Under the pieces are notes generated by a model. It was not told the origin of the DNA. It saw nothing but the letters and a program-made list of their open reading frames with translations, and did no database searches. From assembly GCA_946548895.1 (NCBI GenBank), contig CAMNQF010000014.1, positions 1-64,000 on the forward strand: 64,000 nt of DNA. The letters run 5' to 3'. The position numbers were made by a program, and so were the translations under genes. Below are positions 1 through 64,000 of the stretch, in pieces (the stretch's first letter is position 1; the number at the start of each line of letters is the position of its first letter). This DNA comes from an uncultured bacterium. Lineage in GTDB: Bacteria > Bacillota > Clostridia > Oscillospirales > Oscillospiraceae.

Positions 1-124
1 GTACGTGAGGGCACATACTGCATTTGAGGTTGCAATATGAGATCGTGTCAATCAAGACGACGCTAGGGAAATCCTGCTCCTCTTTAATTCGATTGAGCAG
101 CTTCTCTTGGCCAGTATGACTCAT
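1..124 (-). CDS. Radical SAM protein, N-terminal fragment (cut by window edge)
   Basis: This ORF is too short for the ORF track. Read on the minus strand from ATG at 124 it gives about 41 residues that end in a radical SAM 4Fe-4S motif, YCNLKCSMCPH (CxxxCxxC). An AAAGGGG ribosome binding site lies about 8 nt before the ATG; an in-frame ATG at 145 has no comparable site. It starts 28 nt after the upstream acetyltransferase stops and continues the same operon. The substrate cannot be judged from this fragment. By analogy with the second radical SAM gene of the cluster (3548-4531) it may modify a glycan or peptide, which is inference only. Confidence 0.7.
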   Translation of the reverse strand, partial: MSHTGQEKLLNRIKEEQDFPSVVLIDTISYCNLKCSMCPHV

Positions 125-152
125 ATTAAAAAGGACCCCTTTCATCAAGAAT

Positions 153-818
153 TTATAGATTCATCTGCAAACTGCTTTTATTTTCTAATACATGGCTTCG
201 CTCCGGGACAACAACATCATAAGCGGATGTATTGGCATTCACATAAGCGCCTCCACCAACCAAAGTGTAAGATGCAATGTTGCATTTGTCTCTGATCGTT
301 GCATTATTGCCTATAAAGCAGCAATCGCTTATTCGAGTAAATCCACCAATCGAGGAGGAAATTGCAAAGTAGTTGTAGTTTCCAACTATACAATGATGTG
401 CTAACAATGAATGAGGATAAAATATGTTGCCATTCCCGATTTTACTTCCGGCCCCAATATTGCAACCTTCCAAAAAAATATTTCCTGTACCAATATCATG
501 GGTCCTGATTATGGCTTGCTTATCTATAAAATTCAGAATCTTATAGCCCCCTTGAACAATCCTTTCAGAGATTCTTTCCCTGTCTTGGTTCATATTTTTG
601 TAGCCGACACATATAATAAATCCTACGCTGCTTTCAGGTGGAAATACTTCACGAACCTTTTTGAATGGTATTACAGGGATACCATTTAAGGCATCTATAT
701 TGATAAACTCTGGATCTGCAGTTAAGGCAACAATATCATATGGGTCTTTGTGAAAAGAATTGCTGTGTAGGACTAATTCTGCCAATGTTCCCAGTCCAAA
801 TAAAATTGCTTTTTTCAT
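153..818 (-). CDS. NeuD/PglD-type sugar O-/N-acetyltransferase (left-handed beta-helix)
   Basis: The product is a 221-residue acetyltransferase. It starts with a short Rossmann-like segment (MKKAILFGLGTLAELV) and continues as hexapeptide repeats of a left-handed beta-helix (GNIFLEGCNIGAGSKIG, GNNATIRDKCNIASY). This architecture is typical of PglD/NeuD enzymes, which transfer acetyl from acetyl-CoA to an amino or hydroxyl group of a sugar. The ORF track begins 34 residues too early. ATG at 818 is preceded by GGAGGACAAC, a good ribosome binding site, and lies just past the WbqC-like gene. Its place in a nonulosonate cluster fits acetylation of a sialic-acid-like sugar or its precursor. The exact acceptor is unknown. 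Confidence 0.75.
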   Translation of the reverse strand: MKKAILFGLGTLAELVLHSNSFHKDPYDIVALTADPEFINIDALNGIPVIPFKKVREVFPPESSVGFIICVGYKNMNQDRERISERIVQGGYKILNFIDKQAIIRTHDIGTGNIFLEGCNIGAGSKIGNGNIFYPHSLLAHHCIVGNYNYFAISSSIGGFTRISDCCFIGNNATIRDKCNIASYTLVGGGAYVNANTSAYDVVVPERSHVLENKSSLQMNL

Positions 819-834
819 GTTGTCCTCCCGGGGG

Positions 835-1534
835 CTATTCAGCTCTCCAACCCCAGATATAATAAGGAGCATCCTTGCCTGTATAAAACAGCAAATCAAG
901 AATAGATACTCCATGTTCAAAGGTCTCAGGCTTATATCCCTGATTGTACTGGGGATAGCCAGAATAATCTTTCCATGTCACGTTTATTCCGTTATCCCGA
1001 TACATTTGGACATTCATATAATTTTTGGCGGCCGGGCCGGAGACATAAATATCGCATCCCATGTTTTGCAAAAGACTGAGTAGCTTCTCGTCCTTTGCCC
1101 CCTGGGATACAAATTCCCGACTGTCTTTAAACATCGTTTGAATGCCAAGATACTCCTTAGATATTGCTTCAATGAGGTATCTGTTTAGTTGCCATAGGTA
1201 CTCCCACGTGTGCTCTAAATAGACAAATTCTAACAAGCCTTTATATTTTGTGAAAAAGGGCGCTTTTTGGTAGGCAGATACAATTTGATTATAATGGTCA
1301 GCTTGCCAAGAAAATCCATTCTTAATTTTGACCTCACAGATTTTACGATTGAGATCGTAACCGCAGGGAATCGTTAGCCACTTTAGGCCACGCTCCGTCC
1401 GAATTCGGTTCCTGTTTCTCCAATCATTTTTCGTATACTGTACTTCATCGTAAAACACAAACAAATCAACGCGTGGATAATGTCGAAATATCCCTGCAAG
1501 GGATGTAATTTGATTGTAGGGCAGCAACTTTCAT
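835..1534 (-). pseudogene. WbqC-like protein, disrupted by two single-base frameshifts
   Basis: The WbqC family is found in polysaccharide and nonulosonate clusters; its biochemical role is not well defined. The natural start is ATG at 1534 (MKVAALQSNYIP in frame). The reading then needs a shift to give QGYFDIIHA, and a second shift to give VDLFVFYDEVQYTKNDW, which stays open to 835. Restoring one G at about 1495-1500 (TGCAGG to TGGCAGG) and one G at about 1470 (GCGTTG to GCGGTTG) yields a continuous typical N-terminus. The ORF track starts the downstream part at a TTG (1527), which is not a credible start. Either a real pseudogene or two short-homopolymer sequencing errors. Confidence 0.75.
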
Positions 1535-1595
1535 GGTAAGTGTAGCATGGAGAAACCCCCATAAAATCCTTTCTAATTTTAGTGGTCATCAAACT

Positions 1596-3470
1596 CTACA
1601 TATAAATATTGCACCAGATTTGAAACATGATTAGGCTCCAAATTAAACTCGACACCCCTACGTTTTTATCTGGATCCTGATAATAAAATTTTAGTAATCC
1701 TTGGACAAATGTGGGTTCCAATATGCCATAACGTTTGAGGGCCGAATCGCATAAAATGTCATAAGTATATTCTCTAAAATCTGACTTCAGCCAATCATAC
1801 ACTGGTAAAACAAAACCTTCTTTAGGCCGGTCTATGACCTCATCAGGCAAAAATTCACGTGCAACCTCTTTTAGAATGTGTTTAGTTATTCCGCTATGAA
1901 TTTTATAGGTCCCGGGCAATGAGGCAACATACTCCACTAATCGATAATCTAGGAATGGAGAGCGAACTTCCAGGCTGTTTGCCATCGACAAAAAATCTAC
2001 AAACGGCAACACTTGATTTGCAAGTAGTCCATTCCAATCATACTCCAGCGCCATATTGAGCGGATCTGATGCAGTCTTGCTTTCATATCGCTTTCTTATT
2101 AAATCCAACGTATTACAGGCTGAGGGCAGCTGCTGTTGGAAACAGCTCGTAAGCAGTGACTTCTTTCTATTGTCCCTTATCTGAAGCAGTTGATAACTCA
2201 GCAAAGCAGGGTCTCCGTTTGTTTTACAATACATCCTTTCCAGATAATCTGCAGAAATAGACGCATACACCCCACTCTTATCCAGAATAGGTATTTGACC
2301 GCCTATCCGCTCTCGTGCGTAATTATGGAATGGGATTGCTAATCGGTGTGCTAGATAGCTGCCAAAGAGTTCATCCGCACCATCTCCCGATAGCGCCACT
2401 TTTAAATGCTTCCGTATTAGCTTTGAAATGAAGTAGGTTGAAGTTACCCCTGAAAACGGCTGGTCAAATGAGCGCACTATGTCCTCCGTGCAGTCAAGCA
2501 CCTCTTGGGGGCGTAATAAATATTCATAATGCTGCGTTCCATATAACTGGCTTACTTTTTGGGCGCATATCTCATCTAGGTCTTTTTTGTAGATGGATCC
2601 TGCTCTTGACTCATAGCACAAGGAAAATGTTTTAATGGCAATATTTTTGCCTTTTGCCATAATTGCTGTCACAAGGCTAGAATCTAATCCACCACTTAAA
2701 AAAGAGCCCACGTCTACATCTGCGCTTATACGTGCAAGGGTGGCGTCTACTATTAATTCTCTTATCTTTTCTTGTGCTTCCAAAATCGTATCACGTGAGC
2801 GGGAACGAAAATCTATCTTCCAATACTGTGTTTTCAAAAATTCAGTCCCATTCCAAATCCCATAATGTCCCGGAAGCAACGCTGATACTCCTTGAAAAGC
2901 AGTTCGGGGCGGTACAATATTTTTGAAAGAAAAATAGTGATAAATCGCTTCAGGATCAATTCTTGCTTGATATTTAGGGTATTTCAAAATCGCTTTAATT
3001 TCTGACGCGAAAATAATTTCATTGTCTACAATTGCATAATATAAAGGCTTTACACCCATTCTATCCCGCGCCAGCAAAAGTTCCTGTTTAGACTTATTCC
3101 AAATCGCAATCGCAAACATACCATTCAAATATTTGAAAAAATCTGTTTTGTATTCTTCGTACATATGCAGGATTACTTCCGTATCAGAATGGCTAGTATA
3201 AAACTGATGGCCCTTAGCAATCAGGTTTGCTCTTAATTCTTTGTGATTGTATAACTCCCCGTTCCACACAATCCACAAAGATTTGTCTTCATTGTGAATC
3301 GGCTGGCTCCCTGTTTGCAAATCTACAATACTTAATCTCCTCGAGCAAAGGTTAATCATACCGTCGGAGTAGAAACCGCTTTCGTCTGGCCCGCGATGTA
3401 TAATAGTATCTCCCATTTGGCGGAGCACATCTTGATTTCTATCGCCGCTAAAACCGCAGATTCCGCACAT
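1596..3470 (-). CDS. asnB: Asparagine synthase (glutamine-hydrolysing), AsnB type
   Basis: This 624-residue class II glutamine amidotransferase uses glutamine and ATP to amidate aspartate or, in surface-polysaccharide clusters, sometimes a carboxyl group of another substrate. After Met removal the N-terminal residue is the catalytic Cys (MCGICGFSG), so ATG at 3470 must be the start; the 19-residue extension in the ORF track would mask it. A GGAGG site precedes this ATG by 8 nt. The C-terminal synthetase domain shows the PP-loop VGSFLSGGLDSSL and later ALSGDGADELFG. The gene sits between a radical SAM gene and the WbqC-like gene. An amidating role in glycan modification is inferred from context. 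Confidence 0.88.
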   Translation of the reverse strand: MCGICGFSGDRNQDVLRQMGDTIIHRGPDESGFYSDGMINLCSRRLSIVDLQTGSQPIHNEDKSLWIVWNGELYNHKELRANLIAKGHQFYTSHSDTEVILHMYEEYKTDFFKYLNGMFAIAIWNKSKQELLLARDRMGVKPLYYAIVDNEIIFASEIKAILKYPKYQARIDPEAIYHYFSFKNIVPPRTAFQGVSALLPGHYGIWNGTEFLKTQYWKIDFRSRSRDTILEAQEKIRELIVDATLARISADVDVGSFLSGGLDSSLVTAIMAKGKNIAIKTFSLCYESRAGSIYKKDLDEICAQKVSQLYGTQHYEYLLRPQEVLDCTEDIVRSFDQPFSGVTSTYFISKLIRKHLKVALSGDGADELFGSYLAHRLAIPFHNYARERIGGQIPILDKSGVYASISADYLERMYCKTNGDPALLSYQLLQIRDNRKKSLLTSCFQQQLPSACNTLDLIRKRYESKTASDPLNMALEYDWNGLLANQVLPFVDFLSMANSLEVRSPFLDYRLVEYVASLPGTYKIHSGITKHILKEVAREFLPDEVIDRPKEGFVLPVYDWLKSDFREYTYDILCDSALKRYGILEPTFVQGLLKFYYQDPDKNVGVSSLIWSLIMFQIWCNIYM

Positions 3471-3547
3471 TTTATTGCCTCCAATTTCTCCTGCTTCCTT
3501 TTGACTTTTCTTTGATCTCGTTATCAATGCGTTTATGCGAACGCGCC

Positions 3548-4531
3548 TTAGTCGGAAACTTTTCTATTCTTCTCCGCATTTTCTACTAGCTTAAAATAGT
3601 TATATGTCCAGGTTCTATATTGCCCATCCGTACAGGTTTTACAAATATCAATCTTATCCCTATCTCCAGATAAATGAAGCTTACGAATGGTTTCAAATTT
3701 ATCATTATGCCAAATATTTTTAATGCTGTCTTTTGTTACATCACCGTAGTCATATTTGAATGGAATATCATATCCACATAGAGTAACTTTACCCTTTGAG
3801 TCCACATTCAACCTTTCGAACAACCAAGGGCACGGCACTTTCTGCTCTTTCGGCAGATAGGCAATTGGATCGCCTGATTTAGAGGTATCTCCAAAACCCC
3901 ATGTCAAAAATTTACGCAATTGTACATAGTCGACACGCTCTTTCCAAAATGCCTCTACCGCATTGAGGTTAATTCCCTCTTGGTTAATAGCACTAGCTAT
4001 GATACGTGTGGAGCTTCCTAATTCGTTGCGTAGCCGAACCATCATTTCGACGTTTCTGAGAAGATGGTTAAAATCTAGCCCCTTGCGAACCCGTGAATAG
4101 TTTTCATTATCGCAAGCATCTACACTAAACTCGACCATATCCACTTGCGCTTCTAGTATTCTCCGCGCATTCTCTTCATTAAACATAGAGCCATTTGTAA
4201 TCAAACCAATTTTGGCTCCTTTTGATTTTGCGTATTCCATTAACTCGACTGCGTGCGGATGCAGCATCGGTTCCCCGCCACCAGTAAAACGAATATAGGA
4301 ATGATACTCCGCACATTCGTCTGCGATTTTGCGAAATAAGTCATCTGCTATGAAATTATAATCCTTATACTGTTCACGAATAGAGCTAATTGTATAAGGA
4401 CATCCGGGACATTGCGCGTTACATACATAAGTTAGACTCAAAACGACCATCTTGGGAAATTCTAACGTTTGATAAAACTCGGAGTAGTCATTTAGTGTAT
4501 GCTTCATGTTATCTGCTTTCATTCTATTCAT
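3548..4531 (-). CDS. Radical SAM/SPASM-type protein
   Basis: The 327-residue protein carries CNAQCPGCP (CxxxCxxC) for the SAM-binding 4Fe-4S cluster near residue 38, a GGGEP motif for SAM binding, and a C-terminal Cys set (CPWLF, LCGYD, DICKTCTDG) typical of a SPASM-type auxiliary-cluster domain. Such enzymes do radical chemistry on peptides or sugars; the substrate here is unknown. Its ATG overlaps the stop of the upstream glycosyltransferase gene as ATGA, so the two are probably translationally coupled. The radical SAM start at 1-124 shows that the cluster holds at least two such enzymes. Confidence 0.82.
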   Translation of the reverse strand: MNRMKADNMKHTLNDYSEFYQTLEFPKMVVLSLTYVCNAQCPGCPYTISSIREQYKDYNFIADDLFRKIADECAEYHSYIRFTGGGEPMLHPHAVELMEYAKSKGAKIGLITNGSMFNEENARRILEAQVDMVEFSVDACDNENYSRVRKGLDFNHLLRNVEMMVRLRNELGSSTRIIASAINQEGINLNAVEAFWKERVDYVQLRKFLTWGFGDTSKSGDPIAYLPKEQKVPCPWLFERLNVDSKGKVTLCGYDIPFKYDYGDVTKDSIKNIWHNDKFETIRKLHLSGDRDKIDICKTCTDGQYRTWTYNYFKLVENAEKNRKVSD

Positions 4532-6462
4532 TTAGGTCCTCCTTTATTTTTTCCCGGCTGTTCTATTGTATAAAGAATAGCCTGCAATGCCTCCGCTTGT
4601 TCTTTTGCAAAATGTTGTGCTCGCCTCTGAAATTTATTTTTTTCCGCTTGGTAAACAACTGGATTTCGCCACAATTCCAAAGCATATTCCATCATCTTTT
4701 CATATGAATCCCCCGCGGTATTCTCCATTCCCACAATCGGTATAATATCACTTGTTGTGGATAATATGGCAATCGGCAACCCGCAGCACATGGCCCAATA
4801 GATGCTGGCACCTCCGCCCATTCTCTGTGGGTTCAAGTATAAATCACATATTTCGTAAAGCGCAGGTAAATCATCTTCATATTTTATGTAAAGAATTTTA
4901 TGCGCATCAAAATAATCTGCATACGTTTCGGATAAATATTTGTTTTTGCTTCCTACAACAAGCCACTTAACATTCGGTTTGACCACTAATGACTCACAAA
5001 CATTATCAATAAAGCTTTTTGTCATTTCTGTGCTAAGTCGATTGCCGACCGTGACGAGCACAAAATCTTCATCATTCAATAAAAAGTCATCCCGGGTATA
5101 ATGATGGCTTGCATCGGGAGGAAGAAGGCATAACGAAGGATACTCTATGACGTAGCGTTCATTTACAGCGCCATATATGCTATTTTCACGCAAAAACGCA
5201 CCTTTATCTTTTGCCACATAATATGTGAAATGGGTACTGGATTGATACCCAGATAACGGCAAACAGAGCGTCAGAAAATACTGACTGTAAATAGAACTAA
5301 AAATTGAAGCGTCAGTGCTCATATCAATAATTAAATCGGGTGAAAACTCAATAATTTTATCTAATTCATGTTGCATTTTTTCTCTGGGTTCAATACTATC
5401 CGTATACTCAATTGTTACACTGGGATGATATGCCTCTTTGTGATATTCTTCAAACTCCCTCGATCCATAATATGTTAAACTATGCACCGGGCTAAAAATG
5501 GGAATTTCCCACGCAATATTGCTCTCCGAATCCAGCGGCATAACCATGACCTCATAGCCCAACTCCACCAGTGTTTTGCTCAACTGGATGGATACCAATG
5601 TAGGAGAATGCTTGTGGTTCCGCAACGTTCCATGCAGCAAACATATCTTATGTATCCTACCATCATTGCTCTTCTTTATCTTATCTGTCTGAATATGGAG
5701 ATCATACATTTTACACACTTTTTCTGCATATGATCGACGCAAGACAAAGTATTTGGGAAATAAATATTCCTCATGTAAGAAACACATCGATATTTCATCA
5801 AAATATATCCCATGCAAAAAATAACATAATTCAGGCTGGTCTATTCGCAGTGTGGATTGTACCAAACATTCCATTAATTCAGCATCAAAGGCATCAGAGA
5901 GGTATAAAATGTACAGGAAAACGACGTTTTCCAATGGAGTTAGAAATTGAGTAACTTCCTTGAATTGACAGCGCAGAATATTACGCTCGGTTGTTTGGGC
6001 CTTTAACTCTTTAATTAGTGGGTCAAAATAGTGCAAGTTTTCATATTTCTCATCTATAAACTTTTCAATTTCTGCTTGCATTTTCCGGCGACTTCCAGTA
6101 AAGTCCGCCAGTGATATCTTGGTGGCGGGACCAAGGTATATGTGCGCTGCCACAATTTTCTTCTCATCAGCCACAACTTCTCGAATTGCCTGATACATCT
6201 CCACTCCCAATGCCTGATCTCTGACTGTAATCACAATCTTATCATAGCTGGAAGCTGGAATGGTATTCAGCTGGTAAGGTTCATACATTGGCACCGCTGG
6301 ATCGACTGCCTGGCCCGTAAGTGGAGCTACAATTCCGGCCACAGAAAACTGGCGTTGTCTTTTTAAATACTGATAGTTTAGTTGGACGTTCTTTCCTTTT
6401 CCATATAAAAGGATCCTATCCCCCGATTGAAGATACTTTAACAAATAAGAACGGTCTATCAT
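4528..6462 (-). CDS. Large glycosyltransferase-like protein with N-terminal Rossmann-like domain
   Basis: The product has 644 residues. The first ~110 (DRILLYGKGKNVQLNYQYL and onward) resemble the nucleotide-binding Rossmann-like domain that recurs in this island. Residues ~270-620 look like a GT-B fold glycosyltransferase: KICLLHGTLRNHKHSP, then FVLVTVGNRLS, WLVVGSKNKY and a C-terminal donor-site-like stretch YLNPQRMGGGASIYWAM followed by GLPIAI. No signal peptide or membrane segment is visible, so it should act in the cytoplasm. ATG 6462 has a GAGGAG site 7 nt upstream. It could be the enzyme that adds a sugar to flagellin or to a lipid-linked glycan. Donor and acceptor are unknown. Confidence 0.6.
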   Translation of the reverse strand: MIDRSYLLKYLQSGDRILLYGKGKNVQLNYQYLKRQRQFSVAGIVAPLTGQAVDPAVPMYEPYQLNTIPASSYDKIVITVRDQALGVEMYQAIREVVADEKKIVAAHIYLGPATKISLADFTGSRRKMQAEIEKFIDEKYENLHYFDPLIKELKAQTTERNILRCQFKEVTQFLTPLENVVFLYILYLSDAFDAELMECLVQSTLRIDQPELCYFLHGIYFDEISMCFLHEEYLFPKYFVLRRSYAEKVCKMYDLHIQTDKIKKSNDGRIHKICLLHGTLRNHKHSPTLVSIQLSKTLVELGYEVMVMPLDSESNIAWEIPIFSPVHSLTYYGSREFEEYHKEAYHPSVTIEYTDSIEPREKMQHELDKIIEFSPDLIIDMSTDASIFSSIYSQYFLTLCLPLSGYQSSTHFTYYVAKDKGAFLRENSIYGAVNERYVIEYPSLCLLPPDASHHYTRDDFLLNDEDFVLVTVGNRLSTEMTKSFIDNVCESLVVKPNVKWLVVGSKNKYLSETYADYFDAHKILYIKYEDDLPALYEICDLYLNPQRMGGGASIYWAMCCGLPIAILSTTSDIIPIVGMENTAGDSYEKMMEYALELWRNPVVYQAEKNKFQRRAQHFAKEQAEALQAILYTIEQPGKNKGGPK

Positions 6463-6496
6463 AAAGCTTCTCCTCTAATTCCACTTGATTGAGCTG

Positions 6497-7519
6497 TCAC
6501 AAGCTCAACCCCAATTCCCTAAATATTGACGCAGCTAAACGAACCGCCCCTTTCCCATCGACCAACGCCTGCATACGTTCCGTCATGCGTTTGCGAAGAG
6601 TCCAATCTTGCGCCAGCCATTCCAACTGCCCGAAAATATCCTTTGCAATTTGTCTATTAGTCCGAATATCCCCCGCGTTCAGCATGAGCCCCGCTTCTCC
6701 AAAAGATGACGCATTCATAATCTGGTTGTCAGCCAAAATATATGTCACCGTAGGGACCCCGCAAGCACAAAGCTCAAACAACGTCGTCCCCGCAGCGGAG
6801 ATAGCCACGTCACATTTTAGCATTAGCGAACGCATATCTGACACGCTCCGATGCAATACAATATGGCTTGATGTGGCAGCCAATCGCTCAATTGCCGTCA
6901 CATCCTGATTCATTCCACCAATAACTACATGGTATATAACGTCGCCGTACGGTTGTTCCCGCAGATACTGCACGCACTTCAGCGTCATATGCTCGGGATC
7001 TGCCCCTCCGGTGGACAACAATACATTCTTTACCGACACTGCCGTTTCCCGTTTTGGGATATTCTGAAATTCCTTGCGCAGTAAAGCGTATTTCGGCCCC
7101 AGCAGATAACGTTTGTTCCGGGGATAAGCCAGTTTATCTGCATAGAGCATATAATTGATAACTAAATCTGCCGGATAATCAAACGCATTCAAGTCGTCAA
7201 TATATACTAACGGTGCCTCATTTCTGATAGCTGCCATATAATCTGGCGTCCCAAAATAGCTGTCCAGCAGAATACAACTGGGACAGAATTTTTGCAGAAG
7301 CGGAATCAATACAGACAGCTCGCCCTCCATGGCATCATATTTGGTATGGAGGACAACGCACTCATATCCTCGCCTCTGGATGATGTCTTGAAAACTATCG
7401 TCCGCAGTTACAAAAATGACGGCCTGTCCCGCAGTCTGAAACGCATCCGCCAACGACAGGCAGCGCATGATATGGCCGGAACCCACCTGCGGGTTGCCGT
7501 CCGCCCGAAAAAGAATCAT
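6497..7519 (-). CDS. pseG: PseG, UDP-2,4-diacetamido-2,4,6-trideoxy-beta-L-altropyranose hydrolase
   Basis: PseG removes UDP from the bacillosamine-like intermediate to release the free sugar used by PseI. The 340-residue protein has the family N-terminus FRADGNPQVGSGHIMRCLSLA with the conserved His of the GxGHxxR motif. A GT-B-like C-terminal half includes LSTGGADPEHMTLK and ISAAGTTLFELCACGVPT. Its ATG overlaps the stop of the acetyltransferase gene upstream (ATGA). It sits directly downstream of acetyltransferase, PseI and PseC genes, which is the expected pathway context. Identification is strong at the family level. Confidence 0.88.
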   Translation of the reverse strand: MILFRADGNPQVGSGHIMRCLSLADAFQTAGQAVIFVTADDSFQDIIQRRGYECVVLHTKYDAMEGELSVLIPLLQKFCPSCILLDSYFGTPDYMAAIRNEAPLVYIDDLNAFDYPADLVINYMLYADKLAYPRNKRYLLGPKYALLRKEFQNIPKRETAVSVKNVLLSTGGADPEHMTLKCVQYLREQPYGDVIYHVVIGGMNQDVTAIERLAATSSHIVLHRSVSDMRSLMLKCDVAISAAGTTLFELCACGVPTVTYILADNQIMNASSFGEAGLMLNAGDIRTNRQIAKDIFGQLEWLAQDWTLRKRMTERMQALVDGKGAVRLAASIFRELGLSL

Positions 7520-8106
7520 GGTTTGCCTCGGCCGATTGCATCAGCACATTCCTGCTCAAACTGTTCCGCAAACCTCAAAAGCTGTTTATTTCGTTCCTTG
7601 ATCCGCCTGGCGGGGATACCAACATACATTCCCCAAGGCTCCAGGTCCTTATTACATAGTGACATCGCGCCAACGGAGCATCCCTCTCCAATCGTTGCCC
7701 CTGGTAAAACCACAGACATACAGCCGACAAGCGCATACCGCTCTAAGCGAACAGGAGCACTGATATCGGCTGGTCTGAACCGCTCCGGCACCATCGGGCA
7801 GGCTAAGGAGAGCCCAGAGTAATCATTAGAAATCGCATAAATCAAGGAGTGTGATGAAAGTGTGGTAAAATCCTCCATTGTAATTCCCGCGTCGCCTCCA
7901 TACAGACCGCAAGTCTGTGCGATATGGATATAACTGCCCAAGACAACCTTGCCGCTGATCGTTGTAAAGTCATCGATCCTGACGTTGCTGCCGACCTCCA
8001 ATTCTTCCGATTTATAGATGATCGCGTGTCGGCTGATTTTTACATTTGTTCCATACTTCTTCAGCCCCAGCGACTTCAGTTCCTCCTCACTGTAATAGGT
8101 TTCCAC
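7516..8106 (-). CDS. Hexapeptide-repeat acetyltransferase in the Pse cluster (candidate PseH substitute)
   Basis: The 196-residue protein is a left-handed beta-helix acyltransferase: repeats such as VGSNVRIDDFTTISG, ITMEDFTTLSSHSL and VVLPGATIGEGCSVGAMS, closing with GIPARRIKE. GTG at 8106 is the start; an AGGAGG site lies 7 nt before it. In the classical pseudaminic acid pathway the N4-acetylation is done by PseH, a GNAT-fold enzyme, and no GNAT protein is visible in the cluster. This gene lies exactly between pseI and pseG, so it is the best candidate for that step. The substitution is inference; it could instead decorate another sugar. Confidence 0.72.
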   Translation of the reverse strand: METYYSEEELKSLGLKKYGTNVKISRHAIIYKSEELEVGSNVRIDDFTTISGKVVLGSYIHIAQTCGLYGGDAGITMEDFTTLSSHSLIYAISNDYSGLSLACPMVPERFRPADISAPVRLERYALVGCMSVVLPGATIGEGCSVGAMSLCNKDLEPWGMYVGIPARRIKERNKQLLRFAEQFEQECADAIGRGKP

Positions 8107-8124
8107 CGTCCACCCTCCTTTTTC

Positions 8125-9174
8125 TCACAGCTCCGCCATATCCTCCGTGATCGGTTCTCCCCGATCAATTTCTCTCTCTGCGGTGCGGCCTAAAATCGTT
8201 GAATAATATTTTGGCGCCAAGCCTTGACCTGGCCGGATGCTCCGCACGTTTTCCGCTGTAAACAGTTCTCCCTTTTTGATGTCCCGGACCGCAAAAAGGC
8301 TCCGCCGGAACATCACGTTTCCCTCACCCGGCAATGGTCCGTACTTTACCTGACCACAAATCTGCTCCACAGCCCGGACATCCCGCACCATCTGCGCAAA
8401 TTCCGCCATCTCCATGCTGAACTCGCTGTCCGGATTTTTGATCGCCCGGGACAGGCAGACGTGCTTCTCCACCACACAGGCACCCAGGCTGACGCCCACG
8501 ACCGCCGCCAGGCTTCCCATGCTGTGATCGGATAGGCCCACCGATACCTGGAACCGCTGTGCCATGTCCGGGATATTGCTCAAGTGCATATCCTCCCACT
8601 TGGCCGGATACTCACTGCAGCATTTCAGCAGCACCACCTGGTTATTCCCCACCCGGCGGCACGCATCCAGGGCGTCCTGTATTTCTTCCACGCTCCCCAT
8701 CCCGCAGCTGAGGATCATGGGTTTGCCCTTGGACGCCGCATACTCGATCAGCGGAATGTCCACCAGCTCAAAGCTGGCTATTTTATACGCCTCACAGCCG
8801 ATCCCCTCCAGGAAATCCACGGCGGTGGAATCAAAAGGGGTGGAAAGAAAATCCACCCCGCAGGTCTCGCACTCCCGCTTGATGCGCTCCTGCCACTCCC
8901 AAGGCGTCCCGGCGTCCCTGTACAGGTCGTACAGTTTGTATCCATCCCACAAACCGCCGTGAATCTGGAAATACTTGTTGTCGCAGTCAATGGTAATGGT
9001 ATCTGCCGTATAGGTCTGGATTTTCACACAGTCCGCCCCGGCTTGCGCAGCCTGCCGGACGATCTCCAGCGCATTCTCCAGCTTTCCCGCGTGGTTGGCG
9101 CTCATCTCCGCGATGATATAGGTCTGCCGGCCCGCAATCTTTTCCCACAGATGAAACATCGCCTGATCTCCCAT
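8125..9174 (-). CDS. pseI: PseI, pseudaminic acid synthase (NeuB family)
   Basis: PseI condenses phosphoenolpyruvate with the free 6-deoxy-diacetamido hexose to make pseudaminic acid. The ~349-residue protein has the NeuB TIM barrel (TYIIAEMSANHAGKLENA, DCVKIQTYTADTITID, VDFLSTPFDSTAVDFLE) and a C-terminal SAF/antifreeze-like domain (FRRSLFAVRDIKKGELFT). The TITIDCDNKYF stretch is characteristic of PseI rather than NeuB. I chose ATG 9174, which overlaps the pseC stop as TGATG; the ORF track uses GTG one codon earlier. Confidence 0.88.
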   Translation of the reverse strand: MGDQAMFHLWEKIAGRQTYIIAEMSANHAGKLENALEIVRQAAQAGADCVKIQTYTADTITIDCDNKYFQIHGGLWDGYKLYDLYRDAGTPWEWQERIKRECETCGVDFLSTPFDSTAVDFLEGIGCEAYKIASFELVDIPLIEYAASKGKPMILSCGMGSVEEIQDALDACRRVGNNQVVLLKCCSEYPAKWEDMHLSNIPDMAQRFQVSVGLSDHSMGSLAAVVGVSLGACVVEKHVCLSRAIKNPDSEFSMEMAEFAQMVRDVRAVEQICGQVKYGPLPGEGNVMFRRSLFAVRDIKKGELFTAENVRSIRPGQGLAPKYYSTILGRTAEREIDRGEPITEDMAEL

Positions 9175-10367
9175 CACTTTCGGTAGTATTCCAATACTTT
9201 CTTTACGGCACAGATCACATCCTCCTGATCCTGATCTGTCATGCCGTAAAAGAGGGGCAAAGTCATGCTGCTCTCGTAATACGCTTCCGCATTAGGGCAC
9301 AGTCCCTTTCGGTACCCCAGGGATTGATAGTAGGGGAACCAGTATACGGGGATATAATGCACGTTCACCCCGATATTCTCCGCCTGCATGGCGTCATAAA
9401 ACTCCCGCCTGCCGCAGGAAAGCCGGTCAAGGTCCAAACGCAAAATATACAGATGGCGAACCGTATCGGCTCCCTCATATTCCTTTTGAATATGAACTTC
9501 GGGAAGCTCTGCCAATACATCATCGTATCTTTGAACCAGTTCCCTGCGCCGGGCCGTAAAATAATCTATCTTGTCCAGCTGGCTCAGTGCCAGAGCGCAC
9601 TGGATGTCCGTCATGCGGTAGTTATATCCAAGCATCTGCTGCTCATAGTACCAGTTGGAGTTTCCCTGCTCCTGCAATAAATCCGGGTCTCGGGTGATTC
9701 CGTGCCGGGCAAACATCAAGACCCGCCGGGCCAGGTTCGGGTCGCGGCTCATGACTGCTCCGCCCTCACCCGCGGTGATCGTCTTGACCGGGTGGAAGCT
9801 GAAGGTGGTCAGGTCTGCGATGCTGCCCACCGGCGTGCCCTGATAGCGGGTTCCGATGGAGTGGGCCGCGTCCACGATCAGAAGCAAGTGGTGCTTTTTG
9901 CAAATTGAACGCAATGCCTCGTAATCGCAGGGCGCTCCGGTGAAATCCACCGCGATGACTGCCTTCGTCCTTCCTGTGATATGCGCTTCCACAGAAGCCG
10001 GGTCAATTTCATAGGTTTCCGGATCAATGTCCGCGAACACCGGCGTTCCGCCGCAGTACAGAATCGCGTTAGCCGATGCCGCAAAGGTGATCGGCGTAGT
10101 AATTGCCTCATCGCCAGGCCCAATTCCAGCGGCCAGGCAGGCCACATGGAGGGCGGCGGTCCCGTTGGAAACGGCTGTGCAGTATGGCGCGCCGGTGAGC
10201 GCGCACAGCTTTTGTTCCAGTTTCTCTACTTTGGGACCACAGGTCAGAAAGTCGCTTTTCAACGTATCAACAACGGCTTGGATATCCGCTTCGTCTATGT
10301 ACTGATGGCCATAGCCAAGTCTCACTTTACGGGTCGGTTCGCCGCCATATAAGGCTAGGCTCTGCAT
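9174..10367 (-). CDS. pseC: PseC, UDP-4-amino-4,6-dideoxy-N-acetyl-beta-L-altrosamine transaminase
   Basis: This is a DegT/DnrJ/EryC1 PLP-dependent aminotransferase of 397 residues. It aminates C4 of the UDP-4-keto sugar made by PseB, using glutamate. Visible features are the N-terminal VRLGYGHQYIDEADIQAVV, the SNGTAALH cofactor motif, VDAAHSIGT, and the internal-aldimine lysine in FSFHPVKTITAGEGG. ATG 10367 has GGGGGTGA just upstream, so the ten-residue extension in the ORF track is not needed. The stop overlaps the pseI start. Context with PseB, PseG and PseI makes PseC more likely than a perosamine-type enzyme. Confidence 0.85.
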   Translation of the reverse strand: MQSLALYGGEPTRKVRLGYGHQYIDEADIQAVVDTLKSDFLTCGPKVEKLEQKLCALTGAPYCTAVSNGTAALHVACLAAGIGPGDEAITTPITFAASANAILYCGGTPVFADIDPETYEIDPASVEAHITGRTKAVIAVDFTGAPCDYEALRSICKKHHLLLIVDAAHSIGTRYQGTPVGSIADLTTFSFHPVKTITAGEGGAVMSRDPNLARRVLMFARHGITRDPDLLQEQGNSNWYYEQQMLGYNYRMTDIQCALALSQLDKIDYFTARRRELVQRYDDVLAELPEVHIQKEYEGADTVRHLYILRLDLDRLSCGRREFYDAMQAENIGVNVHYIPVYWFPYYQSLGYRKGLCPNAEAYYESSMTLPLFYGMTDQDQEDVICAVKKVLEYYRK

Positions 10368-10404
10368 AATATCACCCCCACACGGGCCCACTGCCAAAAT
10401 TTAT

Positions 10405-11418
10405 TTACACTAAGTCCTTTCGTCTCCAGTGCCCATTCGCATCTTTTTGCAGTATCTCCCGGTTTGCAAATTTATCCGCAGTCTGGTCAAATTCCTCTTC
10501 CGTGATTCCTATTGTCCTGCAAAAATCGCGTTTGGCCAGCGGATCACAAATCCAGTCAGAATCCCGTATCATTTGTTCGGCCTGTTCCTTTGTCAGTGTG
10601 CCCTCTCTGACTAAACGGCAGGCAATATCTGATACCCGTTGAAAACCGAATTTTATGAATTTTGCCCATAGATGTATGATATATCCTTTACTATCAATCT
10701 GAGAATAGGAATCTGCGTTTCCCTGCCTTTGCCAATCATCAATAAAATCATCTAAAGTTTTAAAGCCGATTTCTTTTGCTTGGAAAAGTGAATCAGAAAT
10801 TGAGTATGGCCAAATCGACCCCATAAATATTACTTTCAATTCGTCATCACTAGCAGGATGGAATATTTCGCATTCTTCGCTTTCACCATACTCAAACGCC
10901 GAGTTTTCCCCCATAAACACAATTGGAATTTTAAACGCTCTCGCAATTTCCATTGGCTTTGAGTAAAGCTGCTGCTCAATCCATTTTAATGGATGAAATT
11001 CTTCTAAAAAGTCTTTCCTTGTTTCCTCAACAAAGGTCTGCGGTGCACAACGGAAATTAATCAGATCAATATTATAAGTCTTGACTAAATTATCTAAATT
11101 ATATTTTCCTGCTTCGGATGGGGTAAATTCATCGCACACATGGACCAATAGAGGCTTTTTTACCCCATGTACCTCTATCAGTCTTTTGACGATTGTGCAT
11201 GAATCCTTTCCTCCAGAAACCCCCACCACACATTCCCATGGCGCGTTTGGATTTCTGTGCTCTGCAATATAGTTTGTAAGCCACTCCTGCCTGGATTTCC
11301 AGTCGATCTTCTCTTTGTTGCGATTATTTAAGCACGCCAGACAAATTCCATTTTCATCCTTCAGATTTGGCCGTGTTCCTAAAATAAAACCGCATTTTTT
11401 GCAGCGTCTGATCTCCAT
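10405..11418 (-). CDS. N-acetyl sugar amidotransferase (PseA/WbuX-like)
   Basis: The 337-residue protein has an N-terminal zinc-ribbon-like Cys set (CKKCGF and CLACLNN), then an ATP-pyrophosphatase PP-loop (VVGVSGGKDSCTIVKRL). This matches N-acetyl sugar amidotransferases, which convert an acetamido to an acetamidino group on nonulosonates such as pseudaminic or legionaminic acid. ATG 11418 is preceded by AAAGG at about 10 nt. The gene and its neighbour pseF are A+T-richer than pseC/pseI, suggesting a later insertion into the cluster. The family is clear; the exact acceptor sugar is not. Confidence 0.8.
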   Translation of the reverse strand: MEIRRCKKCGFILGTRPNLKDENGICLACLNNRNKEKIDWKSRQEWLTNYIAEHRNPNAPWECVVGVSGGKDSCTIVKRLIEVHGVKKPLLVHVCDEFTPSEAGKYNLDNLVKTYNIDLINFRCAPQTFVEETRKDFLEEFHPLKWIEQQLYSKPMEIARAFKIPIVFMGENSAFEYGESEECEIFHPASDDELKVIFMGSIWPYSISDSLFQAKEIGFKTLDDFIDDWQRQGNADSYSQIDSKGYIIHLWAKFIKFGFQRVSDIACRLVREGTLTKEQAEQMIRDSDWICDPLAKRDFCRTIGITEEEFDQTADKFANREILQKDANGHWRRKDLV

Positions 11419-11439
11419 TTCATTTCTGCCTTTCTTCTA

Positions 11440-12156
11440 TCAAAGTTTTCCTAACTTTTTCAAAAATGCATACTTCTGCTCTGCAAGCACCCAATCCGTT
11501 TCATTATCAATGTCCTGTACTTCCAATTCAGGCAGTTGCATCGCAACCGTATTGCGGCAGAACAAAGTCTTTTCCCGAAGCAGAGTATCAGAACGAATAA
11601 AGTAAAACTGTCCGCAATCGTGGTAAAGCGTTTCCAAGTCCTGAGAACGCACAGCTTCATTTTCCGGCCACATCATTTGCAACCGTCCTTCATGAATTGT
11701 CAGCCCCCGTAGTGGTGGGTAGGAAAAAGGCACCACCGGAATCAATGAATCTGACCTGCTGCTCTCCACCAAGGCAAATGCATTTTGCAGCTTTTTCCCT
11801 GTGACAAAGGGCGCTGTGGGGTAGATACAGCAGATATAAGAAAATTCTCGCGCCATTTGACGATAATTCTCAACTACCTCAAGGAGAACATCCACAGTAG
11901 CGGCATGATCGTTGGACGTTTCCGCACTTCTAAAAAACGGAACCGCGGCGCCATATCGTCTTGCAATCGACGCAATCTCATCATCATCGGTGGAAACCAT
12001 TACTTCATCAAACACCCCGCTGCTCCTTGCCGCTTCAATAGAATAGGCCATAATCGGCTTCCCATGAAATGCTTTGATGTTTTTGCGGGGAATCCGCTTG
12101 CTGCCGCCGCGTGCGGGAATTACCGCCAACTTCAGCGTTTTTCCATCAGAAACCAT
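11440..12156 (-). CDS. pseF: PseF, CMP-pseudaminic acid cytidylyltransferase
   Basis: PseF activates pseudaminic acid with CTP to give the CMP-sugar donor. The 238-residue protein has the family start LAVIPARGGSKRIPRKNIK, with the CTP-binding Arg/Gly-rich loop, then EVMVSTDDDEIASIA and CIYPTAPFV. It overlaps the 3' end of the methylase gene by 25 nt, and GGAG lies about 10 nt before ATG 12156, so coupling is likely. PseF and NeuA/LegF are related. The pseI-type synthase and PseB in the same operon support the pseudaminate assignment. Confidence 0.86.
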   Translation of the reverse strand: MVSDGKTLKLAVIPARGGSKRIPRKNIKAFHGKPIMAYSIEAARSSGVFDEVMVSTDDDEIASIARRYGAAVPFFRSAETSNDHAATVDVLLEVVENYRQMAREFSYICCIYPTAPFVTGKKLQNAFALVESSRSDSLIPVVPFSYPPLRGLTIHEGRLQMMWPENEAVRSQDLETLYHDCGQFYFIRSDTLLREKTLFCRNTVAMQLPELEVQDIDNETDWVLAEQKYAFLKKLGKL

Positions 12157-12764
12157 GTGAAATCATCTCCAGGAAAATGTGAGTCACGATGATAGACAAA
12201 ACCATAATCGAGCAACAACAAATCAGGGAATCGGTCCAGTAGTTCCCCCGCAAAATCCCGCTTGAACAGTACAGATTTATTTCCGCGATACTCAACCTCC
12301 ACTGGTGAGGGATTATAATATTCACACACCATAATATAGTGTCTGCTGGAGTGATAGAGGGTGTCATAGGCCTTTGCCAAAAGCGCAGGGCCCTGATGAA
12401 TCAATACACCTTTCGTAAACACAAAGTCATATTGATACAAATGTTCACCCGCACAACGAAATGGCGCATCATAAATAGAGCTGTGAATTGCATTTACATA
12501 CGGCAGGGAAGCTAATTTTTCTGCCGCTTTTTGATTGATCTCTACCCCTGTCAGCATAGCCTGGGGCAAAAGCTGATGAAGCGCAACAAGATTAAGACCG
12601 ATATTCGCTCCAAGCTCGCACACCGAATCTATTTTTTGAGTCCGCTGCAGTATTCTGGCAAACAACGCAGTATTAGATGCAACCAACACCGGACTGTCGT
12701 TTCGTTCCACATAACGGTCTCCAAATTCGCCTGCCCAAAATTTTTCTTGCAAACTACCCTGCAT
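12132..12764 (-). CDS. Pseudaminic-acid-biosynthesis-associated methylase
   Basis: The 210-residue SAM-dependent methyltransferase starts with LQEKFWAGEFGDRYVERND, the signature of the methylase family that travels with pseudaminate genes. The SAM-binding motif I is VCELGANIGLNL, followed by GVEINQKAAEKL. A strong AGGAGG site is 8 nt before ATG 12764. It presumably methylates a hydroxyl or amino group of the nonulosonate or its CMP form, giving structural variation in the glycan; the position is unknown. The protein is cytoplasmic, with no membrane segment. Confidence 0.83.
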   Translation of the reverse strand: MQGSLQEKFWAGEFGDRYVERNDSPVLVASNTALFARILQRTQKIDSVCELGANIGLNLVALHQLLPQAMLTGVEINQKAAEKLASLPYVNAIHSSIYDAPFRCAGEHLYQYDFVFTKGVLIHQGPALLAKAYDTLYHSSRHYIMVCEYYNPSPVEVEYRGNKSVLFKRDFAGELLDRFPDLLLLDYGFVYHRDSHFPGDDFTWFLMEKR

Positions 12765-12809
12765 CCTGCGGCCCTCCTAAATTATACTCCATTTGCGTGT
12801 ATGGCCTCA

Positions 12810-13802
12810 TCAATGTTCTGTTACATCTTTTAACCGCGCTTCTATATCCGATACAGACAGCCACTGGTCATTTGTCCCAGATGAATATTCAAAACCACGC
12901 CGCACTAAGTTTCCGCCTGGTATGATCCGCTGTTCATCCCACCATGTCATGTGAGGATAAACGATGAAATGCTTATCGTACTCATATGTATGGAGCGAAT
13001 CTTCCTTGGTCACCATCACCTCATGGAGTTTTTCACCCTCCCGGATGCCAACCTCTTTCAGTGTGCAGCTCGGCAGGATTGCCTTAGCTAAATCGGTAAT
13101 CTTAAAGGATGGAATTTTTGCAATAAAAGTTTCTCCCCCTTTAGATTCTGACAGAGCTTTGATGACCAGCTGCACGCCTTGTTCCAGGCTGATCCAAAAC
13201 CGTGTCATCTCAAAATCAGTGATTGGAAGTTCAGTATGACCAGCTTCCACCAAGCTGCGGAAGAAGGGGATAACAGACCCCCGGCTCCCGGCCACATTCC
13301 CATAGCGCACAATGGCAAAACGGGTATCTTTGAAACCGGAATAGGAATTTGCCGCAATAAACAGCTTGTCCGATACCAGTTTTGTCCCGCCATACAGGTT
13401 AATCGGGTTGACCGCCTTGTCTGTGGACAGCGCTACCACCCGTTTGACGCCCATATCCAGCGCGGCCTCAATAACGTTCATTGCACCGCTGATATTAGTT
13501 TTAATAGCCTCATTGGGGTTGTACTCACAGGCTGGAACCTGCTTCATGGCCGCGGCGTGGATCACGTAATCCACGCCGTCAAACGCCCGACGCATCCGGG
13601 CCTGGTCACGCACATCCCCGATAAAATAGCGCATGACAGAGTCATACTTCATCAGCCGATTGCGCATATTAAACTGCTTAAACTCATCTCGGGAATAAAT
13701 GATGACCTTTTTCGGTTTATAGTGTTGCAGCACGTAATCCGCAAAATGGTTCCCAAAGGAACCGGTTCCTCCAGTAATCAATATTGTTTTGTCATTAAGC
13801 AT
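12810..13802 (-). CDS. pseB: PseB, UDP-N-acetylglucosamine 4,6-dehydratase (inverting)
   Basis: PseB starts the pathway: it dehydrates and epimerises UDP-GlcNAc to the 4-keto-L-arabino-hexulose. The 330-residue SDR protein shows the NADP motif GGTGSFG, the STDKAVNPINLYGGTK stretch with the YxxxK pair, and a PseB/FlaA1-type C-terminus with GEKLHEVMVTKEDS. ATG 13802 is preceded by GAGGAG at 8 nt; the first six residues of the ORF-track version are not needed. It is upstream of the rest of the pathway in the same operon. Confidence 0.9.
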   Translation of the reverse strand: MLNDKTILITGGTGSFGNHFADYVLQHYKPKKVIIYSRDEFKQFNMRNRLMKYDSVMRYFIGDVRDQARMRRAFDGVDYVIHAAAMKQVPACEYNPNEAIKTNISGAMNVIEAALDMGVKRVVALSTDKAVNPINLYGGTKLVSDKLFIAANSYSGFKDTRFAIVRYGNVAGSRGSVIPFFRSLVEAGHTELPITDFEMTRFWISLEQGVQLVIKALSESKGGETFIAKIPSFKITDLAKAILPSCTLKEVGIREGEKLHEVMVTKEDSLHTYEYDKHFIVYPHMTWWDEQRIIPGGNLVRRGFEYSSGTNDQWLSVSDIEARLKDVTEH

Positions 13803-13822
13803 TGGTGCCACTCCTCGCACTT

Positions 13823-14938
13823 CTAAAAATTAGTAAACTTACACACAGTCCCCCTAATCTCGGGATATTCATCTAGATATTCTTCAGTGTATACATCATG
13901 AAACATCCCTTTCAATCCAACGGGATTTACGGAAATAATCTCGGTATCGGGATAGTGGATAAATGCAAACCTTTTCACATTTTGATACCCGCTTACCCAT
14001 TGAGGAATTTGTATTTTCTCTTCAAAAATGTTCTGTATTTCTTTGTCATAATGTCCATTTGCCGAGCAGTCACAGCCAACCAGCAGCAATTTTTTCGGAT
14101 GGGTATACAGCGCAAAGTGAATCGCCCGGAAGATGATGGAGTTATAAGCCATCAGCGGATAATACGCGATGTCGGTATGCACCCCTGTGCCCGGCAAATC
14201 CATCATGGAAAAAAACCTGCGCCCGCCGTTTTCTTCCACAACGTACTCCGGGAACTGGTCCTTGGCGTCACAGTTCGGCGTCATCCCAAAAAACTTTACG
14301 AAGTCATAGTCCTTCAGCTTTTCGCACCACTCAGGCACATAGTGGGTCAAAAAATAATAATCCAGCGAGAGATCCTTTTTCAAAAAGCTTGAGTTTACTC
14401 CAATGTGGATGACATCCGGGATCTGCGTGTAGTACTGCAGGGTCGGCCCTGTCCCCACCACGGCAACGGTTTTACCCCTGTTGCACGCCCTAAACTCAGA
14501 AAACGCCGCCTTATGCGCGTCCCGGAGCTCATTGGCCAGGCATAGCTGCCCAAAGATCCTTGATGTCTGGGACTGCGCGATCTGATCCTCCATTTTGAGA
14601 AACGCGTTCATCATTTCCCATGTGATGAGCTGGAAGTTCTGGAATCCGGCGTTTCGGCAAACGGCTGTAATCTCCTCTATTGAGGTGAATGAGGTCACAA
14701 AAATCGTGGCGTCCGGCAAAAGCCTGGCCCATGTATGGATGCTGCGGATGGGCAGCCCCGTTTCCAGGAACGTCCCGCCGTCATCGGCGGTGATCCTGCT
14801 GTTGGTCACGCCATGCAGCCTGATCGCGGGGTCCTGGGCTAGGACCGGGATCATCCGCTTTCCGATGGTCCCGGTCCCAAACGCGATCAGATCCTTGCCG
14901 TAGATGTCAGGCATTGATTGCGGACTCAATCTCAACAT
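13823..14938 (-). CDS. DUF115/MptE-like protein with N-terminal Rossmann-like domain (candidate Maf-type flagellin glycosyltransferase)
   Basis: Of 371 residues, the first ~115 (GKDLIAFGTGTIGKRMIPVL, then SIHTWARLL and VTSFTSIEEI) form the recurrent Rossmann-like module of this island. Residues ~145-360 (GKTVAVVGTGPTLQYY, VIHIGVNSSFLKK, KKLLLVGCDCSANGHYD) resemble the DUF115/MptE-like domain found in motility accessory factors (Maf) that transfer nonulosonates to flagellin. It is shorter than typical Maf proteins. ATG 14938 has a GGGGG site 7 nt upstream. Position right upstream of pseB supports a role in using CMP-pseudaminate. Whether it transfers sugar is inference. Confidence 0.62.
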   Translation of the reverse strand: MLRLSPQSMPDIYGKDLIAFGTGTIGKRMIPVLAQDPAIRLHGVTNSRITADDGGTFLETGLPIRSIHTWARLLPDATIFVTSFTSIEEITAVCRNAGFQNFQLITWEMMNAFLKMEDQIAQSQTSRIFGQLCLANELRDAHKAAFSEFRACNRGKTVAVVGTGPTLQYYTQIPDVIHIGVNSSFLKKDLSLDYYFLTHYVPEWCEKLKDYDFVKFFGMTPNCDAKDQFPEYVVEENGGRRFFSMMDLPGTGVHTDIAYYPLMAYNSIIFRAIHFALYTHPKKLLLVGCDCSANGHYDKEIQNIFEEKIQIPQWVSGYQNVKRFAFIHYPDTEIISVNPVGLKGMFHDVYTEEYLDEYPEIRGTVCKFTNF

Positions 14939-14988
14939 TTCATGGCCCCCTATGCGGCGCGTTTTCAGGCTGTGAGCGTCTAATCTGT

Positions 14989-15546
14989 TCAGCCGAATTT
15001 ACCTTCCTTTTTCAACCGTTCGTAGTGCTCGATATCCCGGTATTTGAACGGCTTCGCGGGATGCCCGCCCGCAATGGCGCAGCGCGGGATATTCCCCGCC
15101 ACAACGCTCCCCGCCTGGATGATCGCGCCCTCGCCAATGTGGCTTCCGCCCAGCACGATCACCCGGTCGCCCAGCCAAACGTTATCCTCTATGACGATAT
15201 CCTTGTGGATATAGGTATCATCGTATGGGACCGCCTCGCCGTGGTCATAATTGTGGACCTCCGAGATCATCAGGCACTGCTGCCCAGAGTGGAAGTGGTC
15301 GCCGATTACCACCTTCCCGCCTCCCTTGATGTGCATCCCGTTGAAGCTCACATAATTGCCCAAATAGGTATTCCTGGCGATTTTCGACTTAGAATTCACG
15401 CCAAGCCCTACCCCGCAGGCCTTCACCCGCCTGCGTACCATCGCGGTCCAGTATCTGCGCTTGATCCAACGGGTGCCCGTGATGATCCAGTGCTTCAGCT
15501 TATTGGGCGAGTGCGTACCGCGATGAGTTTTGGCAGCGTCATCCAT
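14989..15546 (-). CDS. Hexapeptide-repeat acyltransferase (LbH family)
   Basis: The 185-residue protein has the imperfect hexapeptide repeats of a left-handed beta-helix (KIARNTYLGNYVSFNGMHIKGG, VIEDNVWLGDRVIVLGGSHIGEGAIIQAGSVVAG) and ends with GGHPAKPFKYRD. The N-terminus is basic (IKRRYWTAMVRRRVK), as in WbbJ/NodL-like sugar acyltransferases. ATG 15546 has GAGGG 7 nt upstream. It is the third such enzyme in the operon (also 153-818 and 7516-8106), so the glycan probably bears several acyl groups. The substrate is unknown. Confidence 0.75.
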   Translation of the reverse strand: MDDAAKTHRGTHSPNKLKHWIITGTRWIKRRYWTAMVRRRVKACGVGLGVNSKSKIARNTYLGNYVSFNGMHIKGGGKVVIGDHFHSGQQCLMISEVHNYDHGEAVPYDDTYIHKDIVIEDNVWLGDRVIVLGGSHIGEGAIIQAGSVVAGNIPRCAIAGGHPAKPFKYRDIEHYERLKKEGKFG

Positions 15547-15597
15547 ACATATCCCTCACAACAGCTTTCGCGGCCTCCCGCATTTGGGGCGCCCGCT

Positions 15598-17574
15598 TTA
15601 CAGAGTTCCCAGCGCTTTTTTGAGCTGGAACAGCACCCGTTCCATCAGATCCCTCGGCCCGATGGTGATCCGCAGCCGGAGGGCCCCCATGTCCGTGAAC
15701 AGCCGGATCAGAATGTGGTTCTCCTCCATGTACGCCCGCACCTTCTCCGGGTCGGCGTAGTCCAGCTTGATAAATACAAAGTTGGTGTCGGACCGGAACG
15801 GTTTCACCCCCGGGATCTTTGCCAGCTCTTCAATGAACCAATCCCGGACTTCCATGTTCTTCGCCTTGACCTGCGCGTAGTATTCGCGGTCATCCAGCGC
15901 CGCGATGGCCATTTTCCGGCTGATTTTACTCTCCCTGTGCAGCGGGAGATCCACCCCAATGGCCCGCTTCAGCGGATAGCTGCACAGCCCGTACCCGATC
16001 CGAATGCCCGCCAGCCCGTACAGCTTGGAGAAGGTCCGGGAGATCACCACGTTGCTGTACTTCGTGATCATGCTCTTCTCAAACACGTTGCTGTCGTCCC
16101 CGTAGCCCCAGTAGGCCTCGTCGATCAAGATGACGGAGTCGGGATTCTGCTGGACCACATATTCAATATCCGCGTAGTCCACCGCGCAGCCTGTGGGCAT
16201 ATGGGGCGCGGTAATCACGATGATCCGGGGCGCGTGCTCTTTCGCCTTCGCCATCAGGTCATCCATATCGTACTTGTAGCTGTCCTCTCCCTCCCGGACC
16301 TGATACATGATGCACTGGGCAAATTTCGCGTCGGTCACGCTTTTGTAGTAGCTCCACGCCGGCACCGGGGCCAGCACCCGGTCCCCCTCGTTCAGCAGGA
16401 TGCTGAAGATGGACTTGATCACTTCCGCCGAGCCGTTGTGGATAAAGATATTGTTCTCCGGGATGGACAGCTCCTGGGACAGCCGCACCAGCAGCTCGTC
16501 CTTTCTGGACAGGTCGTACAGGTACAGGTCCTCCACCGTGATGCTTTTCAGCACTTCCAGGCACTTCGGAGACGGCTTGAACAGGTTCTCGTTCAGGTGC
16601 AGCCGGCCAAAGGAGGTCTCCGTAGGCACCGCGTGATAGGACTCCACCTGGGCGTATTTCGAGAACATCTTGATGACCTCGTTGGCGCCGTCCAGATTCT
16701 CCTCCATAAACGCCCCGAACTGGGGGTCGAAGGCCTTGAATTCCTCCAGGGTGTCGAACTCAAAAATGCTGTTCTCCGGCCGCTTCACCTGCCGCAGCCG
16801 CAAGTCCTGGATATGCGCGATGTGAAAGTCATCGGTCATCATGTTGCGCACACTCAGCTGATCCCACTCCCGGTTCATGATGGACACGAAGGTTTCGGAG
16901 TAGTCCCGGTTGTAGTAGGCGTCTCCGATGGTGTACCATGCCCGGTCCCCGCCGCGGTGCACCCCGGTGATACAGCCGTCCCCGTCAACGCCGGTAATGC
17001 AGTACTCGTCGCAGAACGCCTCCGAATACACGCTGGAGGTGTAGGGGGCGTACACATACTTGTGGAAAATGTTTTCCTCATAGTAGTTGTCGCAGCTCAG
17101 GATGTAGGAGTTGCCCATGTAATTTTGGGCCACATAGAGGGAGGACATATTGTTATACTTGTCGAAATCCTGATTCAGCAGGAGCTTGACGCCGTACTTG
17201 TCCCGCAAATACTCAAACTTCTCGTGCATATAGCCGGTGACGATGATGATGTTCTCCACCCCGGCCTCCTTCAGCTGCCGGATCTCGCGCTCGATCAGCA
17301 CCTCGCCCTTCACCCGGAACAGCCCCTTGGGCATCACGCTGGACAGGGGCATACACCGGGCGCTGAACCCGGCGGCCATGATAATGGCGTTATCCACCCG
17401 GAACTTCTCAATGGCGGTCAGGCCCAGCTCGGTGATTCCGTCATCGTCCAGCAGGCCCCCGGCCTTCAGCTCCGCCAGGGCCTGCCCGCCGCCCTTGGCC
17501 CCGCCGTCTTCCGCAAGCTGCCGGAGCAGCTCGAATTTTTCCTCGGTCATCTTTGATGTGCGATCCGTTTTCAT
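15598..17574 (-). CDS. Fusion: winged helix - sugar/choline-phosphate nucleotidyltransferase - HisC-like aminotransferase
   Basis: This 658-residue protein has three parts. Residues ~1-55 look like a small winged helix (MTEEKFELLRQLAEDGG to ITELGLTAIEKF). Residues ~56-300 are a LicC/RmlA-type nucleotidyltransferase (NAIIMAAGFSARCMPLS, MPKGLFRVKGEVLIEREI). Residues ~310-655 are a class I/II fold aminotransferase like histidinol-phosphate or threonine-phosphate transaminases, with FIHNGSAEVIKSIF, VILIDEAYWGYG and the PLP lysine in SRTFSKLYGLAGIRIGYG. The wHTH-LicC pairing is known in phosphocholine or phosphoramidate-like pathways. The fused aminotransferase suggests an activated amino-alcohol phosphate or CDP-linked group for glycan decoration. 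GAGG lies before ATG 17574. Confidence 0.78.
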   Translation of the reverse strand: MKTDRTSKMTEEKFELLRQLAEDGGAKGGGQALAELKAGGLLDDDGITELGLTAIEKFRVDNAIIMAAGFSARCMPLSSVMPKGLFRVKGEVLIEREIRQLKEAGVENIIIVTGYMHEKFEYLRDKYGVKLLLNQDFDKYNNMSSLYVAQNYMGNSYILSCDNYYEENIFHKYVYAPYTSSVYSEAFCDEYCITGVDGDGCITGVHRGGDRAWYTIGDAYYNRDYSETFVSIMNREWDQLSVRNMMTDDFHIAHIQDLRLRQVKRPENSIFEFDTLEEFKAFDPQFGAFMEENLDGANEVIKMFSKYAQVESYHAVPTETSFGRLHLNENLFKPSPKCLEVLKSITVEDLYLYDLSRKDELLVRLSQELSIPENNIFIHNGSAEVIKSIFSILLNEGDRVLAPVPAWSYYKSVTDAKFAQCIMYQVREGEDSYKYDMDDLMAKAKEHAPRIIVITAPHMPTGCAVDYADIEYVVQQNPDSVILIDEAYWGYGDDSNVFEKSMITKYSNVVISRTFSKLYGLAGIRIGYGLCSYPLKRAIGVDLPLHRESKISRKMAIAALDDREYYAQVKAKNMEVRDWFIEELAKIPGVKPFRSDTNFVFIKLDYADPEKVRAYMEENHILIRLFTDMGALRLRITIGPRDLMERVLFQLKKALGTL

Positions 17575-17602
17575 CGTGTGAACCTCTTTTCGTAGCGTGG
17601 AT

Positions 17603-18859
17603 TCAGTCCCGCTGATAAATATCCCGGGTATAGAGCTTTTCCCTGACGTCCGCCAGGCAGCTGTCGTAGCGGTTGGCGATGATCACATCGCACCGCCGTT
17701 TGAATTCCTCCAGATCGTTCACGATCCGGCTTCCGAAAAAGGTGCCGCCGTCCGCCAGCGACGGCTCGTAGACGATCACCGTGGCCCCTTTGGCTTTGAT
17801 CCGTTTCATGACCCCCTGGATGCTGCTCTGCCGGAAGTTATCCGAGTTGGACTTCATGGTCAGCCGGTAGACCCCGATGGTGCAGGGCCGCTCCGCCTCC
17901 TGGGAATACTCCCCGTGGCTTCGGTAGCTGTAGTACCCGGCCTTGGCCAGCACCCGGTCCGCGATGAAATCCTTTCTCGTCCGATTGCTCTCCACGATGG
18001 CCCCAATCAGGTTTTCCGGCACGTCCGAGTAATTGGCCAGCAGCTGCTTGGTATCCTTGGGCAGGCAGTAGCCCCCATAGCCGAAGCTGGGATTGTTGTA
18101 CTGAGTGCCGATCCGCGGGTCCAGGCACACGCCGTCGATGATGGCCCGGGTGTCCAGCCCCTTTATCTCCGCGTAGGTGTCCAGCTCGTTGAAGTAGGAC
18201 ACCCGCAGGGCCAGGTAGGTATTGGCGAACAGCTTTACCGCCTCCGCCTCGGTAAAGCCCATAACCAGCGTGTCAACATTCTCTTTTTCCGCGCCCTCCC
18301 GAAGCAGCGCGGCGAAGCCGTGGGCAGCTTCCAGCAACCGCTCGTCTTCCAAGTCCGTGCCCACAATGATTCGGTTGGGGTACAGGTTGTCATACAGCGC
18401 CCTGGATTCCCGCAGGAACTCCGGGCTGAACAGGATGTTTTTGGACCCGGTTTTCTCCCGGAGCGACCGCGTATACCCCACCGGGACAGTGGATTTAATC
18501 ACAATAATGGCGTCAGGATTGCAGCCCAGCACCTGCCGTACCACAGTTTCCACCGCCGAGGTGTCAAAATAATTGGTCTCCCTGTCGTAATTGGTGGGTA
18601 CCGCCAGTACCACCAGGTCCGCGCCGGAGTACGCCTCCTCCGCGTTCAGCGTGGCGGTCAGGTCCAGCTCTTTTTCAGACAGGAACCGCTCGATCTCGCC
18701 GTCCCGGATGGGGGATTTGCGCTGGTTGATGAGACTGATTTTCTCAGGCACCACGTCAACGAGCCGCACCGGGTGGTGCTGGCTCAACAGCACCCCAATG
18801 GACAGGCCCACGTACCCGGCTCCGGCCACGGCGATCTTAGAAGGCTGAAATTGTCCCAT
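17603..18859 (-). CDS. ugd: UDP-glucose 6-dehydrogenase (nucleotide-sugar dehydrogenase)
   Basis: The 418-residue enzyme oxidises a UDP-hexose twice with NAD to a UDP-uronic acid. The N-terminal NAD motif is [14 protein letters not shown]. The middle has [11 protein letters not shown] and [15 protein letters not shown], and the catalytic Cys lies in [18 protein letters not shown] 18859 is preceded by GGGAGAG at 7 nt. UDP-glucose is the usual substrate of this subfamily, but UDP-HexNAc variants exist and cannot be excluded by eye. It sits between the nucleotidyltransferase/aminotransferase fusion and a GT2, so it likely supplies a uronic acid to the glycan. Confidence 0.88.
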
Positions 18860-18880
18860 CTGCTTTCTCTCCCATCCGAT

Positions 18881-20077
18881 TCATAGCTCCAGGGGCGCTC
18901 TCCAGAGGACGCGTTCGTCCTCAATTCCCATTTCGGCCAGCTTTTGCCGGACGCCCTCCGCCGAAGCCCGGTCCGAAACGGCGAGGACAACAAAGTCATA
19001 CTCCGCGTCCCGCAGGCCCTCTACGGGGCCGACCTCCAGCCCCGCCCTTGCGTACTCCGCCCAGCCCTCATCCACCCACAGGGCAATTTGGCAGGCGTTC
19101 CACTTCAAAATCTGCCGCCGGTAGCCGCTCCCCAGCGGGCCCGCGCCGTACAGCGCGATCTTTTTCCCGTCCAGAAGGTTGACGAAAGGGAACACCGGGG
19201 TCTTGAGCTGCAGCTGCGCCTCCGACCGGAACCCCATCCTGGCCGGAGCGCGGGTGATGTCCTCCGCCGTTTTCAGCTGCACCTGGGGCAGGAGATACGC
19301 CCGGCGGGGGTCGCCCTCCAGCATCGCCTCCATCAACCCGTAGAACTCACAGGTGCTCTTTAAATGGCGGCAGTTTTTGTCTGCGGCGTGGGCGATGGAG
19401 CCCTCGCGCACCTGGTAATGGTAGCCGCAGATTTCCGTGATGAGCACCGACCTGCACTTCAGCATCACGCCGTAGATGATGGGGCGGTCGTTGGACACCG
19501 CCAGATCCACCTTGATCTCCTCCACCGTTTCCTTCACCAGCTCCGTTCGGAACAGCTTGTTCCACAGGTAGGCGGCGATCCCAGGCCTGATGTTCACCGA
19601 TCCTCCGGGCAGGGAAATATTAATCAGGTGCCGGAGCAAAAACTCCATATCTTTCGGGGTTTCGTACGCCCCGGGGCGGAACGTGTCATAACAGCGGCGC
19701 GTCCCGCCCTCCGACTCCCGCAACCACTGGGAGACGACCACGTCAAAATTGCCCCGGCACGCCATAAGCCGCTCATACAGGTCCAAATCTATATAGTCGT
19801 CCGGGTCCACGAAGCTCATATACGCCCCGGAGGCCAGCCGGATCCCGTTGCGCCGGGCGGCGGACGCCCCCCGGTTTTCCTGCGTAATCAGCTTGACCCG
19901 GGGATCCTGCCGGGCGTACTTTTCACAGATCTCCCCGGAGCCGTCCGTGGAGCCGTCGTCCACCAGAATAACCTCAAGGTTCTGATAGGTCTGCCCCAGG
20001 ATGCTCTGGATCGAGCGGTCCAGATAGGGCGCCACATTGTAAACCGGGACTACGATACTCAGCAAATCATGGCTCAT
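18881..20077 (-). CDS. Family 2 glycosyltransferase with C-terminal Rossmann-like domain
   Basis: Residues ~5-230 are a GT-A fold family 2 transferase: LSIVVPVYNVAPYLDRSI, VILVDDGSTDGS, and the DxD-like YMSFVDPDDYIDLD. Residues ~295-398 (DGKKIALYGAGPLGSGYR, VDEGWAEYARAG, VVLAVSDRASAEGV) match the Rossmann-like module also seen at 4528-6462, 13823-14938 and 153-818. The ORF-track start is a TTG; ATG 20077 with GGAGG 7 nt upstream is the better start, giving 398 residues. Donor and acceptor sugars are unknown. Confidence 0.82.
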   Translation of the reverse strand: MSHDLLSIVVPVYNVAPYLDRSIQSILGQTYQNLEVILVDDGSTDGSGEICEKYARQDPRVKLITQENRGASAARRNGIRLASGAYMSFVDPDDYIDLDLYERLMACRGNFDVVVSQWLRESEGGTRRCYDTFRPGAYETPKDMEFLLRHLINISLPGGSVNIRPGIAAYLWNKLFRTELVKETVEEIKVDLAVSNDRPIIYGVMLKCRSVLITEICGYHYQVREGSIAHAADKNCRHLKSTCEFYGLMEAMLEGDPRRAYLLPQVQLKTAEDITRAPARMGFRSEAQLQLKTPVFPFVNLLDGKKIALYGAGPLGSGYRRQILKWNACQIALWVDEGWAEYARAGLEVGPVEGLRDAEYDFVVLAVSDRASAEGVRQKLAEMGIEDERVLWRAPLEL

Positions 20078-20096
20078 GGGCAATCCTCCCGGATGT

Positions 20097-20603
20097 TCAG
20101 CTCAAAAAAGCCGCTTCCAGCCGCTCCACGATGGCCTGGGGCGTTTCCAGCCCATCGTTTTCAATGATGAAGTCCGGCGTTTTCGGCTCCTCGCACAGCA
20201 GGTCCACCCCCACCACGTTCTTCGTCCCGGAGCTGTACAGCCCCTTCTGGTCCCGCTTGTACAGCGTCTCCCACTTCACCTTGATGTAGATTTCCACGTA
20301 ATTTTCAATGTGCTCCCGGGCCCATGCCCGCACATCGTCGTACATGGAGATGCTGCACAGCACCACGTCGATATTCTGGTTGGTCAGCAGCTCGGCCAGT
20401 TCAAAGTTGAAATACGCGCCGCTCCGGCGCTCCTCGGTGGTATAGCCGCTGACCACCGTGGACAGCCGCCGCAGCTGGTCCCCGTCCAGCAGCACCACGT
20501 TATTGTTCTTTTCCTTCATCCGCCGGTAAAACAGCGTTCCCAGTGTGGTTTTCCCTGCCCCAGCCAATCCGGTGAAAAAGTATACGGTTCCCTTTTTGCT
20601 CAT
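20097..20603 (-). CDS. Adenylyl-sulfate (APS) kinase-like P-loop kinase
   Basis: The 168-residue protein matches single-domain CysC-type kinases: P-loop FFTGLAGAGKTTLG, VVLLDGDQLRRLS, and the Arg/Asp-rich region CSISMYDDVRAWAREHI, followed by YIKVKWETLYKRD. CysC phosphorylates adenylyl sulfate to PAPS, the sulfuryl donor. ATG 20603 follows a GGGAG site and overlaps the stop of the 66-residue ORF (ATGA); the 34-residue extension in the ORF track lies upstream of that. No sulfate adenylyltransferase is next to it. The neighbouring 674-residue protein shows a PAPS-sulfotransferase-like segment, which supports a sulfation role. A related nucleotide or sugar kinase is the alternative. Confidence 0.7.
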   Translation of the reverse strand: MSKKGTVYFFTGLAGAGKTTLGTLFYRRMKEKNNNVVLLDGDQLRRLSTVVSGYTTEERRSGAYFNFELAELLTNQNIDVVLCSISMYDDVRAWAREHIENYVEIYIKVKWETLYKRDQKGLYSSGTKNVVGVDLLCEEPKTPDFIIENDGLETPQAIVERLEAAFLS

Positions 20604-20800
20604 TCGGTCGTTCTCCCTCTTTGGTATCGTTCCATGGCCTGATCCAGCAGGCCGCGCAGCAGTTCGAACCCTTTCTGCATATCCTGGCGCTGCCCGTCTG
20701 TGCAATCGTCCCCGGCGGAGCGCTCCGCCAGCTCCAGCATCCGCTCCAGCAGGTACTGCGCCTCGTCCAGCGCCTCCAGGCTCACATTGTCCATGTCCAT
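20600..20800 (-). CDS. Small helical protein of unknown function (66 aa)
   Basis: A 66-residue acidic, Leu/Glu-rich protein (SLEALDEAQYLLERMLELAERS), probably all-helical with no membrane segment. Its ATG at 20800 is one base after the TGA of the 674-residue gene, and its own stop overlaps the kinase start as ATGA. Gene-to-gene coupling on both sides supports real translation. It could be a chaperone-like or adaptor protein for its neighbours (FliT/FliS-type flagellar chaperones are similarly small and helical), but no specific similarity is recognised. Confidence 0.6.
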   Translation of the reverse strand: MDMDNVSLEALDEAQYLLERMLELAERSAGDDCTDGQRQDMQKGFELLRGLLDQAMERYQRGRTTE

Positions 20801-20801
20801 C

Positions 20802-22826
20802 TCAGTGGTACAATGGCTGCTCCAGCAGCGCGGGGTCCAGCTCCAGCTTCGGCATCATCCGCAGGGGCTGGCCGTTTTTGTTCACGAACCGCAGGCCTTC
20901 CAGCAGAATTTTGGCGCTGTTCAGGCGGTTTTCGCCGTAACCCTTGATGCGGTCTTCCAGCAGCTGCTTCCGCACACGTTCTTCCAACTCCGCGTCCACA
21001 CGCACTCCGTCCTGAGAGACCTCCGCGTCTTTAAACAGCTTATACTGCGTTTCCCTTATATAATGATCTATCGTGGTAAAACCAGAGATCAACTCTTCCA
21101 CCTTCGCCTCATCCACCGATGCGCCGTCGTAGTATTGAAAGTCATAGCCGTAGTACTCGTAGGCGTCCCGCAGGAAGTACTCAATGAAATACCGCTCATC
21201 ATCGTTGACATACTCGTCGTAGGTACGGTAGACGGGCTCGGCGCCAAAGCCCGGCGCGCAGTTCTCTTCCCACATATAGAGCCGGCGCTCCACGGGCTTT
21301 CCGCCTTTGCTGCCATATGTCATGCTTTCCGTATATGGCAGATCCAAAAACGCGGCCAGCGCCATAAAAGTAGCTCTGCCATTGAGTTTGCCGTCCTCGA
21401 ACCGCACCAGCACGCTGTCCTTATACAGCCGGTCCTCCGGGTCGATCATAAAGCTGCGGTTGAGCACGCGCTCCATCACCGCGTCGCTAACCACCGTTTT
21501 TTCCTCATCTGAATCCGGGGCGTCCTCCTTTAGCGATTCCTCATACATATACTTCACCGTGGCCCCATGGCTGGTGGTAAAGCGGCGCATAGGCGTAAAT
21601 GTTTTGATATACTTGAACTGCCGGAAGATCCGGGACTGATGGATGACATCCGCGCTCTCCGATTCCAATACGGTCCGATTGCCGCTGCCCGCCCGCAGCT
21701 GGTAGACGATGTTGGGAAAGTGGGGCTGGAAAAAGAGGGCCGGAGCAATGCGGGATTCACTGCTCACAGTGGCTTCCACGCCCTCGCTGGCGAGAAACAA
21801 CGCCACCAGGGCATCCTTCTCCGTGCGGTCACGCAGGTAGTACAGCTCCCGCACCCGGCGGTCGTCCAAAAAGTTCGCAGTGTTCACCGCCTGCTGCACG
21901 TTCGCCGCGTTTGCCAACATATTCAGAAAATCCTCCACGGTCTTTTCCGTGTTAGTAAACATGACTGAATCAAAAACAATCAGATTGGGGTGCCCATCGA
22001 ACACCTCATTGAAGAAATCGCCGCCGTTGTGAGTGGACAGCTGGGTATGCCAGATCATTCGGTTTACCTCCCGGATACCGATGGGCTTTACCGGGTACTG
22101 GCTGTAGTCGATGCCGAACCGCTCCTTAAAGTCGATGGGATACTGCCCGATCTCGTCCCCGATCAGGAATACCAGCTTTTTGCTCTCCAGCAGCCTGCGC
22201 AGGTTTAGGCACTGCAAATAGGAGCAGAACACGCCCCAGTCCGTGTAGTGCAGGTAGATGTGGTTTTCCCGGCCGATGTACTCGCTGGGCCGAACGTTGT
22301 CCACCAGATATTCCAGCTCATACTGGGAAAACACGCCGGCGGCCAGAATGGGCTTGTCCAAATCCTTGAAGAAGTTCCGGCTCACCACCTGATTGCCGAA
22401 GTTTATAAACTCCCCGAACCGCTCCTCAGCCCGGAAAAAGGGGACGTAGCCGTTGTGGTCGTCGTAGGGGAAGAACTGAACGGGCAGCTTCTCAAACGGC
22501 ACAAAGTCTTTCCGAAACAGGTAGGGGTATTTGGACAGCAGCTTGCAGTTGCGCTCGTACCGCGACTTGAGCATTTTCACATTCGGCTCATAAAACACCG
22601 CCTCCATCAACGGCAGAATATCCGCCCGGTACAGCCCCTGATTATACAGGCCCACAAAACAGCCGTAGGAGATGCGGTAATCCCCGCCGTTTTGCAGGAT
22701 ATACGCCGCCGCTTCCATCTGCCCGATGGAATCCGCTCCCTGCTGCACGGCCAGCCCATAGGCGGTACAGGCGTCCTTTGCCTGGCCCAGGGCGGCCAGC
22801 TTGCGGGCAATTTCAATGGCTTCCAT
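20802..22826 (-). CDS. Flagellin-linked protein with PAPS-sulfotransferase-like C-terminal segment
   Basis: The 674-residue cytoplasmic protein is not firmly recognised. Near residue ~470-500 it contains LVRFEDGKLNGRATFMALAAFL, which matches the 3'-PAPS-binding pattern of sulfotransferases (hh-R/Y-E-D-x4-P/G-x-A-x3-hx-FL). Earlier segments (NRMIWHTQLSTHNGGDFFNE; FKYIKTFTPMRRFTTSHG) could be the 5'-PSB-like loop and the conserved Arg/Ser region, although the usual GTT loop is missing. ATG 22826 has AGGAGG 9 nt upstream, so the first nine residues of the ORF track are dropped. It is the first gene after flagellin and is followed by an APS-kinase-like gene. Sulfation of the flagellin glycan is inferred, not shown. 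Confidence 0.55.
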   Translation of the reverse strand: MEAIEIARKLAALGQAKDACTAYGLAVQQGADSIGQMEAAAYILQNGGDYRISYGCFVGLYNQGLYRADILPLMEAVFYEPNVKMLKSRYERNCKLLSKYPYLFRKDFVPFEKLPVQFFPYDDHNGYVPFFRAEERFGEFINFGNQVVSRNFFKDLDKPILAAGVFSQYELEYLVDNVRPSEYIGRENHIYLHYTDWGVFCSYLQCLNLRRLLESKKLVFLIGDEIGQYPIDFKERFGIDYSQYPVKPIGIREVNRMIWHTQLSTHNGGDFFNEVFDGHPNLIVFDSVMFTNTEKTVEDFLNMLANAANVQQAVNTANFLDDRRVRELYYLRDRTEKDALVALFLASEGVEATVSSESRIAPALFFQPHFPNIVYQLRAGSGNRTVLESESADVIHQSRIFRQFKYIKTFTPMRRFTTSHGATVKYMYEESLKEDAPDSDEEKTVVSDAVMERVLNRSFMIDPEDRLYKDSVLVRFEDGKLNGRATFMALAAFLDLPYTESMTYGSKGGKPVERRLYMWEENCAPGFGAEPVYRTYDEYVNDDERYFIEYFLRDAYEYYGYDFQYYDGASVDEAKVEELISGFTTIDHYIRETQYKLFKDAEVSQDGVRVDAELEERVRKQLLEDRIKGYGENRLNSAKILLEGLRFVNKNGQPLRMMPKLELDPALLEQPLYH

Positions 22827-22904
22827 GGTCGTGTGCCTCCTTTGATTGGTCATGGCGCTTGGGACAGCCGCGGCGCGGCGGCGGTTCTCCCCAACGCCAC
22901 CTGG

Positions 22905-22938
22905 GCAGCAAAACGGGGGCGGGCATTGCCCGCCCCCG
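22905..22938 (-). terminator. Flagellin terminator
   Basis: A perfect 11-bp G+C-rich stem (CGGGGGCGGGC with GCCCGCCCCCG, loop of 3 nt) is followed on the minus strand by TTTTG. It lies between the flagellin stop (22984) and the start of the next minus-strand gene (22826). It should end the flagellin transcript and so separates it from the 22-kb glycan operon. Confidence 0.85.
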
Positions 22939-22983
22939 GTTTGTTGCTTCTTGCTAATCGCGCTGACGCGTTCCGCGCTGAAC

Positions 22984-24963
22984 TTACTGCAGCAGCTGGA
23001 GCACGCCCTGGGGCACCTGGTTGGCCTGAGCCAGCATGGCCTGGGCGGACTGGATCAGGATGTTGTTCTTGGTGTACTTCATCATCTCGGCGGCCACGTC
23101 GGTGTCGCGGATGGTGGACTCGGCGTCCTGGATGTTCTCAGTCATGACGCTCAGGTTGTTGATGGTGTGGTCCAGACGGTTCTGGGTGGCGCCCAGAGTA
23201 CCGCGGACGTCAGACACCTGGTTGATGGCCTTCTTGATGATATCCACGGCGGCGGCGGCGCTGTCCTGGTCGGCGATGGACATACTATCCAGGCCCAGGG
23301 AGGCCACGTGCATATCGCCGATGGACACGTTCAACTGGTTGAACTTGTCGGCGGTGTCGCCAATCTGGAGGGTCAGGCCCTTCTGGGCTTCCTTAGCCTC
23401 GGTGGTGGTGGTGCTGGTCACTTCCATCTTGAAGTTGGCGGCCAGCTTCTCCAGGCTGTCGAAAGCCAGACCATCGCCGTTGGCGCTGCCGATAGCGGCA
23501 TCCTTGTCATAAACACGGACACGCTGAATAGCCAGGCCGGTGGGGAAGCCCTGGCTGCTGTCGCTGACGCCGATCTGGAACTTCACGTTGCGCTCGTTGC
23601 CGCTGGCGTCCAGATACTTCATGTTGACCTCGGGGCCAATGGTCTTGCTGATCTTGGACAGAGCGGTGTTCAGGTCATCGCCTTCATCCAGGTTCACAAC
23701 AATCTCGCCCTTGTCAGTGGCGCTGCCGTTGGCGTTGGTCTTGACGGTGCTGCTGGTGCCTACGCGGAGAACGATGGAGTGGGTGCCGATGGCGATCTTA
23801 GTGCCGTCCTTGATGTCGCTCTCCTTGATCTCGAACACGGTGTTGGCTTTCTTCGCGTTGGCGGCAGAGACGCCGGCAGTGATGGTCACGGTACCCACCT
23901 TAATGGAATAATCGCCCTCAACATTGTTGATGCTGCCCGCATCAGGATCCTTCAAGCTGATCTCGAACTTGCCAGTATCCGGGCCCTGGAAGGACACATT
24001 CACATCGAAGTTGGAACGGGCCTGATCGGCGTTCTGAGGTTCATCCTGCTGCATGAACACCAACTTGTTGCCGTCGATCTTCATCTTCCACGCGGTGCCG
24101 TTGAGCATGACCTTGCCGTCGCCGCCACCGATAGTGTTAGTGCCCTTATCAGCATCCGGCGCCTTCTGGTCAATGTAGTTCTCGTGATTCTTCAGGATGG
24201 ACTTCATAATGTCCGCATACCCAATCGTACCAGTAGTCGTATTGAAGGAGAGACCGGAGGCCATGGTCTTCAGCTCCAGATCGCCGACCTTGATAGTGAT
24301 CGTGCCGCTGGCCGTATGAGCAGCGTTATCAATGGCACCGGTAGTCTTAAAGGTCATGGTGGACAGGTCGATAGCAAAGGTAGCGGGAGTGGCCTTGCCG
24401 CCCAGGCCGTCCAGAATGGTGTTGACACCCGCGTTGTCATAGGGCTTGCCGCTCTGCATGACGCTCTTGATGATGCGGTCCATGCCGGTGATGTTCTCGG
24501 TCACGGTCTTGCTGGATGCCTCGACGGCGTCGGTGATGGCCATGGAGCCGTCCAGCAGCTTGATGCCGTTGAAGTTGGCGCTGTCGGCGATACGGTCGAT
24601 CTCGCTCTTCAGCTGGTCAACTTCCTTCTGCAGCTGGGCGCGGTCAGTGGTGTTGTCGTAGGTGCCGTTGGCGGACTGGGTGGCCAGCTCCACCATACGG
24701 TTGAGCATATCATGGACCTCGGTCAGAGCACCCTCGGCGGTCTGCACCAGGCTGATGCCGTCCTTGGCGTTCTTCTGAGCGGTCTCCAGGCCGGTGATCT
24801 GAGCGCGCATCTTCTCAGAAATGGCCAGACCAGCGGCGTCGTCGCCAGCGCGGTTGATCTTGTAGCCGGAGGAGAGCTTCTCCAGACTGGACTTCATGGC
24901 GTTGACGTTGTTAGTGTAGTTGCGGTAGGCATTCATAGCCATAATATTGTGCTGAATACGCAT
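22984..24963 (-). CDS. Flagellin, large variant
   Basis: The 659-residue protein has the conserved flagellin N-terminal D0/D1 region ([46 protein letters not shown]) and C-terminal D1/D0 region ([38 protein letters not shown], ending [10 protein letters not shown]). Between residues ~190 and ~560 lies a long Thr/Ser/Asp/Gly-rich insert, so the subunit is over twice the size of minimal flagellins (about 270-300 aa). The insert should form the surface-exposed D2/D3 domains where O-linked glycans attach. ATG 24963 follows AAAAGGAG at 8 nt; the ORF-track extension is upstream sequence. The codon-regular, Cys-free sequence (none after the start) is typical of an abundant exported filament protein. 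Confidence 0.96.
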
Positions 24964-25190
24964 GATACAAACTCCTTTTATAAATTTTTTTATGTGCCTT
25001 GGCCATCCATTGCCTCTGCACATTGGGGCTTCCGTCCGCCCTGAACGACCTGGCCGGGGCGTCCAGTTTGCACGGCGCTGGGGATATATTTCAACCGGCC
25101 CGGAACCGGGTGAAATCTAATATAGGGATAATATTATGTTTATGCCAGGAACCAATGCCTGCAAAAAAGTTCCCGGCACCGTTCATTTAT
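24964..25190 (-). other. Flagellin 5' leader (about 220 nt)
   Basis: No gene is seen on either strand here. The segment is the untranslated leader between the sigma-D-type promoter and the flagellin ATG, and ends in a strong AAAAGGAG site within an A/T-rich stretch. It contains short pairings such as GGAAC/GTTCC around 25150-25180. A leader of this length is longer than needed for translation, so post-transcriptional control (for example CsrA/FliW-type) is possible but not shown. Confidence 0.45.
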
Positions 25191-25218
25191 TTATTCGGCC
25201 GCGATTTCAAAAAGTTTA
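25191..25218 (-). promoter_or_regulatory. Sigma-D/sigma-28 promoter of flagellin
   Basis: On the minus strand the sequence reads TAAA, 15 nt spacer, then GCCGAATAA. This nearly matches the sigma-28 consensus TAAA-N15-GCCGATAA, with one extra A. It faces the flagellin gene, about 230 nt upstream of its ATG. It indicates late-class flagellar expression by FliA/SigD. Confidence 0.8.
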
Positions 25219-25298
25219 TACCTTTCGCGGAATTTTTTCTCCGCACATTTTTCAGCCGCCCCACAACGCGCAATTCCCCCTGTGCTGTGCCGGCCGTT

Positions 25299-26162
25299 TC
25301 ACTGCGGCCGCCAGTTGGAATTGAAGCGCAGACGTGCCCGCATGAACGATTCGGACGCCTGTTTGGCGTGATTGACCAGCAGGGACAGTTCCTTGTCCAC
25401 AGGGTAAATCCGGCCCGCGGTATACCGTTCTGACATGACATACAATCCGTGCCACCCGTTTTCTCTATAATCCTCTCCGCCGCCGTTGACCATCTCCTGG
25501 AACTTTGGCATCGCTAAAAAGGCGCCGTCCAGCGCGACCGCAACCGACCAAAAGGAGGCGTCCATCGCCTGCCGGGACGGCTCACGGTCCCGTGTTACGC
25601 GGTCTCGAATGCTGGTTTTCGATTGAATGCACCCGAACACGTAGTGGTGTTCCTGCCAGCTGGAGACGGCGTACAGGTCGAAAACGTCCGTGTGGATTCT
25701 CTGGTTGAGCCAAAGCATATCCGTCTCATCGTTGTGCACGCCTCCCGCGTGGATCATCTCGCTCAACTCGCGCTGCAGGAGGAATTGGATCCCGCACTCC
25801 CGCAGCGCCGGGTTGGCCGTCTCGCCAATAAACGCCTCAAACGCGTGGCCGCTGGCCTTTTTCCAGCTCTGGTCGGCAGAAATTACCCGCGCGATGATCT
25901 CCTCGTCGATCGCGTTCAAATCCGCAATGCCCGCCTTCCGCTTTAAATGCGCCACATAGATCGCGCGCCACAGCGCCGCCGCCTCATACCGGGGAGCAAA
26001 TCTTGCCAGGGCCTGCTTAAAGGCCTCCTTCATTGCAAGCTTTTGCGCGTCCCGTTCCGCGGAAACGCACGCCGCCTGTGAAGTCCGCCCCCGCAGAAGC
26101 CGCCTGTACGCGTTCGCGAAGATTTCATTATATTTTCGCTGGCAAAACTCTTGGTATGTCAT
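25299..26162 (-). CDS. Type II restriction endonuclease (PD-(D/E)XK-like)
   Basis: The 287-residue protein lies 53 nt downstream of a cytosine-5 methyltransferase in the same direction. A plausible active-site region is NDETDMLWLNQRI followed by FGCIQSKTSIRDRVTRDRE, where a Lys-Thr/Ser-x-Arg-(D/E)-Arg pattern recurs in several type II restriction enzymes of the PD-(D/E)XK fold. Distant likeness to enzymes such as BsaWI is possible but unverified, so the recognition site is not predicted. ATG 26162 has AGGAGG 8 nt upstream; the 19-residue ORF-track extension is excluded. It acts on unmodified foreign DNA. Confidence 0.78.
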   Translation of the reverse strand: MTYQEFCQRKYNEIFANAYRRLLRGRTSQAACVSAERDAQKLAMKEAFKQALARFAPRYEAAALWRAIYVAHLKRKAGIADLNAIDEEIIARVISADQSWKKASGHAFEAFIGETANPALRECGIQFLLQRELSEMIHAGGVHNDETDMLWLNQRIHTDVFDLYAVSSWQEHHYVFGCIQSKTSIRDRVTRDREPSRQAMDASFWSVAVALDGAFLAMPKFQEMVNGGGEDYRENGWHGLYVMSERYTAGRIYPVDKELSLLVNHAKQASESFMRARLRFNSNWRPQ

Positions 26163-26215
26163 ATTCCAATCCTCCTGTGCTGGCTCCCGGCCCCGAAACG
26201 GCGCGGCGGCGGCTC

Positions 26216-27403
26216 TCATGCCCCCGCGCTGTCCCCGCCCTCCAAAATGGACTGAATTTGTTTTCCCCAGGCATATGCCAGCAGAGGCGGCACGGCGTCG
26301 CCAATCTGCTCATATTTGTCCTGGACCGTTCGGTCAATGTGCGGCACCAAGTAGGGGCCGCCGCAGAAGTCGTAGGAATCCGGAAAGGATTGCAGCCGCG
26401 CGCATTCCCGGACCGTGAGCGCCCGGTCGTACGCGGGATGCACAAATTCGTCCAGGCAGTGGCTGGTGACGGTCGGGGACGGCTCCGACGCGATCAGCCG
26501 GTAATTCCGTTTGATAAACATTTTCTTTGGAAGCACCCTCCGGGCCTGCAGCTCCTCCCGCTCGGCGCCTGAATAGCGGTCGAACAGGTCTTTCAGGCTT
26601 TCCCCGGGCCTCAGCAGCCCGAACCGCTCAATGGTGCAGGCCCGGTGCTTCATGGGCCGGTGATAAGTTATTTTGGGCGTCCCCGTCGTGCGCTTCCAGA
26701 AGCCGTCATCCCTCATCAGCTTGGAATAATCGGAGCTCGATTTCAGATACGCCGTTCTTTCCCGGCCGGAATTCGGAACGACATTGGGAATGTCAATGAA
26801 GGCGTCCTTTACCGTAACCGCCGCTGCCGCCGTAGGCCGCGGCGGCGCGAGGACATAATTTTTCTCTTTTGCGGCAAGGAGAAAAAAACGGTTGCGTTTT
26901 TGGGGAACGCCATACTGCGCCGCGTTTAGGACAAACTCCTGCATATTCTCGTATCCGGCTTCCGCGAGCTCTCTCTTTATCAGCGATACAACCAGCTCGG
27001 AGGAACCCTTTTCCACCTTTTTCGTGGTAATTGCCGGAACATTTTCAAACAAAATCATCTTTGCCTTGCACATCTTCGCGATGCGGATGCCTTCGCGGAA
27101 GAGCAGCTGCCTGTCGTCATAGAAGGACCGCGAACGGTTGCCCGCGGTGGAAAACGTTTCGCAAGGCATACCCGACGAGACCAGGTCAACCCCTTCTTTG
27201 GGGATATAGGGGAGAATTTGATCCGCGGTGACGTCGCGGATGTCAGAATGGATGACGTGGACCTCCGGGTGGTTGGCCCGGTAGGTATCCACACAGCTTT
27301 TTATGTACTCTATGGCGGCCAGCGTTTGGATGCCCGCCGCGTGAAAACCGGTGCATATTCCTCCCGGCCCGCTGAAACAGTCGATGTGTGTGATTGTCCT
27401 CAT
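26216..27403 (-). CDS. DNA (cytosine-5) methyltransferase
   Basis: The ~395-residue enzyme shows the ordered motifs of m5C methyltransferases: motif I (HIDCFSGPGGICTGFH), motif IV with the catalytic Cys81 (SSGMPCETFSTAG), motif VI (LFENVPAI), motif VIII (QYGVPQKRNRFFLL), motif IX (LTVRECARLQSFPDSY) and motif X (YEQIGDAVPPLLA). It protects the host from the neighbouring restriction enzyme. I chose ATG 27403; a GTG at 27412 is also possible. The stop of a small HTH ORF lies five nucleotides before the ATG, so reading of the two may be coupled. Confidence 0.93.
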   Translation of the reverse strand: MRTITHIDCFSGPGGICTGFHAAGIQTLAAIEYIKSCVDTYRANHPEVHVIHSDIRDVTADQILPYIPKEGVDLVSSGMPCETFSTAGNRSRSFYDDRQLLFREGIRIAKMCKAKMILFENVPAITTKKVEKGSSELVVSLIKRELAEAGYENMQEFVLNAAQYGVPQKRNRFFLLAAKEKNYVLAPPRPTAAAAVTVKDAFIDIPNVVPNSGRERTAYLKSSSDYSKLMRDDGFWKRTTGTPKITYHRPMKHRACTIERFGLLRPGESLKDLFDRYSGAEREELQARRVLPKKMFIKRNYRLIASEPSPTVTSHCLDEFVHPAYDRALTVRECARLQSFPDSYDFCGGPYLVPHIDRTVQDKYEQIGDAVPPLLAYAWGKQIQSILEGGDSAGA

Positions 27404-27408
27404 GGCGC

Positions 27409-27534
27409 TCACCGTTCCCCGGCAGCTGGTTGGGCAACCGCGTTAGTACTGATGCGCGCCGCGCCGCGCCGCTGGGTCCTGTTCATATTTCGGCCGGTCA
27501 GCAGCTTCCAAAGCTTATGGCAGGTAACGGGCAT
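27409..27534 (-). CDS. Truncated XRE-type HTH protein (41 aa), candidate RM controller remnant
   Basis: This ORF is too short for the ORF track. ATG 27534 has a perfect AGGAGG six nt upstream. The product begins MPVTCHKLWKLLTGRNMNRT and continues ARISTNAVAQ, which matches the first two-thirds of small Cro/CI (YozG-like) HTH proteins of about 65-75 residues. It then ends at a TGA that lies just before the methyltransferase ATG. The third helix onward is missing, so it is probably a truncated gene; translation may now serve only to couple expression of the methyltransferase. Complete relatives often act as transcriptional controllers. Confidence 0.6.
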   Translation of the reverse strand: MPVTCHKLWKLLTGRNMNRTQRRGAARISTNAVAQPAAGER

Positions 27535-27582
27535 ACGATCATCCTCCTATTAACAGCATTATGCTATAGCGCAGGAGAAAAA

Positions 27583-28923
27583 TCAAGATAATTCCGCGCA
27601 TTGGTTCCAAACCCCGCGCCGGTAGAACGCGAAAGAGCACACCGTGGCGACAGACCACCCAACCGGCCAGGCGCACCAGATGCCCGTCGCGCCAAGGGGC
27701 GTCCTGGCCAGGAAAACCGCCAGCGCCACCCGGATCATCAGGTCGGTAAAGGTGGCGATCATGAACTTGTCCATCATGCCGGAGCCCCGCAGAACGCCGT
27801 CCGCCACCAGCTTGGCCGAGACGACGAAATAAAACGGGGAGAGGATGCGCAGGAACGTGACCCCGGTTTGCAGCGCCTCCGCCGTGGGCTCGTTCAGGAA
27901 CAGGCCCAGGACGAGCCGCCCCCCGAAGAAATACAGCAGCGCCAAGGGGAGGCTCAACAGCCACACCAGCTTGAGGCCCGCCCGGAGCCCGTCTTTGACG
28001 CGCGGCAGCTTCTTCGCGCCCAGGTTCTGGGCCGTATAGTTGGAGATGCCGTTGCCCAGGGTGGTAAAGGAGGTAATGACCAGGTTGTTCAGCTTCACCG
28101 CCGCAGAATATCCGGCCATCACGCCGGTGCCAAAGCCGTTGATGACCCCTTGGATGACGATGTTGCCCACGGAGATGAAGCTCTGCTGCAGGATGCTGGG
28201 AATGGCGATCACGGCAATCTGCTTGAGGATGGGAAAGGAGAACAGCTCCGGCTTCCCCTCCGCCTTGATCCGCCTCAGCCGCAGGGCTACCGCGGCCACG
28301 GCCAGCGCGCAGCTGGCGCCCTGGCAGAGGAACGTGGCCCAGGCCACGCCCGCCACCCCCATCTGGAAGGCGGTGACAAATAGGATGTCCACCGCGATGT
28401 TGGCGGTGGAGGAGGCGGCCAGGAAGAAGAACGGCGTGCGGGAGTCCCCCAGGGCGGAGAAAATGCCGGTGGCGATGTTATAGAAAAACACGAAGGGGAG
28501 GCCCCGGATGTATATGTCCAGGTACAGCTTGGAATCGGCAAAGGCCTCCGCCGGGGTGCGGATCAGCCTCAGCAGCGCGCCGCAGGACAGCATACCCGCC
28601 GCCATAATGGCGGCGCACAGGGCGGCGCTGGCGATGCAGGCGGTGGAAACGGCGGTTTTGACCTTTCCGTACTCCCTGGCGCCGAAGAACTGGGAGACGA
28701 TGACGGAACAGCCGATGTTGCAGCCAAAGGCGAAGGCGATGAAAATCAGCGTCACCTCGTAGCTGTTGCCCACCGAGGCCAGCGCGTTCTCCCCGATGAA
28801 CTGGCCCGCCACCAGGCTGTCGGCGATGTTATAGAGCTGCTGGAAGATGATGCTCCCAAACAGCGGGAGGCAGAAGTTCCACAATACCCGGGACGGCTTT
28901 CCCACCGTCAAGTCCGTATTCAT
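27583..28923 (-). CDS. MATE family multidrug/toxin efflux transporter
   Basis: The 446-residue membrane protein has about 12 hydrophobic segments in two repeats. The N-terminal signature is VLWNFCLPLFGSIIFQQLYNIADSLVAGQFIGENALASVG, typical of Firmicute NorM/DinF-like MATE exporters. It should move cationic or aromatic compounds out in exchange for Na+ or H+. ATG 28923 follows AAGGG. It is divergent from a LysR gene with overlapping promoters, so LysR control is likely. The transported compound is unknown. Confidence 0.9.
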   Translation of the reverse strand: MNTDLTVGKPSRVLWNFCLPLFGSIIFQQLYNIADSLVAGQFIGENALASVGNSYEVTLIFIAFAFGCNIGCSVIVSQFFGAREYGKVKTAVSTACIASAALCAAIMAAGMLSCGALLRLIRTPAEAFADSKLYLDIYIRGLPFVFFYNIATGIFSALGDSRTPFFFLAASSTANIAVDILFVTAFQMGVAGVAWATFLCQGASCALAVAAVALRLRRIKAEGKPELFSFPILKQIAVIAIPSILQQSFISVGNIVIQGVINGFGTGVMAGYSAAVKLNNLVITSFTTLGNGISNYTAQNLGAKKLPRVKDGLRAGLKLVWLLSLPLALLYFFGGRLVLGLFLNEPTAEALQTGVTFLRILSPFYFVVSAKLVADGVLRGSGMMDKFMIATFTDLMIRVALAVFLARTPLGATGIWCAWPVGWSVATVCSFAFYRRGVWNQCAELS

Positions 28924-28961
28924 AAAGACCCTTCTTTCTTCTTGTTGGGCTGGCGCGCCGG

Positions 28962-28990
28962 TTGACTTTCCGGCGGGGTTTTATTATACT
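28962..28990 (+). promoter_or_regulatory. LysR gene promoter
   Basis: TTGACT, a 17-nt spacer and TATACT form a near-consensus sigma-A promoter facing the LysR gene at 29059. Its -10 overlaps the -10 of the opposing MATE promoter. Confidence 0.7.
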
Positions 28991-29011
28991 GGTTCGCAAG
29001 TATATTGAAAA
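28983..29011 (-). promoter_or_regulatory. MATE gene promoter
   Basis: The minus strand has a perfect TATAAT at 28988-28983 with a weak -35 (TTTTCA) 17 nt upstream. A small palindrome TATATT-GAAA-AATATA (29001-29016) covers the -35 region and is a plausible LysR operator half-site pair. The weak -35 fits an activator-dependent promoter. Confidence 0.5.
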
Positions 29012-29058
29012 ATATAAATCCTGTCCCTTTTATATATCAAAATGATATGGTGAGCGGC

Positions 29059-29943
29059 ATGAATATCAGCTATGACAGCTATCGGATTTTTTACTATGTG
29101 GCCAAATATCAAAATGTCACCCAGGCGGCCGGCCGCCTGATGAACAGCCAGCCCAACATCACAAGGGCCATAAAAAACCTGGAGGGAGCGCTGGGGTGCC
29201 AGCTGTTTCTCCGCTCCAACCGCGGCGTCCGGCTCACGCCAGAGGGGGAAAAACTGTACGCCCATGTCGCGCCCGCCGTTGAGCACATTCAAGCGGGCGA
29301 GGAGGCCGTCGCGGCGGACCAAAGCCTGCAAAGCGGCATTGTCACCGTCGCGGCCAGCGAGATCGCGCTGCGCTGCTGCCTGCTGCCGGTGCTGGGGGAA
29401 TATAGGCGGAACTATCCGGGCGTCCGCATCCGGGTTTCCAGCCACTCCACCGCCCAGGCGGCCGCCGCGCTGCGGGACGGCTTGGCCGATTTTGCGGTGG
29501 TCACCGCGGCGGATGACCTCCCGAAGGGCCTGACCCAGCGCCGGGTGAAGGATATACAGGAGGTGCCCGTCTGCGGGGAGGCGTTTTCCTTCCTCCAGGG
29601 CAAACCGCTGACCATAAAAGAGCTGTCCCAGTATCCGCTCATCGGCCTCGGCCCGGACACCGCGTCCTTCCGCTTTTTCAGCCGGTTTTTTTCCCGGCAC
29701 CGGCAGCCCTTCCATTTGGATATCGAAACCGCGTCTGCGGACCAGATTCTTCCCTTCGTCCGGGAGGGGCTGGGCATCGGCTTTGTGCCGGAGGAATTTC
29801 TTCAGGAAATATCGCCCCGCGCGTCGGTTCGGGTTCTTTCCCTGGCGGTCCCCATCCCGAAGCGCCCTGTCCTGCTCCTGAAGCGGGAACGGCAGGTCCT
29901 GAGCGCCGCGGCGCGAAAGCTGAACCGAATGATCCTGCCCTGA
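29059..29943 (+). CDS. LysR family transcriptional regulator
   Basis: The 294-residue protein has an N-terminal winged HTH (DSYRIFYYVAKYQNVTQAAGRLMNSQPNITRAIKNLE) and a C-terminal LysR substrate-binding domain (GIVTVAASEIALRCC, LADFAVVTAADD). ATG 29059 is preceded by GGTGAG; the 18-residue extension in the ORF track overlaps the promoter region and makes the protein longer than the family norm. It probably regulates the divergent MATE gene in response to a small ligand. Confidence 0.88.
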   Translation: MNISYDSYRIFYYVAKYQNVTQAAGRLMNSQPNITRAIKNLEGALGCQLFLRSNRGVRLTPEGEKLYAHVAPAVEHIQAGEEAVAADQSLQSGIVTVAASEIALRCCLLPVLGEYRRNYPGVRIRVSSHSTAQAAAALRDGLADFAVVTAADDLPKGLTQRRVKDIQEVPVCGEAFSFLQGKPLTIKELSQYPLIGLGPDTASFRFFSRFFSRHRQPFHLDIETASADQILPFVREGLGIGFVPEEFLQEISPRASVRVLSLAVPIPKRPVLLLKRERQVLSAAARKLNRMILP

Positions 29944-29957
29944 CGCCTCTTTGGCTT

Positions 29958-30020
29958 CGCGGCTGCGGCTGGATAAAAAAGCGGCCCCCTTCCGTGAAAT
30001 TGCCCACCCCCGCAGCCGCG
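29958..30020 (+). repeat. 11-bp perfect inverted repeat downstream of lysR
   Basis: CGCGGCTGCGG (29958-29968) and CCGCAGCCGCG (30010-30020) are perfect inverted repeats around a 41-nt loop, followed by CCCCTATTTT. It may serve as a poor terminator for lysR or a structured boundary before the araC promoter. Confidence 0.4.
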
Positions 30021-30050
30021 CCCCTATTTTGAAAAATTGTCCCCATTCTC

Positions 30051-30079
30051 TTGACGGGGAACAGCTCGCTCCGTATCAT
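30051..30079 (+). promoter_or_regulatory. araC-type gene promoter
   Basis: TTGACG, a 17-nt spacer and TATCAT form a good sigma-A promoter 32 nt before the AraC-family start codon. Confidence 0.65.
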
Positions 30080-30110
30080 AAAGCAAATGCGAATAGACGG
30101 AGGATTCCAT

Positions 30111-30962
30111 ATGCGGTCCACAGACGCCCTGATTGCCCCCGGCTCCGATTACTATATCTATACGCCCAGCGCCCAGGCCCAGGGACTGTTCCTCTATCCG
30201 CTCATTGTGGGGCATTTTCAATATTTGCCCGGCTATTGCCTGCGCAGGGCCTCCCTGGACAGCTTTCTCGTCATGCGCGTGATCCGGGGCGGCTGCGAGG
30301 TGGATTGCGGCGGGCGGCGCTTCCGCGCCCGGGAGGGGCAGGTGGTGGCGCTGGACTGCTACGCCCCCCACGCCTACCACACCAGCGGCGGCTGGGAGGC
30401 GGAATGGCTCCACTTCGACGGGCCCTGCGCCCGGGGCTATTTCGACGCCGTCACAGGCGGGGACAGCCCGGTGATCTCACTGAAAAACAGCTACCGCTTT
30501 GAGAAAAACCTGCATAAAATCTATACCCAGTTCCGGGAGGCCGCCCCCGTCCGGGAGGCCATGCTGAACAACTACATTGTGAACCTCCTCACCGAGCTGC
30601 TGGTGGGCCGGGAGGAGGCCAGCCCCGGCGCCCGGTCCGCCGGCATCATTGAGGACAGCGTCGCCTACATCAACGGCCACCTGGCCCAGGAGCTCTCCCT
30701 GGAGGACCTGGCCGCCCAGGCGGCGCTGAGCCCCTTCTATTTCAGCCGCCTGTTCAAAAAGGAGACCGGCTTCTCCCCCCACCAATATATCCTGGCCGCC
30801 CGGATCAGCAGCGCGAAATTCCTCCTCCAGAGCACCGGCGGCTCTGTAAAAAGGATCTGCTTCACCGTGGGCTTCACCAGCGAGAGCAGCTTCTGCACCG
30901 CCTTTAAAAGGGAGACGGGGCTGACGCCCTCGGAGTACCGGGCGCGGGTTATGGAGCCGTAA
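30111..30962 (+). CDS. AraC family transcriptional regulator
   Basis: The 283-residue protein has an N-terminal cupin-like ligand domain (MRVIRGGCEVDCGGRRFRAREGQ with a YAPHAYHTS loop) and a C-terminal double HTH (LSLEDLAAQAALSPFYFSRLFKKETGFSPHQYI, then VKRICFTVGFTSESSFCTAFKRETGLTPSEYR). ATG 30111 follows GGAGG at 7 nt. It sits 131 nt upstream of a large GH2 enzyme in the same direction, so it likely senses a sugar and activates the glycosidase gene. Confidence 0.88.
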   Translation: MRSTDALIAPGSDYYIYTPSAQAQGLFLYPLIVGHFQYLPGYCLRRASLDSFLVMRVIRGGCEVDCGGRRFRAREGQVVALDCYAPHAYHTSGGWEAEWLHFDGPCARGYFDAVTGGDSPVISLKNSYRFEKNLHKIYTQFREAAPVREAMLNNYIVNLLTELLVGREEASPGARSAGIIEDSVAYINGHLAQELSLEDLAAQAALSPFYFSRLFKKETGFSPHQYILAARISSAKFLLQSTGGSVKRICFTVGFTSESSFCTAFKRETGLTPSEYRARVMEP

Positions 30963-31000
30963 ACAGCAAGAAGCGAAAATAGCTGGGCAATCCGCGGGAA

Positions 31001-31029
31001 TGACACGCCTCTCCCGGCGCGGTATGATA
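31001..31029 (+). promoter_or_regulatory. GH2 gene promoter
   Basis: ATGACA, 17-nt spacer, TATGAT, 65 nt upstream of the GH2 start. The G+C-rich spacer and the AraC gene just upstream suggest an activated promoter. Confidence 0.5.
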
Positions 31030-31093
31030 GAAATCACTCTGCCGGCATCTCCCGGCAAAAGCAGCTTCAAGCACAGAAAGGCGGCCTGCAATT

Positions 31094-34000
31094 ATGGAAC
31101 AGCAGTACTCCATCGACCTGTCCGGCCCGTGGCAGTTTTTTATGGGCGCGGCGGAAGACGCCGTTTTTTCCGATGAAACAGTTCTTCTCCCCGGCGCCAT
31201 GGACGAAAATCACAAGGGCCTGGACAACAGGGACAATTTCTCCCCCCGGTATTTAAACCGGGACTACGTGTACACCGGCCCCGCCACGTACCGGCGAGAA
31301 TTTACCGTCCCGGCGGACTGGGTGGGCCGTCCCGTGCTCCTCCACCTGGAGCGGACGAAAAAGACCCGGGTGTGGGTGGACGGCCAGTCCGCGGGCGAGC
31401 GGCAGAACAGCTACACCACCCCCCACCGCTATAACCTGACGGCCCTGTGCCGCCCGGGGCGCACCCACGCCCTCACGGTGGAGGTGGACAACTCCTCCGC
31501 CGGGATGCCCCACGCCATGTACTCCACCCTGTGGGAGGGGGAGGCCTGGTGCCATCAGCTCACCGAACACGGCCAGACCAACTGGAACGGCATCCTGGGG
31601 GCGCTGCGGCTGGAGTCGCCCCCGGCCCTGTCCGTCTCCTCCCTGCGCCTGCGGCCCGGCCTGAGCCGCCACGCTGTCCGGGCGGAGGTGGCGCTGGCCC
31701 GGCTGGACGGGGCGGGGGAGCTGCGGGGGGAGGTCGTTCTCCAAGCGGAGAGCTGGAACACAGACCAGCCGGCCCACAAAACGGCCCCCCAGCGCGTTGG
31801 GTTCCGCTTCGCGGCCGGGGAGCGTACCGCCGTCCTCGACCTCCTCCACGATATGGGGGAGCATCCCCTTCTGTGGGACGAGTTCCACCCCAATCTATAC
31901 CGCATGGAGGTACAGGTCTATACCGGCGGGACGCTCCGGGATACCCATTCGGAGGATTTCGGGATGCGCTCCTTCACCGCCGGGGCCAACCAGGGCGGGC
32001 GGCAGTTCTTTATCAACGGGCGGCCCACCCAGCTCCGGGGGGAGATCAACTGCGCCATCTTCCCCAGGACCGGGTACGCCCCCATGGGGCTGGAGGACTG
32101 GCTGCGGGTTTTCCGCATCTACAAGGACTACGGCCTGAACCACGTCCGCTTCCACACCTGGGTGCCGCCCCGCGCCGCCTTCCAGGCCGCCGACCGGCTG
32201 GGGCTGTATCTCTACGTGGAGCTGCCCCAGTGGGGCCGGCGGATGTTCGGGGATATCGCCCAGGGGGACGATGCCGATGCGCGCTACTATGAGGAGGACA
32301 CAAAGCGCGTTTTCGCGGAATACCGCAACTCCCCCTCCTTCGTCATGTTCGCCCTGGGCAACGAGGAGCGCATTGGATTCTATTACTACGAGGAATTTCT
32401 GCAATTCTGCAAGGGTCTGGAGCCCGATCTGCTCTGCTCCGACATCGCGGGGCACAGCACCTATCCCCCCAGCGCCGGGTTCGCCTCCAAGTGGCTGGAA
32501 CCCGGCTATCTGCCCCTGGTGGAGCCCCGCACCGACTGGGACTATTCTGAGACGGTCCAAGCCGCCCCCGTCCCCATCACCGGCCATGAGGTGGGCCAGC
32601 TTCAGGTGTACCCGGACTACGGCCGGGAGCTTCCCCGCTATGAGGGCTGCCTCCTGCGCTCCCGGAATCTGGAGCACTTCCGGGGCGTCCTGGCCCAGGC
32701 GGGGCTGGCGGATCGGGCCGGGGACTTCCACCGGGCCACCGGGAAGCTGGCCGCTATGCTGTACCGCCGCTTTGCGGAGTCCTACCTGCGCACGCCGGGG
32801 TCCGGGGGGTTCCTGCTGCTGGGCCTCCAGGACTTCTCCGGCCAGGGCACCGCCCTGGTGGGGCTGCTGGACAGCTTTTTAGAGAGCAAAGGGGCCATTG
32901 GCCCCGAGGACTTCCGCCGCTCCTGCTGCGAGCTGGCGGTGCTGGCCAAGCTGCCCCGGTTCGTGTGGGAGGGCGGGGACGTTTTGACGGCGGAGATCCT
33001 GGTATCCAACTACTCCCCCGCCCCGGCGGAGCTGGCCCTGTCCTGGACGCTGGAGGACGGCCGGGGGGCCGTGCTGGCCCGGGGCGGGCTCCCCGCCCGC
33101 CCGGTCCCCCAGGGGGGCGTCACCCGGCTGGGCGTTCTGGAGGCGGAGCTGCCCCGGCTGTCCGCCCCCTGCCACGCACGGCTGGTTTTGTCCCTGGAGG
33201 GGGAATACGACGCCCCCTTTTCCCCCGGCGTCAACGACTACGCCCTGTGGCTGTACCCCGCCGCGTCCCGGGCGGAGCTCCCGGAGGGCGTGGTGCTGTG
33301 CCGCTCCTATGACAGGCGGGCGGAACAAGCTTTGGCGGAGGGCGGAACGGTGCTGATTGTCTCCGAGGGCACCGCCGCCGCCCTGCCCCGCAGCCGGGCG
33401 GTGTCCTTCCGGCCCGACTTCTGGAGCCCCATGTTCCACACCGCCGGGTCGGACGGGTATTCCCTGGGTATTTTTGTGGAGAAAAATCACCCGCTGTTTA
33501 CCAATTTCCCCACGGACTGCTTTGGGGACTGGCAGTGGTTTGGGCCGCTGGAAAACGCCCGGGGCCTGCTCATCAACGAATTCCCCCCAGACCTGCGCCC
33601 GATTGTCCAGCCCATCGCCGCCATCGACCTGCCGGAGCGGCTGGCCATGCTGTTCGAGACCCGGGTGGGCCCGGGGCGGCTGTTCGTGTCCACCATCGAC
33701 CTGCTGGAAAAGGAGGACCCCGCCTCCCGGGCCCTCCTGTCCGCCATCTGCCGCTATGTGGGCGGCGTGGCGTTCCAGCCGGAGGCGGCGCTGGAGCCGG
33801 GGGCGCTGCGCCCCTGTCTGCCGCCGCTGGAGCTGACCTCCATCCGCCTGCGGGGCGTTTCCAGGCTGGAGCCGGGGGCCCAGGCCGCCTTTTCCGTGGA
33901 GTGCTTTGACAGCCATGGGCCCTGCGGCCTGCCGGAGGGCTGGCGGCTGGAATTCCGCTCCTCCGGCCCCCTGACCGCGGAGATGGACGGGGCGGGAAGG

Positions 34001-35017
34001 CTGCTGGCCCTGCGGCCGGGGATCGTCAAACTGTCCGCCCTCTGCTCCTCGGGGACCGCACAACTGGAGGACAGCCTTGTCCTGCGGATCGGCGGGCCCG
34101 CCGCCCAGCCCATCCCCCTGGACGGGGCGCGGGTCTCCGCCCAGAGCAGCCACCCGGATCATCCCCCCGCCCAAATGCTGGACGGCAGCCCAAACACGTT
34201 CTGGCAGTCCGACTATCTGGACCGCGCCCAGCGCCTGCCCCAGTGGGTGCAGCTGGAGCTGCCCCGGGAGGCGAGGGTATCCGCCCTGCTGTGCGGCGCT
34301 TGGACGGGGAGCACTCGGGGAGCCATCCTGCGGGCCTCCCTGTCCGCAAGCCTGGACGGGGAGCGGTTTGAGGAGGTCTGCCGGGGCGAATGGGCGGAGG
34401 ACGCCGCCGGGGACGGCAAGCTGTTTGCCTTCCCGCCCCGGCCCGTCCGCTTCCTCCGGCTGGACGTGGACTGGGCCGTCATGCACACCGGCGACTCCAA
34501 CGCTGTGAGCATTTCCGGCCTGGCCCTCTACAGCTGTCCTCTGATCGCGTCAGTGGAACCGCTGCCCGTATGCGAAGTCCGCTTCGGGACGCCGCTGGAA
34601 AAGGCCCTGGCCGCCGCCGCGCTGCCGGACCGGCTGCCCGTCCTCTTGGCGGACGGCAGCGGCGCGGAAGCGGACGTGGCGTGGACCTGGGGCGGCTACC
34701 GTCCCGACCTCCCCGGCGACTACCCGGTGCGGGGGACGCTGTTCGTCCCCGGCGCCGCCAATCCCGGTGAGATTCACGCCGTGCGGGTCATCCGGGTGAG
34801 GCCGAAGGACATGACCGCGCCGCCGGACAAGACCGCCTTGGACCGGGCCTATCAGGCGCTCCGGGCGCTGGCCCGCCGGGCCGCGGACCCGGCGCTGGAC
34901 GAGCTCCTCACCCAGGCGGAGAGCTTCTATGCCCTCACCGGCGCGGTGCAGCACGATGTGGACGTATGGGCGGACCGGCTCACCGGCGCCGTGGCGGAAT
35001 ATACCCGGCACGGCTAG
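31094..35017 (+). CDS. Multidomain glycoside hydrolase family 2 enzyme
   Basis: The 1,307-residue enzyme starts with a GH2 sugar-binding domain (DLSGPWQFFMG, YRREFTVPADW), then an Ig-like domain and a TIM barrel with NHVRFHTWVPP. The probable acid/base is Glu424 in ALGNEE and the probable nucleophile is Glu499 in ITGHEVGQ. The C-terminal half has a discoidin/F5-8 type C-like domain near residues 1005-1150 (NTFWQSDYLDRAQRLPQWVQLEL) and an Ig-like Big_4 domain (PVCEVRFGTPLEKALAAA). No signal peptide is visible, so it seems cytoplasmic, which is unusual for an enzyme with carbohydrate-binding modules. GH2 activities include galactosidase, mannosidase and glucuronidase; the substrate cannot be read from sequence. 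Confidence 0.85.
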   Translation: MEQQYSIDLSGPWQFFMGAAEDAVFSDETVLLPGAMDENHKGLDNRDNFSPRYLNRDYVYTGPATYRREFTVPADWVGRPVLLHLERTKKTRVWVDGQSAGERQNSYTTPHRYNLTALCRPGRTHALTVEVDNSSAGMPHAMYSTLWEGEAWCHQLTEHGQTNWNGILGALRLESPPALSVSSLRLRPGLSRHAVRAEVALARLDGAGELRGEVVLQAESWNTDQPAHKTAPQRVGFRFAAGERTAVLDLLHDMGEHPLLWDEFHPNLYRMEVQVYTGGTLRDTHSEDFGMRSFTAGANQGGRQFFINGRPTQLRGEINCAIFPRTGYAPMGLEDWLRVFRIYKDYGLNHVRFHTWVPPRAAFQAADRLGLYLYVELPQWGRRMFGDIAQGDDADARYYEEDTKRVFAEYRNSPSFVMFALGNEERIGFYYYEEFLQFCKGLEPDLLCSDIAGHSTYPPSAGFASKWLEPGYLPLVEPRTDWDYSETVQAAPVPITGHEVGQLQVYPDYGRELPRYEGCLLRSRNLEHFRGVLAQAGLADRAGDFHRATGKLAAMLYRRFAESYLRTPGSGGFLLLGLQDFSGQGTALVGLLDSFLESKGAIGPEDFRRSCCELAVLAKLPRFVWEGGDVLTAEILVSNYSPAPAELALSWTLEDGRGAVLARGGLPARPVPQGGVTRLGVLEAELPRLSAPCHARLVLSLEGEYDAPFSPGVNDYALWLYPAASRAELPEGVVLCRSYDRRAEQALAEGGTVLIVSEGTAAALPRSRAVSFRPDFWSPMFHTAGSDGYSLGIFVEKNHPLFTNFPTDCFGDWQWFGPLENARGLLINEFPPDLRPIVQPIAAIDLPERLAMLFETRVGPGRLFVSTIDLLEKEDPASRALLSAICRYVGGVAFQPEAALEPGALRPCLPPLELTSIRLRGVSRLEPGAQAAFSVECFDSHGPCGLPEGWRLEFRSSGPLTAEMDGAGRLLALRPGIVKLSALCSSGTAQLEDSLVLRIGGPAAQPIPLDGARVSAQSSHPDHPPAQMLDGSPNTFWQSDYLDRAQRLPQWVQLELPREARVSALLCGAWTGSTRGAILRASLSASLDGERFEEVCRGEWAEDAAGDGKLFAFPPRPVRFLRLDVDWAVMHTGDSNAVSISGLALYSCPLIASVEPLPVCEVRFGTPLEKALAAAALPDRLPVLLADGSGAEADVAWTWGGYRPDLPGDYPVRGTLFVPGAANPGEIHAVRVIRVRPKDMTAPPDKTALDRAYQALRALARRAADPALDELLTQAESFYALTGAVQHDVDVWADRLTGAVAEYTRHG

Positions 35018-35160
35018 GAAGCGCGGCCCCACCCGCTTCCGTTCTCAAGAGGGGACCTGGGATAGCTCCGGCGGGTATGCCCCTGGCCGGCCGTGAAGGA
35101 CGGCGGCGGCGTGGGGAAAACAAGGCCGCCTGATCGAAATTTGCGGTCCCCTCCATTCCT

Positions 35161-35204
35161 ATGGCGAAGCCCTACGTTCAGCTTTGGACGGAGGGCTTCA
35201 CCAT
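35161..35204 (+). repeat. Inverted repeat in the GH2-recombinase gap
   Basis: ATGGCGAAGCCCT (35161-35173) and AGGGCTTCACCAT (35192-35204) pair with one mismatch around an 18-nt loop. No T-run follows, so it is not a standard terminator. The 296-nt gap (35018-35313) otherwise holds a weak TACAAT -10-like box near 35272 and the recombinase ribosome binding site. I see no tRNA or direct repeat that would mark an att site. Confidence 0.4.
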
Positions 35205-35313
35205 TTCGCTCCCAGCCGCGAAATCTTTTAGAGGAATTCTCCAAAATAGCAATAATTAAAGGGGAAATATGGTACAATAACGGCAAAATACTTTAAGGAG
35301 GAACACCAACGAG

Positions 35314-36159
35314 ATGACGGGTCACACGTTTCAACAAAGATTTTTGGAGAGATATCGGGCTCACCTTTTGGAAGAGGAGCGCAGCGCGTCAACGGTCGAA
35401 AAATATTTGCGGGACGCGGGGGAGTTTGCCCGGTGGCTGGACGGCGGCCCTGTAAACAAGCAGGCAATGATCGCCTGGAAATCGGCGCTGCTGGCAAAAA
35501 ACTTAACCCCCGCCACTGTAAACGCGAAGCTGTGCGCGGTGAATGGCCTGATGCGGTTTTTGGGCTGGAGCGAGTGCAAGGTGAAGCTGCTGCGGATTCA
35601 GCGCCAGATATTTCGGGAGCAGTCCCGGTCTCTGAGCAAAGGGGAATATCTCCGCCTGCTGGACGCCGCCCGCAGCCTGGGAAAGGTCCGCCTGGAGCTG
35701 CTGATGGAGGCCATCTGCTCCACGGGAATCCGGGTGGGCGAGGTGCGGTATCTCACGGTGGAGGCCGTCCACGCGGGAAAGGCGGTCATCAATTTGAAGG
35801 GAAAGATCCGGGTTATCCTGCTGCCGGGCAAACTGTGCCGCAAGCTGAAAAAATATGCGGAAAAACAAAAAATCGCCTCCGGCGAGATTTTTCTCGCCAA
35901 AGACGGGGGCAGCCTGTCCAGAAAGCAAATCTGGCGGGAGATGAAGCGGCTATGCGAAACGGCGGAGGTGGAGCCCTCCAAGGTGTTCCCGCACAACCTG
36001 CGCCATCTGTTTGCCATGGCTTTTTACCGAATATGCCGGGACATCGTAAAGCTGGCGGACGTACTGGGGCACAGCTCAATCGAGACCACCCGGATTTACC
36101 TGTGTTCCACCGGGTCCGAGCACACCAAATACCTGGAACACCTGCATCTGATCGCGTAG
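35314..36159 (+). CDS. Tyrosine recombinase (XerC/D-like integrase)
   Basis: The 281-residue protein has an N-terminal SAM-like DNA-binding domain (FLERYRAHLLEEERSASTVEKYLRDAGEF) and a catalytic domain with the full set: Arg140 (CSTGIRVGEV), Lys164, His227-x-x-Arg230 (FPHNLRHLFA), His253 (LGHSSIETT) and Tyr262 (TRIYL). AAGGAGG is about 12 nt before ATG 35314. It stands alone, without phage or transposon partners, and a clear terminator follows. Small solo recombinases of this type in Firmicutes often work on invertible promoters or mobile elements; no inverted repeat pair of the right size was found nearby. Confidence 0.88.
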   Translation: MTGHTFQQRFLERYRAHLLEEERSASTVEKYLRDAGEFARWLDGGPVNKQAMIAWKSALLAKNLTPATVNAKLCAVNGLMRFLGWSECKVKLLRIQRQIFREQSRSLSKGEYLRLLDAARSLGKVRLELLMEAICSTGIRVGEVRYLTVEAVHAGKAVINLKGKIRVILLPGKLCRKLKKYAEKQKIASGEIFLAKDGGSLSRKQIWREMKRLCETAEVEPSKVFPHNLRHLFAMAFYRICRDIVKLADVLGHSSIETTRIYLCSTGSEHTKYLEHLHLIA

Positions 36160-36254
36160 GCGACGGAATAAGCAGTGTGGGACATCCTGCCCCGGGGAAC
36201 AGAGTCCCGCACGGCCCTGCCGGCGTGTCACAGCAAAAAAAGGCATAGAAAATC

Positions 36255-36292
36255 AGAGCCACAGGAAATATACCGCTGTGGTTCTAATTTTT
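36255..36292 (+). terminator. Recombinase terminator
   Basis: AGAGCCACAG (36255-36264) pairs with CTGTGGTTCT (36276-36285) with one G-U pair and an 11-nt loop, followed by AATTTTT. This is a normal intrinsic terminator between the recombinase and the pel promoter. Confidence 0.8.
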
Positions 36293-36339
36293 CATGTCTA
36301 TCAAGAATTCGGAGCAAAGAAACGCAGAAACACAAATCC

Positions 36340-36368
36340 TTGCATTTACACAGAAGCTGTGCTATAAT
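36340..36368 (+). promoter_or_regulatory. pel operon promoter
   Basis: TTGCAT, a 17-nt spacer and a perfect TATAAT lie about 190 nt before the first pel gene. It is the strongest sigma-A match in the window and should drive the whole 12-kb operon. Confidence 0.75.
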
Positions 36369-36374
36369 ACTTGA

Positions 36375-36554
36375 AAATATCAGGATATGTAGCGGCTTTG
36401 GACCAGAGTGCTTATTCCGTCGCCATTCAGCCCGGGGCGCGCCGTGGGGAAGGCCGCCTGACCAGGCGTTATGAGCGGGTACTGGTCCGGGAACAGCGGG
36501 CCGCTGCCGGAGCAGGGTTAAAGAAAGACAGGAATGACAGAGGGGGAGAACAGC
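36375..36554 (+). other. pel operon 5' leader
   Basis: No ORF is credible in this ~180-nt leader. A long-range pairing GGACCAG (about 36399-36405) with CTGGTCC (about 36482-36488) could close a structured domain. I could not match it to a c-di-GMP riboswitch consensus. The segment ends with GGGGGAG six nt before the GTG start of pelD. Confidence 0.35.
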
Positions 36555-38687
36555 GTGAAAATTGTCTACATCGGTGCCGCCGATGTACTGGCGGAGGCCT
36601 TGATCGAGCGGCTGGGCAAGGAGGGAAACGACGCGTACCTATTGTCCGACCAGGAGATTCCCGGGAAAAAAGAAGGCGGCTTTAAATACCGGTTCTATCG
36701 GAATATCCAAAACAGCGGCGCTCTGGGCAAGATTTTGGGCTCCATTTCGCCTGATTACGTCATTTTCGCGGGAAACCATTACATAAACGGCGCCTACTGC
36801 GAGGAGGAAGAGGAGGACGTCACCCAGTTTGCCAGCGTACTGCGGGTCCTGCCCGAGATCCCAGGCGCCAAATTAGCCCTGCTCTCCTCCATCGAGGTCT
36901 ATGGCGCGGTGAAAACCCCCGCGGATGAAAATTGCGAGCGCAGGCCCGTCACCCAGCGGGGGCTGCGTTTTGTGCGGGAGGAGCTTCTTTTTGAGCTCTA
37001 TCGCCGGCAGTACGGCGTCGAAGGCGTCATCCTGCGCGGTTCCCAGCTGTATTCCGACCGCGCCAAGGAGGGAAACCGGGATTTCCTCAGCGCCGCCTTT
37101 ACCCAAGTTGACCGTCTGCCGGAGGGGGAAAGCGTTTCGGACGAGGTCCTTCAGCCCCTCCATGTGTCCGACTTCGCGGACGCCTTGAACCGGGTCATAA
37201 ACGGCGGACAGCAGGATGTATACAACGTCTGCGGCAGCTTCCAGGTATGGAAGCGGCAGCTGTATCTCTGGATCGGGCAGGCCCTGGGCCGTTCGGAAAA
37301 GAGCGCCGTATGGAGGGAAGCCCAGCACCTCACGCTGGGGGACAACCGCCGGATCAAGAGCGAACAGGAGTGGACTGACTTCCGCAGCCTGGAGGACCAG
37401 CTGGCCGGCGGAAAGATCGCCTACGAGCGCCTGCCCGTTGAAAAGAAGCGGCGGGAGAAGAGCAATTTGCCCGCGGGCGTACGGCGGACTGTGGAAAACC
37501 TGGCGGTGTTTGCCGCGTTTTTTGGCCTGAACTTCCTGTGCCAGTCTCACAGCCTGTTTTCCCAGATTGATTGGCTTTTGATGTATGTGATCCTGATCTC
37601 TCTGTTTCTCGGCATCCGCCAGAGCTCCCTGGCGGTGATTCTGGCCAGCTGCACCTATCTGTTCAGCCAGGATTTGACCATTTTGGAGATGAACAACTTT
37701 TATTCCTACGCGGGCAGCGTGCTGGTCATTATGGAATTCGTGTTCCTCGGGCTGGTGGTGAGCTATACCGCGGATATGCTCCGGGAGAGCCTGCGCAACA
37801 ACGCCCTGGAGCTGGATATGCTTCGGGCGGAACATGAGGACCTGAAAGCCATCAACGATGAAAATGTCCTCATCAAAAACGAATACGAGGAGCGGCTCCT
37901 GGATTCCCGGTACGGCCTGCCCAAGCTGTACCATATGGTCAGCCGCCTGATGGTTCTGGAGCCGGACCGTATTTTTATGGAGATCATGTCCATCATTTCC
38001 GAGCTGGTCCACACCGACACGGTGGCCGTGTACCGCGTCCGGGCGGGAAGCCCCTACCTCCGCCTTATCAACGCGCTGAACGAGGAATCCATAGCGGGCG
38101 GAAAGTCCTGGGATGTCTCCCCCTATCCTCAAATCGTGAAATGCATGGAGCGGGGTGAGCTGTATCAGGGGGCTTTTGGCAGCGAGGAACCCGCCGTGAC
38201 GCTCCCCATACTTCACCAGGGGGCCTGTGTGGCGGTCATCCTGATTCAGAAGCTGCCCTATGAGAGCGAAACGCTTTACCACATTAACCTTCTTAAAACA
38301 CTCTCCCTCCTGCTGCGGGACTCCGTGGGCAGGGCGCTGGACTACGAGGAGCTCACCCGCTCGGGGCAGTATCTGGAGGGCGTGGATGTGCTCAAGCCGG
38401 AACCCTTCCGAAAAACCGTCCGGCTGGCCATGGAAAAATCGGAAAAGCACATTGCGGAATACTGCCTGCTGGAAATTCCGTATTCGGGCAGCCTGGAGGC
38501 CGCCTATGGGGCCGTTGCCCCCAAACTGCGGGTCACGGATCATTTCGGCGTGGACGAGGCCGGGCGGCTGTACGCCCTGCTGAACAGTACGGGGGCCGGG
38601 GATTTGGAGCGGCTCCAGGAGCGCCTGGCCGCGGATGGCGTAGAGCTCCGGGCCGCGGAGCCCTTCGCGGCGCTGGCGGAAGTATAA
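36555..38687 (+). CDS. pelD: PelD-like protein: SDR - membrane - GAF - degenerate GGDEF
   Basis: Starting at GTG 36555 (GGGGGAG six nt upstream), the 710-residue protein has an N-terminal extended-SDR/epimerase-like domain (KIVYIGAADVLAEALIERL, LLSSIEVYGAV), apparently without the catalytic YxxxK pair. About four TM helices follow near residues 325-425, then a coiled coil (NNALELDMLRAEHEDLKAINDENVLI), a GAF domain (HTDTVAVYRVRAGSPYLRL) and a C-terminal degenerate GGDEF domain. The last keeps an RxxD motif (LRVTDHFG) where diguanylate cyclases carry the c-di-GMP inhibitory site, but has no GGDEF. In Pseudomonas PelD this site binds c-di-GMP and activates Pel polymer export. Here it should be the membrane-bound sensor of the complex. 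Confidence 0.82.
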   Translation: MKIVYIGAADVLAEALIERLGKEGNDAYLLSDQEIPGKKEGGFKYRFYRNIQNSGALGKILGSISPDYVIFAGNHYINGAYCEEEEEDVTQFASVLRVLPEIPGAKLALLSSIEVYGAVKTPADENCERRPVTQRGLRFVREELLFELYRRQYGVEGVILRGSQLYSDRAKEGNRDFLSAAFTQVDRLPEGESVSDEVLQPLHVSDFADALNRVINGGQQDVYNVCGSFQVWKRQLYLWIGQALGRSEKSAVWREAQHLTLGDNRRIKSEQEWTDFRSLEDQLAGGKIAYERLPVEKKRREKSNLPAGVRRTVENLAVFAAFFGLNFLCQSHSLFSQIDWLLMYVILISLFLGIRQSSLAVILASCTYLFSQDLTILEMNNFYSYAGSVLVIMEFVFLGLVVSYTADMLRESLRNNALELDMLRAEHEDLKAINDENVLIKNEYEERLLDSRYGLPKLYHMVSRLMVLEPDRIFMEIMSIISELVHTDTVAVYRVRAGSPYLRLINALNEESIAGGKSWDVSPYPQIVKCMERGELYQGAFGSEEPAVTLPILHQGACVAVILIQKLPYESETLYHINLLKTLSLLLRDSVGRALDYEELTRSGQYLEGVDVLKPEPFRKTVRLAMEKSEKHIAEYCLLEIPYSGSLEAAYGAVAPKLRVTDHFGVDEAGRLYALLNSTGAGDLERLQERLAADGVELRAAEPFAALAEV

Positions 38688-38699
38688 AAGGGGCGGAAA

Positions 38700-39614
38700 G
38701 TGAGGTTGTGGGGCATGGCTGTGCTCGCCGTTCTGGGGATAAACCTGATCTGCGCGGTTTTGTACGCTGTTGTCAAGGCCGTCCGCAAAGAAGGAGCGGG
38801 CGTCGCGCTGTTTTTCCTGTTCCTCCCCGTGCTGGGGTTTATCATCTATTTCCTGCCCCGGCTGGTTCAAAAGCTCCTGGGGAAGGAGAGCTACGACCGG
38901 GATTCCCTGGTGCAGCGCTTTCATATCGACCGCATGGCGGAGCACCCCGATGTCCGGGAGGAGCTGGGCGTGGTGCCCGTGGAGGACGCTATGACGGTCA
39001 GCGGCAGCACGGAAAAGCGGGCGCTTCTTCTCAGGCAGCTGAAAAAGGACTCCAGAGAGAATTACAAGGTGCTGCTGGCGGCGGAGAACGACGAGGATTC
39101 GGAATCCGTCCATTACGTGGCCGCGGCCAAAATGGAAGCCTACCGCCTCCAGCAGCAAAATTGGATCGCCTGCAGTCAGGCGCACGAGGACGACCCGGGA
39201 GACCCGGAGAAATTCCACCGCGCCTGCGCCGCGCTGGAGGCCATGATTGGCGGCAGCGTCCTGTCCCCCATGGAGCAGAGGATGTACCAGAAAAAGTACT
39301 GCTCTATGGTGAGTGAGCGGGAGGATGGGGAGACAAACCCGGAGGAATACGAAACATACCTGGCTTATCTGGTGGAACTGGAGGAGTATGAGGCCGCGGA
39401 GCGGTTTTGGGCCCAGCACCGGGACCAAGTAAAAAGCGAGGCCGCCTACCTGAAAATGATGGAACTGTTCCATCAGAAGGGGGACTGGGCGGGCCTGCGG
39501 GCCTGCGTCGTCCAGCTGCAGGCGGATCAGGAGGTCCGCCTTTCCGCCAGGGGGCTGGAACAGCTGCGCTATTGGAGGGGGCGCTGCGCCCAGGCAGGGG
39601 AGGGCGCGGTCTGA
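38700..39614 (+). CDS. pelE: PelE-like membrane/TPR protein
   Basis: The 304-residue protein has two N-terminal TM helices (MAVLAVLGINLICAVLYAVV and ALFFLFLPVLGFIIYFL), then a charged, all-helical region with TPR-like repeats (EYETYLAYLVELEEYEAAERFW, LKMMELFHQKGDWAGLR). That is the architecture of PelE, an inner-membrane scaffold that joins PelD, PelF and PelG. GTG 38700 follows AAAGGGG; ATG 38715 is the alternative. It lies 12 nt downstream of pelD. Sequence is not highly conserved in this family, so the call rests on layout and position. Confidence 0.75.
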   Translation: MRLWGMAVLAVLGINLICAVLYAVVKAVRKEGAGVALFFLFLPVLGFIIYFLPRLVQKLLGKESYDRDSLVQRFHIDRMAEHPDVREELGVVPVEDAMTVSGSTEKRALLLRQLKKDSRENYKVLLAAENDEDSESVHYVAAAKMEAYRLQQQNWIACSQAHEDDPGDPEKFHRACAALEAMIGGSVLSPMEQRMYQKKYCSMVSEREDGETNPEEYETYLAYLVELEEYEAAERFWAQHRDQVKSEAAYLKMMELFHQKGDWAGLRACVVQLQADQEVRLSARGLEQLRYWRGRCAQAGEGAV

Positions 39615-39663
39615 ACCCCCGGGCGGCGGACCGCGGCAATCGCGATTTGGAATGAGGAATACC

Positions 39664-41379
39664 ATGGGAAGTAAGGAAATGCTGTCGATCAAGCGCCTCA
39701 TTTACGTGCTACTGATCGTAGTGGTGGTAAGCGCCGTGTTCATGGTTTATAACATCAATGAGGAGCGGGCCAAAAATATCCAGCTCAGAAACCTGGAAAT
39801 TGAGGCGCCGGAACTCACCGCCTCAGAGCCGGTGGACCCGGCGGAAAAGCCCCGCGTCACCCTGCTCGGCGGCCCGGAGCGGGACATCTACGGGGATATC
39901 TACCAAAACGCCCTGCGGCTGTTTCATGACCTCCACTTTACCGTCACCACCCGGGAGCGCTTGGACACGGGGCGGATCGGGTTTGACGAGCTGGTGGTTT
40001 TCTGCGACGACGACATTGGACGCTACGCGGACCTGACGGAGCTGGGGCAGTTTGTGGAGGGGGGCGGGAAGGTCATCCTGGCCTCGGGACTGCCGGAGGG
40101 AAGCGAAGATTCCTATTTGTGGCCCCTGCTGGCCATTCGGGAAAAGTCCGTCCGAAAAAATTACAACCGCCTGTCCTTTGAGGAACCGCTGCTCCCCTTC
40201 CAGCTGGACGAAATGGTCTATGACGGCTATAGCATATCCACCTGGCTGGCTGTGGGCAGCGAGGCCCAGGTGTATGTCAGGGACAAGGAAAGCGAGGTTC
40301 CGCTGCTCTACACCTGCCGCAGGGGCGCGGGCGGAATCTGCCTCATTAATGGAACGTTTCTCTCTGATATGCGGTGCGCGGGCCTGCTCACCGGGGCGGC
40401 GGGTACCCTGGCGGAGGATTTCATCTATCCGATAGTGGGGACGAAAACGGTGTTTTTAGACAACTTCCCCATGATTACCTTTATCAACGACAAGCTCTGT
40501 CTGCAGATGTACGGAAGCTCCACTGAGGGGTTTGTCCGGGATGTGGTGTGGCCCAGCTTTCAGGGCATCTCCCTCAGGACCCAGACGCCGCTCACCTCCA
40601 GCGTACTGGCCGCGGCCTCCCAGGCCAAGAGCTTCCCGGCGATCAACGACAGCCTGTTCACCACCATCGGCAAATCTGCGCTGCAATACGGCGGAGAGCT
40701 GATTTACGCGGCGAACTGCCCGGAGGGGGACAATATTCAGTATAACCAGACCTTTATTGACGAGTTCCGTTCCGTCTTTTCGAATTATCATATTCAGGGC
40801 CTGGCGCTGCAATCCCAACGCCTTTGGGACGGTATGCTGGCCATTCCCGGCTCGGAAATCCGGGCGGTACGGGGCCATTTGGGCGATGAGTCCGCCTCCT
40901 TCTTCGCCTCCGATTCGTATTTCGTCCTGCCCGCCGCCACAATGGGCAATTCCATGGAGGACGGAAACCTGTTTGCCATCGCGTCTGTGCTGGGGGCCTA
41001 TGGAATGGTTTCCCACGTGTTCGACGTCAATACCCTGATTGCCCAGGACGCCGCTACCGCCTCCTGGGACAGGGACAAGCGGCAGCTGGGGATTTTCGAG
41101 TCGGAGGTTTTGAACCGAATCCCCAATCTGGACGCGGTGACGCTGTCCCAGGCGGGCGGCCACGTGACGGGCTACCTGGCGCTGGAGTTTGGCTGGGAGA
41201 AGATCGGGAATCAGATCAAACTGAACTGCAGCGAAATGAAACCGGGCCAGACCTTTTTTTACCGGACGGGCCGCCGCATCGCGGACGCGCAGGGCCTTGC
41301 CTTCGAGGAGATGGGCGGCGGCTGGTATTTGCTGCGCGTCCAGGGTAACCATGCCGTTATCACGCTGGAGGAGGAATGA
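39664..41379 (+). CDS. DUF2194 membrane-anchored PelA-like protein
   Basis: The ~571-residue protein has one N-terminal signal anchor (IKRLIYVLLIVVVVSAVFMVY) and an extracytoplasmic part. It begins with a Rossmann-like/glutamine-amidotransferase-like domain (KPRVTLLGGPERDIYGDIYQ, VVFCDDDIGRYADL) and continues with a DUF2194 region containing VFLDNFPM, related to polysaccharide deacetylases. In Gram-positive pel clusters the PelA position is taken by a deacetylase-only protein. The classical deacetylase metal motifs (HxxxH) are not evident to me, so catalytic competence is uncertain. I chose ATG 39664 (GAGG six nt upstream); the track starts at 39652. Confidence 0.7.
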   Translation: MGSKEMLSIKRLIYVLLIVVVVSAVFMVYNINEERAKNIQLRNLEIEAPELTASEPVDPAEKPRVTLLGGPERDIYGDIYQNALRLFHDLHFTVTTRERLDTGRIGFDELVVFCDDDIGRYADLTELGQFVEGGGKVILASGLPEGSEDSYLWPLLAIREKSVRKNYNRLSFEEPLLPFQLDEMVYDGYSISTWLAVGSEAQVYVRDKESEVPLLYTCRRGAGGICLINGTFLSDMRCAGLLTGAAGTLAEDFIYPIVGTKTVFLDNFPMITFINDKLCLQMYGSSTEGFVRDVVWPSFQGISLRTQTPLTSSVLAAASQAKSFPAINDSLFTTIGKSALQYGGELIYAANCPEGDNIQYNQTFIDEFRSVFSNYHIQGLALQSQRLWDGMLAIPGSEIRAVRGHLGDESASFFASDSYFVLPAATMGNSMEDGNLFAIASVLGAYGMVSHVFDVNTLIAQDAATASWDRDKRQLGIFESEVLNRIPNLDAVTLSQAGGHVTGYLALEFGWEKIGNQIKLNCSEMKPGQTFFYRTGRRIADAQGLAFEEMGGGWYLLRVQGNHAVITLEEE

Positions 41380-41382
41380 GAA

Positions 41383-42822
41383 ATGCGGGTGTGCCTGATT
41401 TGCGAGGGATGCTATCCCTATGTGCCCGGGGGCGTCTCCAGCTGGATTCAGATGCTGTGCAGCCAGTTCAGCGACATTGAGTTCGTCATATGGGCCATTG
41501 CCACCACGCGGGAGGAGATGTCGGAGTACGCCTACCAGATTCCGCCCAACGTGAAAGAGATCCGCACGCTCTATCTGGGCGACGAGGCCTTTCAGCGGAC
41601 CCGCAGGAAAATCACGCTGTCCAAGCAGGAGAAAGAGACGCTGAAAAGCCTGATGGTCAGCTCGGTGGACAGCATTAACTGGGTGGAGGTGCTGGAGCTC
41701 ATCAAAAAATACCGGCGGCGCATGAGCGGCATCGTGATGAGCGAGTCCTTTTTTGAAATCTGCCTGGAGGAGTACCGCCGCCAAAATTCCAAAAAAGTGT
41801 TCCATCATTTTTTGTGGAATTTCAGGGGGATCTATTTCCCCCTGATGTATATCCTCTCCGGGGATATCCCCGAGGCGGATATCTATCACGCGGTTTCCAC
41901 CGGCTACGCGGGGATACTGGGCAGCTGCGCCTCCTATGTGGAGCAAAAACCCCTGCTGCTGTCAGAGCATGGCATCTATACCCGGGAACGGGAGGAGGAT
42001 ATCATCCGCTCCCAATGGGTGGCCGGGGATTTTAAAGAGATTTGGATTGATTTTTTCAAGAAGCTCTCCTTCATCGCCTACCGCCAGGCCAGCGCCGTCA
42101 CCAGCCTGTTTGAAACCAACCGCTCGCTTCAAGTGGAGCTGAACTGCCCGGCGGAAAAGATTCGGGTCATCCCCAACGGGGTGGAAGCCGCCGAATACGA
42201 CGTGTGCCGGGTGGAAAAAGCGTTCTCCAGCGAGAACGTCCTCCTGGGCGCGGTGCTGCGGGTGGTGCCCATCAAAGATGTGAAAACCATGCTTCTGGCC
42301 TTTGACATCGTCAAGCGGGCGGCGCCTGGCGCTCGGCTCAGGCTCATGGGGAACTGCCGGGAAAACCCGGAGTACTACCAGGAGTGCCTGGACCTGCTGG
42401 CGGAGCTGAAGACGGCGGACGTGGAATTTGCGGGGCAGGTCAACATCAAAGAGCATTTGCCGGAGATTGACCTGCTGCTCCTCTCCAGCATCAGCGAGGG
42501 CCAGCCCCTGGCCATTCTGGAGGGCATGGCGGCGGGGATCCCCTTCGTGACCACCAATGTGGGCAACTGCAAGGCCCTGCTGGAGGGAGAACGGGAGGAC
42601 GACCATCTGGGCGCCGCCGGGCTGGTGGTGCCGGTGATGAACAGCCAGGCCATGGCGGAGGCCATCCTGCACTGCATTCGAAACCCCGGGCTGCGCCGCC
42701 GCATGGGCGAGGTGGGCCGGAAACGGGTGGAGCGCTACTACAGCAGGCGGGATATGCTGGCCGCGTTTCACGATTTATACGAGAGTCTGGAGGAAAGCGG
42801 ATATGGCGGGAATCGGATTTGA
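41383..42822 (+). CDS. pelF: PelF, cytoplasmic GT4 glycosyltransferase of Pel synthesis
   Basis: The 479-residue protein matches PelF: N-terminal CLICEGCYPYVPGGVSSWIQML, the middle LLLSEHGIYTREREEDIIRSQW, and the GT-B donor side RVIPNGVE, LGAVLRVVPIKDVKTM and SSISEGQPLAILEGMAAGIPFV with the E-x7-E pair. PelF uses a UDP-HexNAc donor to build the cationic Pel chain. Family length is about 480-510, so it is complete. It starts three nt after the DUF2194 stop and overlaps pelG by 20 nt. Confidence 0.92.
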   Translation: MRVCLICEGCYPYVPGGVSSWIQMLCSQFSDIEFVIWAIATTREEMSEYAYQIPPNVKEIRTLYLGDEAFQRTRRKITLSKQEKETLKSLMVSSVDSINWVEVLELIKKYRRRMSGIVMSESFFEICLEEYRRQNSKKVFHHFLWNFRGIYFPLMYILSGDIPEADIYHAVSTGYAGILGSCASYVEQKPLLLSEHGIYTREREEDIIRSQWVAGDFKEIWIDFFKKLSFIAYRQASAVTSLFETNRSLQVELNCPAEKIRVIPNGVEAAEYDVCRVEKAFSSENVLLGAVLRVVPIKDVKTMLLAFDIVKRAAPGARLRLMGNCRENPEYYQECLDLLAELKTADVEFAGQVNIKEHLPEIDLLLLSSISEGQPLAILEGMAAGIPFVTTNVGNCKALLEGEREDDHLGAAGLVVPVMNSQAMAEAILHCIRNPGLRRRMGEVGRKRVERYYSRRDMLAAFHDLYESLEESGYGGNRI

Positions 42823-44188
42823 GCTGCGGAAAATATACGGCAGGAAAACGCTGGTATCCAACATCTGGGGAACTATTTACGCCACCATGACCTCCATTGG
42901 CCCGTCCATCATGGCCGCCGCGCTGATCCTTGCGCTGAAATTCATTATGGACCATTCCAACGCCACCGAACTGGAGAGCCGGTTTTTCGTCTCCTCCTTT
43001 ACCTACCTCTTTTTGACCAGCATTTTGATCTCCGCCCTTTTCAGCACCACGGTTTCCCGCTATATTTCGGATTGCGTCTTCACCAGAAGGGAAACGGAAA
43101 TCTGCGCGTCCGTGTTCGGCGTGCTCACGCTGGGAACCGTCATATCCGGCGCGGTCATGCTGCTGCTGTGTATTGGAATGTACGTTTACAGCCAGATACC
43201 GCTGTATTTTCTGGCCGTCTACTATTTGCTCGGCGTACTGGTGACGGACGCGTACAACATGATGATCTATGTCTCCGCCTTAAAAGAGTATAAGGAGGTC
43301 ACCCTCAGCTATTTCCTGGGGGTGGCGATGGCCGCCCTTGTGTATGTTTTGTGCCGGTACCTGTTCCAGCTGCACATCGTCCTGACGGCCTACCTGGCGC
43401 TGGCCTGCGGATATTTTCTGGTGGTGCTCATGCTGGTATTCTGGTGCGTGAAGGCCTTCGGGAAGCCGGGGCCCCGGTACTTCGCCTACCTGAGCTACTT
43501 TCGCCGGTTCCCCAAACTGACCCTCAGCGGGTTCTCCTATATGCTGGGTTTTTACATCTCCACCATCCTCTACTGGTACTTTTCCGATATGCAGGAGCGG
43601 ATCAGTATTTTTCACACGGCGCCCCTCTACGACCAGGCCATGTTTTTGTCCATACTGGTCAATATGCCTGCCCTGGTCATTTTTGTGGTTAAGGTGGAGA
43701 CGGCGTTCTTCGACAAATACACCCTATACCTGTCCTCTTTGAACAGCGGCTCTTATGACTTGATCGAGAAGGAGCGGCTGTCCATGAACAACACCCTGCG
43801 CTATCAGCTGTTTTTCGTGTATGAGGTACAGCTCATCATCTGCGTGGTGCTGATCTGCCTGGCCAATGTGCTCTTTCCCTATTTGAACATCAGCTCCCAG
43901 GTGCTGAATATGTTCATGGTGCTGAGTATGGGGCTGTATACCGTGTTCTGTATGTATTTCACGATTGTGTTTCTCTACTATTTTGAAGACCACACCGCAG
44001 CGTGTATCGGTCCCTGTGTGTTTGTGCTGGTGACGGCGGCGCTGTCGGCGGTGGCCGCCATGATCGGGAAGCCCTGGTATCCCCTCCCGCTGCTGCTGGG
44101 CGGGTTGAGCGGCTGGGTGGTATCCTTCCTGGCCCTGCGCCGCCGCCTGAACACGCTGAACCAATTTTTGATGTGCAAGCTGGACTGA
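42803..44188 (+). CDS. pelG: PelG, polytopic membrane protein of Pel export
   Basis: The 461-residue protein begins with the PelG hallmark MAGIGFELRKIY and has about 12 TM segments like Wzx/MATE flippases. PelG works with PelD, PelE and PelF to move the growing polymer across the membrane. ATG 42803 follows GGAGG at 9 nt and overlaps the pelF end. No membrane gene is missing for a Gram-positive-type machinery, and PelB/PelC outer-membrane parts are absent as expected. Confidence 0.92.
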   Translation: MAGIGFELRKIYGRKTLVSNIWGTIYATMTSIGPSIMAAALILALKFIMDHSNATELESRFFVSSFTYLFLTSILISALFSTTVSRYISDCVFTRRETEICASVFGVLTLGTVISGAVMLLLCIGMYVYSQIPLYFLAVYYLLGVLVTDAYNMMIYVSALKEYKEVTLSYFLGVAMAALVYVLCRYLFQLHIVLTAYLALACGYFLVVLMLVFWCVKAFGKPGPRYFAYLSYFRRFPKLTLSGFSYMLGFYISTILYWYFSDMQERISIFHTAPLYDQAMFLSILVNMPALVIFVVKVETAFFDKYTLYLSSLNSGSYDLIEKERLSMNNTLRYQLFFVYEVQLIICVVLICLANVLFPYLNISSQVLNMFMVLSMGLYTVFCMYFTIVFLYYFEDHTAACIGPCVFVLVTAALSAVAAMIGKPWYPLPLLLGGLSGWVVSFLALRRRLNTLNQFLMCKLD

Positions 44189-44201
44189 GGGGGGCCGCGC
44201 G

Positions 44202-45929
44202 ATGAACCGTTTGAAGAAACACGACACCCTGATTCTGACCCTCGCCACCTTGGGGGCCGCGGCCCTGTTCATCTTTTTGTACTGGCGCTCCCTCATTCCC
44301 ATCGAGGCGGCGGAGCCCCAGCCCTCCAACGCCCTGGAGGACTGGGACGTTTCCCAGAGCAATATGAACGGAGCGCCCTTTCAGGAGGACAAGGGAATCT
44401 ATACCCAGGACGCCGGCATTTACGATGTGTACATCAGCGTGTTCCCCACCAAAGACAAGGACGGCAATATGCTGGACTTCTCCTGTTTCGATCTGCACAC
44501 CGCCCGGGACCACAGCTACAATCCCATCCTGAACTGCAACATTCAAATCCTGCCCGAGGGGGAAAAGCCGGACCCCTTGCTGGACCTGGACAATAAAAAC
44601 GCCACAATCCGGGTTCGGGGGAATTCCTCCCGGGGCGTCAGCTACAAAAGCTACAAAGTCAAGCTGGACCAGGAGGCGGGGGACTTCTTTGGGCAGACCA
44701 ATCTGAATATCAACAAGCACGCGGGAGACGTCAGCAAAATATCGACGAAACTCCAGACGGACCTTTTGGCGCGGGTGGATCACATCGGCAGCTACCGCAC
44801 CTATTTCATGCGCCTCTGGATCCGGGACGCCTCCCTGCCGGAGGATGAGCAGGAATTTGAGTATTATGGCCTGTACACGGAGACAGAGCAGCCCAATAAG
44901 ACCTATTTGGAGGCGCGGAGCCTGAGCAGCAACGCCGTCATGTACAAGGCCCAGGACTTCAGCTTTGCCCTCAACGACGCGCTGCGGAACGTTGACGATC
45001 CGCTCTACTCTGAGGAGGAGTTTGAGGGCGTCCTCAGCATCCGGGAGGGAAACAGCCACGAAAAGCTGCTGGCGATGCTGACGGCCGTCAATGATCCCAC
45101 GGCGAATTTTGAAGAGGTATTTCACACATATTTCGACGAGGAAAACTACCTGACGTGGCTGTCGTTCAACCTGCTGATGGGCAATGAGGATATCATCAAC
45201 CACAACTTCATTCTCTACAGCCCGGAAAACTCCGTGACATGGTATTTTATCCCCTGGGATTTTGACGGGGCGCTGAGGTTTGGGGAATACCGCTCCACCT
45301 TCAGCCAGCCGGACTCCCTGCGGGGAATCCAGACGCTGAATTCCGGCATTTTGCATCGGAGATATTTCCGGCTGGACGGCAGCCTTGACAAGCTGGAGCG
45401 CAAGATGCGGGAGCTGTTGAGCGAGTCCATCACGCGGGAGCTGACAGAGAGCCTGATTCGCTCATACAAGCCGGTGTTGGAAAAAACCATGGCGCTGCAG
45501 CCGGACATTGAGCTGTTGGATATGCCCCCGAATGAGCTGATTCCCTATGTAGACGGGCTGTATGACGGAATATTGAGCAATTATGAGGCCGTTTTCTCCG
45601 CGGCGAAGTACCCGGCCCCCATGTTTGTGGCACAGCCGGAGCGCTACCCGGACGGCTCCGTCAGGCTTGCCTGGGAGCCGTCCTACTCCTACCAGCAGCG
45701 GCCGGTCACTTATACCGTCCGCGTTTACGGCGATTACCAGATGCAAAACCTGCTCTATGAGCAAAGCGGCATCTCACAGACGGAGTGCTTTCTGGAGGAG
45801 CTGGGGAACGGGACTTACTATTTGCTGGTTACGGCCACAGACAGCATGGGCAATGAACAGCTCAGTATGGAACACTATGAGAGCGACGGCGTCTATGTAT
45901 TCGGCCTGCTGGAATTCACGCTGAAATGA
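44202..45929 (+). CDS. CotH kinase family protein, membrane anchored
   Basis: The 575-residue protein has an N-terminal signal anchor (LILTLATLGAAALFIFLYW) and a CotH domain on the outside: NATIRVRGNSSRG, YKVKLDQEAG, WYFIPWDFDGALRFG. The last contains the D-F-D metal-binding-like triad of CotH kinases. A C-terminal Fn3-like domain (SVRLAWEPSYSYQQRPVTYTVRVYGD) follows. Bacillus CotH phosphorylates spore-coat proteins; here the link with Pel, VTC and DUF4956 suggests action on surface or matrix protein. The start follows GAGGGGGG. It is part of the same operon, 14 nt after pelG. Confidence 0.85.
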   Translation: MNRLKKHDTLILTLATLGAAALFIFLYWRSLIPIEAAEPQPSNALEDWDVSQSNMNGAPFQEDKGIYTQDAGIYDVYISVFPTKDKDGNMLDFSCFDLHTARDHSYNPILNCNIQILPEGEKPDPLLDLDNKNATIRVRGNSSRGVSYKSYKVKLDQEAGDFFGQTNLNINKHAGDVSKISTKLQTDLLARVDHIGSYRTYFMRLWIRDASLPEDEQEFEYYGLYTETEQPNKTYLEARSLSSNAVMYKAQDFSFALNDALRNVDDPLYSEEEFEGVLSIREGNSHEKLLAMLTAVNDPTANFEEVFHTYFDEENYLTWLSFNLLMGNEDIINHNFILYSPENSVTWYFIPWDFDGALRFGEYRSTFSQPDSLRGIQTLNSGILHRRYFRLDGSLDKLERKMRELLSESITRELTESLIRSYKPVLEKTMALQPDIELLDMPPNELIPYVDGLYDGILSNYEAVFSAAKYPAPMFVAQPERYPDGSVRLAWEPSYSYQQRPVTYTVRVYGDYQMQNLLYEQSGISQTECFLEELGNGTYYLLVTATDSMGNEQLSMEHYESDGVYVFGLLEFTLK

Positions 45930-45938
45930 GGTGGGGGC

Positions 45939-46649
45939 ATGGAGTACCTGGGACACCGCCTTCGGCATGAGATCAAATACTACATCAACGACAGCGTCTA
46001 CCACACCCTCCGCGCCCGGCTGAACACCGTAGCGGCCCCCGACCCCAACATGAGGGACCCGGAGGGCTACCTCATCAGCAGCCTGTATTTCGACGACATA
46101 TACCACTCCGCCATGGAGGAGAAGCTCTCCGGCATCCAATTTCGGAAAAAGTACCGCCTGCGCTGCTACGGCCGCTCCGACGCCCGCATCAGCCTGGAAT
46201 GCAAGCGAAAATACGCAGAGTATATCTCCAAGGACAGCACGTTGGTGACCCGGGCGCAGTACGACGCCATTCTGGCGGGCGATTACGACTTTTGGGCCGG
46301 CGGTTCTTCCCCCCTGGGGCTGGAGGTCTACGCCCTGCACCATCGGAACCTGCTTAAGCCCACTGTGGCGGTAGAGTACCTGCGGGAGGCTTACGTAATG
46401 CCCCAGGGCAACGTGCGGATCACGTTTGACAAGGATGTCTCCGCCTCAATAGACGACTATGATATGTTCTCCCCGCACTATCAGACACGGCGCGTCCTGG
46501 AGCCGGGCGTCATGGTGCTGGAGGTCAAATTTGACGATTTCCTGCCGGACGCCATCCGTCAGATTCTGAAAACCGCCATGACAGAAAAATGCGCCATCTC
46601 CAAATACGTCATGTGTAGAGATGAGAAAAGGAGACTTTTACACCGATGA
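45939..46649 (+). CDS. VTC-domain protein (polyphosphate polymerase-like)
   Basis: The 236-residue cytoplasmic protein is a VTC domain of the CYTH-like triphosphate tunnel fold: LRHEIKYYINDSVYHTLRARL, LISSLYFDDIYHSAMEEK, KKYRLRCYGRSDARISLECKRK, VAVEYLREAYVMP, and EPGVMVLEVKFDDFLP. Lys/Arg/Glu positions line the tunnel that, in yeast Vtc4, polymerises ATP gamma-phosphate into polyphosphate. Whether this bacterial version makes polyphosphate or only binds phosphate compounds is unproved. It overlaps DUF4956 by ATGA, so the two are coupled. Confidence 0.85.
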   Translation: MEYLGHRLRHEIKYYINDSVYHTLRARLNTVAAPDPNMRDPEGYLISSLYFDDIYHSAMEEKLSGIQFRKKYRLRCYGRSDARISLECKRKYAEYISKDSTLVTRAQYDAILAGDYDFWAGGSSPLGLEVYALHHRNLLKPTVAVEYLREAYVMPQGNVRITFDKDVSASIDDYDMFSPHYQTRRVLEPGVMVLEVKFDDFLPDAIRQILKTAMTEKCAISKYVMCRDEKRRLLHR

Positions 46650-47311
46650 ACACATTTTCCGACATCTTTAAGAAGGGCTTTCTGGAGGAAACCGGCAATC
46701 TGACCACCAGCGGTTTCGCCATGTCCATGCTGGCGGCCTTCCTGTGCGGCATGATCGTTTACGCGGTCTACCGAATGTTTTATAAAGGCGTTATCTACAA
46801 CAACAATTTCAATATCCTGCTGGTCCTGACCAGCACCGTCACCTGCTTTATGGTCATCGTCATCAGTTCCAACGTGGTGCTCTCCCTGGGCATGGTGGGC
46901 GCGCTGTCCATTGTGCGCTACCGCACCGCGGTCAAGGACCCGCTGGACGTGGGCTTCCTCTTCTGGACGGTGGCGGTGGGCGTCACCTGCGGCGCGGGGC
47001 TGTACCTCATCTCCATCATGGGGACGGTGTTCATCGCCCTGGTGTACATTATGCTGGTGAAGGTCCGCAGCCGGAAGCACCAGTACCTGCTGATCGTGAA
47101 ATACCAGAACGAGGCGGCGGAAGCCGTGCGCCGGCAGCTGATGCCGCTGAAAAAAGTGCTGAAAAACAAAACCTCCACAAAAAATCAGACGGAGCTGACT
47201 TATGAGGTGCGCGTCTCCGCGGACAATACCGCGTTTGTCACCACCCTCTCCGAAGTGGAGGGCGTCGCCAACGCCGTGTTGGTAGAGTTTACCGGTGATT
47301 ATTTTGAGTAG
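46646..47311 (+). CDS. DUF4956 membrane protein
   Basis: The 221-residue protein has about four N-terminal TM helices including the conserved GMVGALSIVRYRTAVKDPLDVGFLFW, and a soluble C-terminal alpha/beta domain (ELTYEVRVSADNTAFVTTL). DUF4956 proteins are near-constant partners of VTC-domain and CotH proteins, and resemble the small membrane part of a transport or signalling complex. The function is unknown. Its C-terminus resembles the decayed DUF4956 fragment at 52909-53080. Confidence 0.85.
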   Translation: MNTFSDIFKKGFLEETGNLTTSGFAMSMLAAFLCGMIVYAVYRMFYKGVIYNNNFNILLVLTSTVTCFMVIVISSNVVLSLGMVGALSIVRYRTAVKDPLDVGFLFWTVAVGVTCGAGLYLISIMGTVFIALVYIMLVKVRSRKHQYLLIVKYQNEAAEAVRRQLMPLKKVLKNKTSTKNQTELTYEVRVSADNTAFVTTLSEVEGVANAVLVEFTGDYFE

Positions 47312-48686
47312 GAGATTTCACTGCGCCGCGGGAGCGGCGGCGATCATTGCCGTGCTGCTTTTGGCGGGACAGGCCGTGTCATCCGCCAGGGTACAGGGCA
47401 GCTTTGCGCAGTCGCAGGAGATCCTGTCCAATCCGGACCGGGGGTTTTATATCCAGGTCAGCACCGGACAGCCCGGCAAAATCACAGAGGCGGCCGAAGA
47501 AGTGCGCGTCATTCTCCTGACCTACGACATTGAGGATTATGCGCGGGAGGAGGACATTCCAAAGGAAAAGATAAATGAGCTGCGGGACGCCCTCCTCATG
47601 GCGAAAAAGGAACATTTGGGAATTGTTTTCCGGGCCGCCTATGGCTTCCATAAGGAGGTGAGGGAGCCGAAAGAGCTGAAAACCATCCGCCGACATATCA
47701 AGCAGATCTGCAATGAGCTCAACGATTACGCGGAGGAGATTTTAGTGGTCCAGGCGGGAATGCTGGGCGAGTATGGCGAATGGCACTCCAGCCGCTTTCT
47801 GGATGACTCGGAGGATGAGAGCCGGGAAAACCGCGTGTATGTTTTAAGGCAGTGGGAGAAATATCTGGATCCGGGCATTTTAGTGGCGGTGCGCCGCCCA
47901 AAATTTGTGCGGGAGGCGTGGGAGGAAGGCGTCCTGTCCGGCCGGCTGGGCGTACACAATGACGCGCTGCTGTCCACACAGAGCGATATGGGTACCTACG
48001 ATGACCCGGACATGGACCGGGAGGCGGAATTGGCCTGGATGCGGGATCATTTGGCCGGCCAGTACAACGGCGGAGAAATGCCCACCCAGGGACCGCTCAA
48101 CGAGCCCCAAAACGCGGACCGTGAATTCTCCATGCTCCACCTGAGCTATCTGAACGCAAAGTATAACCGAACCGTCATAGAGAGCTGGTCCCGCCAGTGG
48201 TTCCAAGGGATGAGCGCCAAGCAGTATCTGGAAAACCGCCTGGGCTACCGCCTGTATATCTCTGAATTGAGCGCAAATATGTTCATTTCCAGTGAAAGGC
48301 TGTCCAGCGCGGGTTTGGACCTTGAGTTGAGCCTCACAAACTCGGGGTATGCCCAGTTGCCCGGGAAATACAAGCTGTTTTTGTCCGTTGACAACGGGAT
48401 CATGCGAACCTACCAGCCGGTCCAGCTGCCCGCGCTGAACCAGATCGTCAACGGCCAGACGGTGACCGCCCAAGTGACGGTCAAGGTCCCGCAGGAGTTT
48501 TGCGAGGAAATGGGCCCCATTACCATCGGCATTAAGATCGCTCCGGCACAGGGCGCGTTTGAAAAAACCTGTGTTCTGCTGGCAAATACCGGCGTTAACC
48601 GCCAGGATGGAATCAACGGGTTTATGCAGCTGTCGCCGGCTCTGGGCTCCAGCTATCGGACATCAATACAGATTGCCAAGAATTGA
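47295..48686 (+). CDS. Exported DUF4874/DUF4832 protein (putative glycosidase-like)
   Basis: The 463-residue protein has a signal peptide (CAAGAAAIIAVLLLAGQAVSSA). An N-terminal TIM-barrel-like DUF4874 region follows with LSNPDRGFYIQ, LLTYDIEDYA and VVQAGMLGEYGEWH. The middle has NEPQNADREFSMLHLSYLN, and a C-terminal DUF4832 beta domain contains LELSLTNSGYAQLPGKYKLF. The layout suggests a carbohydrate-active enzyme outside the cell, perhaps trimming or anchoring the exopolysaccharide. This is inference. The GTG start at 47295 overlaps the DUF4956 end by 17 nt. Confidence 0.75.
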   Translation: MIILSRRFHCAAGAAAIIAVLLLAGQAVSSARVQGSFAQSQEILSNPDRGFYIQVSTGQPGKITEAAEEVRVILLTYDIEDYAREEDIPKEKINELRDALLMAKKEHLGIVFRAAYGFHKEVREPKELKTIRRHIKQICNELNDYAEEILVVQAGMLGEYGEWHSSRFLDDSEDESRENRVYVLRQWEKYLDPGILVAVRRPKFVREAWEEGVLSGRLGVHNDALLSTQSDMGTYDDPDMDREAELAWMRDHLAGQYNGGEMPTQGPLNEPQNADREFSMLHLSYLNAKYNRTVIESWSRQWFQGMSAKQYLENRLGYRLYISELSANMFISSERLSSAGLDLELSLTNSGYAQLPGKYKLFLSVDNGIMRTYQPVQLPALNQIVNGQTVTAQVTVKVPQEFCEEMGPITIGIKIAPAQGAFEKTCVLLANTGVNRQDGINGFMQLSPALGSSYRTSIQIAKN

Positions 48687-48754
48687 CCGCATACGCCGCC
48701 GGTTGGGATGCCGTTTCATGAACCGCTCCGGCCCGCGACACACTTGTATAGCGC

Positions 48755-48793
48755 GAGATGCCCGCCGGCGGCCCGGCGGGCATCTCTTTTTTT
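48755..48793 (+). terminator. pel operon terminator
   Basis: A perfect 14-bp stem (GAGATGCCCGCCGG with CCGGCGGGCATCTC, 4-nt loop) followed by seven T. It closes the 12-kb pel/CotH/VTC operon. The 226-nt gap from 48687 to 48912 has no gene; near 48870 an AGA loop flanked by GCGCGC repeats may be a weak terminator for the opposing pst operon. Confidence 0.92.
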
Positions 48794-48912
48794 GGCAGGC
48801 TGGCGGCGAAATAAAAACGGGAGTCCTTCGGGGCACTGGCCTGGAAATCTGATAAGGCGCGCAGAGCGCGCGGCCCAATGCCGCGGATGGCCGCCGATCC
48901 CTCCGCGGCAGA

Positions 48913-49174
48913 TCACAGCGCCACTCCCTTGTGCTCCCCGGTGACGGCGAAAATGACCCATTTCGCAGATGTGCCCCACATCCTCCGGCACATAGCCGCC
49001 GGGCAGCATGGTCAGCACGATCTCCGCTTCCAGGCGGCCGACTTTCTCCGCAAGGGTTTTGTCGCCCTCCGCCAGGGCTTTGGCCGCCAGGGAAATGGCC
49101 TCCTCGCACAGCGCGCCCATTTGAATCAGCTCCCGGTTCAGCAAAGAGAGCTGTTCGTCAAATTTGCTCCGCAT
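48913..49174 (-). pseudogene. phoU: phoU remnant (internal deletion plus frameshift)
   Basis: PhoU is a phosphate-signalling partner of PstB of about 215 residues. ATG 49174 opens a good PhoU N-terminus (MRSKFDEQLSLLNRELIQMG, EEAISLAAKALAEGDKTLAEKV) for about 52 residues. The central ~130 residues are then missing. After a short garbled stretch (GYVPEDVGHICE) a different frame supplies the typical PhoU end WVIFAVTGEHKGVAL, stopping at 48913. The ORF track's 152-residue ORF runs past this in the wrong frame. So phoU is broken although pstSCAB upstream is intact. It lies three nt downstream of pstB. Confidence 0.75.
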
Positions 49175-49177
49175 GGT

Positions 49178-49933
49178 TCACCCAAACCTCCCTGTGATAT
49201 AGTCCTCCGTCCGCTTGTCCGACGGCTGGGAGAACAGCCGCTCCGTCTCCCCGCACTCCACGAGCTCCCCCAACAGGAAGAACGCCGTGCGGTCCGAAAC
49301 ACGGACGGCCTGCTGCATATTGTGGGTCACGATGACAATGGTGTACCGCTCCTTCAGCTGCATGGCCAGCTCTTCAATTCTGGAGGTGGAGATCGGGTCC
49401 AGGGCGCTGGTGGGCTCATCCATCAGCAGCACCTTGGGCTCCACCGCCAGGGCCCGGGCGATGCACAGCCGCTGCTGCTGGCCGCCGGACAGGCCCAGGG
49501 CGTTCTTTTTCAGCCGGTCCTTCACCTCGTCCCAGATGGCCGCCCCCCGCAGGGAGCGCTCTACCAGTTCGTCCAGCCGCGCCCGGTTCTTGATCCCGTG
49601 GGTCCGGGGACCGTAGGCCACGTTGTCATAGATGGACATGGGAAAGGGGTTGGGCTTTTGGAATACCATGCCGATCTCCCGGCGCAGGGCGTTCACGTCC
49701 AGGCCGGGGGCAAAGATGTCCTGCTCCCCGTATTTCACCTCCCCGGTGACCTTGACGCCGGGGATCAGGTCGTTCATTCGGTTCAGCGTTTTCAGGAAGG
49801 TGGACTTGCCGCAGCCGGAGGGGCCGATGAGCGCGGTGATATTGTTCTCCGGAATGGTAATGTGAATGTTTTTCAGGGCCTGAACGGAGCCGTACCACAG
49901 GCATAAGTCTTTCGCGGTGATGATGTCGTTCAT
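49178..49933 (-). CDS. pstB: PstB, phosphate ABC transporter ATP-binding protein
   Basis: The 251-residue ATPase has Walker A ([10 protein letters not shown]), the Q-loop region [20 protein letters not shown] typical of PstB, the ABC signature [16 protein letters not shown], and Walker B ([13 protein letters not shown]). The true start is ATG 49933, overlapping the pstA stop as ATGA; the ORF track runs over 100 codons too far upstream. It couples ATP hydrolysis to phosphate uptake by PstC/PstA. Length is normal (250-260 aa). Confidence 0.95.
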
Positions 49934-50793
49934 AGGGCACGACCTTTCTTGAAGTACCGGCCGGTCAGGGCGGCGGCCAGGTTGACGCACAGCGTCAGCA
50001 GCATTAGGATGGCGGCGATGGCGAAGGAGGCCCCCGCCGCGCCGGGGGTGGGGTCGCTGACGTAGAGGTACAGCGCCACGGTGAGGGTGGCCCCGGGACT
50101 GCGCAGGGCGCTGAAAAAGCCGTTGAGGGTATGGGCGAAGCCCGCCGTGAACAGCAGCGCCGCCGACTCCCCCAGAACGCGCCCCGCCGACAGGACGCAG
50201 CCGGTGACGATGCCGTCCACGCAGCCGGGGAGCACCACCGTGCGGATCACCCGCCACCGCCCGGCCCCCAGGCCGAACGCCCCCTCCCGCAGGCTCATGG
50301 GTACGGTTTTCAGGCTCTCCTGGGCGGTGCGCATGACGGTGGGCAGGTTCATGACCGCCAGCGTCAGCGCCCCGGCCAGCAGGCAGGACCCGAAGGTGTT
50401 AGCGAAAACCAGCATCCCCACCAGCCCGAAAATGATGGACGGAATGCCGGACAGAGTTTCCGCCGCGTACTCGATGGCGGCTGTCAGGCGCTTGTTTTGC
50501 GCGTACTCCGTCAGGTAAATAGCCGCGCCCACCCCCAAGGGAAGCACAATGAGCAGGGCGGCCAGAATGATGTACAGGGTGTTGAGGATGTCGGGCAGGA
50601 TGCCGATGGAGCCGGCGAGATAGCTGGGCTTGGTGGACACCAGTTCCCAGGTGATGTGGGGAATTCCGCTGGCCAGCACCCAGCCGATGAGGAACAGGGC
50701 CAGGCCGCAGGTGAGGGCCGTCGAGAGAAGCATCAGGGCCTTCGCCAGGGCGGCGCGGGCCCTCCGGGCCGGGGACATGGACCGCTTCAGCAT
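49930..50793 (-). CDS. pstA: PstA, phosphate ABC transporter permease
   Basis: The 287-residue permease has six TM segments and the MetI-like permease loop ([31 protein letters not shown]). ATG 50793 follows GGAGGG and overlaps the pstC end by seven nt. The N-terminal [15 protein letters not shown] and the [19 protein letters not shown] loop fit PstA. It pairs with PstC to form the channel. Confidence 0.93.
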
Positions 50794-51671
50794 GGCGAGC
50801 CCTCCTTATCCCGTTTGAGGAAGAAGTTCAGCGCCGCGTTGACCAGCAGGATGAACAGGAACAGCACCAGGGCGATGGAAAACAGCGCCTGCTGGTGAAG
50901 GCTGCCCTGCCGGGAATAGGCCATCTCGCTGGCCACGGCGGTGGTGAGGAAGCGGACGCTCTCAAACAGCGAGGGCATATTAGGGGCGTTGCCGGATACC
51001 ATCATCACCGCCATGGCCTCGCCAATGGCACGGCCCACCCCCAGCACCACCGCCGCGGCAATGCCGCTGCGGGCGGCGGGGACAGACACCCGGAACCAGG
51101 TCTCCACCGGGGTGGCCCCCAGGGCCAGGGAGGCGTCCTCATACTCCTGGGGCACCGCCTCCAGGGCGGTGACGGACACCTTGATGATGGAGGGCAGGAT
51201 CATCACCGCCAGCACCACAATGGCCGAGAGCAGGCTGGCCCCGTCGGGGACGTGGAAGGCCGCCCGGACGGCGGGCACCAGCACCAGCATCCCCACCAGC
51301 CCGTACACCACCGAGGGGATGCCCGCCAGCAGGCTCACCGCCCCCTCCGCCGCCGTTTTCACCTTGGGCGGGGCCAGCTTGGCCAGGCAGACCGCCGTGA
51401 AAAAGCCCACCGGCACCCCGAACAGCACGGCCCCGGCGGTGCCGCAGACACTGGTGAGGAGGAAGGGCAGAATGCCGAATTGGGGCTGGGCCGCCGTGGA
51501 TGCCCAGGTATCCCCCAGCAAAAAGTCCGGCAGGCCGATCTGGAGGATGGCGGGGATGCCGGACAGGATCAGGTACACGGTAATCAGCAGCACACAGCCC
51601 ACCGTCACCAGGCCCAGCAGCAGGAATACGCCGTGAACGGCGCGCTCCAGCGCCTGTTCTTTCTTGCGCAT
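50787..51671 (-). CDS. pstC: PstC, phosphate ABC transporter permease
   Basis: The 294-residue permease has six TM segments, the PstC-type start (RAVHGVFLLLGLVTVGCVLLITVYLILSGIP in two parts), a periplasmic-type loop with LGDTWASTAAQPQFGILPFLLTS, and the cytoplasmic EAA-like loop (EAVPQEYEDASLALGATPVET). ATG 51671 follows GAGAGGA. Overlaps pstA by seven nt, so they are coupled. Confidence 0.93.
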   Translation of the reverse strand: MRKKEQALERAVHGVFLLLGLVTVGCVLLITVYLILSGIPAILQIGLPDFLLGDTWASTAAQPQFGILPFLLTSVCGTAGAVLFGVPVGFFTAVCLAKLAPPKVKTAAEGAVSLLAGIPSVVYGLVGMLVLVPAVRAAFHVPDGASLLSAIVVLAVMILPSIIKVSVTALEAVPQEYEDASLALGATPVETWFRVSVPAARSGIAAAVVLGVGRAIGEAMAVMMVSGNAPNMPSLFESVRFLTTAVASEMAYSRQGSLHQQALFSIALVLFLFILLVNAALNFFLKRDKEGSPC

Positions 51672-51702
51672 GATGGGTTTTCCTCTCTTGGGGCGGGGCG
51701 GC

Positions 51703-52518
51703 TCAGTTGGCCGCCACCGCGCCCGCGCCGGAGATGAGCTGGGCCGCGTCGGGAGACGTGGCGAAGTCGAAGAACTTCTGCGCCGCTTCGGACAGGGGGG
51801 TGTCCGACTTGGTCACAAGGACGAAGGGGCGCTGGATGAGGTAGGTTCCGCCTTTCACCGTATCCTCGCTGGGGGCCACGCCGTCCACGGTGAGCGTTTT
51901 GACCGTATCGTCCACCGAGGCCATGGAAGCGTAGCCAATGGCGTCCGGGTTCTGGGCCACGGCGGTAATGACGCTGCCGGTGGAGGTCAGCTCCTGACGG
52001 TATTGGCACTGGTCCGCCGTGCCGGTGATGGACTCGAAGCCGTCCCGGGTGCCGCTGCCCGCCTCACGGCCAATGAGAACGATCTGGGCGTCGTTTCCGC
52101 CCACGTCCTTCCAGTTGGTGATCTCGCCGGTGTAAATTTTGCCGATGGTCTCTACATCCAGGTCCGCCACCGGGTTGTCCGGGTGGACGACGACCGCGAT
52201 GCCGTCATAGGCCAGGACGGTGCCGGTCAGGCCCTGGGCGGTTTCCTCCTCCTTCAGGCTCCGGCTGCTCAGGCCGATGTCGCAGCGGCCCTCCAGCACC
52301 GCCTGGATGCCGGAGCCGGAACCGGTGGGGTTGTAAGTAAAGGTGACGGCCTGGTTCTCCCCCTCAAAGGCTTCGCCCAGGGCGCCGATGACCTCCTTCA
52401 TGGAGGTGGAGCCGTCGGTAGCCACCGTGCCGCCGGCGCTCTGCGCGCATCCGGCCAGGGCGGTCAGGGCCAGGGCGGAAGCCAGCGCAATACCTGCAAA
52501 TTTTTTCATGAGGTTCAT
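51703..52518 (-). CDS. pstS: PstS, phosphate-binding lipoprotein
   Basis: The 271-residue lipoprotein has a signal peptide with lipobox LTALAGC (Cys24 lipidated) and the PstS phosphate-binding motifs TDGSTSMKEVI, YNPTGSGSGIQA and IGREAGSGTRDGFE. It is anchored on the outer face of the membrane and hands phosphate to PstCA. ATG 52518 has AAAGGAG 8 nt upstream. It is the first gene of the pst operon and lies right after a possible Pho-box region and a decayed gene cluster. Confidence 0.94.
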   Translation of the reverse strand: MNLMKKFAGIALASALALTALAGCAQSAGGTVATDGSTSMKEVIGALGEAFEGENQAVTFTYNPTGSGSGIQAVLEGRCDIGLSSRSLKEEETAQGLTGTVLAYDGIAVVVHPDNPVADLDVETIGKIYTGEITNWKDVGGNDAQIVLIGREAGSGTRDGFESITGTADQCQYRQELTSTGSVITAVAQNPDAIGYASMASVDDTVKTLTVDGVAPSEDTVKGGTYLIQRPFVLVTKSDTPLSEAAQKFFDFATSPDAAQLISGAGAVAAN

Positions 52519-52568
52519 AACAAATTCTCCTTTCCATTTCTGGGTACAAGGAAAGGATACCGCCAGTT

Positions 52569-52608
52569 CGTAAAGTTCAAAAGAGCAGTTTGGTAAATTT
52601 GGCGTAAA
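52569..52608 (-). promoter_or_regulatory. Candidate Pho box upstream of pstS
   Basis: On the minus strand, TTTACG (52608-52603) and TTTACC (52597-52592) are 11 bp apart, and a third TTTACG is at 52574-52569. Firmicute PhoP boxes are TT(A/C/T)ACA-like direct repeats with 11-bp period, placed upstream of pst. The third copy is out of phase by one base. No good -35 is visible (a TATCCT -10-like box lies about 40 nt before the ATG), which fits activator dependence. Confidence 0.4.
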
Positions 52609-52611
52609 ATT

Positions 52612-52904
52612 TCAGCGGATGGTTCGCCGGGGAAGTTTCCGCCCGGGGCCGCCGCTGCCCATGCCGCCCATATCCGGCAGGGAAAGGCCGGAAAGGATTC
52701 AAAGCCCTCGGGCGGCTGGGCCTGCCCGCCGTCCCGGCCGCTGCCCCGGCCGCCGCCAAAGCTCATGCTGTCCGGCTTGCAGGGCTCGCCGCAGTCCCGC
52801 CCGTAATTGCGCCGGAGGAAGCTGTCCTCCACTGGCGGTGACATAAGCAGGCAGAACGCGGTGGCAGCGGCACAGATGCGGTCCATATATTTGTGCGCTG
52901 ACAT
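52612..52904 (-). pseudogene. CotH-family gene remnant
   Basis: ATG 52904 opens MSAHKYMDRICAAATAFCLL, like the N-terminal anchor of CotH proteins in VTC-DUF4956-CotH operons. The sequence then jumps to SFLRRNYGRDCGEPCKPDSMSFGGGRG, a CotH internal segment. In another frame it gives the Gly/Met-rich tail LPDMGGMGSGGPGRKLP, stopping at 52612. Most of the catalytic domain is deleted and a frameshift follows. The ORF-track ORF (52515-52904) reads through into the pstS start region and is not a real gene end. Confidence 0.7.
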
Positions 52905-52908
52905 GGCA

Positions 52909-53080
52909 TCACCCCATGTCAGCGCCGTTGCAGCTCACCAGCGCCGCGCACCCCTTCCAGCGCGCACAGGCGATTGACGAAATCCGTGTCGTCACTTTGG
53001 AGCCGGATCTCCAGGTTCAGCTCAACAAGCCCCTGCTGCACCGTTTTGTTTGTGACGGTCAGCGCTTGGTGTTGTTTTCC
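52909..53080 (-). pseudogene. DUF4956 gene remnant (C-terminus only)
   Basis: One frame reads ALTVTNKTVQQGLVELNLEI and DTDFVNRLCALEGVRG, which matches the C-terminal soluble domain of DUF4956 proteins (compare the intact copy's ELTYEVRVSADNTAFVTTL and EVEGV). A one-base shift is needed for the end, ALVSCNGADMG, stopping at 52909 just before the CotH remnant. All membrane helices are gone. Not in the ORF track. Confidence 0.65.
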
Positions 53081-53280
53081 AGGAGCACCTTGGCCTGAAG
53101 CTCCGCCGTGGCCTTGGTCCCCAGGCCGTTGAGCTTGCTCTTTTTCTCCAGGTGGATCAGGGAGGGATCCCCATTGTAATAGCGGATACGGAACTTCTCA
53201 CGCCTGCTGACCCCGTCGATTTTTTCCCGGAACGCTTTATCGGCCAGGTTGTCAAAATACAGGCTCCGAATCAGATAGCG
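53059..53280 (-). pseudogene. VTC-domain gene remnant
   Basis: The ORF-track ORF 53059-53376 contains a VTC core segment (YLIRSLYFDNLADKAFREKIDG, SRREKFRIRYYNGD, IHLEKKSKLNGLGTKATAEL) but lacks the N-terminal start strand and the whole second half with the conserved acidic strands. The first ~32 residues of the track ORF do not resemble VTC. It runs directly into the DUF4956 remnant in another frame, so one deletion removed the VTC end and the DUF4956 start. Confidence 0.75.
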
Positions 53281-53335
53281 CCCCCGTCCGCGTGCGCATC
53301 CGGCCTGGCGGTGAGGCGCAGCCGCCCAAAATTGT

Positions 53336-53370
53336 CTTGAGCGCGGTCCGCCTTTTGAACCGCGCTCAAG
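53336..53370. repeat. 12-bp perfect inverted repeat
   Basis: CTTGAGCGCGGT (53336-53347) and ACCGCGCTCAAG (53359-53370) are perfect inverted repeats with an 11-nt loop, at the edge of the decayed VTC cluster. No T-run follows. It may be a leftover terminator or a small mobile-repeat end. The rest of the gap up to 53665 has no gene that I can support, only the leader of the response regulator. Confidence 0.5.
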
Positions 53371-53665
53371 TACCATGATTTATAGGCACACCGTGACGCT
53401 ATTGCCAACCATACGCCGCTGTCGGCTTTATCCGCGGCGCTTGCCGCGGCCAGAGGCGTATCTAGCGAGGTTCCTTCCTTTTCACAGTGAAATTGCCGTG
53501 TTTTGTTCCGCTGCAATCAAGATACCATCCGCTTCTGAACGTATGCTGAAAAAGTTGGGAAAGATCTGTGAAGAAAATGCAAACAAACTGTGTTTTCAGA
53601 TTCAATTCAGAATCCGGGTGTAGGATTGGCCATGGAGACCCACCCGCATCTATGAGGAGGCTGAA

Positions 53666-54343
53666 ATGAAAATCCTGATGATTGAAGATGAGAAGCTGCT
53701 GGCGGACTCGGTCAAGGCGCTGCTGGAGAAGCGGGGGTTTGACGTGGAGTGCGTATATGACGGGATCAGCGGCGCGGAGTACGCCCGGCTGGGCATCTAC
53801 GACCTGCTGATCCTGGATGTGACCATGCCGGGGATGAACGGGTACCATGTGGCGAAAAGCGTGCGCGCCAAGCGGTGCTCCACGCCGATTCTGATGCTCA
53901 CCGCCCGCTCCGGGCTGGAGGACCGCATCGAGGGGCTGAACGCCGGGGCAGACTACTACCTCACAAAGCCCTTTGACGGCCGGGAGCTGCTGGCCTGTGT
54001 CAACGCCCTGCTGCGCCGCCAGGGCGGCCAGGTGGACGAAATAGCACTGGGCAACACGGCGCTGGACCTCAATTCCTGTACGCTGATCTGCGGGGAAAAC
54101 AGTGTGCGGCTGTCTGCCAAGGAGTTCGACGTCTTGCGCTTCCTGTTTCAGGCCCGGGACAGCATTTCCTCCAAAGAGGCCCTTTTGGCCAAGGTGTGGG
54201 GCTATGACTCCAACGCCGTGGAGAACCATGTGGAGGTCTATGTGGGCTTCCTGCGCAAAAAGCTGGCCAGCATTGGCTCCACTGTCCGCATTGAGACCGT
54301 GCGGCGGCTGGGCTACCGCCTGGAGGTAGATGGGACTTGCTGA
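53666..54343 (+). CDS. OmpR/PhoB-family response regulator
   Basis: The 225-residue protein has a receiver domain with phosphoacceptor Asp51 (LLILDVTMPGMNGY), acidic pair Glu7/Asp8, Thr79 and Lys101 (LTKPF), then a winged-helix DNA-binding domain (VRLSAKEFDVLRFLF, VEVYVGFLRKKLASI, RRLGYRLEV). GAGGAGG precedes the ATG. It forms an operon with the kinase. Because the decayed VTC-DUF4956-CotH cluster lies divergently next to it, that cluster may once have been its target; control of pst is the other option. Confidence 0.93.
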   Translation: MKILMIEDEKLLADSVKALLEKRGFDVECVYDGISGAEYARLGIYDLLILDVTMPGMNGYHVAKSVRAKRCSTPILMLTARSGLEDRIEGLNAGADYYLTKPFDGRELLACVNALLRRQGGQVDEIALGNTALDLNSCTLICGENSVRLSAKEFDVLRFLFQARDSISSKEALLAKVWGYDSNAVENHVEVYVGFLRKKLASIGSTVRIETVRRLGYRLEVDGTC

Positions 54344-55551
54344 AAAAACTGAAGGTCAAATTTGTGGCGGCGATGATGGTGACGTTCACCGCCATGCTCT
54401 GCCTGGTTTTCGGTCTGGTATACCATTTCACGCAAACCGGCCTGGAGCGGGAGAGCGTGCGCATGATGCAGTCCATTGCGGCCAACCCCTTTCAGCTGGG
54501 CAGGCCGGACGACCGCTCGGAGCAGGTGCGCCTGCCCTACTTCATGCTCCAGATTGGCGCCGGGGGCGAGATCATTGCCGCCGGGGGCGGGTATTTTGAC
54601 TTGTCCGATCAGGAGTTCCTTCGGGAGCTGATCCTGGCCTGCGCCGAGGACGGGCGGCAGATTGGGCTGATTGAGGAGTACAGCCTGCGCTTTTGCCGGG
54701 TGGACGCCTTCAGCGGCCGGCGGCTGGTCTTTGCCGACGTCACCAGCGAGCGGGCCACCCTGCGGAACCTGCTTGAGACCTGCGCCATCGTCGGCCTGCT
54801 GTGCTTTGGGGCCTTCCTGTGCGTCAGCGCCCTGCTGGCCGCCTGGATGGTGAAACCGGTGGACAAAGCCTGGGAACAGCAGCGGCAGTTCGTGGCGGAC
54901 GCCTCCCATGAGCTGAAAACCCCGCTGGCGGTCATCATGACCAACGCCGAGCTGCTGCAAAGTCCGGGCTGGGCGGAAGGGGAGCAGGCCAAATTTTTGG
55001 ACAGCATCCTCACCATGTCCCGGCAGATGCGCGTTCTGGTGGAGCGGCTGCTGGAACTGGCCCGGGCGGACAGCGGGCAAAGGGGGGCGGCGGTTGAGAC
55101 GGTGGACCTCAGCGCCCTGGCGGAAAGCGCCCTGCTGCCCTTTGAGCCGCTTTTCTTTGAACAGGGGCTGACGCTGTCCGGCGAGATTGAGCCAGGCGTC
55201 GCGGTACGGGGCAGCGGGCCGCAGCTCCGGCAGGTGGCGGATATCCTGCTGGACAACGCCCGGAAATATTCCGGCGCGGAGGGCCGCGTCATGGTCGTGC
55301 TGAAGCGCGCGGGAAAGCGCCATTGCCGCCTGTCCGTATCGAGCCCCGGAGAAGCCCTGTCCAAAAATGAGCTGAAAGACATTTTCAAGCGGTTCTACCG
55401 GGCGGACAAGGCCCGGAGCCGGGACGGCGGTTTCGGGCTGGGCCTGTCCATAGCGCAAAGTATTGCGGAACAGCACCACGGCCGCATTTGGGCGGAGAGC
55501 GGAGGCGGCCTCAACACCTTTTGCGTGGAGCTGCCCGCGATCCCGCGGTGA
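54337..55551 (+). CDS. Sensor histidine kinase
   Basis: The 404-residue kinase has TM1 (~9-30), an outside sensor domain of ~115 residues with no clear family, TM2 (~149-171), a short linker, the H-box with His191 (FVADASHELKTPLAVI), and an ATPase domain (QVADILLDNARKYS, GGFGLGLSIAQSIAEQHHG). The start is TTG 54337 (GGAGG about 10 nt upstream), overlapping the response-regulator stop by 7 nt. A terminator follows at once, so the pair forms a complete two-gene operon. Confidence 0.9.
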   Translation: MLKKLKVKFVAAMMVTFTAMLCLVFGLVYHFTQTGLERESVRMMQSIAANPFQLGRPDDRSEQVRLPYFMLQIGAGGEIIAAGGGYFDLSDQEFLRELILACAEDGRQIGLIEEYSLRFCRVDAFSGRRLVFADVTSERATLRNLLETCAIVGLLCFGAFLCVSALLAAWMVKPVDKAWEQQRQFVADASHELKTPLAVIMTNAELLQSPGWAEGEQAKFLDSILTMSRQMRVLVERLLELARADSGQRGAAVETVDLSALAESALLPFEPLFFEQGLTLSGEIEPGVAVRGSGPQLRQVADILLDNARKYSGAEGRVMVVLKRAGKRHCRLSVSSPGEALSKNELKDIFKRFYRADKARSRDGGFGLGLSIAQSIAEQHHGRIWAESGGGLNTFCVELPAIPR

Positions 55552-55556
55552 TCGCC

Positions 55557-55588
55557 GGGGGAGCGGCGCCCGCCGCTCCCCCATTGTT
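55557..55588 (+). terminator. Two-component operon terminator
   Basis: GGGGGAGCGGC (55557-55567) and GCCGCTCCCCC (55572-55582) form a perfect 11-bp stem with a 4-nt loop, followed by ATTGTT. Confidence 0.85.
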
Positions 55589-55683
55589 CATAAATTGGCC
55601 CAATTATTTTCAGAGTGGTTTCAGATACAGGCTGTATCATGGACTCCGTGGGCGGCATTGCGCCGCCGCAAAGGAGGACAGCT

Positions 55684-56706
55684 ATGATATCAGTGGAACA
55701 TCTCACCAAATGCTATGACACGTTCCCGGCGGTGGACGACCTCTCTTTCGAGATCGGCGAGGGCCATGTCTACGGCTTCCTGGGCCCCAACGGGGCGGGG
55801 AAATCCACCACCATGAACATCATGGCCGGGTGCCTGTCGGCCACGTCGGGGCGGGTGCTCATCGACGGCCTGGACATTTTCGAGCAGCCGGGACCGGCCA
55901 AACGGCGCATCGGCTACCTGCCGGAGCAGCCGCCGCTGTACCTGAACGAGACCCCGGCGGAATACCTGCGGTTCGTGGGCGAGGCCAAGGGCCTGCGGGG
56001 CGCGGCGCTGGAGCGTCAAATCGACTCCGTCAGTGAGCAGACGAAAATTTCGGATGTGCGGAACCGCCGCATCTCCGCGCTTTCCAAGGGATATAGGCAG
56101 CGGGTGGGCATCGCCCAGGCCCTGCTGGGCAATCCCGGGGTTATCATCCTGGACGAGCCCACCGTGGGCTTGGACCCGATCCAAATCGTTGAGATCCGGG
56201 ACCTGATCCGGGACCTGGGGCGGACCCACACGGTGATTTTCAGCTCCCACATCCTGTCCGAGGTGCGGACCATCTGCGACCAGATCCTGATGATAAACAA
56301 AGGAAAGCTGGTAGCTTTCGACGAGCCGGAAAATCTGGAAAAACAGCTATTGGCCCCCAATGAGCTGATCCTCACCACGGAAATGGACGGGGAGGAGCTG
56401 GGCGGGCTGCTGGCCGGGATCGAGTTCATCTCCGCCGCGGAGATTGCGCCGGCCGGCGGCGGGCGGATCACGGCCCGGGTCCGCACCGCACACAGCGACA
56501 TTTACGAGGTATCCCGGGCGGTTTTTTGCGCCTTTGCCGCCAAAGGCGTTCCGCTGCTGGAGCTGGCACTGAAAAAAGCCAGCCTGGAGGACGTGTTCCT
56601 GGAGCTGGCTGACGGCAGCGCCGGGGCGGGCGAGGAAATACCCCCGGATGGCCTGGGGGAACCGGGAGGGGAGGTGGATGAGCATGACGGCGGTATGGAA
56701 GCATGA
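55684..56706 (+). CDS. ABC transporter ATP-binding protein (GldA-like)
   Basis: The 340-residue ATPase has Walker A (FLGPNGAGKSTTMNIMAG), a signature SALSKGYRQRVGIAQALLG, and Walker B (VIILDEPTVGLDP). The family is ABC-2/GldA-type. The ~100-residue C-terminal extension (LLAPNELILTTEMDGEELG onward) is usual for drug- and GldA-like ATPases. ATG 55684 follows AAAGGAGG; the ORF-track extension of 23 residues is upstream sequence. Forms a module with the permease and the GldG-like and DUF4340 proteins; substrate unknown. Confidence 0.9.
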   Translation: MISVEHLTKCYDTFPAVDDLSFEIGEGHVYGFLGPNGAGKSTTMNIMAGCLSATSGRVLIDGLDIFEQPGPAKRRIGYLPEQPPLYLNETPAEYLRFVGEAKGLRGAALERQIDSVSEQTKISDVRNRRISALSKGYRQRVGIAQALLGNPGVIILDEPTVGLDPIQIVEIRDLIRDLGRTHTVIFSSHILSEVRTICDQILMINKGKLVAFDEPENLEKQLLAPNELILTTEMDGEELGGLLAGIEFISAAEIAPAGGGRITARVRTAHSDIYEVSRAVFCAFAAKGVPLLELALKKASLEDVFLELADGSAGAGEEIPPDGLGEPGGEVDEHDGGMEA

Positions 56707-57547
56707 GCTCAGGACCTATTTCAACTCGCTGACGGCATATGTATTCGGTGCGTTCCTGCTGCTGGCCGTGGGGCTCGGCGCCTTGCGCTACAATCTCCAG
56801 GCGGCGGTGAGCAATTTTGAGTTTGCCCTCAGCTATTTCAGCGTCGTCCTGGCCGTGCTGGTCCCCATCCTGACCATGCGGGTGATTGCCGAGGAGCGGA
56901 AGCAAAAAACCGACCAGCTCCTGTACTCCCTGCCCATCACCACCGCCCAGGTAGTCGTAGGCAAATACCTGGCCCTGCTGGCCGTCTATCTGGTCCCGCT
57001 GGCGCTGGTGTGCCTGTACCCGCTGATCTTCTCCCGGTACGGAGATGTGTACCTGCCCGCCTCCTATGGTTCCATCCTGGCGTTTTTCGTCATGGGCGCG
57101 GCCCTCATCGCCCTGGGCGTGTTCCTCTCGTCCCTGACGGACAACCAGGGCTTCGCCGCGGGCATCGGCGTGGCGGTCATCCTGTTCAATTACTATAGCG
57201 TCAGCCTGTCGGAGTATGTCTCCGCCACCGCGTTCGGGTCGCTGGCGGCCATCTGCGTGCTCATCATTGTGCTCGGGGCGCTGATCCGCTGCCTGACCCG
57301 GCACGAAAACTTGGCCTGGGGCGTCTGCACTGTTCTGATGCTGGGCGCGGCGGCGGCGTATTATTTCCAGCCCGCAGCATTTGAGGGCCTGCTGCCCGAG
57401 CTCATGTCCGGGCTGTCCCTGTTCGAGCGGTTTTATGTATTTGTCAACGGCGTGTTTGATTGGACGGGCATCGTCTACTATATCACGGTCATCGTGTTTT
57501 TCCTGTTCCTTTCGGTACAGTCTATGGAGAAGCGGAGGTATAACTGA
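56684..57547 (+). CDS. ABC-2 type permease (GldF-like)
   Basis: The ~287-residue membrane protein has six TM segments: WKHELRTYFNSLTAYVFGAFLLL, LVPILTMRVIAEERKQKTDQLLYSLPIT (the conserved element), and so on to YYITVIVFFLFL. ATG 56684 is chosen because GAGG lies 9 nt upstream; ATG 56678 is too close to it. It overlaps the ATPase gene by 23 nt and pairs with it. Confidence 0.88.
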   Translation: MTAVWKHELRTYFNSLTAYVFGAFLLLAVGLGALRYNLQAAVSNFEFALSYFSVVLAVLVPILTMRVIAEERKQKTDQLLYSLPITTAQVVVGKYLALLAVYLVPLALVCLYPLIFSRYGDVYLPASYGSILAFFVMGAALIALGVFLSSLTDNQGFAAGIGVAVILFNYYSVSLSEYVSATAFGSLAAICVLIIVLGALIRCLTRHENLAWGVCTVLMLGAAAAYYFQPAAFEGLLPELMSGLSLFERFYVFVNGVFDWTGIVYYITVIVFFLFLSVQSMEKRRYN

Positions 57548-58975
57548 ATGAAAAAGCAGGTATTCTCCCAACTTGCCTTTCGCGGCGGGGCCTATTCCCT
57601 CATCATCTCCGCCGTGGTGCTGGCGATCCTGATCGCGGTGAACATCCTCGCATCCGCCCTGCCCGCGTCGTGGACCAAACAGGACATCAGCGCCTCCCAG
57701 CTCTACTCCATCACCAGCAACACCAAAGTGGTGGTCAACGCCCTGGAGCGGGACGTCACCATCTATTGGGTGGTCCAGTCCGGCCAGGAGGACCAGGTTA
57801 TCGAAAACCTGCTGGGCAAATACGAGAGCCTGTCCGGCCACATCCGGGTGGTGAAGAAAAATCCGGATGTGTTCCCCACCTTCGCCGAGCAGTACACCAG
57901 CGAGTCCGTGCGGAACAACAGCCTCATCGTGGAGTGCGGGGACCGAAGCCGTTTCATTCCTTACAGCGACATTTACCTTCAGGAGGCGGGCCAAAGCCCG
58001 TACGCCTACGCCGCCTCCTTTGATGGAGAAGGGGCCATCACCTCCGCCATTGACTACGTGGTCAGCGAGGACCTGCCCCAGGTATATCTGCTGGAGGGCC
58101 ATGGCGAGGGAGAACTGCCCGCCGCCTTCCGGGAGCAGATGGAAAAAGAAAATATGCAGCTGTCCACGCTGTCCCTGCTGACGGCGGACGCCATCCCCGG
58201 GGAGGCGGACTGCGTGTTCATCTATGCCCCGGCCAGCGATATTTCGGCGGCGGAGCGGGAAATGCTGGCGGACTATGCCGCCCAGGGCGGCAGGCTGCTG
58301 GTCATGGCGGGCCCCGTTGAGGACGACGGGCTGGAAAACCTGTACGCCCTGCTGTCCGACTATGGCGTGAAGGCCCGGGATGGCATTGTGGTGGAGGGCG
58401 ACCGGGAGCACTACGCGTTTCAAGCCCCCTTCGCCCTGCGGCCTGACCTGCACAGCCACGCCGTCACCGATCCCCTCATCGGCGAGGGCTATCGCCCCAT
58501 CCTGCCCATTGCGCGGGGGCTGGCGGTGGAGGAGGCCGCCGGCGGGGCCGCCGTAACGGAGCTGCTCACCACTTCTGATTCCGCGTTCAGCAAACTGGAC
58601 GGCTACGGGCTGGCCACCTATGAAAAAGAAGACGGAGACCTTGACGGACCGTTTGCCCTGGCGGTGTCCGTGGAGCTGGACAGCGGCGGCGGAATCGTCT
58701 GGTTCGCCTCCTCCCATTTTGTGGAGGATATGTACAACGCCTATTCCTCCGGGGCCAACATAAATCTCGCCATGAACGCCCTCTCCTCCCTCATTGGAGA
58801 AAGCGAGGCCATGGCCATCCGCAGCAAGTCGCTGAACTACAACTATCTAACCATCAGCGATTCCGCCGCGTCGGTGCTCAAGGTGCTGATGATCGGCGTA
58901 TTCCCGCTGGCCTATCTGGGCTATGGCGTCTGCGTGGCGCTGAAAAGAAGGAGGCTGCAACATGAACCGGTCTAA
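57548..58975 (+). CDS. GldG-like ABC-associated protein
   Basis: The 475-residue protein has an N-terminal TM helix (YSLIISAVVLAILIAVNILASALP), then a large outside domain with KVVVNALERDVTIYWVV and QVYLLEGHGEGELP. A substrate-binding/GldG-type region follows (LLVMAGPVEDDGLENLYALLSDYGV), then a C-terminal TM helix (VLMIGVFPLAYLGYGV). This matches GldG, which partners with GldA/GldF in gliding bacteria; in Firmicutes the module has an undefined export or envelope role. Start ATG follows GGAGG. Confidence 0.82.
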   Translation: MKKQVFSQLAFRGGAYSLIISAVVLAILIAVNILASALPASWTKQDISASQLYSITSNTKVVVNALERDVTIYWVVQSGQEDQVIENLLGKYESLSGHIRVVKKNPDVFPTFAEQYTSESVRNNSLIVECGDRSRFIPYSDIYLQEAGQSPYAYAASFDGEGAITSAIDYVVSEDLPQVYLLEGHGEGELPAAFREQMEKENMQLSTLSLLTADAIPGEADCVFIYAPASDISAAEREMLADYAAQGGRLLVMAGPVEDDGLENLYALLSDYGVKARDGIVVEGDREHYAFQAPFALRPDLHSHAVTDPLIGEGYRPILPIARGLAVEEAAGGAAVTELLTTSDSAFSKLDGYGLATYEKEDGDLDGPFALAVSVELDSGGGIVWFASSHFVEDMYNAYSSGANINLAMNALSSLIGESEAMAIRSKSLNYNYLTISDSAASVLKVLMIGVFPLAYLGYGVCVALKRRRLQHEPV

Positions 58976-60329
58976 AAAGCTGGCCGTCCTGCTGGGCATC
59001 CTGCTGGCGGTTTCCGCCGCCGCCTTTGGCGCCGCCCGGTGGGAGGAGCGCAAAGAGCAGATTCAGAATTCCGGCGCGGTTATCCTGGAAGTGCCTGCCG
59101 AATCGGTGCAGCGCCTGTCCTGGGAATATCAATCCAATATCCTGTCTTTCCACCGGGATGGGACATGGCGCTATGACGGGGACGGGGCGTTTCCAGTAGA
59201 CCGTGAAAAAGTAGACGGCCTGCTGGGCCAGTTCCAGTCCTTCAGCGCGGCGTTCGTCATTGAGAACGTGGAGGATTACGGCCAGTACGGCCTGGACGCC
59301 CCCGTGTGCACCATCAGGCTGGAGGCGGATGGCGGGGCCTATGAGGTCAAGCTGGGGGACTATAGCAAAATGGATGCCCAGCGGTATGTGGACATCGGGG
59401 ACGGGAACGTCTACCTGGTGAAGGACGACCCGCTGGACTACTTTGACGCCGGACTCAGCGACATGATCCTGCATGATGAGGTGCCGGACTTTGGACAGGT
59501 GAACAGAATCGAGTTTTCCGGCGCGGCTGATTACGGCATTAGCTATGAGAAAGACGGCGGCGGCTCCTACCGGGACAGCGATGTGTACTACGCCTCACAC
59601 GGCGGGAACCAAGTCCCATTGGATACCACAAGAGTAACCAGCTATTTGAACGAGCTCGGCCACCTGAGCCTGACCAATTACGTCACTTACAGCGCAACGG
59701 AGGAGGAGCTTCAAGGCTATGGCCTGGACCGGCCGGAGCTCACGGTATCTGTCGAATACCAGGATGCGGGCGAAACCGCCCGGACCTTCGTGCTGAATCT
59801 CAGCCGGGACCCGGCGGAGCGGGACGGCGGCGAAGGGGGAACCGCCACAGCCTACGCCCGCGTAGGGGATTCACCCATCGTCTACCAGATATCCTCCGCC
59901 AGCTGCGCCGCCCTGATGGCCGCGTCCTATGACGACCTCCGCCACAGGGAGGCGCTCCCCGCCGATTTCGCGGATATTGCCCAGCTGGACATCGCCCTGG
60001 AAGACCAGACCTACACCCTGACCTCGGAGAAGAGGGGCGGCGCGCGCGCATTTTCCTATCTGGGAGAAGAGCTGGAGATAGCCCGGCTTCAAAACGCCCT
60101 TGTGGCTCTCAGCGCGGACAGCTTTACCGATGAGGCGCCCGGCCAGAAACAAGAGGTCAGCCTGACGGTTCACCTGGATCAAGGGGGCGAACCCACCGTC
60201 CAGATAGATTTGTACCGCTATGACGGCGCCCATTGCCTCGCCGTGGTGGACGGGGAACCGGCATCCCTGGTGGACCGTTCCGCCGTGGTGGATCTGATTG
60301 AGGCAGTTCATGCCATCGTGTTGAATTAG
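58962..60329 (+). CDS. DUF4340 membrane-anchored protein
   Basis: The 455-residue protein has an N-terminal anchor (LAVLLGILLAVSAAAFGAA) and tandem DUF4340 repeats outside: VQRLSWEYQSNILSFHRDGTWRYDGDGAFPVD, then FVIENVEDYGQYGLDAPVCTIRLE and a second copy ending EELQGYGLDRPELTVSVEY. DUF4340 genes follow GldG-like genes in many Firmicutes. The start overlaps the gldG-like gene by 14 nt; AGGAGG precedes it. Function unknown; probably an envelope partner of the ABC module. Confidence 0.82.
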   Translation: MNRSKKLAVLLGILLAVSAAAFGAARWEERKEQIQNSGAVILEVPAESVQRLSWEYQSNILSFHRDGTWRYDGDGAFPVDREKVDGLLGQFQSFSAAFVIENVEDYGQYGLDAPVCTIRLEADGGAYEVKLGDYSKMDAQRYVDIGDGNVYLVKDDPLDYFDAGLSDMILHDEVPDFGQVNRIEFSGAADYGISYEKDGGGSYRDSDVYYASHGGNQVPLDTTRVTSYLNELGHLSLTNYVTYSATEEELQGYGLDRPELTVSVEYQDAGETARTFVLNLSRDPAERDGGEGGTATAYARVGDSPIVYQISSASCAALMAASYDDLRHREALPADFADIAQLDIALEDQTYTLTSEKRGGARAFSYLGEELEIARLQNALVALSADSFTDEAPGQKQEVSLTVHLDQGGEPTVQIDLYRYDGAHCLAVVDGEPASLVDRSAVVDLIEAVHAIVLN

Positions 60330-60424
60330 GGCCTCTACATCCCCCTTGACCCACGGGAAGGGTGGACGCGCTTTCATGGCCGCGGCCCGCCTGGGGATTC
60401 CCCGTTCTTTGGGGGAAATTACCC

Positions 60425-60453
60425 TTGATGTTTTAGGGAAATTTTGATAAAAT
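60425..60453 (+). promoter_or_regulatory. Promoter upstream of the broken aminotransferase
   Basis: TTGATG, a 17-nt spacer and TAAAAT form a good sigma-A promoter about 118 nt before the pseudogene ATG. Just before it, TTCCCC and GGGGAA (near 60397-60417) could form a small terminator for the ABC operon. The rest of the 60330-60570 gap holds no gene. Confidence 0.6.
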
Positions 60454-60570
60454 AACAATCATAAATTGGCCGGGTGTACGGACGAGGACTTTTCCCGAAA
60501 GATCAAAAGCTAGTTAAACGGTACGAGGAATTTTTTGACGGCAGTTCGGCTGTGTTGGGAGATAGGTTTT

Positions 60571-61308
60571 ATGGAACAAGTCGCAATTCCCCTGTCTGTG
60601 CCTAATTTCTGCGGCAAAGAGAGGACATATGTGGACGAGGCTATTGATACGGAGTGGGTGTCTACAGGCGGGGCCTTTATTGGGCAATTCGAAACCGAGA
60701 TGGCGAAAAAGATGGAGACTGCCTAGGCCTGCGCCTGCCAGTCCGGAACGGCGGGCCTGCATTTGTGCCTAAGGCATTTCGGCATTGGCGCCGGGGATAT
60801 CGTGCTGGTTCCCACACTGACCTTCATCGCAACGGTGAACGCCGTGATGTACCAGTCCGCCGAGCCGGTGTTCTTTGACTGCGATGAGCATATGTGCCTC
60901 AACCTGGATCAGGTCGAGGCGTATCTTTCCCATGAATGCCGCGTAGAGGGCGGGCGGACCGTTGAGAAAAGCTCCGGCAGAACGGTGAAAGCCGTTATCC
61001 CAGTCCATGTGTTCGGAGATCACTGTGATATGGTACATCTGATGCGGTTAGCTGAAGAATACCATCTTTTTGTGATTGAGGACGCGACGGAATCCCTGGG
61101 CGGGACATTTTCGCGGAGCCCATACACAGGCCGCCACACCGGAACCGTGGGCCATGCCGGCGTGTTTTCCTTCAACGGCAACAAGATTATCACCACCGGC
61201 GGAGGCGGCATGATCGTCTCCGCCGATGAGGCGGCGATTGCGCATATGCGAGATTATCAAAAACACCCTTTTATCAGGTACAGTGGATTTAAAAAAAGCA
61301 TTCTATGA
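60571..61308 (+). pseudogene. LegC-type (DegT family) sugar aminotransferase, broken
   Basis: ATG 60571 has GGGAG upstream and opens a LegC-like aminotransferase (VAIPLSVPNFCGKERTYVDEAI, TEWVSTGGAFIG). At codon 52 a TAG (60724-60726) stands where relatives have Tyr just before ACACQSGTAGLHLCL. The same frame then stays open (VLVPTLTFIATVNAVMYQS, IEDATESLGG, FSFNGNKIITTGGGG with the PLP Lys) and ends at 61308, losing the C-terminal ~150 residues. Both lesions show a decayed gene. LegC enzymes aminate a UDP-sugar in nonulosonate synthesis, linking this relic to the glycan island. Confidence 0.8.
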
Positions 61309-61487
61309 TATCCCGTTCGATTATTGACGCAAACCGGGAAATGAATGCCAGTGAAATAGGCGCGGCGGGCATACGGGCGAAAGCACGCCTGAAAGAGACC
61401 GGCCATAGGAGCGGGCCGGATGTCTGCCCGCCGCCCAAATTCCATCGTGGCGGGCACAATGGATCGAAAGGCACGGAGAAGCTTTCC

Positions 61488-62249
61488 ATGGACAACTACG
61501 AGAGGGCGCTGGAATTTTGGCGGCGCAAAATTATCGGCACAGACGGTGAACTGGCTGAGGCGTTGGACGGTTTCGGCATCGCTTTTGCGTACCACTCCGG
61601 GAAAATTGAGAATGACAGCGTAACTTACCGCGATGTCAGGGAGATTTTTGAGCGCGGCGGCGTTACCGCCTATACCGGCGGCCTGCGGACGCTGCTTGAG
61701 ATCCGTAACGCCAAAGAGGCCCACGAGATGCTTTTGCGTGCGTTTCGGGCAAAGCGCCCCCTGGACGAGGCGTTTATCAAGGAGCTGCACTTCTGCTTGA
61801 CCCAAAATACCTACGACGCGAGGCGCCGGCAGCTGGGAGAGCGGCCCGGCGAATACAAGCGCCACGACTATGTGACGGGCCGCGAGGAGGCCGGAGCCGC
61901 CCCGGAGGACGTGACGGACGAGATGGGGGAACTGCTGGAAGAATTGCGGGATGTGGCCGCGGAGCACGCGCTGACGGCAGCCGCATACTTCCATGCCAAA
62001 TTTGAGAACATTCACCCCTTCGCGGACGGCAATGGGCGAGCGGGCCGGGCGGCAATGAACTATCTGCTGGTGCTCCATGGGCACCCACCCGTCATTGTTC
62101 ACGAGGAGGACCGCGAGGAGTACTATGCCGCGCTGGAGGCATGGGATGCCCGGCAGGAACTGGCGCCGTTGTGCGGCTTTCTCAGGAGGCAGACGGAAAA
62201 GACGTGCCTCAGCATCGTGGACGGCACGAATATTGAACGCAACCTCTAG
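61488..62249 (+). CDS. Fic domain protein, class II (N-terminal inhibitory helix)
   Basis: The 253-residue protein has the Fic catalytic motif HPFADGNGRAGR (His176-Arg187), which transfers AMP or another nucleotide part to a target protein. Near its N-terminus SGKIEN (residues 37-42) matches the inhibitory (S/T)xxxE(G/N) motif, making it an autoinhibited class II Fic. ATG 61488 follows CGGAG at 9 nt; the 61-residue extension in the ORF track overlaps non-coding sequence. It sits between a pseudogene and a retron. Targets unknown. Confidence 0.87.
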   Translation: MDNYERALEFWRRKIIGTDGELAEALDGFGIAFAYHSGKIENDSVTYRDVREIFERGGVTAYTGGLRTLLEIRNAKEAHEMLLRAFRAKRPLDEAFIKELHFCLTQNTYDARRRQLGERPGEYKRHDYVTGREEAGAAPEDVTDEMGELLEELRDVAAEHALTAAAYFHAKFENIHPFADGNGRAGRAAMNYLLVLHGHPPVIVHEEDREEYYAALEAWDARQELAPLCGFLRRQTEKTCLSIVDGTNIERNL

Positions 62250-62256
62250 CGTACGG

Positions 62257-62294
62257 GAGGAGGCATGGCGGCGGAGTGCCGTCCATGCCTCCTC
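62257..62294 (+). terminator. Hairpin terminator after fic
   Basis: GAGGAGGCATGG (62257-62268) and CCATGCCTCCTC (62283-62294) pair over 12 bp with an inner CGGC/GCCG stem. No T-run follows, so termination may be partial. It lies between fic and the convergent retron RT. Confidence 0.6.
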
Positions 62295-62358
62295 TCATTG
62301 GTACTATCAAAAATTATGGTAAGCGTCAAATCAGCCGATTTTATGGTGTCAACAAAAA

Positions 62359-63333
62359 TCAAGAAAAATTTGGTATATCGGGCAGCTCAAAAAAATCATT
62401 GTATTTATCTTCCAAGCCCCCTTCCATTGCTGTCATTTGGGAAAGCTTTTCGCAGTATCGCTGTACTCTTTCATCATATTTAGGCTCGATAGACTTTATA
62501 TATGCAACATATCCTTTTATCTTCTCGTCCTGCAAATGATTGCCTAAAACAATAGATTGATATATCATGGCCCGAACTTGACGTTTCATTTCTTTTGGTG
62601 CCTTCACCAAGCCATCATTAATAGTAATGCCCAGTATCCGCTTGCGGCATTTCGGGGATAAAAACTGTGTCTTCCCTTGATTGATTTGATATCCTTCCTC
62701 CTCCAATATCTTTTGTACGGTTCTATATATTCCCCGCAACGTATCTCTGTTATCACATGAGAAGGTCAAATCATCAGCATACCGCGTATACACAATTTCT
62801 CTTTTGTTGCAATACGCGGCAATACGGTAGTCCAAATTGCGGCAAATCAAGTTTGCTAAACAAGCAGAGGTTACCGCTCCCTGAGGCAGTGAACCGTTAT
62901 ATGTGCAGATATTAGTAAGTAGATTTGCAGCACTGGAATTATATCCGATGCTTACAAAGAGACCATACACTTTTTTTCGAGGAATCGATGGGTAAAAGTG
63001 CCTGATATCTATTTTGAGAATATAAAGATTCCTCCTGTGCTTTTGCGCACATTGTGCCAATGGAGATCCCTTTCCCTTTGCAAACCCATAAGAATAGGGG
63101 GATACTTTCAATTTATATAGGATTTCACTAAGTACCCACCGCTGAACCACTTTTAAGGATTTGACTGGTGCACTGATTTCACGGCGAGTCCCATCTCGTT
63201 TAGGAATCTCATGCCTGCAATATTTTCGAGGCGACTCAGAAGCAAGCCAATACACAAGGTTCCGGCTTAACCGCAAGTGCTGTGCCAAATCGTCAAAATT
63301 CCTTATAGCCGGAAGCCCTAATGAGTCAATCAT
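62359..63333 (-). CDS. Retron-type reverse transcriptase
   Basis: The RT of about 324 residues starts at ATG 63333 (GGGAG 7 nt upstream); the ORF track starts at a TTG inside the ncRNA. Motifs: LYILKIDIRHFYPSI (Asp109), LPQGAVTSACLANL, YTRYADDLTFS (Asp187, Asp188) and KRILGITIND. Retron RTs carry NAxxH and VTG motifs; here these positions read CAQKH (95-99) and LGI (234-236), so it is a divergent form. It makes the single-stranded msDNA from the ncRNA just upstream. A 16-bp inverted repeat and an Ec86-like effector fragment confirm a retron and rule out a group II intron. A+T-rich versus neighbours, suggesting transfer. Confidence 0.92.
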   Translation of the reverse strand: MIDSLGLPAIRNFDDLAQHLRLSRNLVYWLASESPRKYCRHEIPKRDGTRREISAPVKSLKVVQRWVLSEILYKLKVSPYSYGFAKGKGSPLAQCAQKHRRNLYILKIDIRHFYPSIPRKKVYGLFVSIGYNSSAANLLTNICTYNGSLPQGAVTSACLANLICRNLDYRIAAYCNKREIVYTRYADDLTFSCDNRDTLRGIYRTVQKILEEEGYQINQGKTQFLSPKCRKRILGITINDGLVKAPKEMKRQVRAMIYQSIVLGNHLQDEKIKGYVAYIKSIEPKYDERVQRYCEKLSQMTAMEGGLEDKYNDFFELPDIPNFS

Positions 63334-63360
63334 TACTTTACTCCCGTATTGTCCCATGGA

Positions 63361-63547
63361 TAGCACCGCTCTCTTACCCAAAAATCAATTTGACGGGAAA
63401 ACAAGGGGAGAACTCCACACTGTGGAGTTGTCGCCTTAGTTTTCGCGCAACTCTGACAATGCAAAAGTGCTGAGGAAGACGAAGCATCTCCCGTAGGCAG
63501 GTATGTAGCAAGGCTGCACCCTGTAACGTCCTAAGAGAGCGGTGCTA
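63361..63547 (-). ncRNA. Retron msr-msd RNA with 16-bp a1/a2 repeats
   Basis: The 187-nt segment is bounded by perfect inverted repeats: TAGCACCGCTCTCTTA (a1, minus strand 63547-63532) and TAAGAGAGCGGTGCTA (a2, 63376-63361). A GG follows a1, a candidate for the branching guanosine. Inside, GAGTTGCGC/GCGACAACTC forms a hairpin and AACTCCAC-AGT-GTGGAGTT a second perfect hairpin, which are the expected msd stem-loops. The effector stop codon TAG uses the first three bases of a1, and a2 ends 27 nt before the RT start. This arrangement is diagnostic of a retron; which bases become DNA is not certain. Confidence 0.88.
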
Positions 63548-64000
63548 TTCATTTCTTGCATTATACATGATTTTCATTCGAATGTCATTAAAAACTTTCG
63601 TTCGTTTTTTTAAGTACACATGAGACAGCAGCTCCATCACAAACCAATAGCCTCTTTCCGTCAACTGGTACTTTCCATCAGCCATTTTTACAATTTGTCC
63701 CTCTTTAAAGCACCGCCGAATTGCGGCATCATAAAAAATTTCGAATTGATCTATAGGGCCTCGTTCCTTTTCATACAATAACTTAATATGCTCAATCAAC
63801 TCTCCTGCACTCATTTCCTCTTGAAAATATAGAAAAATAAGCAGGAGATCCCGTTGGCCTGTTATAGTATCCAGCCTATTCCAGTATCTGTCAAACGATC
63901 CCCGCCATCCACCAACTACCTTTTTGATTTCTTTAACTGCTTTTGCGGTATCTCCTTGATTATAATAAACCACTCGGCGTTTATCTTTTGATTCAATATA
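63545..64000 (-). CDS. Retron effector, C-terminal part (cut by window edge)
   Basis: The frame is open from the window end to TAG at 63545, giving 151 residues; the ORF-track start at GTG 63973 is only an internal codon. The end looks like the winged-helix C-terminal domain of the Ec86 (Eco1) type effector, with a similar pattern of segments: KRRVVYYNQGDTAKAVKEI near the start, DLLLIFLYFQEEMSAGELI, then EGQIVKMADGKYQLTERGYWFV. In that type the N-terminal half is a nucleoside-deoxyribosyltransferase-like toxin domain, which here lies outside the window. Gene order effector-ncRNA-RT differs from Ec86 (ncRNA-effector-RT). Confidence 0.72.
   Translation of the reverse strand, partial: YIESKDKRRVVYYNQGDTAKAVKEIKKVVGGWRGSFDRYWNRLDTITGQRDLLLIFLYFQEEMSAGELIEHIKLLYEKERGPIDQFEIFYDAAIRRCFKEGQIVKMADGKYQLTERGYWFVMELLSHVYLKKRTKVFNDIRMKIMYNARNE

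Follow-up and report, generated by a model that had tools for sequence, protein, structure and literature searches.

The window, that is, the whole 64,000-nucleotide stretch of DNA analysed, comes from an assembly of 116 contigs with 4% contamination. It carries nine genes on one strand (36534–48686), preceded by a recombinase gene and a short segment bounded by inverted repeats, as listed below.

35314–36159, + strand: tyrosine recombinase, 281 aa, candidate invertase
36159–36180: left inverted-repeat arm GGCGACGGAATAAGCAGTGTGG, 22 nt, starting on the last base of the recombinase gene
36241–36299: putative terminator-like hairpin within the segment, flanked by runs of A and T
36340–36368, + strand: promoter TTGCAT-N17-TATAAT, directed towards pelD (ON) as assembled
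36403–36424: right inverted-repeat arm CCAGAGTGCTTATTCCGTCGCC, 22 nt
36534–38687, + strand: pelD; degenerate SDR domain, TM region and C-terminal RxxD (RVTD) I-site-like motif
38700–39614, + strand: pelE-like gene, by position and a profile built here (2e-104) common to other pel loci
39652–41379, + strand: pelA (DUF2194; family match, E 8e-24), deacetylase fold with the active site lost
41383–42822, + strand: pelF glycosyltransferase (NCBIfam equivalog NF038011, 382 bits, cut-off 100)
42803–44188, + strand: pelG exporter (PF16933, 326 bits, cut-off 29)
44202–45929, + strand: CotH-like kinase, exported or membrane-anchored (PF08757, 5e-46)
45939–46649, + strand: VTC polyphosphate-polymerase-like protein (PF09359, 2e-35)
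46646–47311, + strand: DUF4956 membrane protein, MgtC-like (PF16316, 2e-11; alignment)
47295–48686, + strand: DUF4874/DUF4832 exported protein (DUF4832, 1e-33; DUF4874, 5e-28)
48755–48786, + strand: operon terminator, 14-pair stem plus T run

The five pel genes (pelD, pelE, pelA, pelF and pelG) are contiguous, as are the CotH, VTC, DUF4956 and DUF4832 genes that follow them. The preliminary description had read the nine as a single operon with one promoter and one strong terminator, which is borne out by their common direction and their intergenic spacing of −20 to +37 nt. The terminator is the strongest plus-strand terminator-like site of the region, and a scan of the region found none comparable within the operon; nor was a riboswitch or other known RNA detected upstream, Rfam giving no match across the whole window.

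By Pfam and NCBIfam, the PelD-like protein is a degenerate SDR plus membrane protein and the PelE-like protein matches no family, the names PelD and PelE resting on position and on profiles built from homologous operons. PelG shares only 22–27% identity with every Pel compared. The RxxD motif is kept in 11 of the 11 PelD proteins compared, and GGDEF proteins are encoded in the same genome. Pel has until now been treated as a polymer under c-di-GMP control. Presumably, PelF (GT4) and PelG would synthesize and export an alpha-1,4-GalNAc polymer, and c-di-GMP would tune PelD via the RxxD site.

The combination of Pel genes with CotH and VTC is not new: in 2020, Whitfield et al. (PMC7112168) reported streptococcal and clostridial clusters in which pelDEA(DA)FG precedes CotH, polyphosphate polymerase, DUF4956 and DUF4832. 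Among other genomes of the order, we found the same nine-gene order at four loci (L134, L136, L137 and L139), with variants that have a second CotH (L161), lack DUF4832 (L135) or are cut by a contig end (L138). The accessory module thus goes with Pel, as had been proposed, and its presence here by chance alone is ruled out. The window resembles the streptococcal and clostridial clusters (PMC7112168, PMC12345266) in having the same nine genes in order, a degenerate SDR on PelD and DUF4832 last, but differs in having a putatively invertible promoter with its own recombinase and in the loss of the PelA catalytic residues; its PelD keeps RxxD, whereas the Streptococcus intermedius PelD is without GGDEF.

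Catalytic residues are retained in CotH and VTC. CotH matches the spore coat CotH structure (5jd9, E 1.9e-11) and retains the GNED and WDFD motifs. The VTC profile matches yeast Vtc4 (3g3q, E 5.5e-18), a structure found only by profile, the single-sequence PDB search giving no match; residues K13, R73, R75, K89, K98, R149, E195 and K222 are invariant, and the conserved Lys, Arg and Glu of the Vtc4 catalytic domain are present. VTC is without an export signal. In the DUF4832 protein, for which a sequence-based search gave no PDB relative, the G-E-x-H and GGE motifs are invariant; it probably corresponds to SIR_1591, a Pel hydrolase and the one for which activity has been demonstrated, and would trim the polymer.

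The CotH-VTC-DUF4956 trio also occurs at 13 loci outside pel, three of them with a GT2 polysaccharide synthase and some behind the same recombinase. This contradicts the statement that the arrangement is not found beyond the Pel locus (PMC12345266) and rules out the trio as Pel-specific; as the trio is found next to GT2 synthases and also by itself, what it does can be investigated in settings other than Pel. In NELoc-2 of C. perfringens (PMC2879425), VTC, a membrane protein of about 225 aa and CotH likewise lie side by side, followed by a protein of about 685 aa, a HEAT protein and a glycosyltransferase, as at L143, L148 and L149, but VTC comes first and there are no Pel genes; by position and size, the NELoc-2 "tubulin" gene would be DUF4956. 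We infer that CotH, VTC and DUF4956 constitute a phosphotransfer module of their own, accompanying surface polysaccharides generally, in which VTC may make polyphosphate on the inside, at its membrane partner DUF4956, and CotH may phosphorylate a surface target.

A different role for the trio was hypothesized by Whitfield et al. (PMC7112168), namely, that CotH is a protein kinase regulating Pel synthesis, served by VTC and DUF4956, with no phosphate in the matrix. Indeed, when each gene of the S. intermedius cluster was deleted in 2025 (PMC12345266), loss of CotH or DUF4956 reduced aggregation and changed the Pel level, whereas no effect of VTC deletion on aggregation or Pel was reported. Loss of VTC without effect on biofilm was among the outcomes that the preliminary description itself had named as counting against it. 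The argument for the regulatory role rests, however, on the lack of c-di-GMP control in streptococci, whereas here RxxD is kept and GGDEF proteins are encoded, and the trio is found with GT2 synthases too; we regard it as an unlikely but serious alternative. It bears on the module alone and does not conflict with a promoter switch.

Upstream of pelD, the layout is that of an inverton, in which inverted repeats flank a promoter and a site-specific recombinase is encoded next to them. The preliminary description was correct as to promoter and operon but overlooked the probably invertible segment around the promoter. In the recombinase, whose matches to models of XerD/XerC and of tyrosine-type DNA invertases all score far under the cut-offs, R140, K164, H227, R230, H253 and Y262 are invariant in a 15-sequence alignment. 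The arms are 91% complementary, with 16 bp perfect, a length reached by none of 3000 dinucleotide shuffles, and bound a segment of 266 bp with 222 bp between them. Among recombinase relatives gathered regardless of repeats, such a repeat lies directly past the recombinase stop at 60 of the 70 named loci whose downstream sequence extends for at least 400 nt, as against 47 of 1367 random anchors.

The promoter was unlisted by a generic scan because its -35 hexamer is weak (3/6), but TTGCAT and TATAAT recur at 16–18 nt spacing in six related elements. This promoter is ON in the window and in L031, where other sugar genes stand between it and pel, and reversed (OFF) in L024, L025, L027, L054 and L160; in L025 and L160, which are two other pel operons, the OFF element immediately precedes pelD. 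Across 75 elements, the promoter orientation was OFF in 49, ON in 15 and unclear in 11. Strict pairwise alignment of the inner segments left the orientation of the window undecided. Milder scoring of the segments without their arms, against a shuffle null, was informative for L024 and L025 (the latter a pel operon): inverted, their segments match the window with scores of 20.5 and 29.5, where shuffles reach at most 16, whereas the same orientation gave 10.5–11, equal to the null, even though the recombinases occupy the same place; with this scoring, L027, L031 and L160 were too diverged beyond the promoter. Moreover, of 80 loci, 10 have a contig end less than about 400 nt past the 3' side of the recombinase and 2 have one on its 5' side, a pattern that coexisting orientations would produce. 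We did not count G017 (L026/L053), which has pel and recombinase pieces but also an N run and a truncated gene, as a pel switch, and dropped L081, whose switch faces another sugar cluster.

The repeats could instead be a relic or mobile-element attachment sites, with the promoter fixed and the recombinase moving DNA rather than flipping it. The recombinase also matches phage integrase families, and further integrase genes adjoin some relatives, but the arm-promoter-arm layout is repeated in dozens of loci, homologous segments occur in opposite orientations, contigs break at the segment, and flipping is published for the same kind of element (PMC11892184), all of which makes this explanation improbable. 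That read-based survey found flipping of "inverton group 139" of Clostridia, which it links to a single invertase group (group 35), in Intestinimonas butyriciproducens and Clostridium sp. D5 over 255–257 bp. Judging by size (about 255 bp, with 14–26-bp repeats), taxa (gut Clostridia including Intestinimonas) and layout (an adjacent tyrosine recombinase), our cassette may belong to group 139; I. butyriciproducens An565 has the cassette (L078). The main text of the survey does not mention Pel polysaccharide.

PelA departs from an active deacetylase. Its AlphaFold model (pLDDT 76.6, moderate confidence) has a deacetylase-like fold, the best PDB match being the Agd3 deacetylase (6nwz, E 3.5e-12, TM 0.45–0.50). 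The active site of PelA(DA) de-N-acetylases (CE26; Asp pair, HxxxH, Arg, His/Asp) was not found: the HxxxH zinc motif is absent, the DD pair is replaced by DN (the window reads LDN), SHVFDVN stands where SHFxHPDD is expected, and PR has become PA, so that the Arg present in the B. cereus deacetylase is missing (active-site residues from PMC13254593). With these zinc-binding and catalytic residues gone, the deacetylase looks dead; PelA would be a scaffold only, and the polymer would probably stay acetylated, neutral and without positive charge, in keeping with the S. intermedius Pel, for which a mostly neutral GalNAc chain has been deduced before (PMC12345266). Against this reading, PelA might bind metal through other residues, and five further CE4-type deacetylase genes lie elsewhere in the genome. 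Several pel operons of Clostridia have lost the site, which predicts neutral Pel in them and raises the question of PelA's remaining purpose. A probably neutral polymer undercuts the earlier proposal that cationic Pel pairs with anionic polyphosphate of the same operon in the matrix. Together with its variant, phosphorylation of the polymer or of its anchor, we consider that proposal highly improbable, in spite of the retained VTC and CotH active-site residues and the conservation of the module with Pel, given the lost PelA site, the VTC deletion result (PMC12345266), the missing export signal of VTC and the occurrence of the trio without Pel; its element of a phosphorylated surface target survives within the best explanation.

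Collectively, we favour, at a probability of roughly three in four, a known nine-gene Gram-positive Pel operon under an invertible promoter, with a neutral polymer (predicted as alpha-1,4-GalNAc) and a separate phospho-module. The recombinase would recognize the repeats at 36159–36180 and 36403–36424 and flip the 222 bp between them. As assembled, the promoter would read into pelD (ON); flipped, it would face the recombinase, with the hairpin facing the operon (OFF), so that individual cells would make the polymer or not. A promoter in an invertible-type segment, found in either orientation among relatives (two pel operons OFF, the window ON), argues that Pel is probably phase-variable in this genome, the coat being switched on and off at random. 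The promoter in the segment is the only evident one of the operon; a second may lie beyond the right arm. No report of random switching of a Pel operon was found in the literature searched; such switching would give gut populations mixed between matrix-making and free-living cells. In dozens of gut Clostridia, the recombinase-switch cassette lies next to surface or polysaccharide genes, its promoter pointing one way or the other. Tentatively, and at somewhat less than even odds, phase-variable neutral acetylated Pel in gut Clostridia may be combined with a second copy of the same switch, controlling a diguanylate cyclase in the same genome (G000:C1), two coin-flips deciding the matrix. In C. 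difficile, the recombinase RecV is reported to invert a switch of the promoter type that precedes a flagellar, and hence surface, operon, and c-di-GMP genes are phase-variable there too.

The nine plus-strand genes that the preliminary description had assigned to a Pel exopolysaccharide operon were found at the positions claimed, from 36534 to 48686, spaced by -20 to +37 nt, and the strong terminator claimed 3' of them lies at 48755-48786. Pfam and NCBIfam identified DUF2194 (PelA), PelF, PelG, CotH, VTC (polyphosphate-polymerase-like), DUF4956, and DUF4832/DUF4874, together with a degenerate epimerase domain in PelD, while PelE had no family match in either. The same gene order, sought elsewhere with operon profiles built in this analysis from homologous pel operons, was recovered in full in five loci of related genomes (L134, L136, L137, L139, and L161); L135 has eight of the nine genes, DUF4832 being missing, and L138 has pelD to CotH, inside which its contig ends. 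Indeed, this arrangement is already published, as CotH kinase, polyphosphate polymerase, DUF4956, and DUF4832 adjoin pelDEA(DA)FG in streptococci and clostridia (Whitfield et al. 2020, PMC7112168). Every gene of the cluster has been deleted in S. intermedius (PMC12345266): the five pel genes proved necessary, loss of CotH or DUF4956 lowered aggregation, deletion of the VTC gene had no reported effect, and the DUF4832 protein turned out to be a hydrolase able to disperse aggregates. The window holds an established type of operon in a new form, with a probable DNA switch, an apparently dead deacetylase, and a divergent Pel lineage. The pel operon of L161 (genome G515) carries a tandem pair of CotH genes with VTC, DUF4956, and DUF4832, and its PelA active site is intact. 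Pst-type phosphate ABC transporter genes with a PhoU-like fragment (48719-52518, minus strand) lie end-to-end with the window operon's terminator.

The single promoter proposed for the operon was confirmed, but the inverted repeat bracketing it had been overlooked. The elements concerned are as follows.

31094-35017, plus strand: large GH2-type glycosidase gene, upstream of the recombinase
35314-36159, plus strand: tyrosine recombinase gene
36159-36180 and 36403-36424: inverted-repeat arms flanking the promoter

The 16-bp perfect core of the repeat was attained in 0 of 3000 dinucleotide shuffles, its left arm starts at the final base of the recombinase gene, and all six catalytic residues of the recombinase are intact. 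The recombinase homologues, gathered irrespective of repeats, come from Oscillospiraceae, Lachnospiraceae, and neighbours. An inverted repeat begins within about 130 nt of the stop codon at 60 of the 70 named loci that have enough sequence; random anchors gave 47 of 1367. The arms share a core resembling ACARAAT-N4-ATTYTGT in 45 of the 75 elements. The scored promoter faces away from the genes downstream in 49 of these 75, towards them in 15, and is unclear in 11. The same promoter, TTGCAT-N16 to 18-TATAAT, faces the downstream genes (ON) in the window and L031; it is reversed (OFF) in L024, L025, L027, L054, and L160; L025 and L160 are pel operons, and the L031 switch stands before sugar genes followed by pel. 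Among the first genes behind 70 switches are those for another integrase (8), GGDEF proteins (3), and response regulators (3), besides those for pilin-tip, leucine-rich, and repeat surface proteins, capsule, and sugar transfer. A third arm copy was seen within or beside the segments of L025, L040, and L160, which leaves room for additional inversions or for a deletion there.

Direct evidence that such segments invert comes from comparison: stripped of their arms, the L024 and L025 segments, the latter from the pel operon of a congener, align to the window segment only when inverted (scores of 20.5 and 29.5, against at most 15-16 for shuffles and a null-level score in the same orientation), the recombinase gene keeping identical place and direction in all three. 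Moreover, contigs break within 400 nt of the recombinase downstream at 10 of 80 loci and upstream at 2, and three breaks fall 22 nt past its stop, the position of the arm in relatives; such downstream breaks are the assembly scar that a segment occurring in either orientation would be expected to leave. One genome (G042) has many recombinase copies on several contigs (L044, L045, L049, and L051), several of which end just past the recombinase. A published survey that used sequencing reads from a defined gut community described, in Clostridia, the flipping of an 'inverton group 139' associated with a single invertase group; examples from I. butyriciproducens and Clostridium sp. D5 measure 255-257 bp (PMC11892184). 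The window-type cassette, which I. butyriciproducens An565 also has, probably represents this group.

The window's own genome (G000) contains a second cassette (C1:182867-183679, L036; noted region to 184841), which directly precedes a response-regulator GGDEF (diguanylate cyclase) gene with its promoter OFF. The genome encodes three strong GGDEF proteins, and PelD has an RxxD motif at the c-di-GMP inhibitory-site position in all 11 proteins compared.

For B. cereus PelA(DA), D262, D263, an HxxxH pair, R458, H488, and D491 are named in a structural study (PMC13254593); Pel requires the catalytic site in this species. PelA of L134-L139 and L161 retains the DD and HGYNH/HGFNH motifs; window PelA has LDN, has lost the Arg and terminal Asp, and contains no HxxxH anywhere in its sequence. 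HxxxH is also missing in the pel operons L140, L025, L026, L031, L081, L159, and L160, and the loss in the window is therefore not a sequencing slip. The predicted model retains the deacetylase fold, with Agd3 as best PDB match. Window PelA may act as a scaffold, although Pel in B. cereus depends on the catalytic site. Identity of the window to all other Pel compared was 22-27% for PelG and 37-43% for PelF, and a search of 251 genomes of the family gave no closer PelG, the best match reaching 28%. In the tree the window stands alone on a long branch, nearer operons with lost PelA sites, its placement being unsure.

In the phospho-module, VTC residues matching the Vtc4 catalytic domain are invariant, the VTC profile retrieves Vtc4, and CotH retains GNxD and WDxD. 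Across 295 genomes of the order, PelG was above cut-off in 8; DUF4956 was present in 195 and CotH in 162. We fetched 13 non-pel loci with VTC adjoining DUF4956 and CotH beside (L141-L153; CotH checked by Pfam in nine), two of which have the Pel-type order CotH-VTC-DUF4956 (L150 and L151). A layout of VTC-DUF4956-CotH, a protein of about 710 aa, a HEAT protein, and a GT2 synthase is common to L143, L148, and L149 and is similar to C. perfringens NELoc-2 (PMC2879425); in L104 the contig ends after the first four genes of this layout. A recombinase of the window's family lies upstream in L104 and L148, with the switch repeat seen in L104. The trio therefore belongs to surface polysaccharides generally and is not specific to Pel. 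The proposal that polyphosphate joins the Pel matrix is unsupported as stated. VTC-DUF4956 loci without Pel stand downstream of the same recombinase family in L104 (segment OFF), L148, and L088 (ON). A VTC gene remnant (52930-53376, minus strand; about profile positions 35-110), followed by an apparent DUF4956 C-terminus, adjoins a two-component system (53666-55551) in the window, which also contains a Fic/DOC protein gene (61305-62246, plus strand) and, close to its end, a stand-alone reverse transcriptase (RVT_1; 62362-63381, minus strand).
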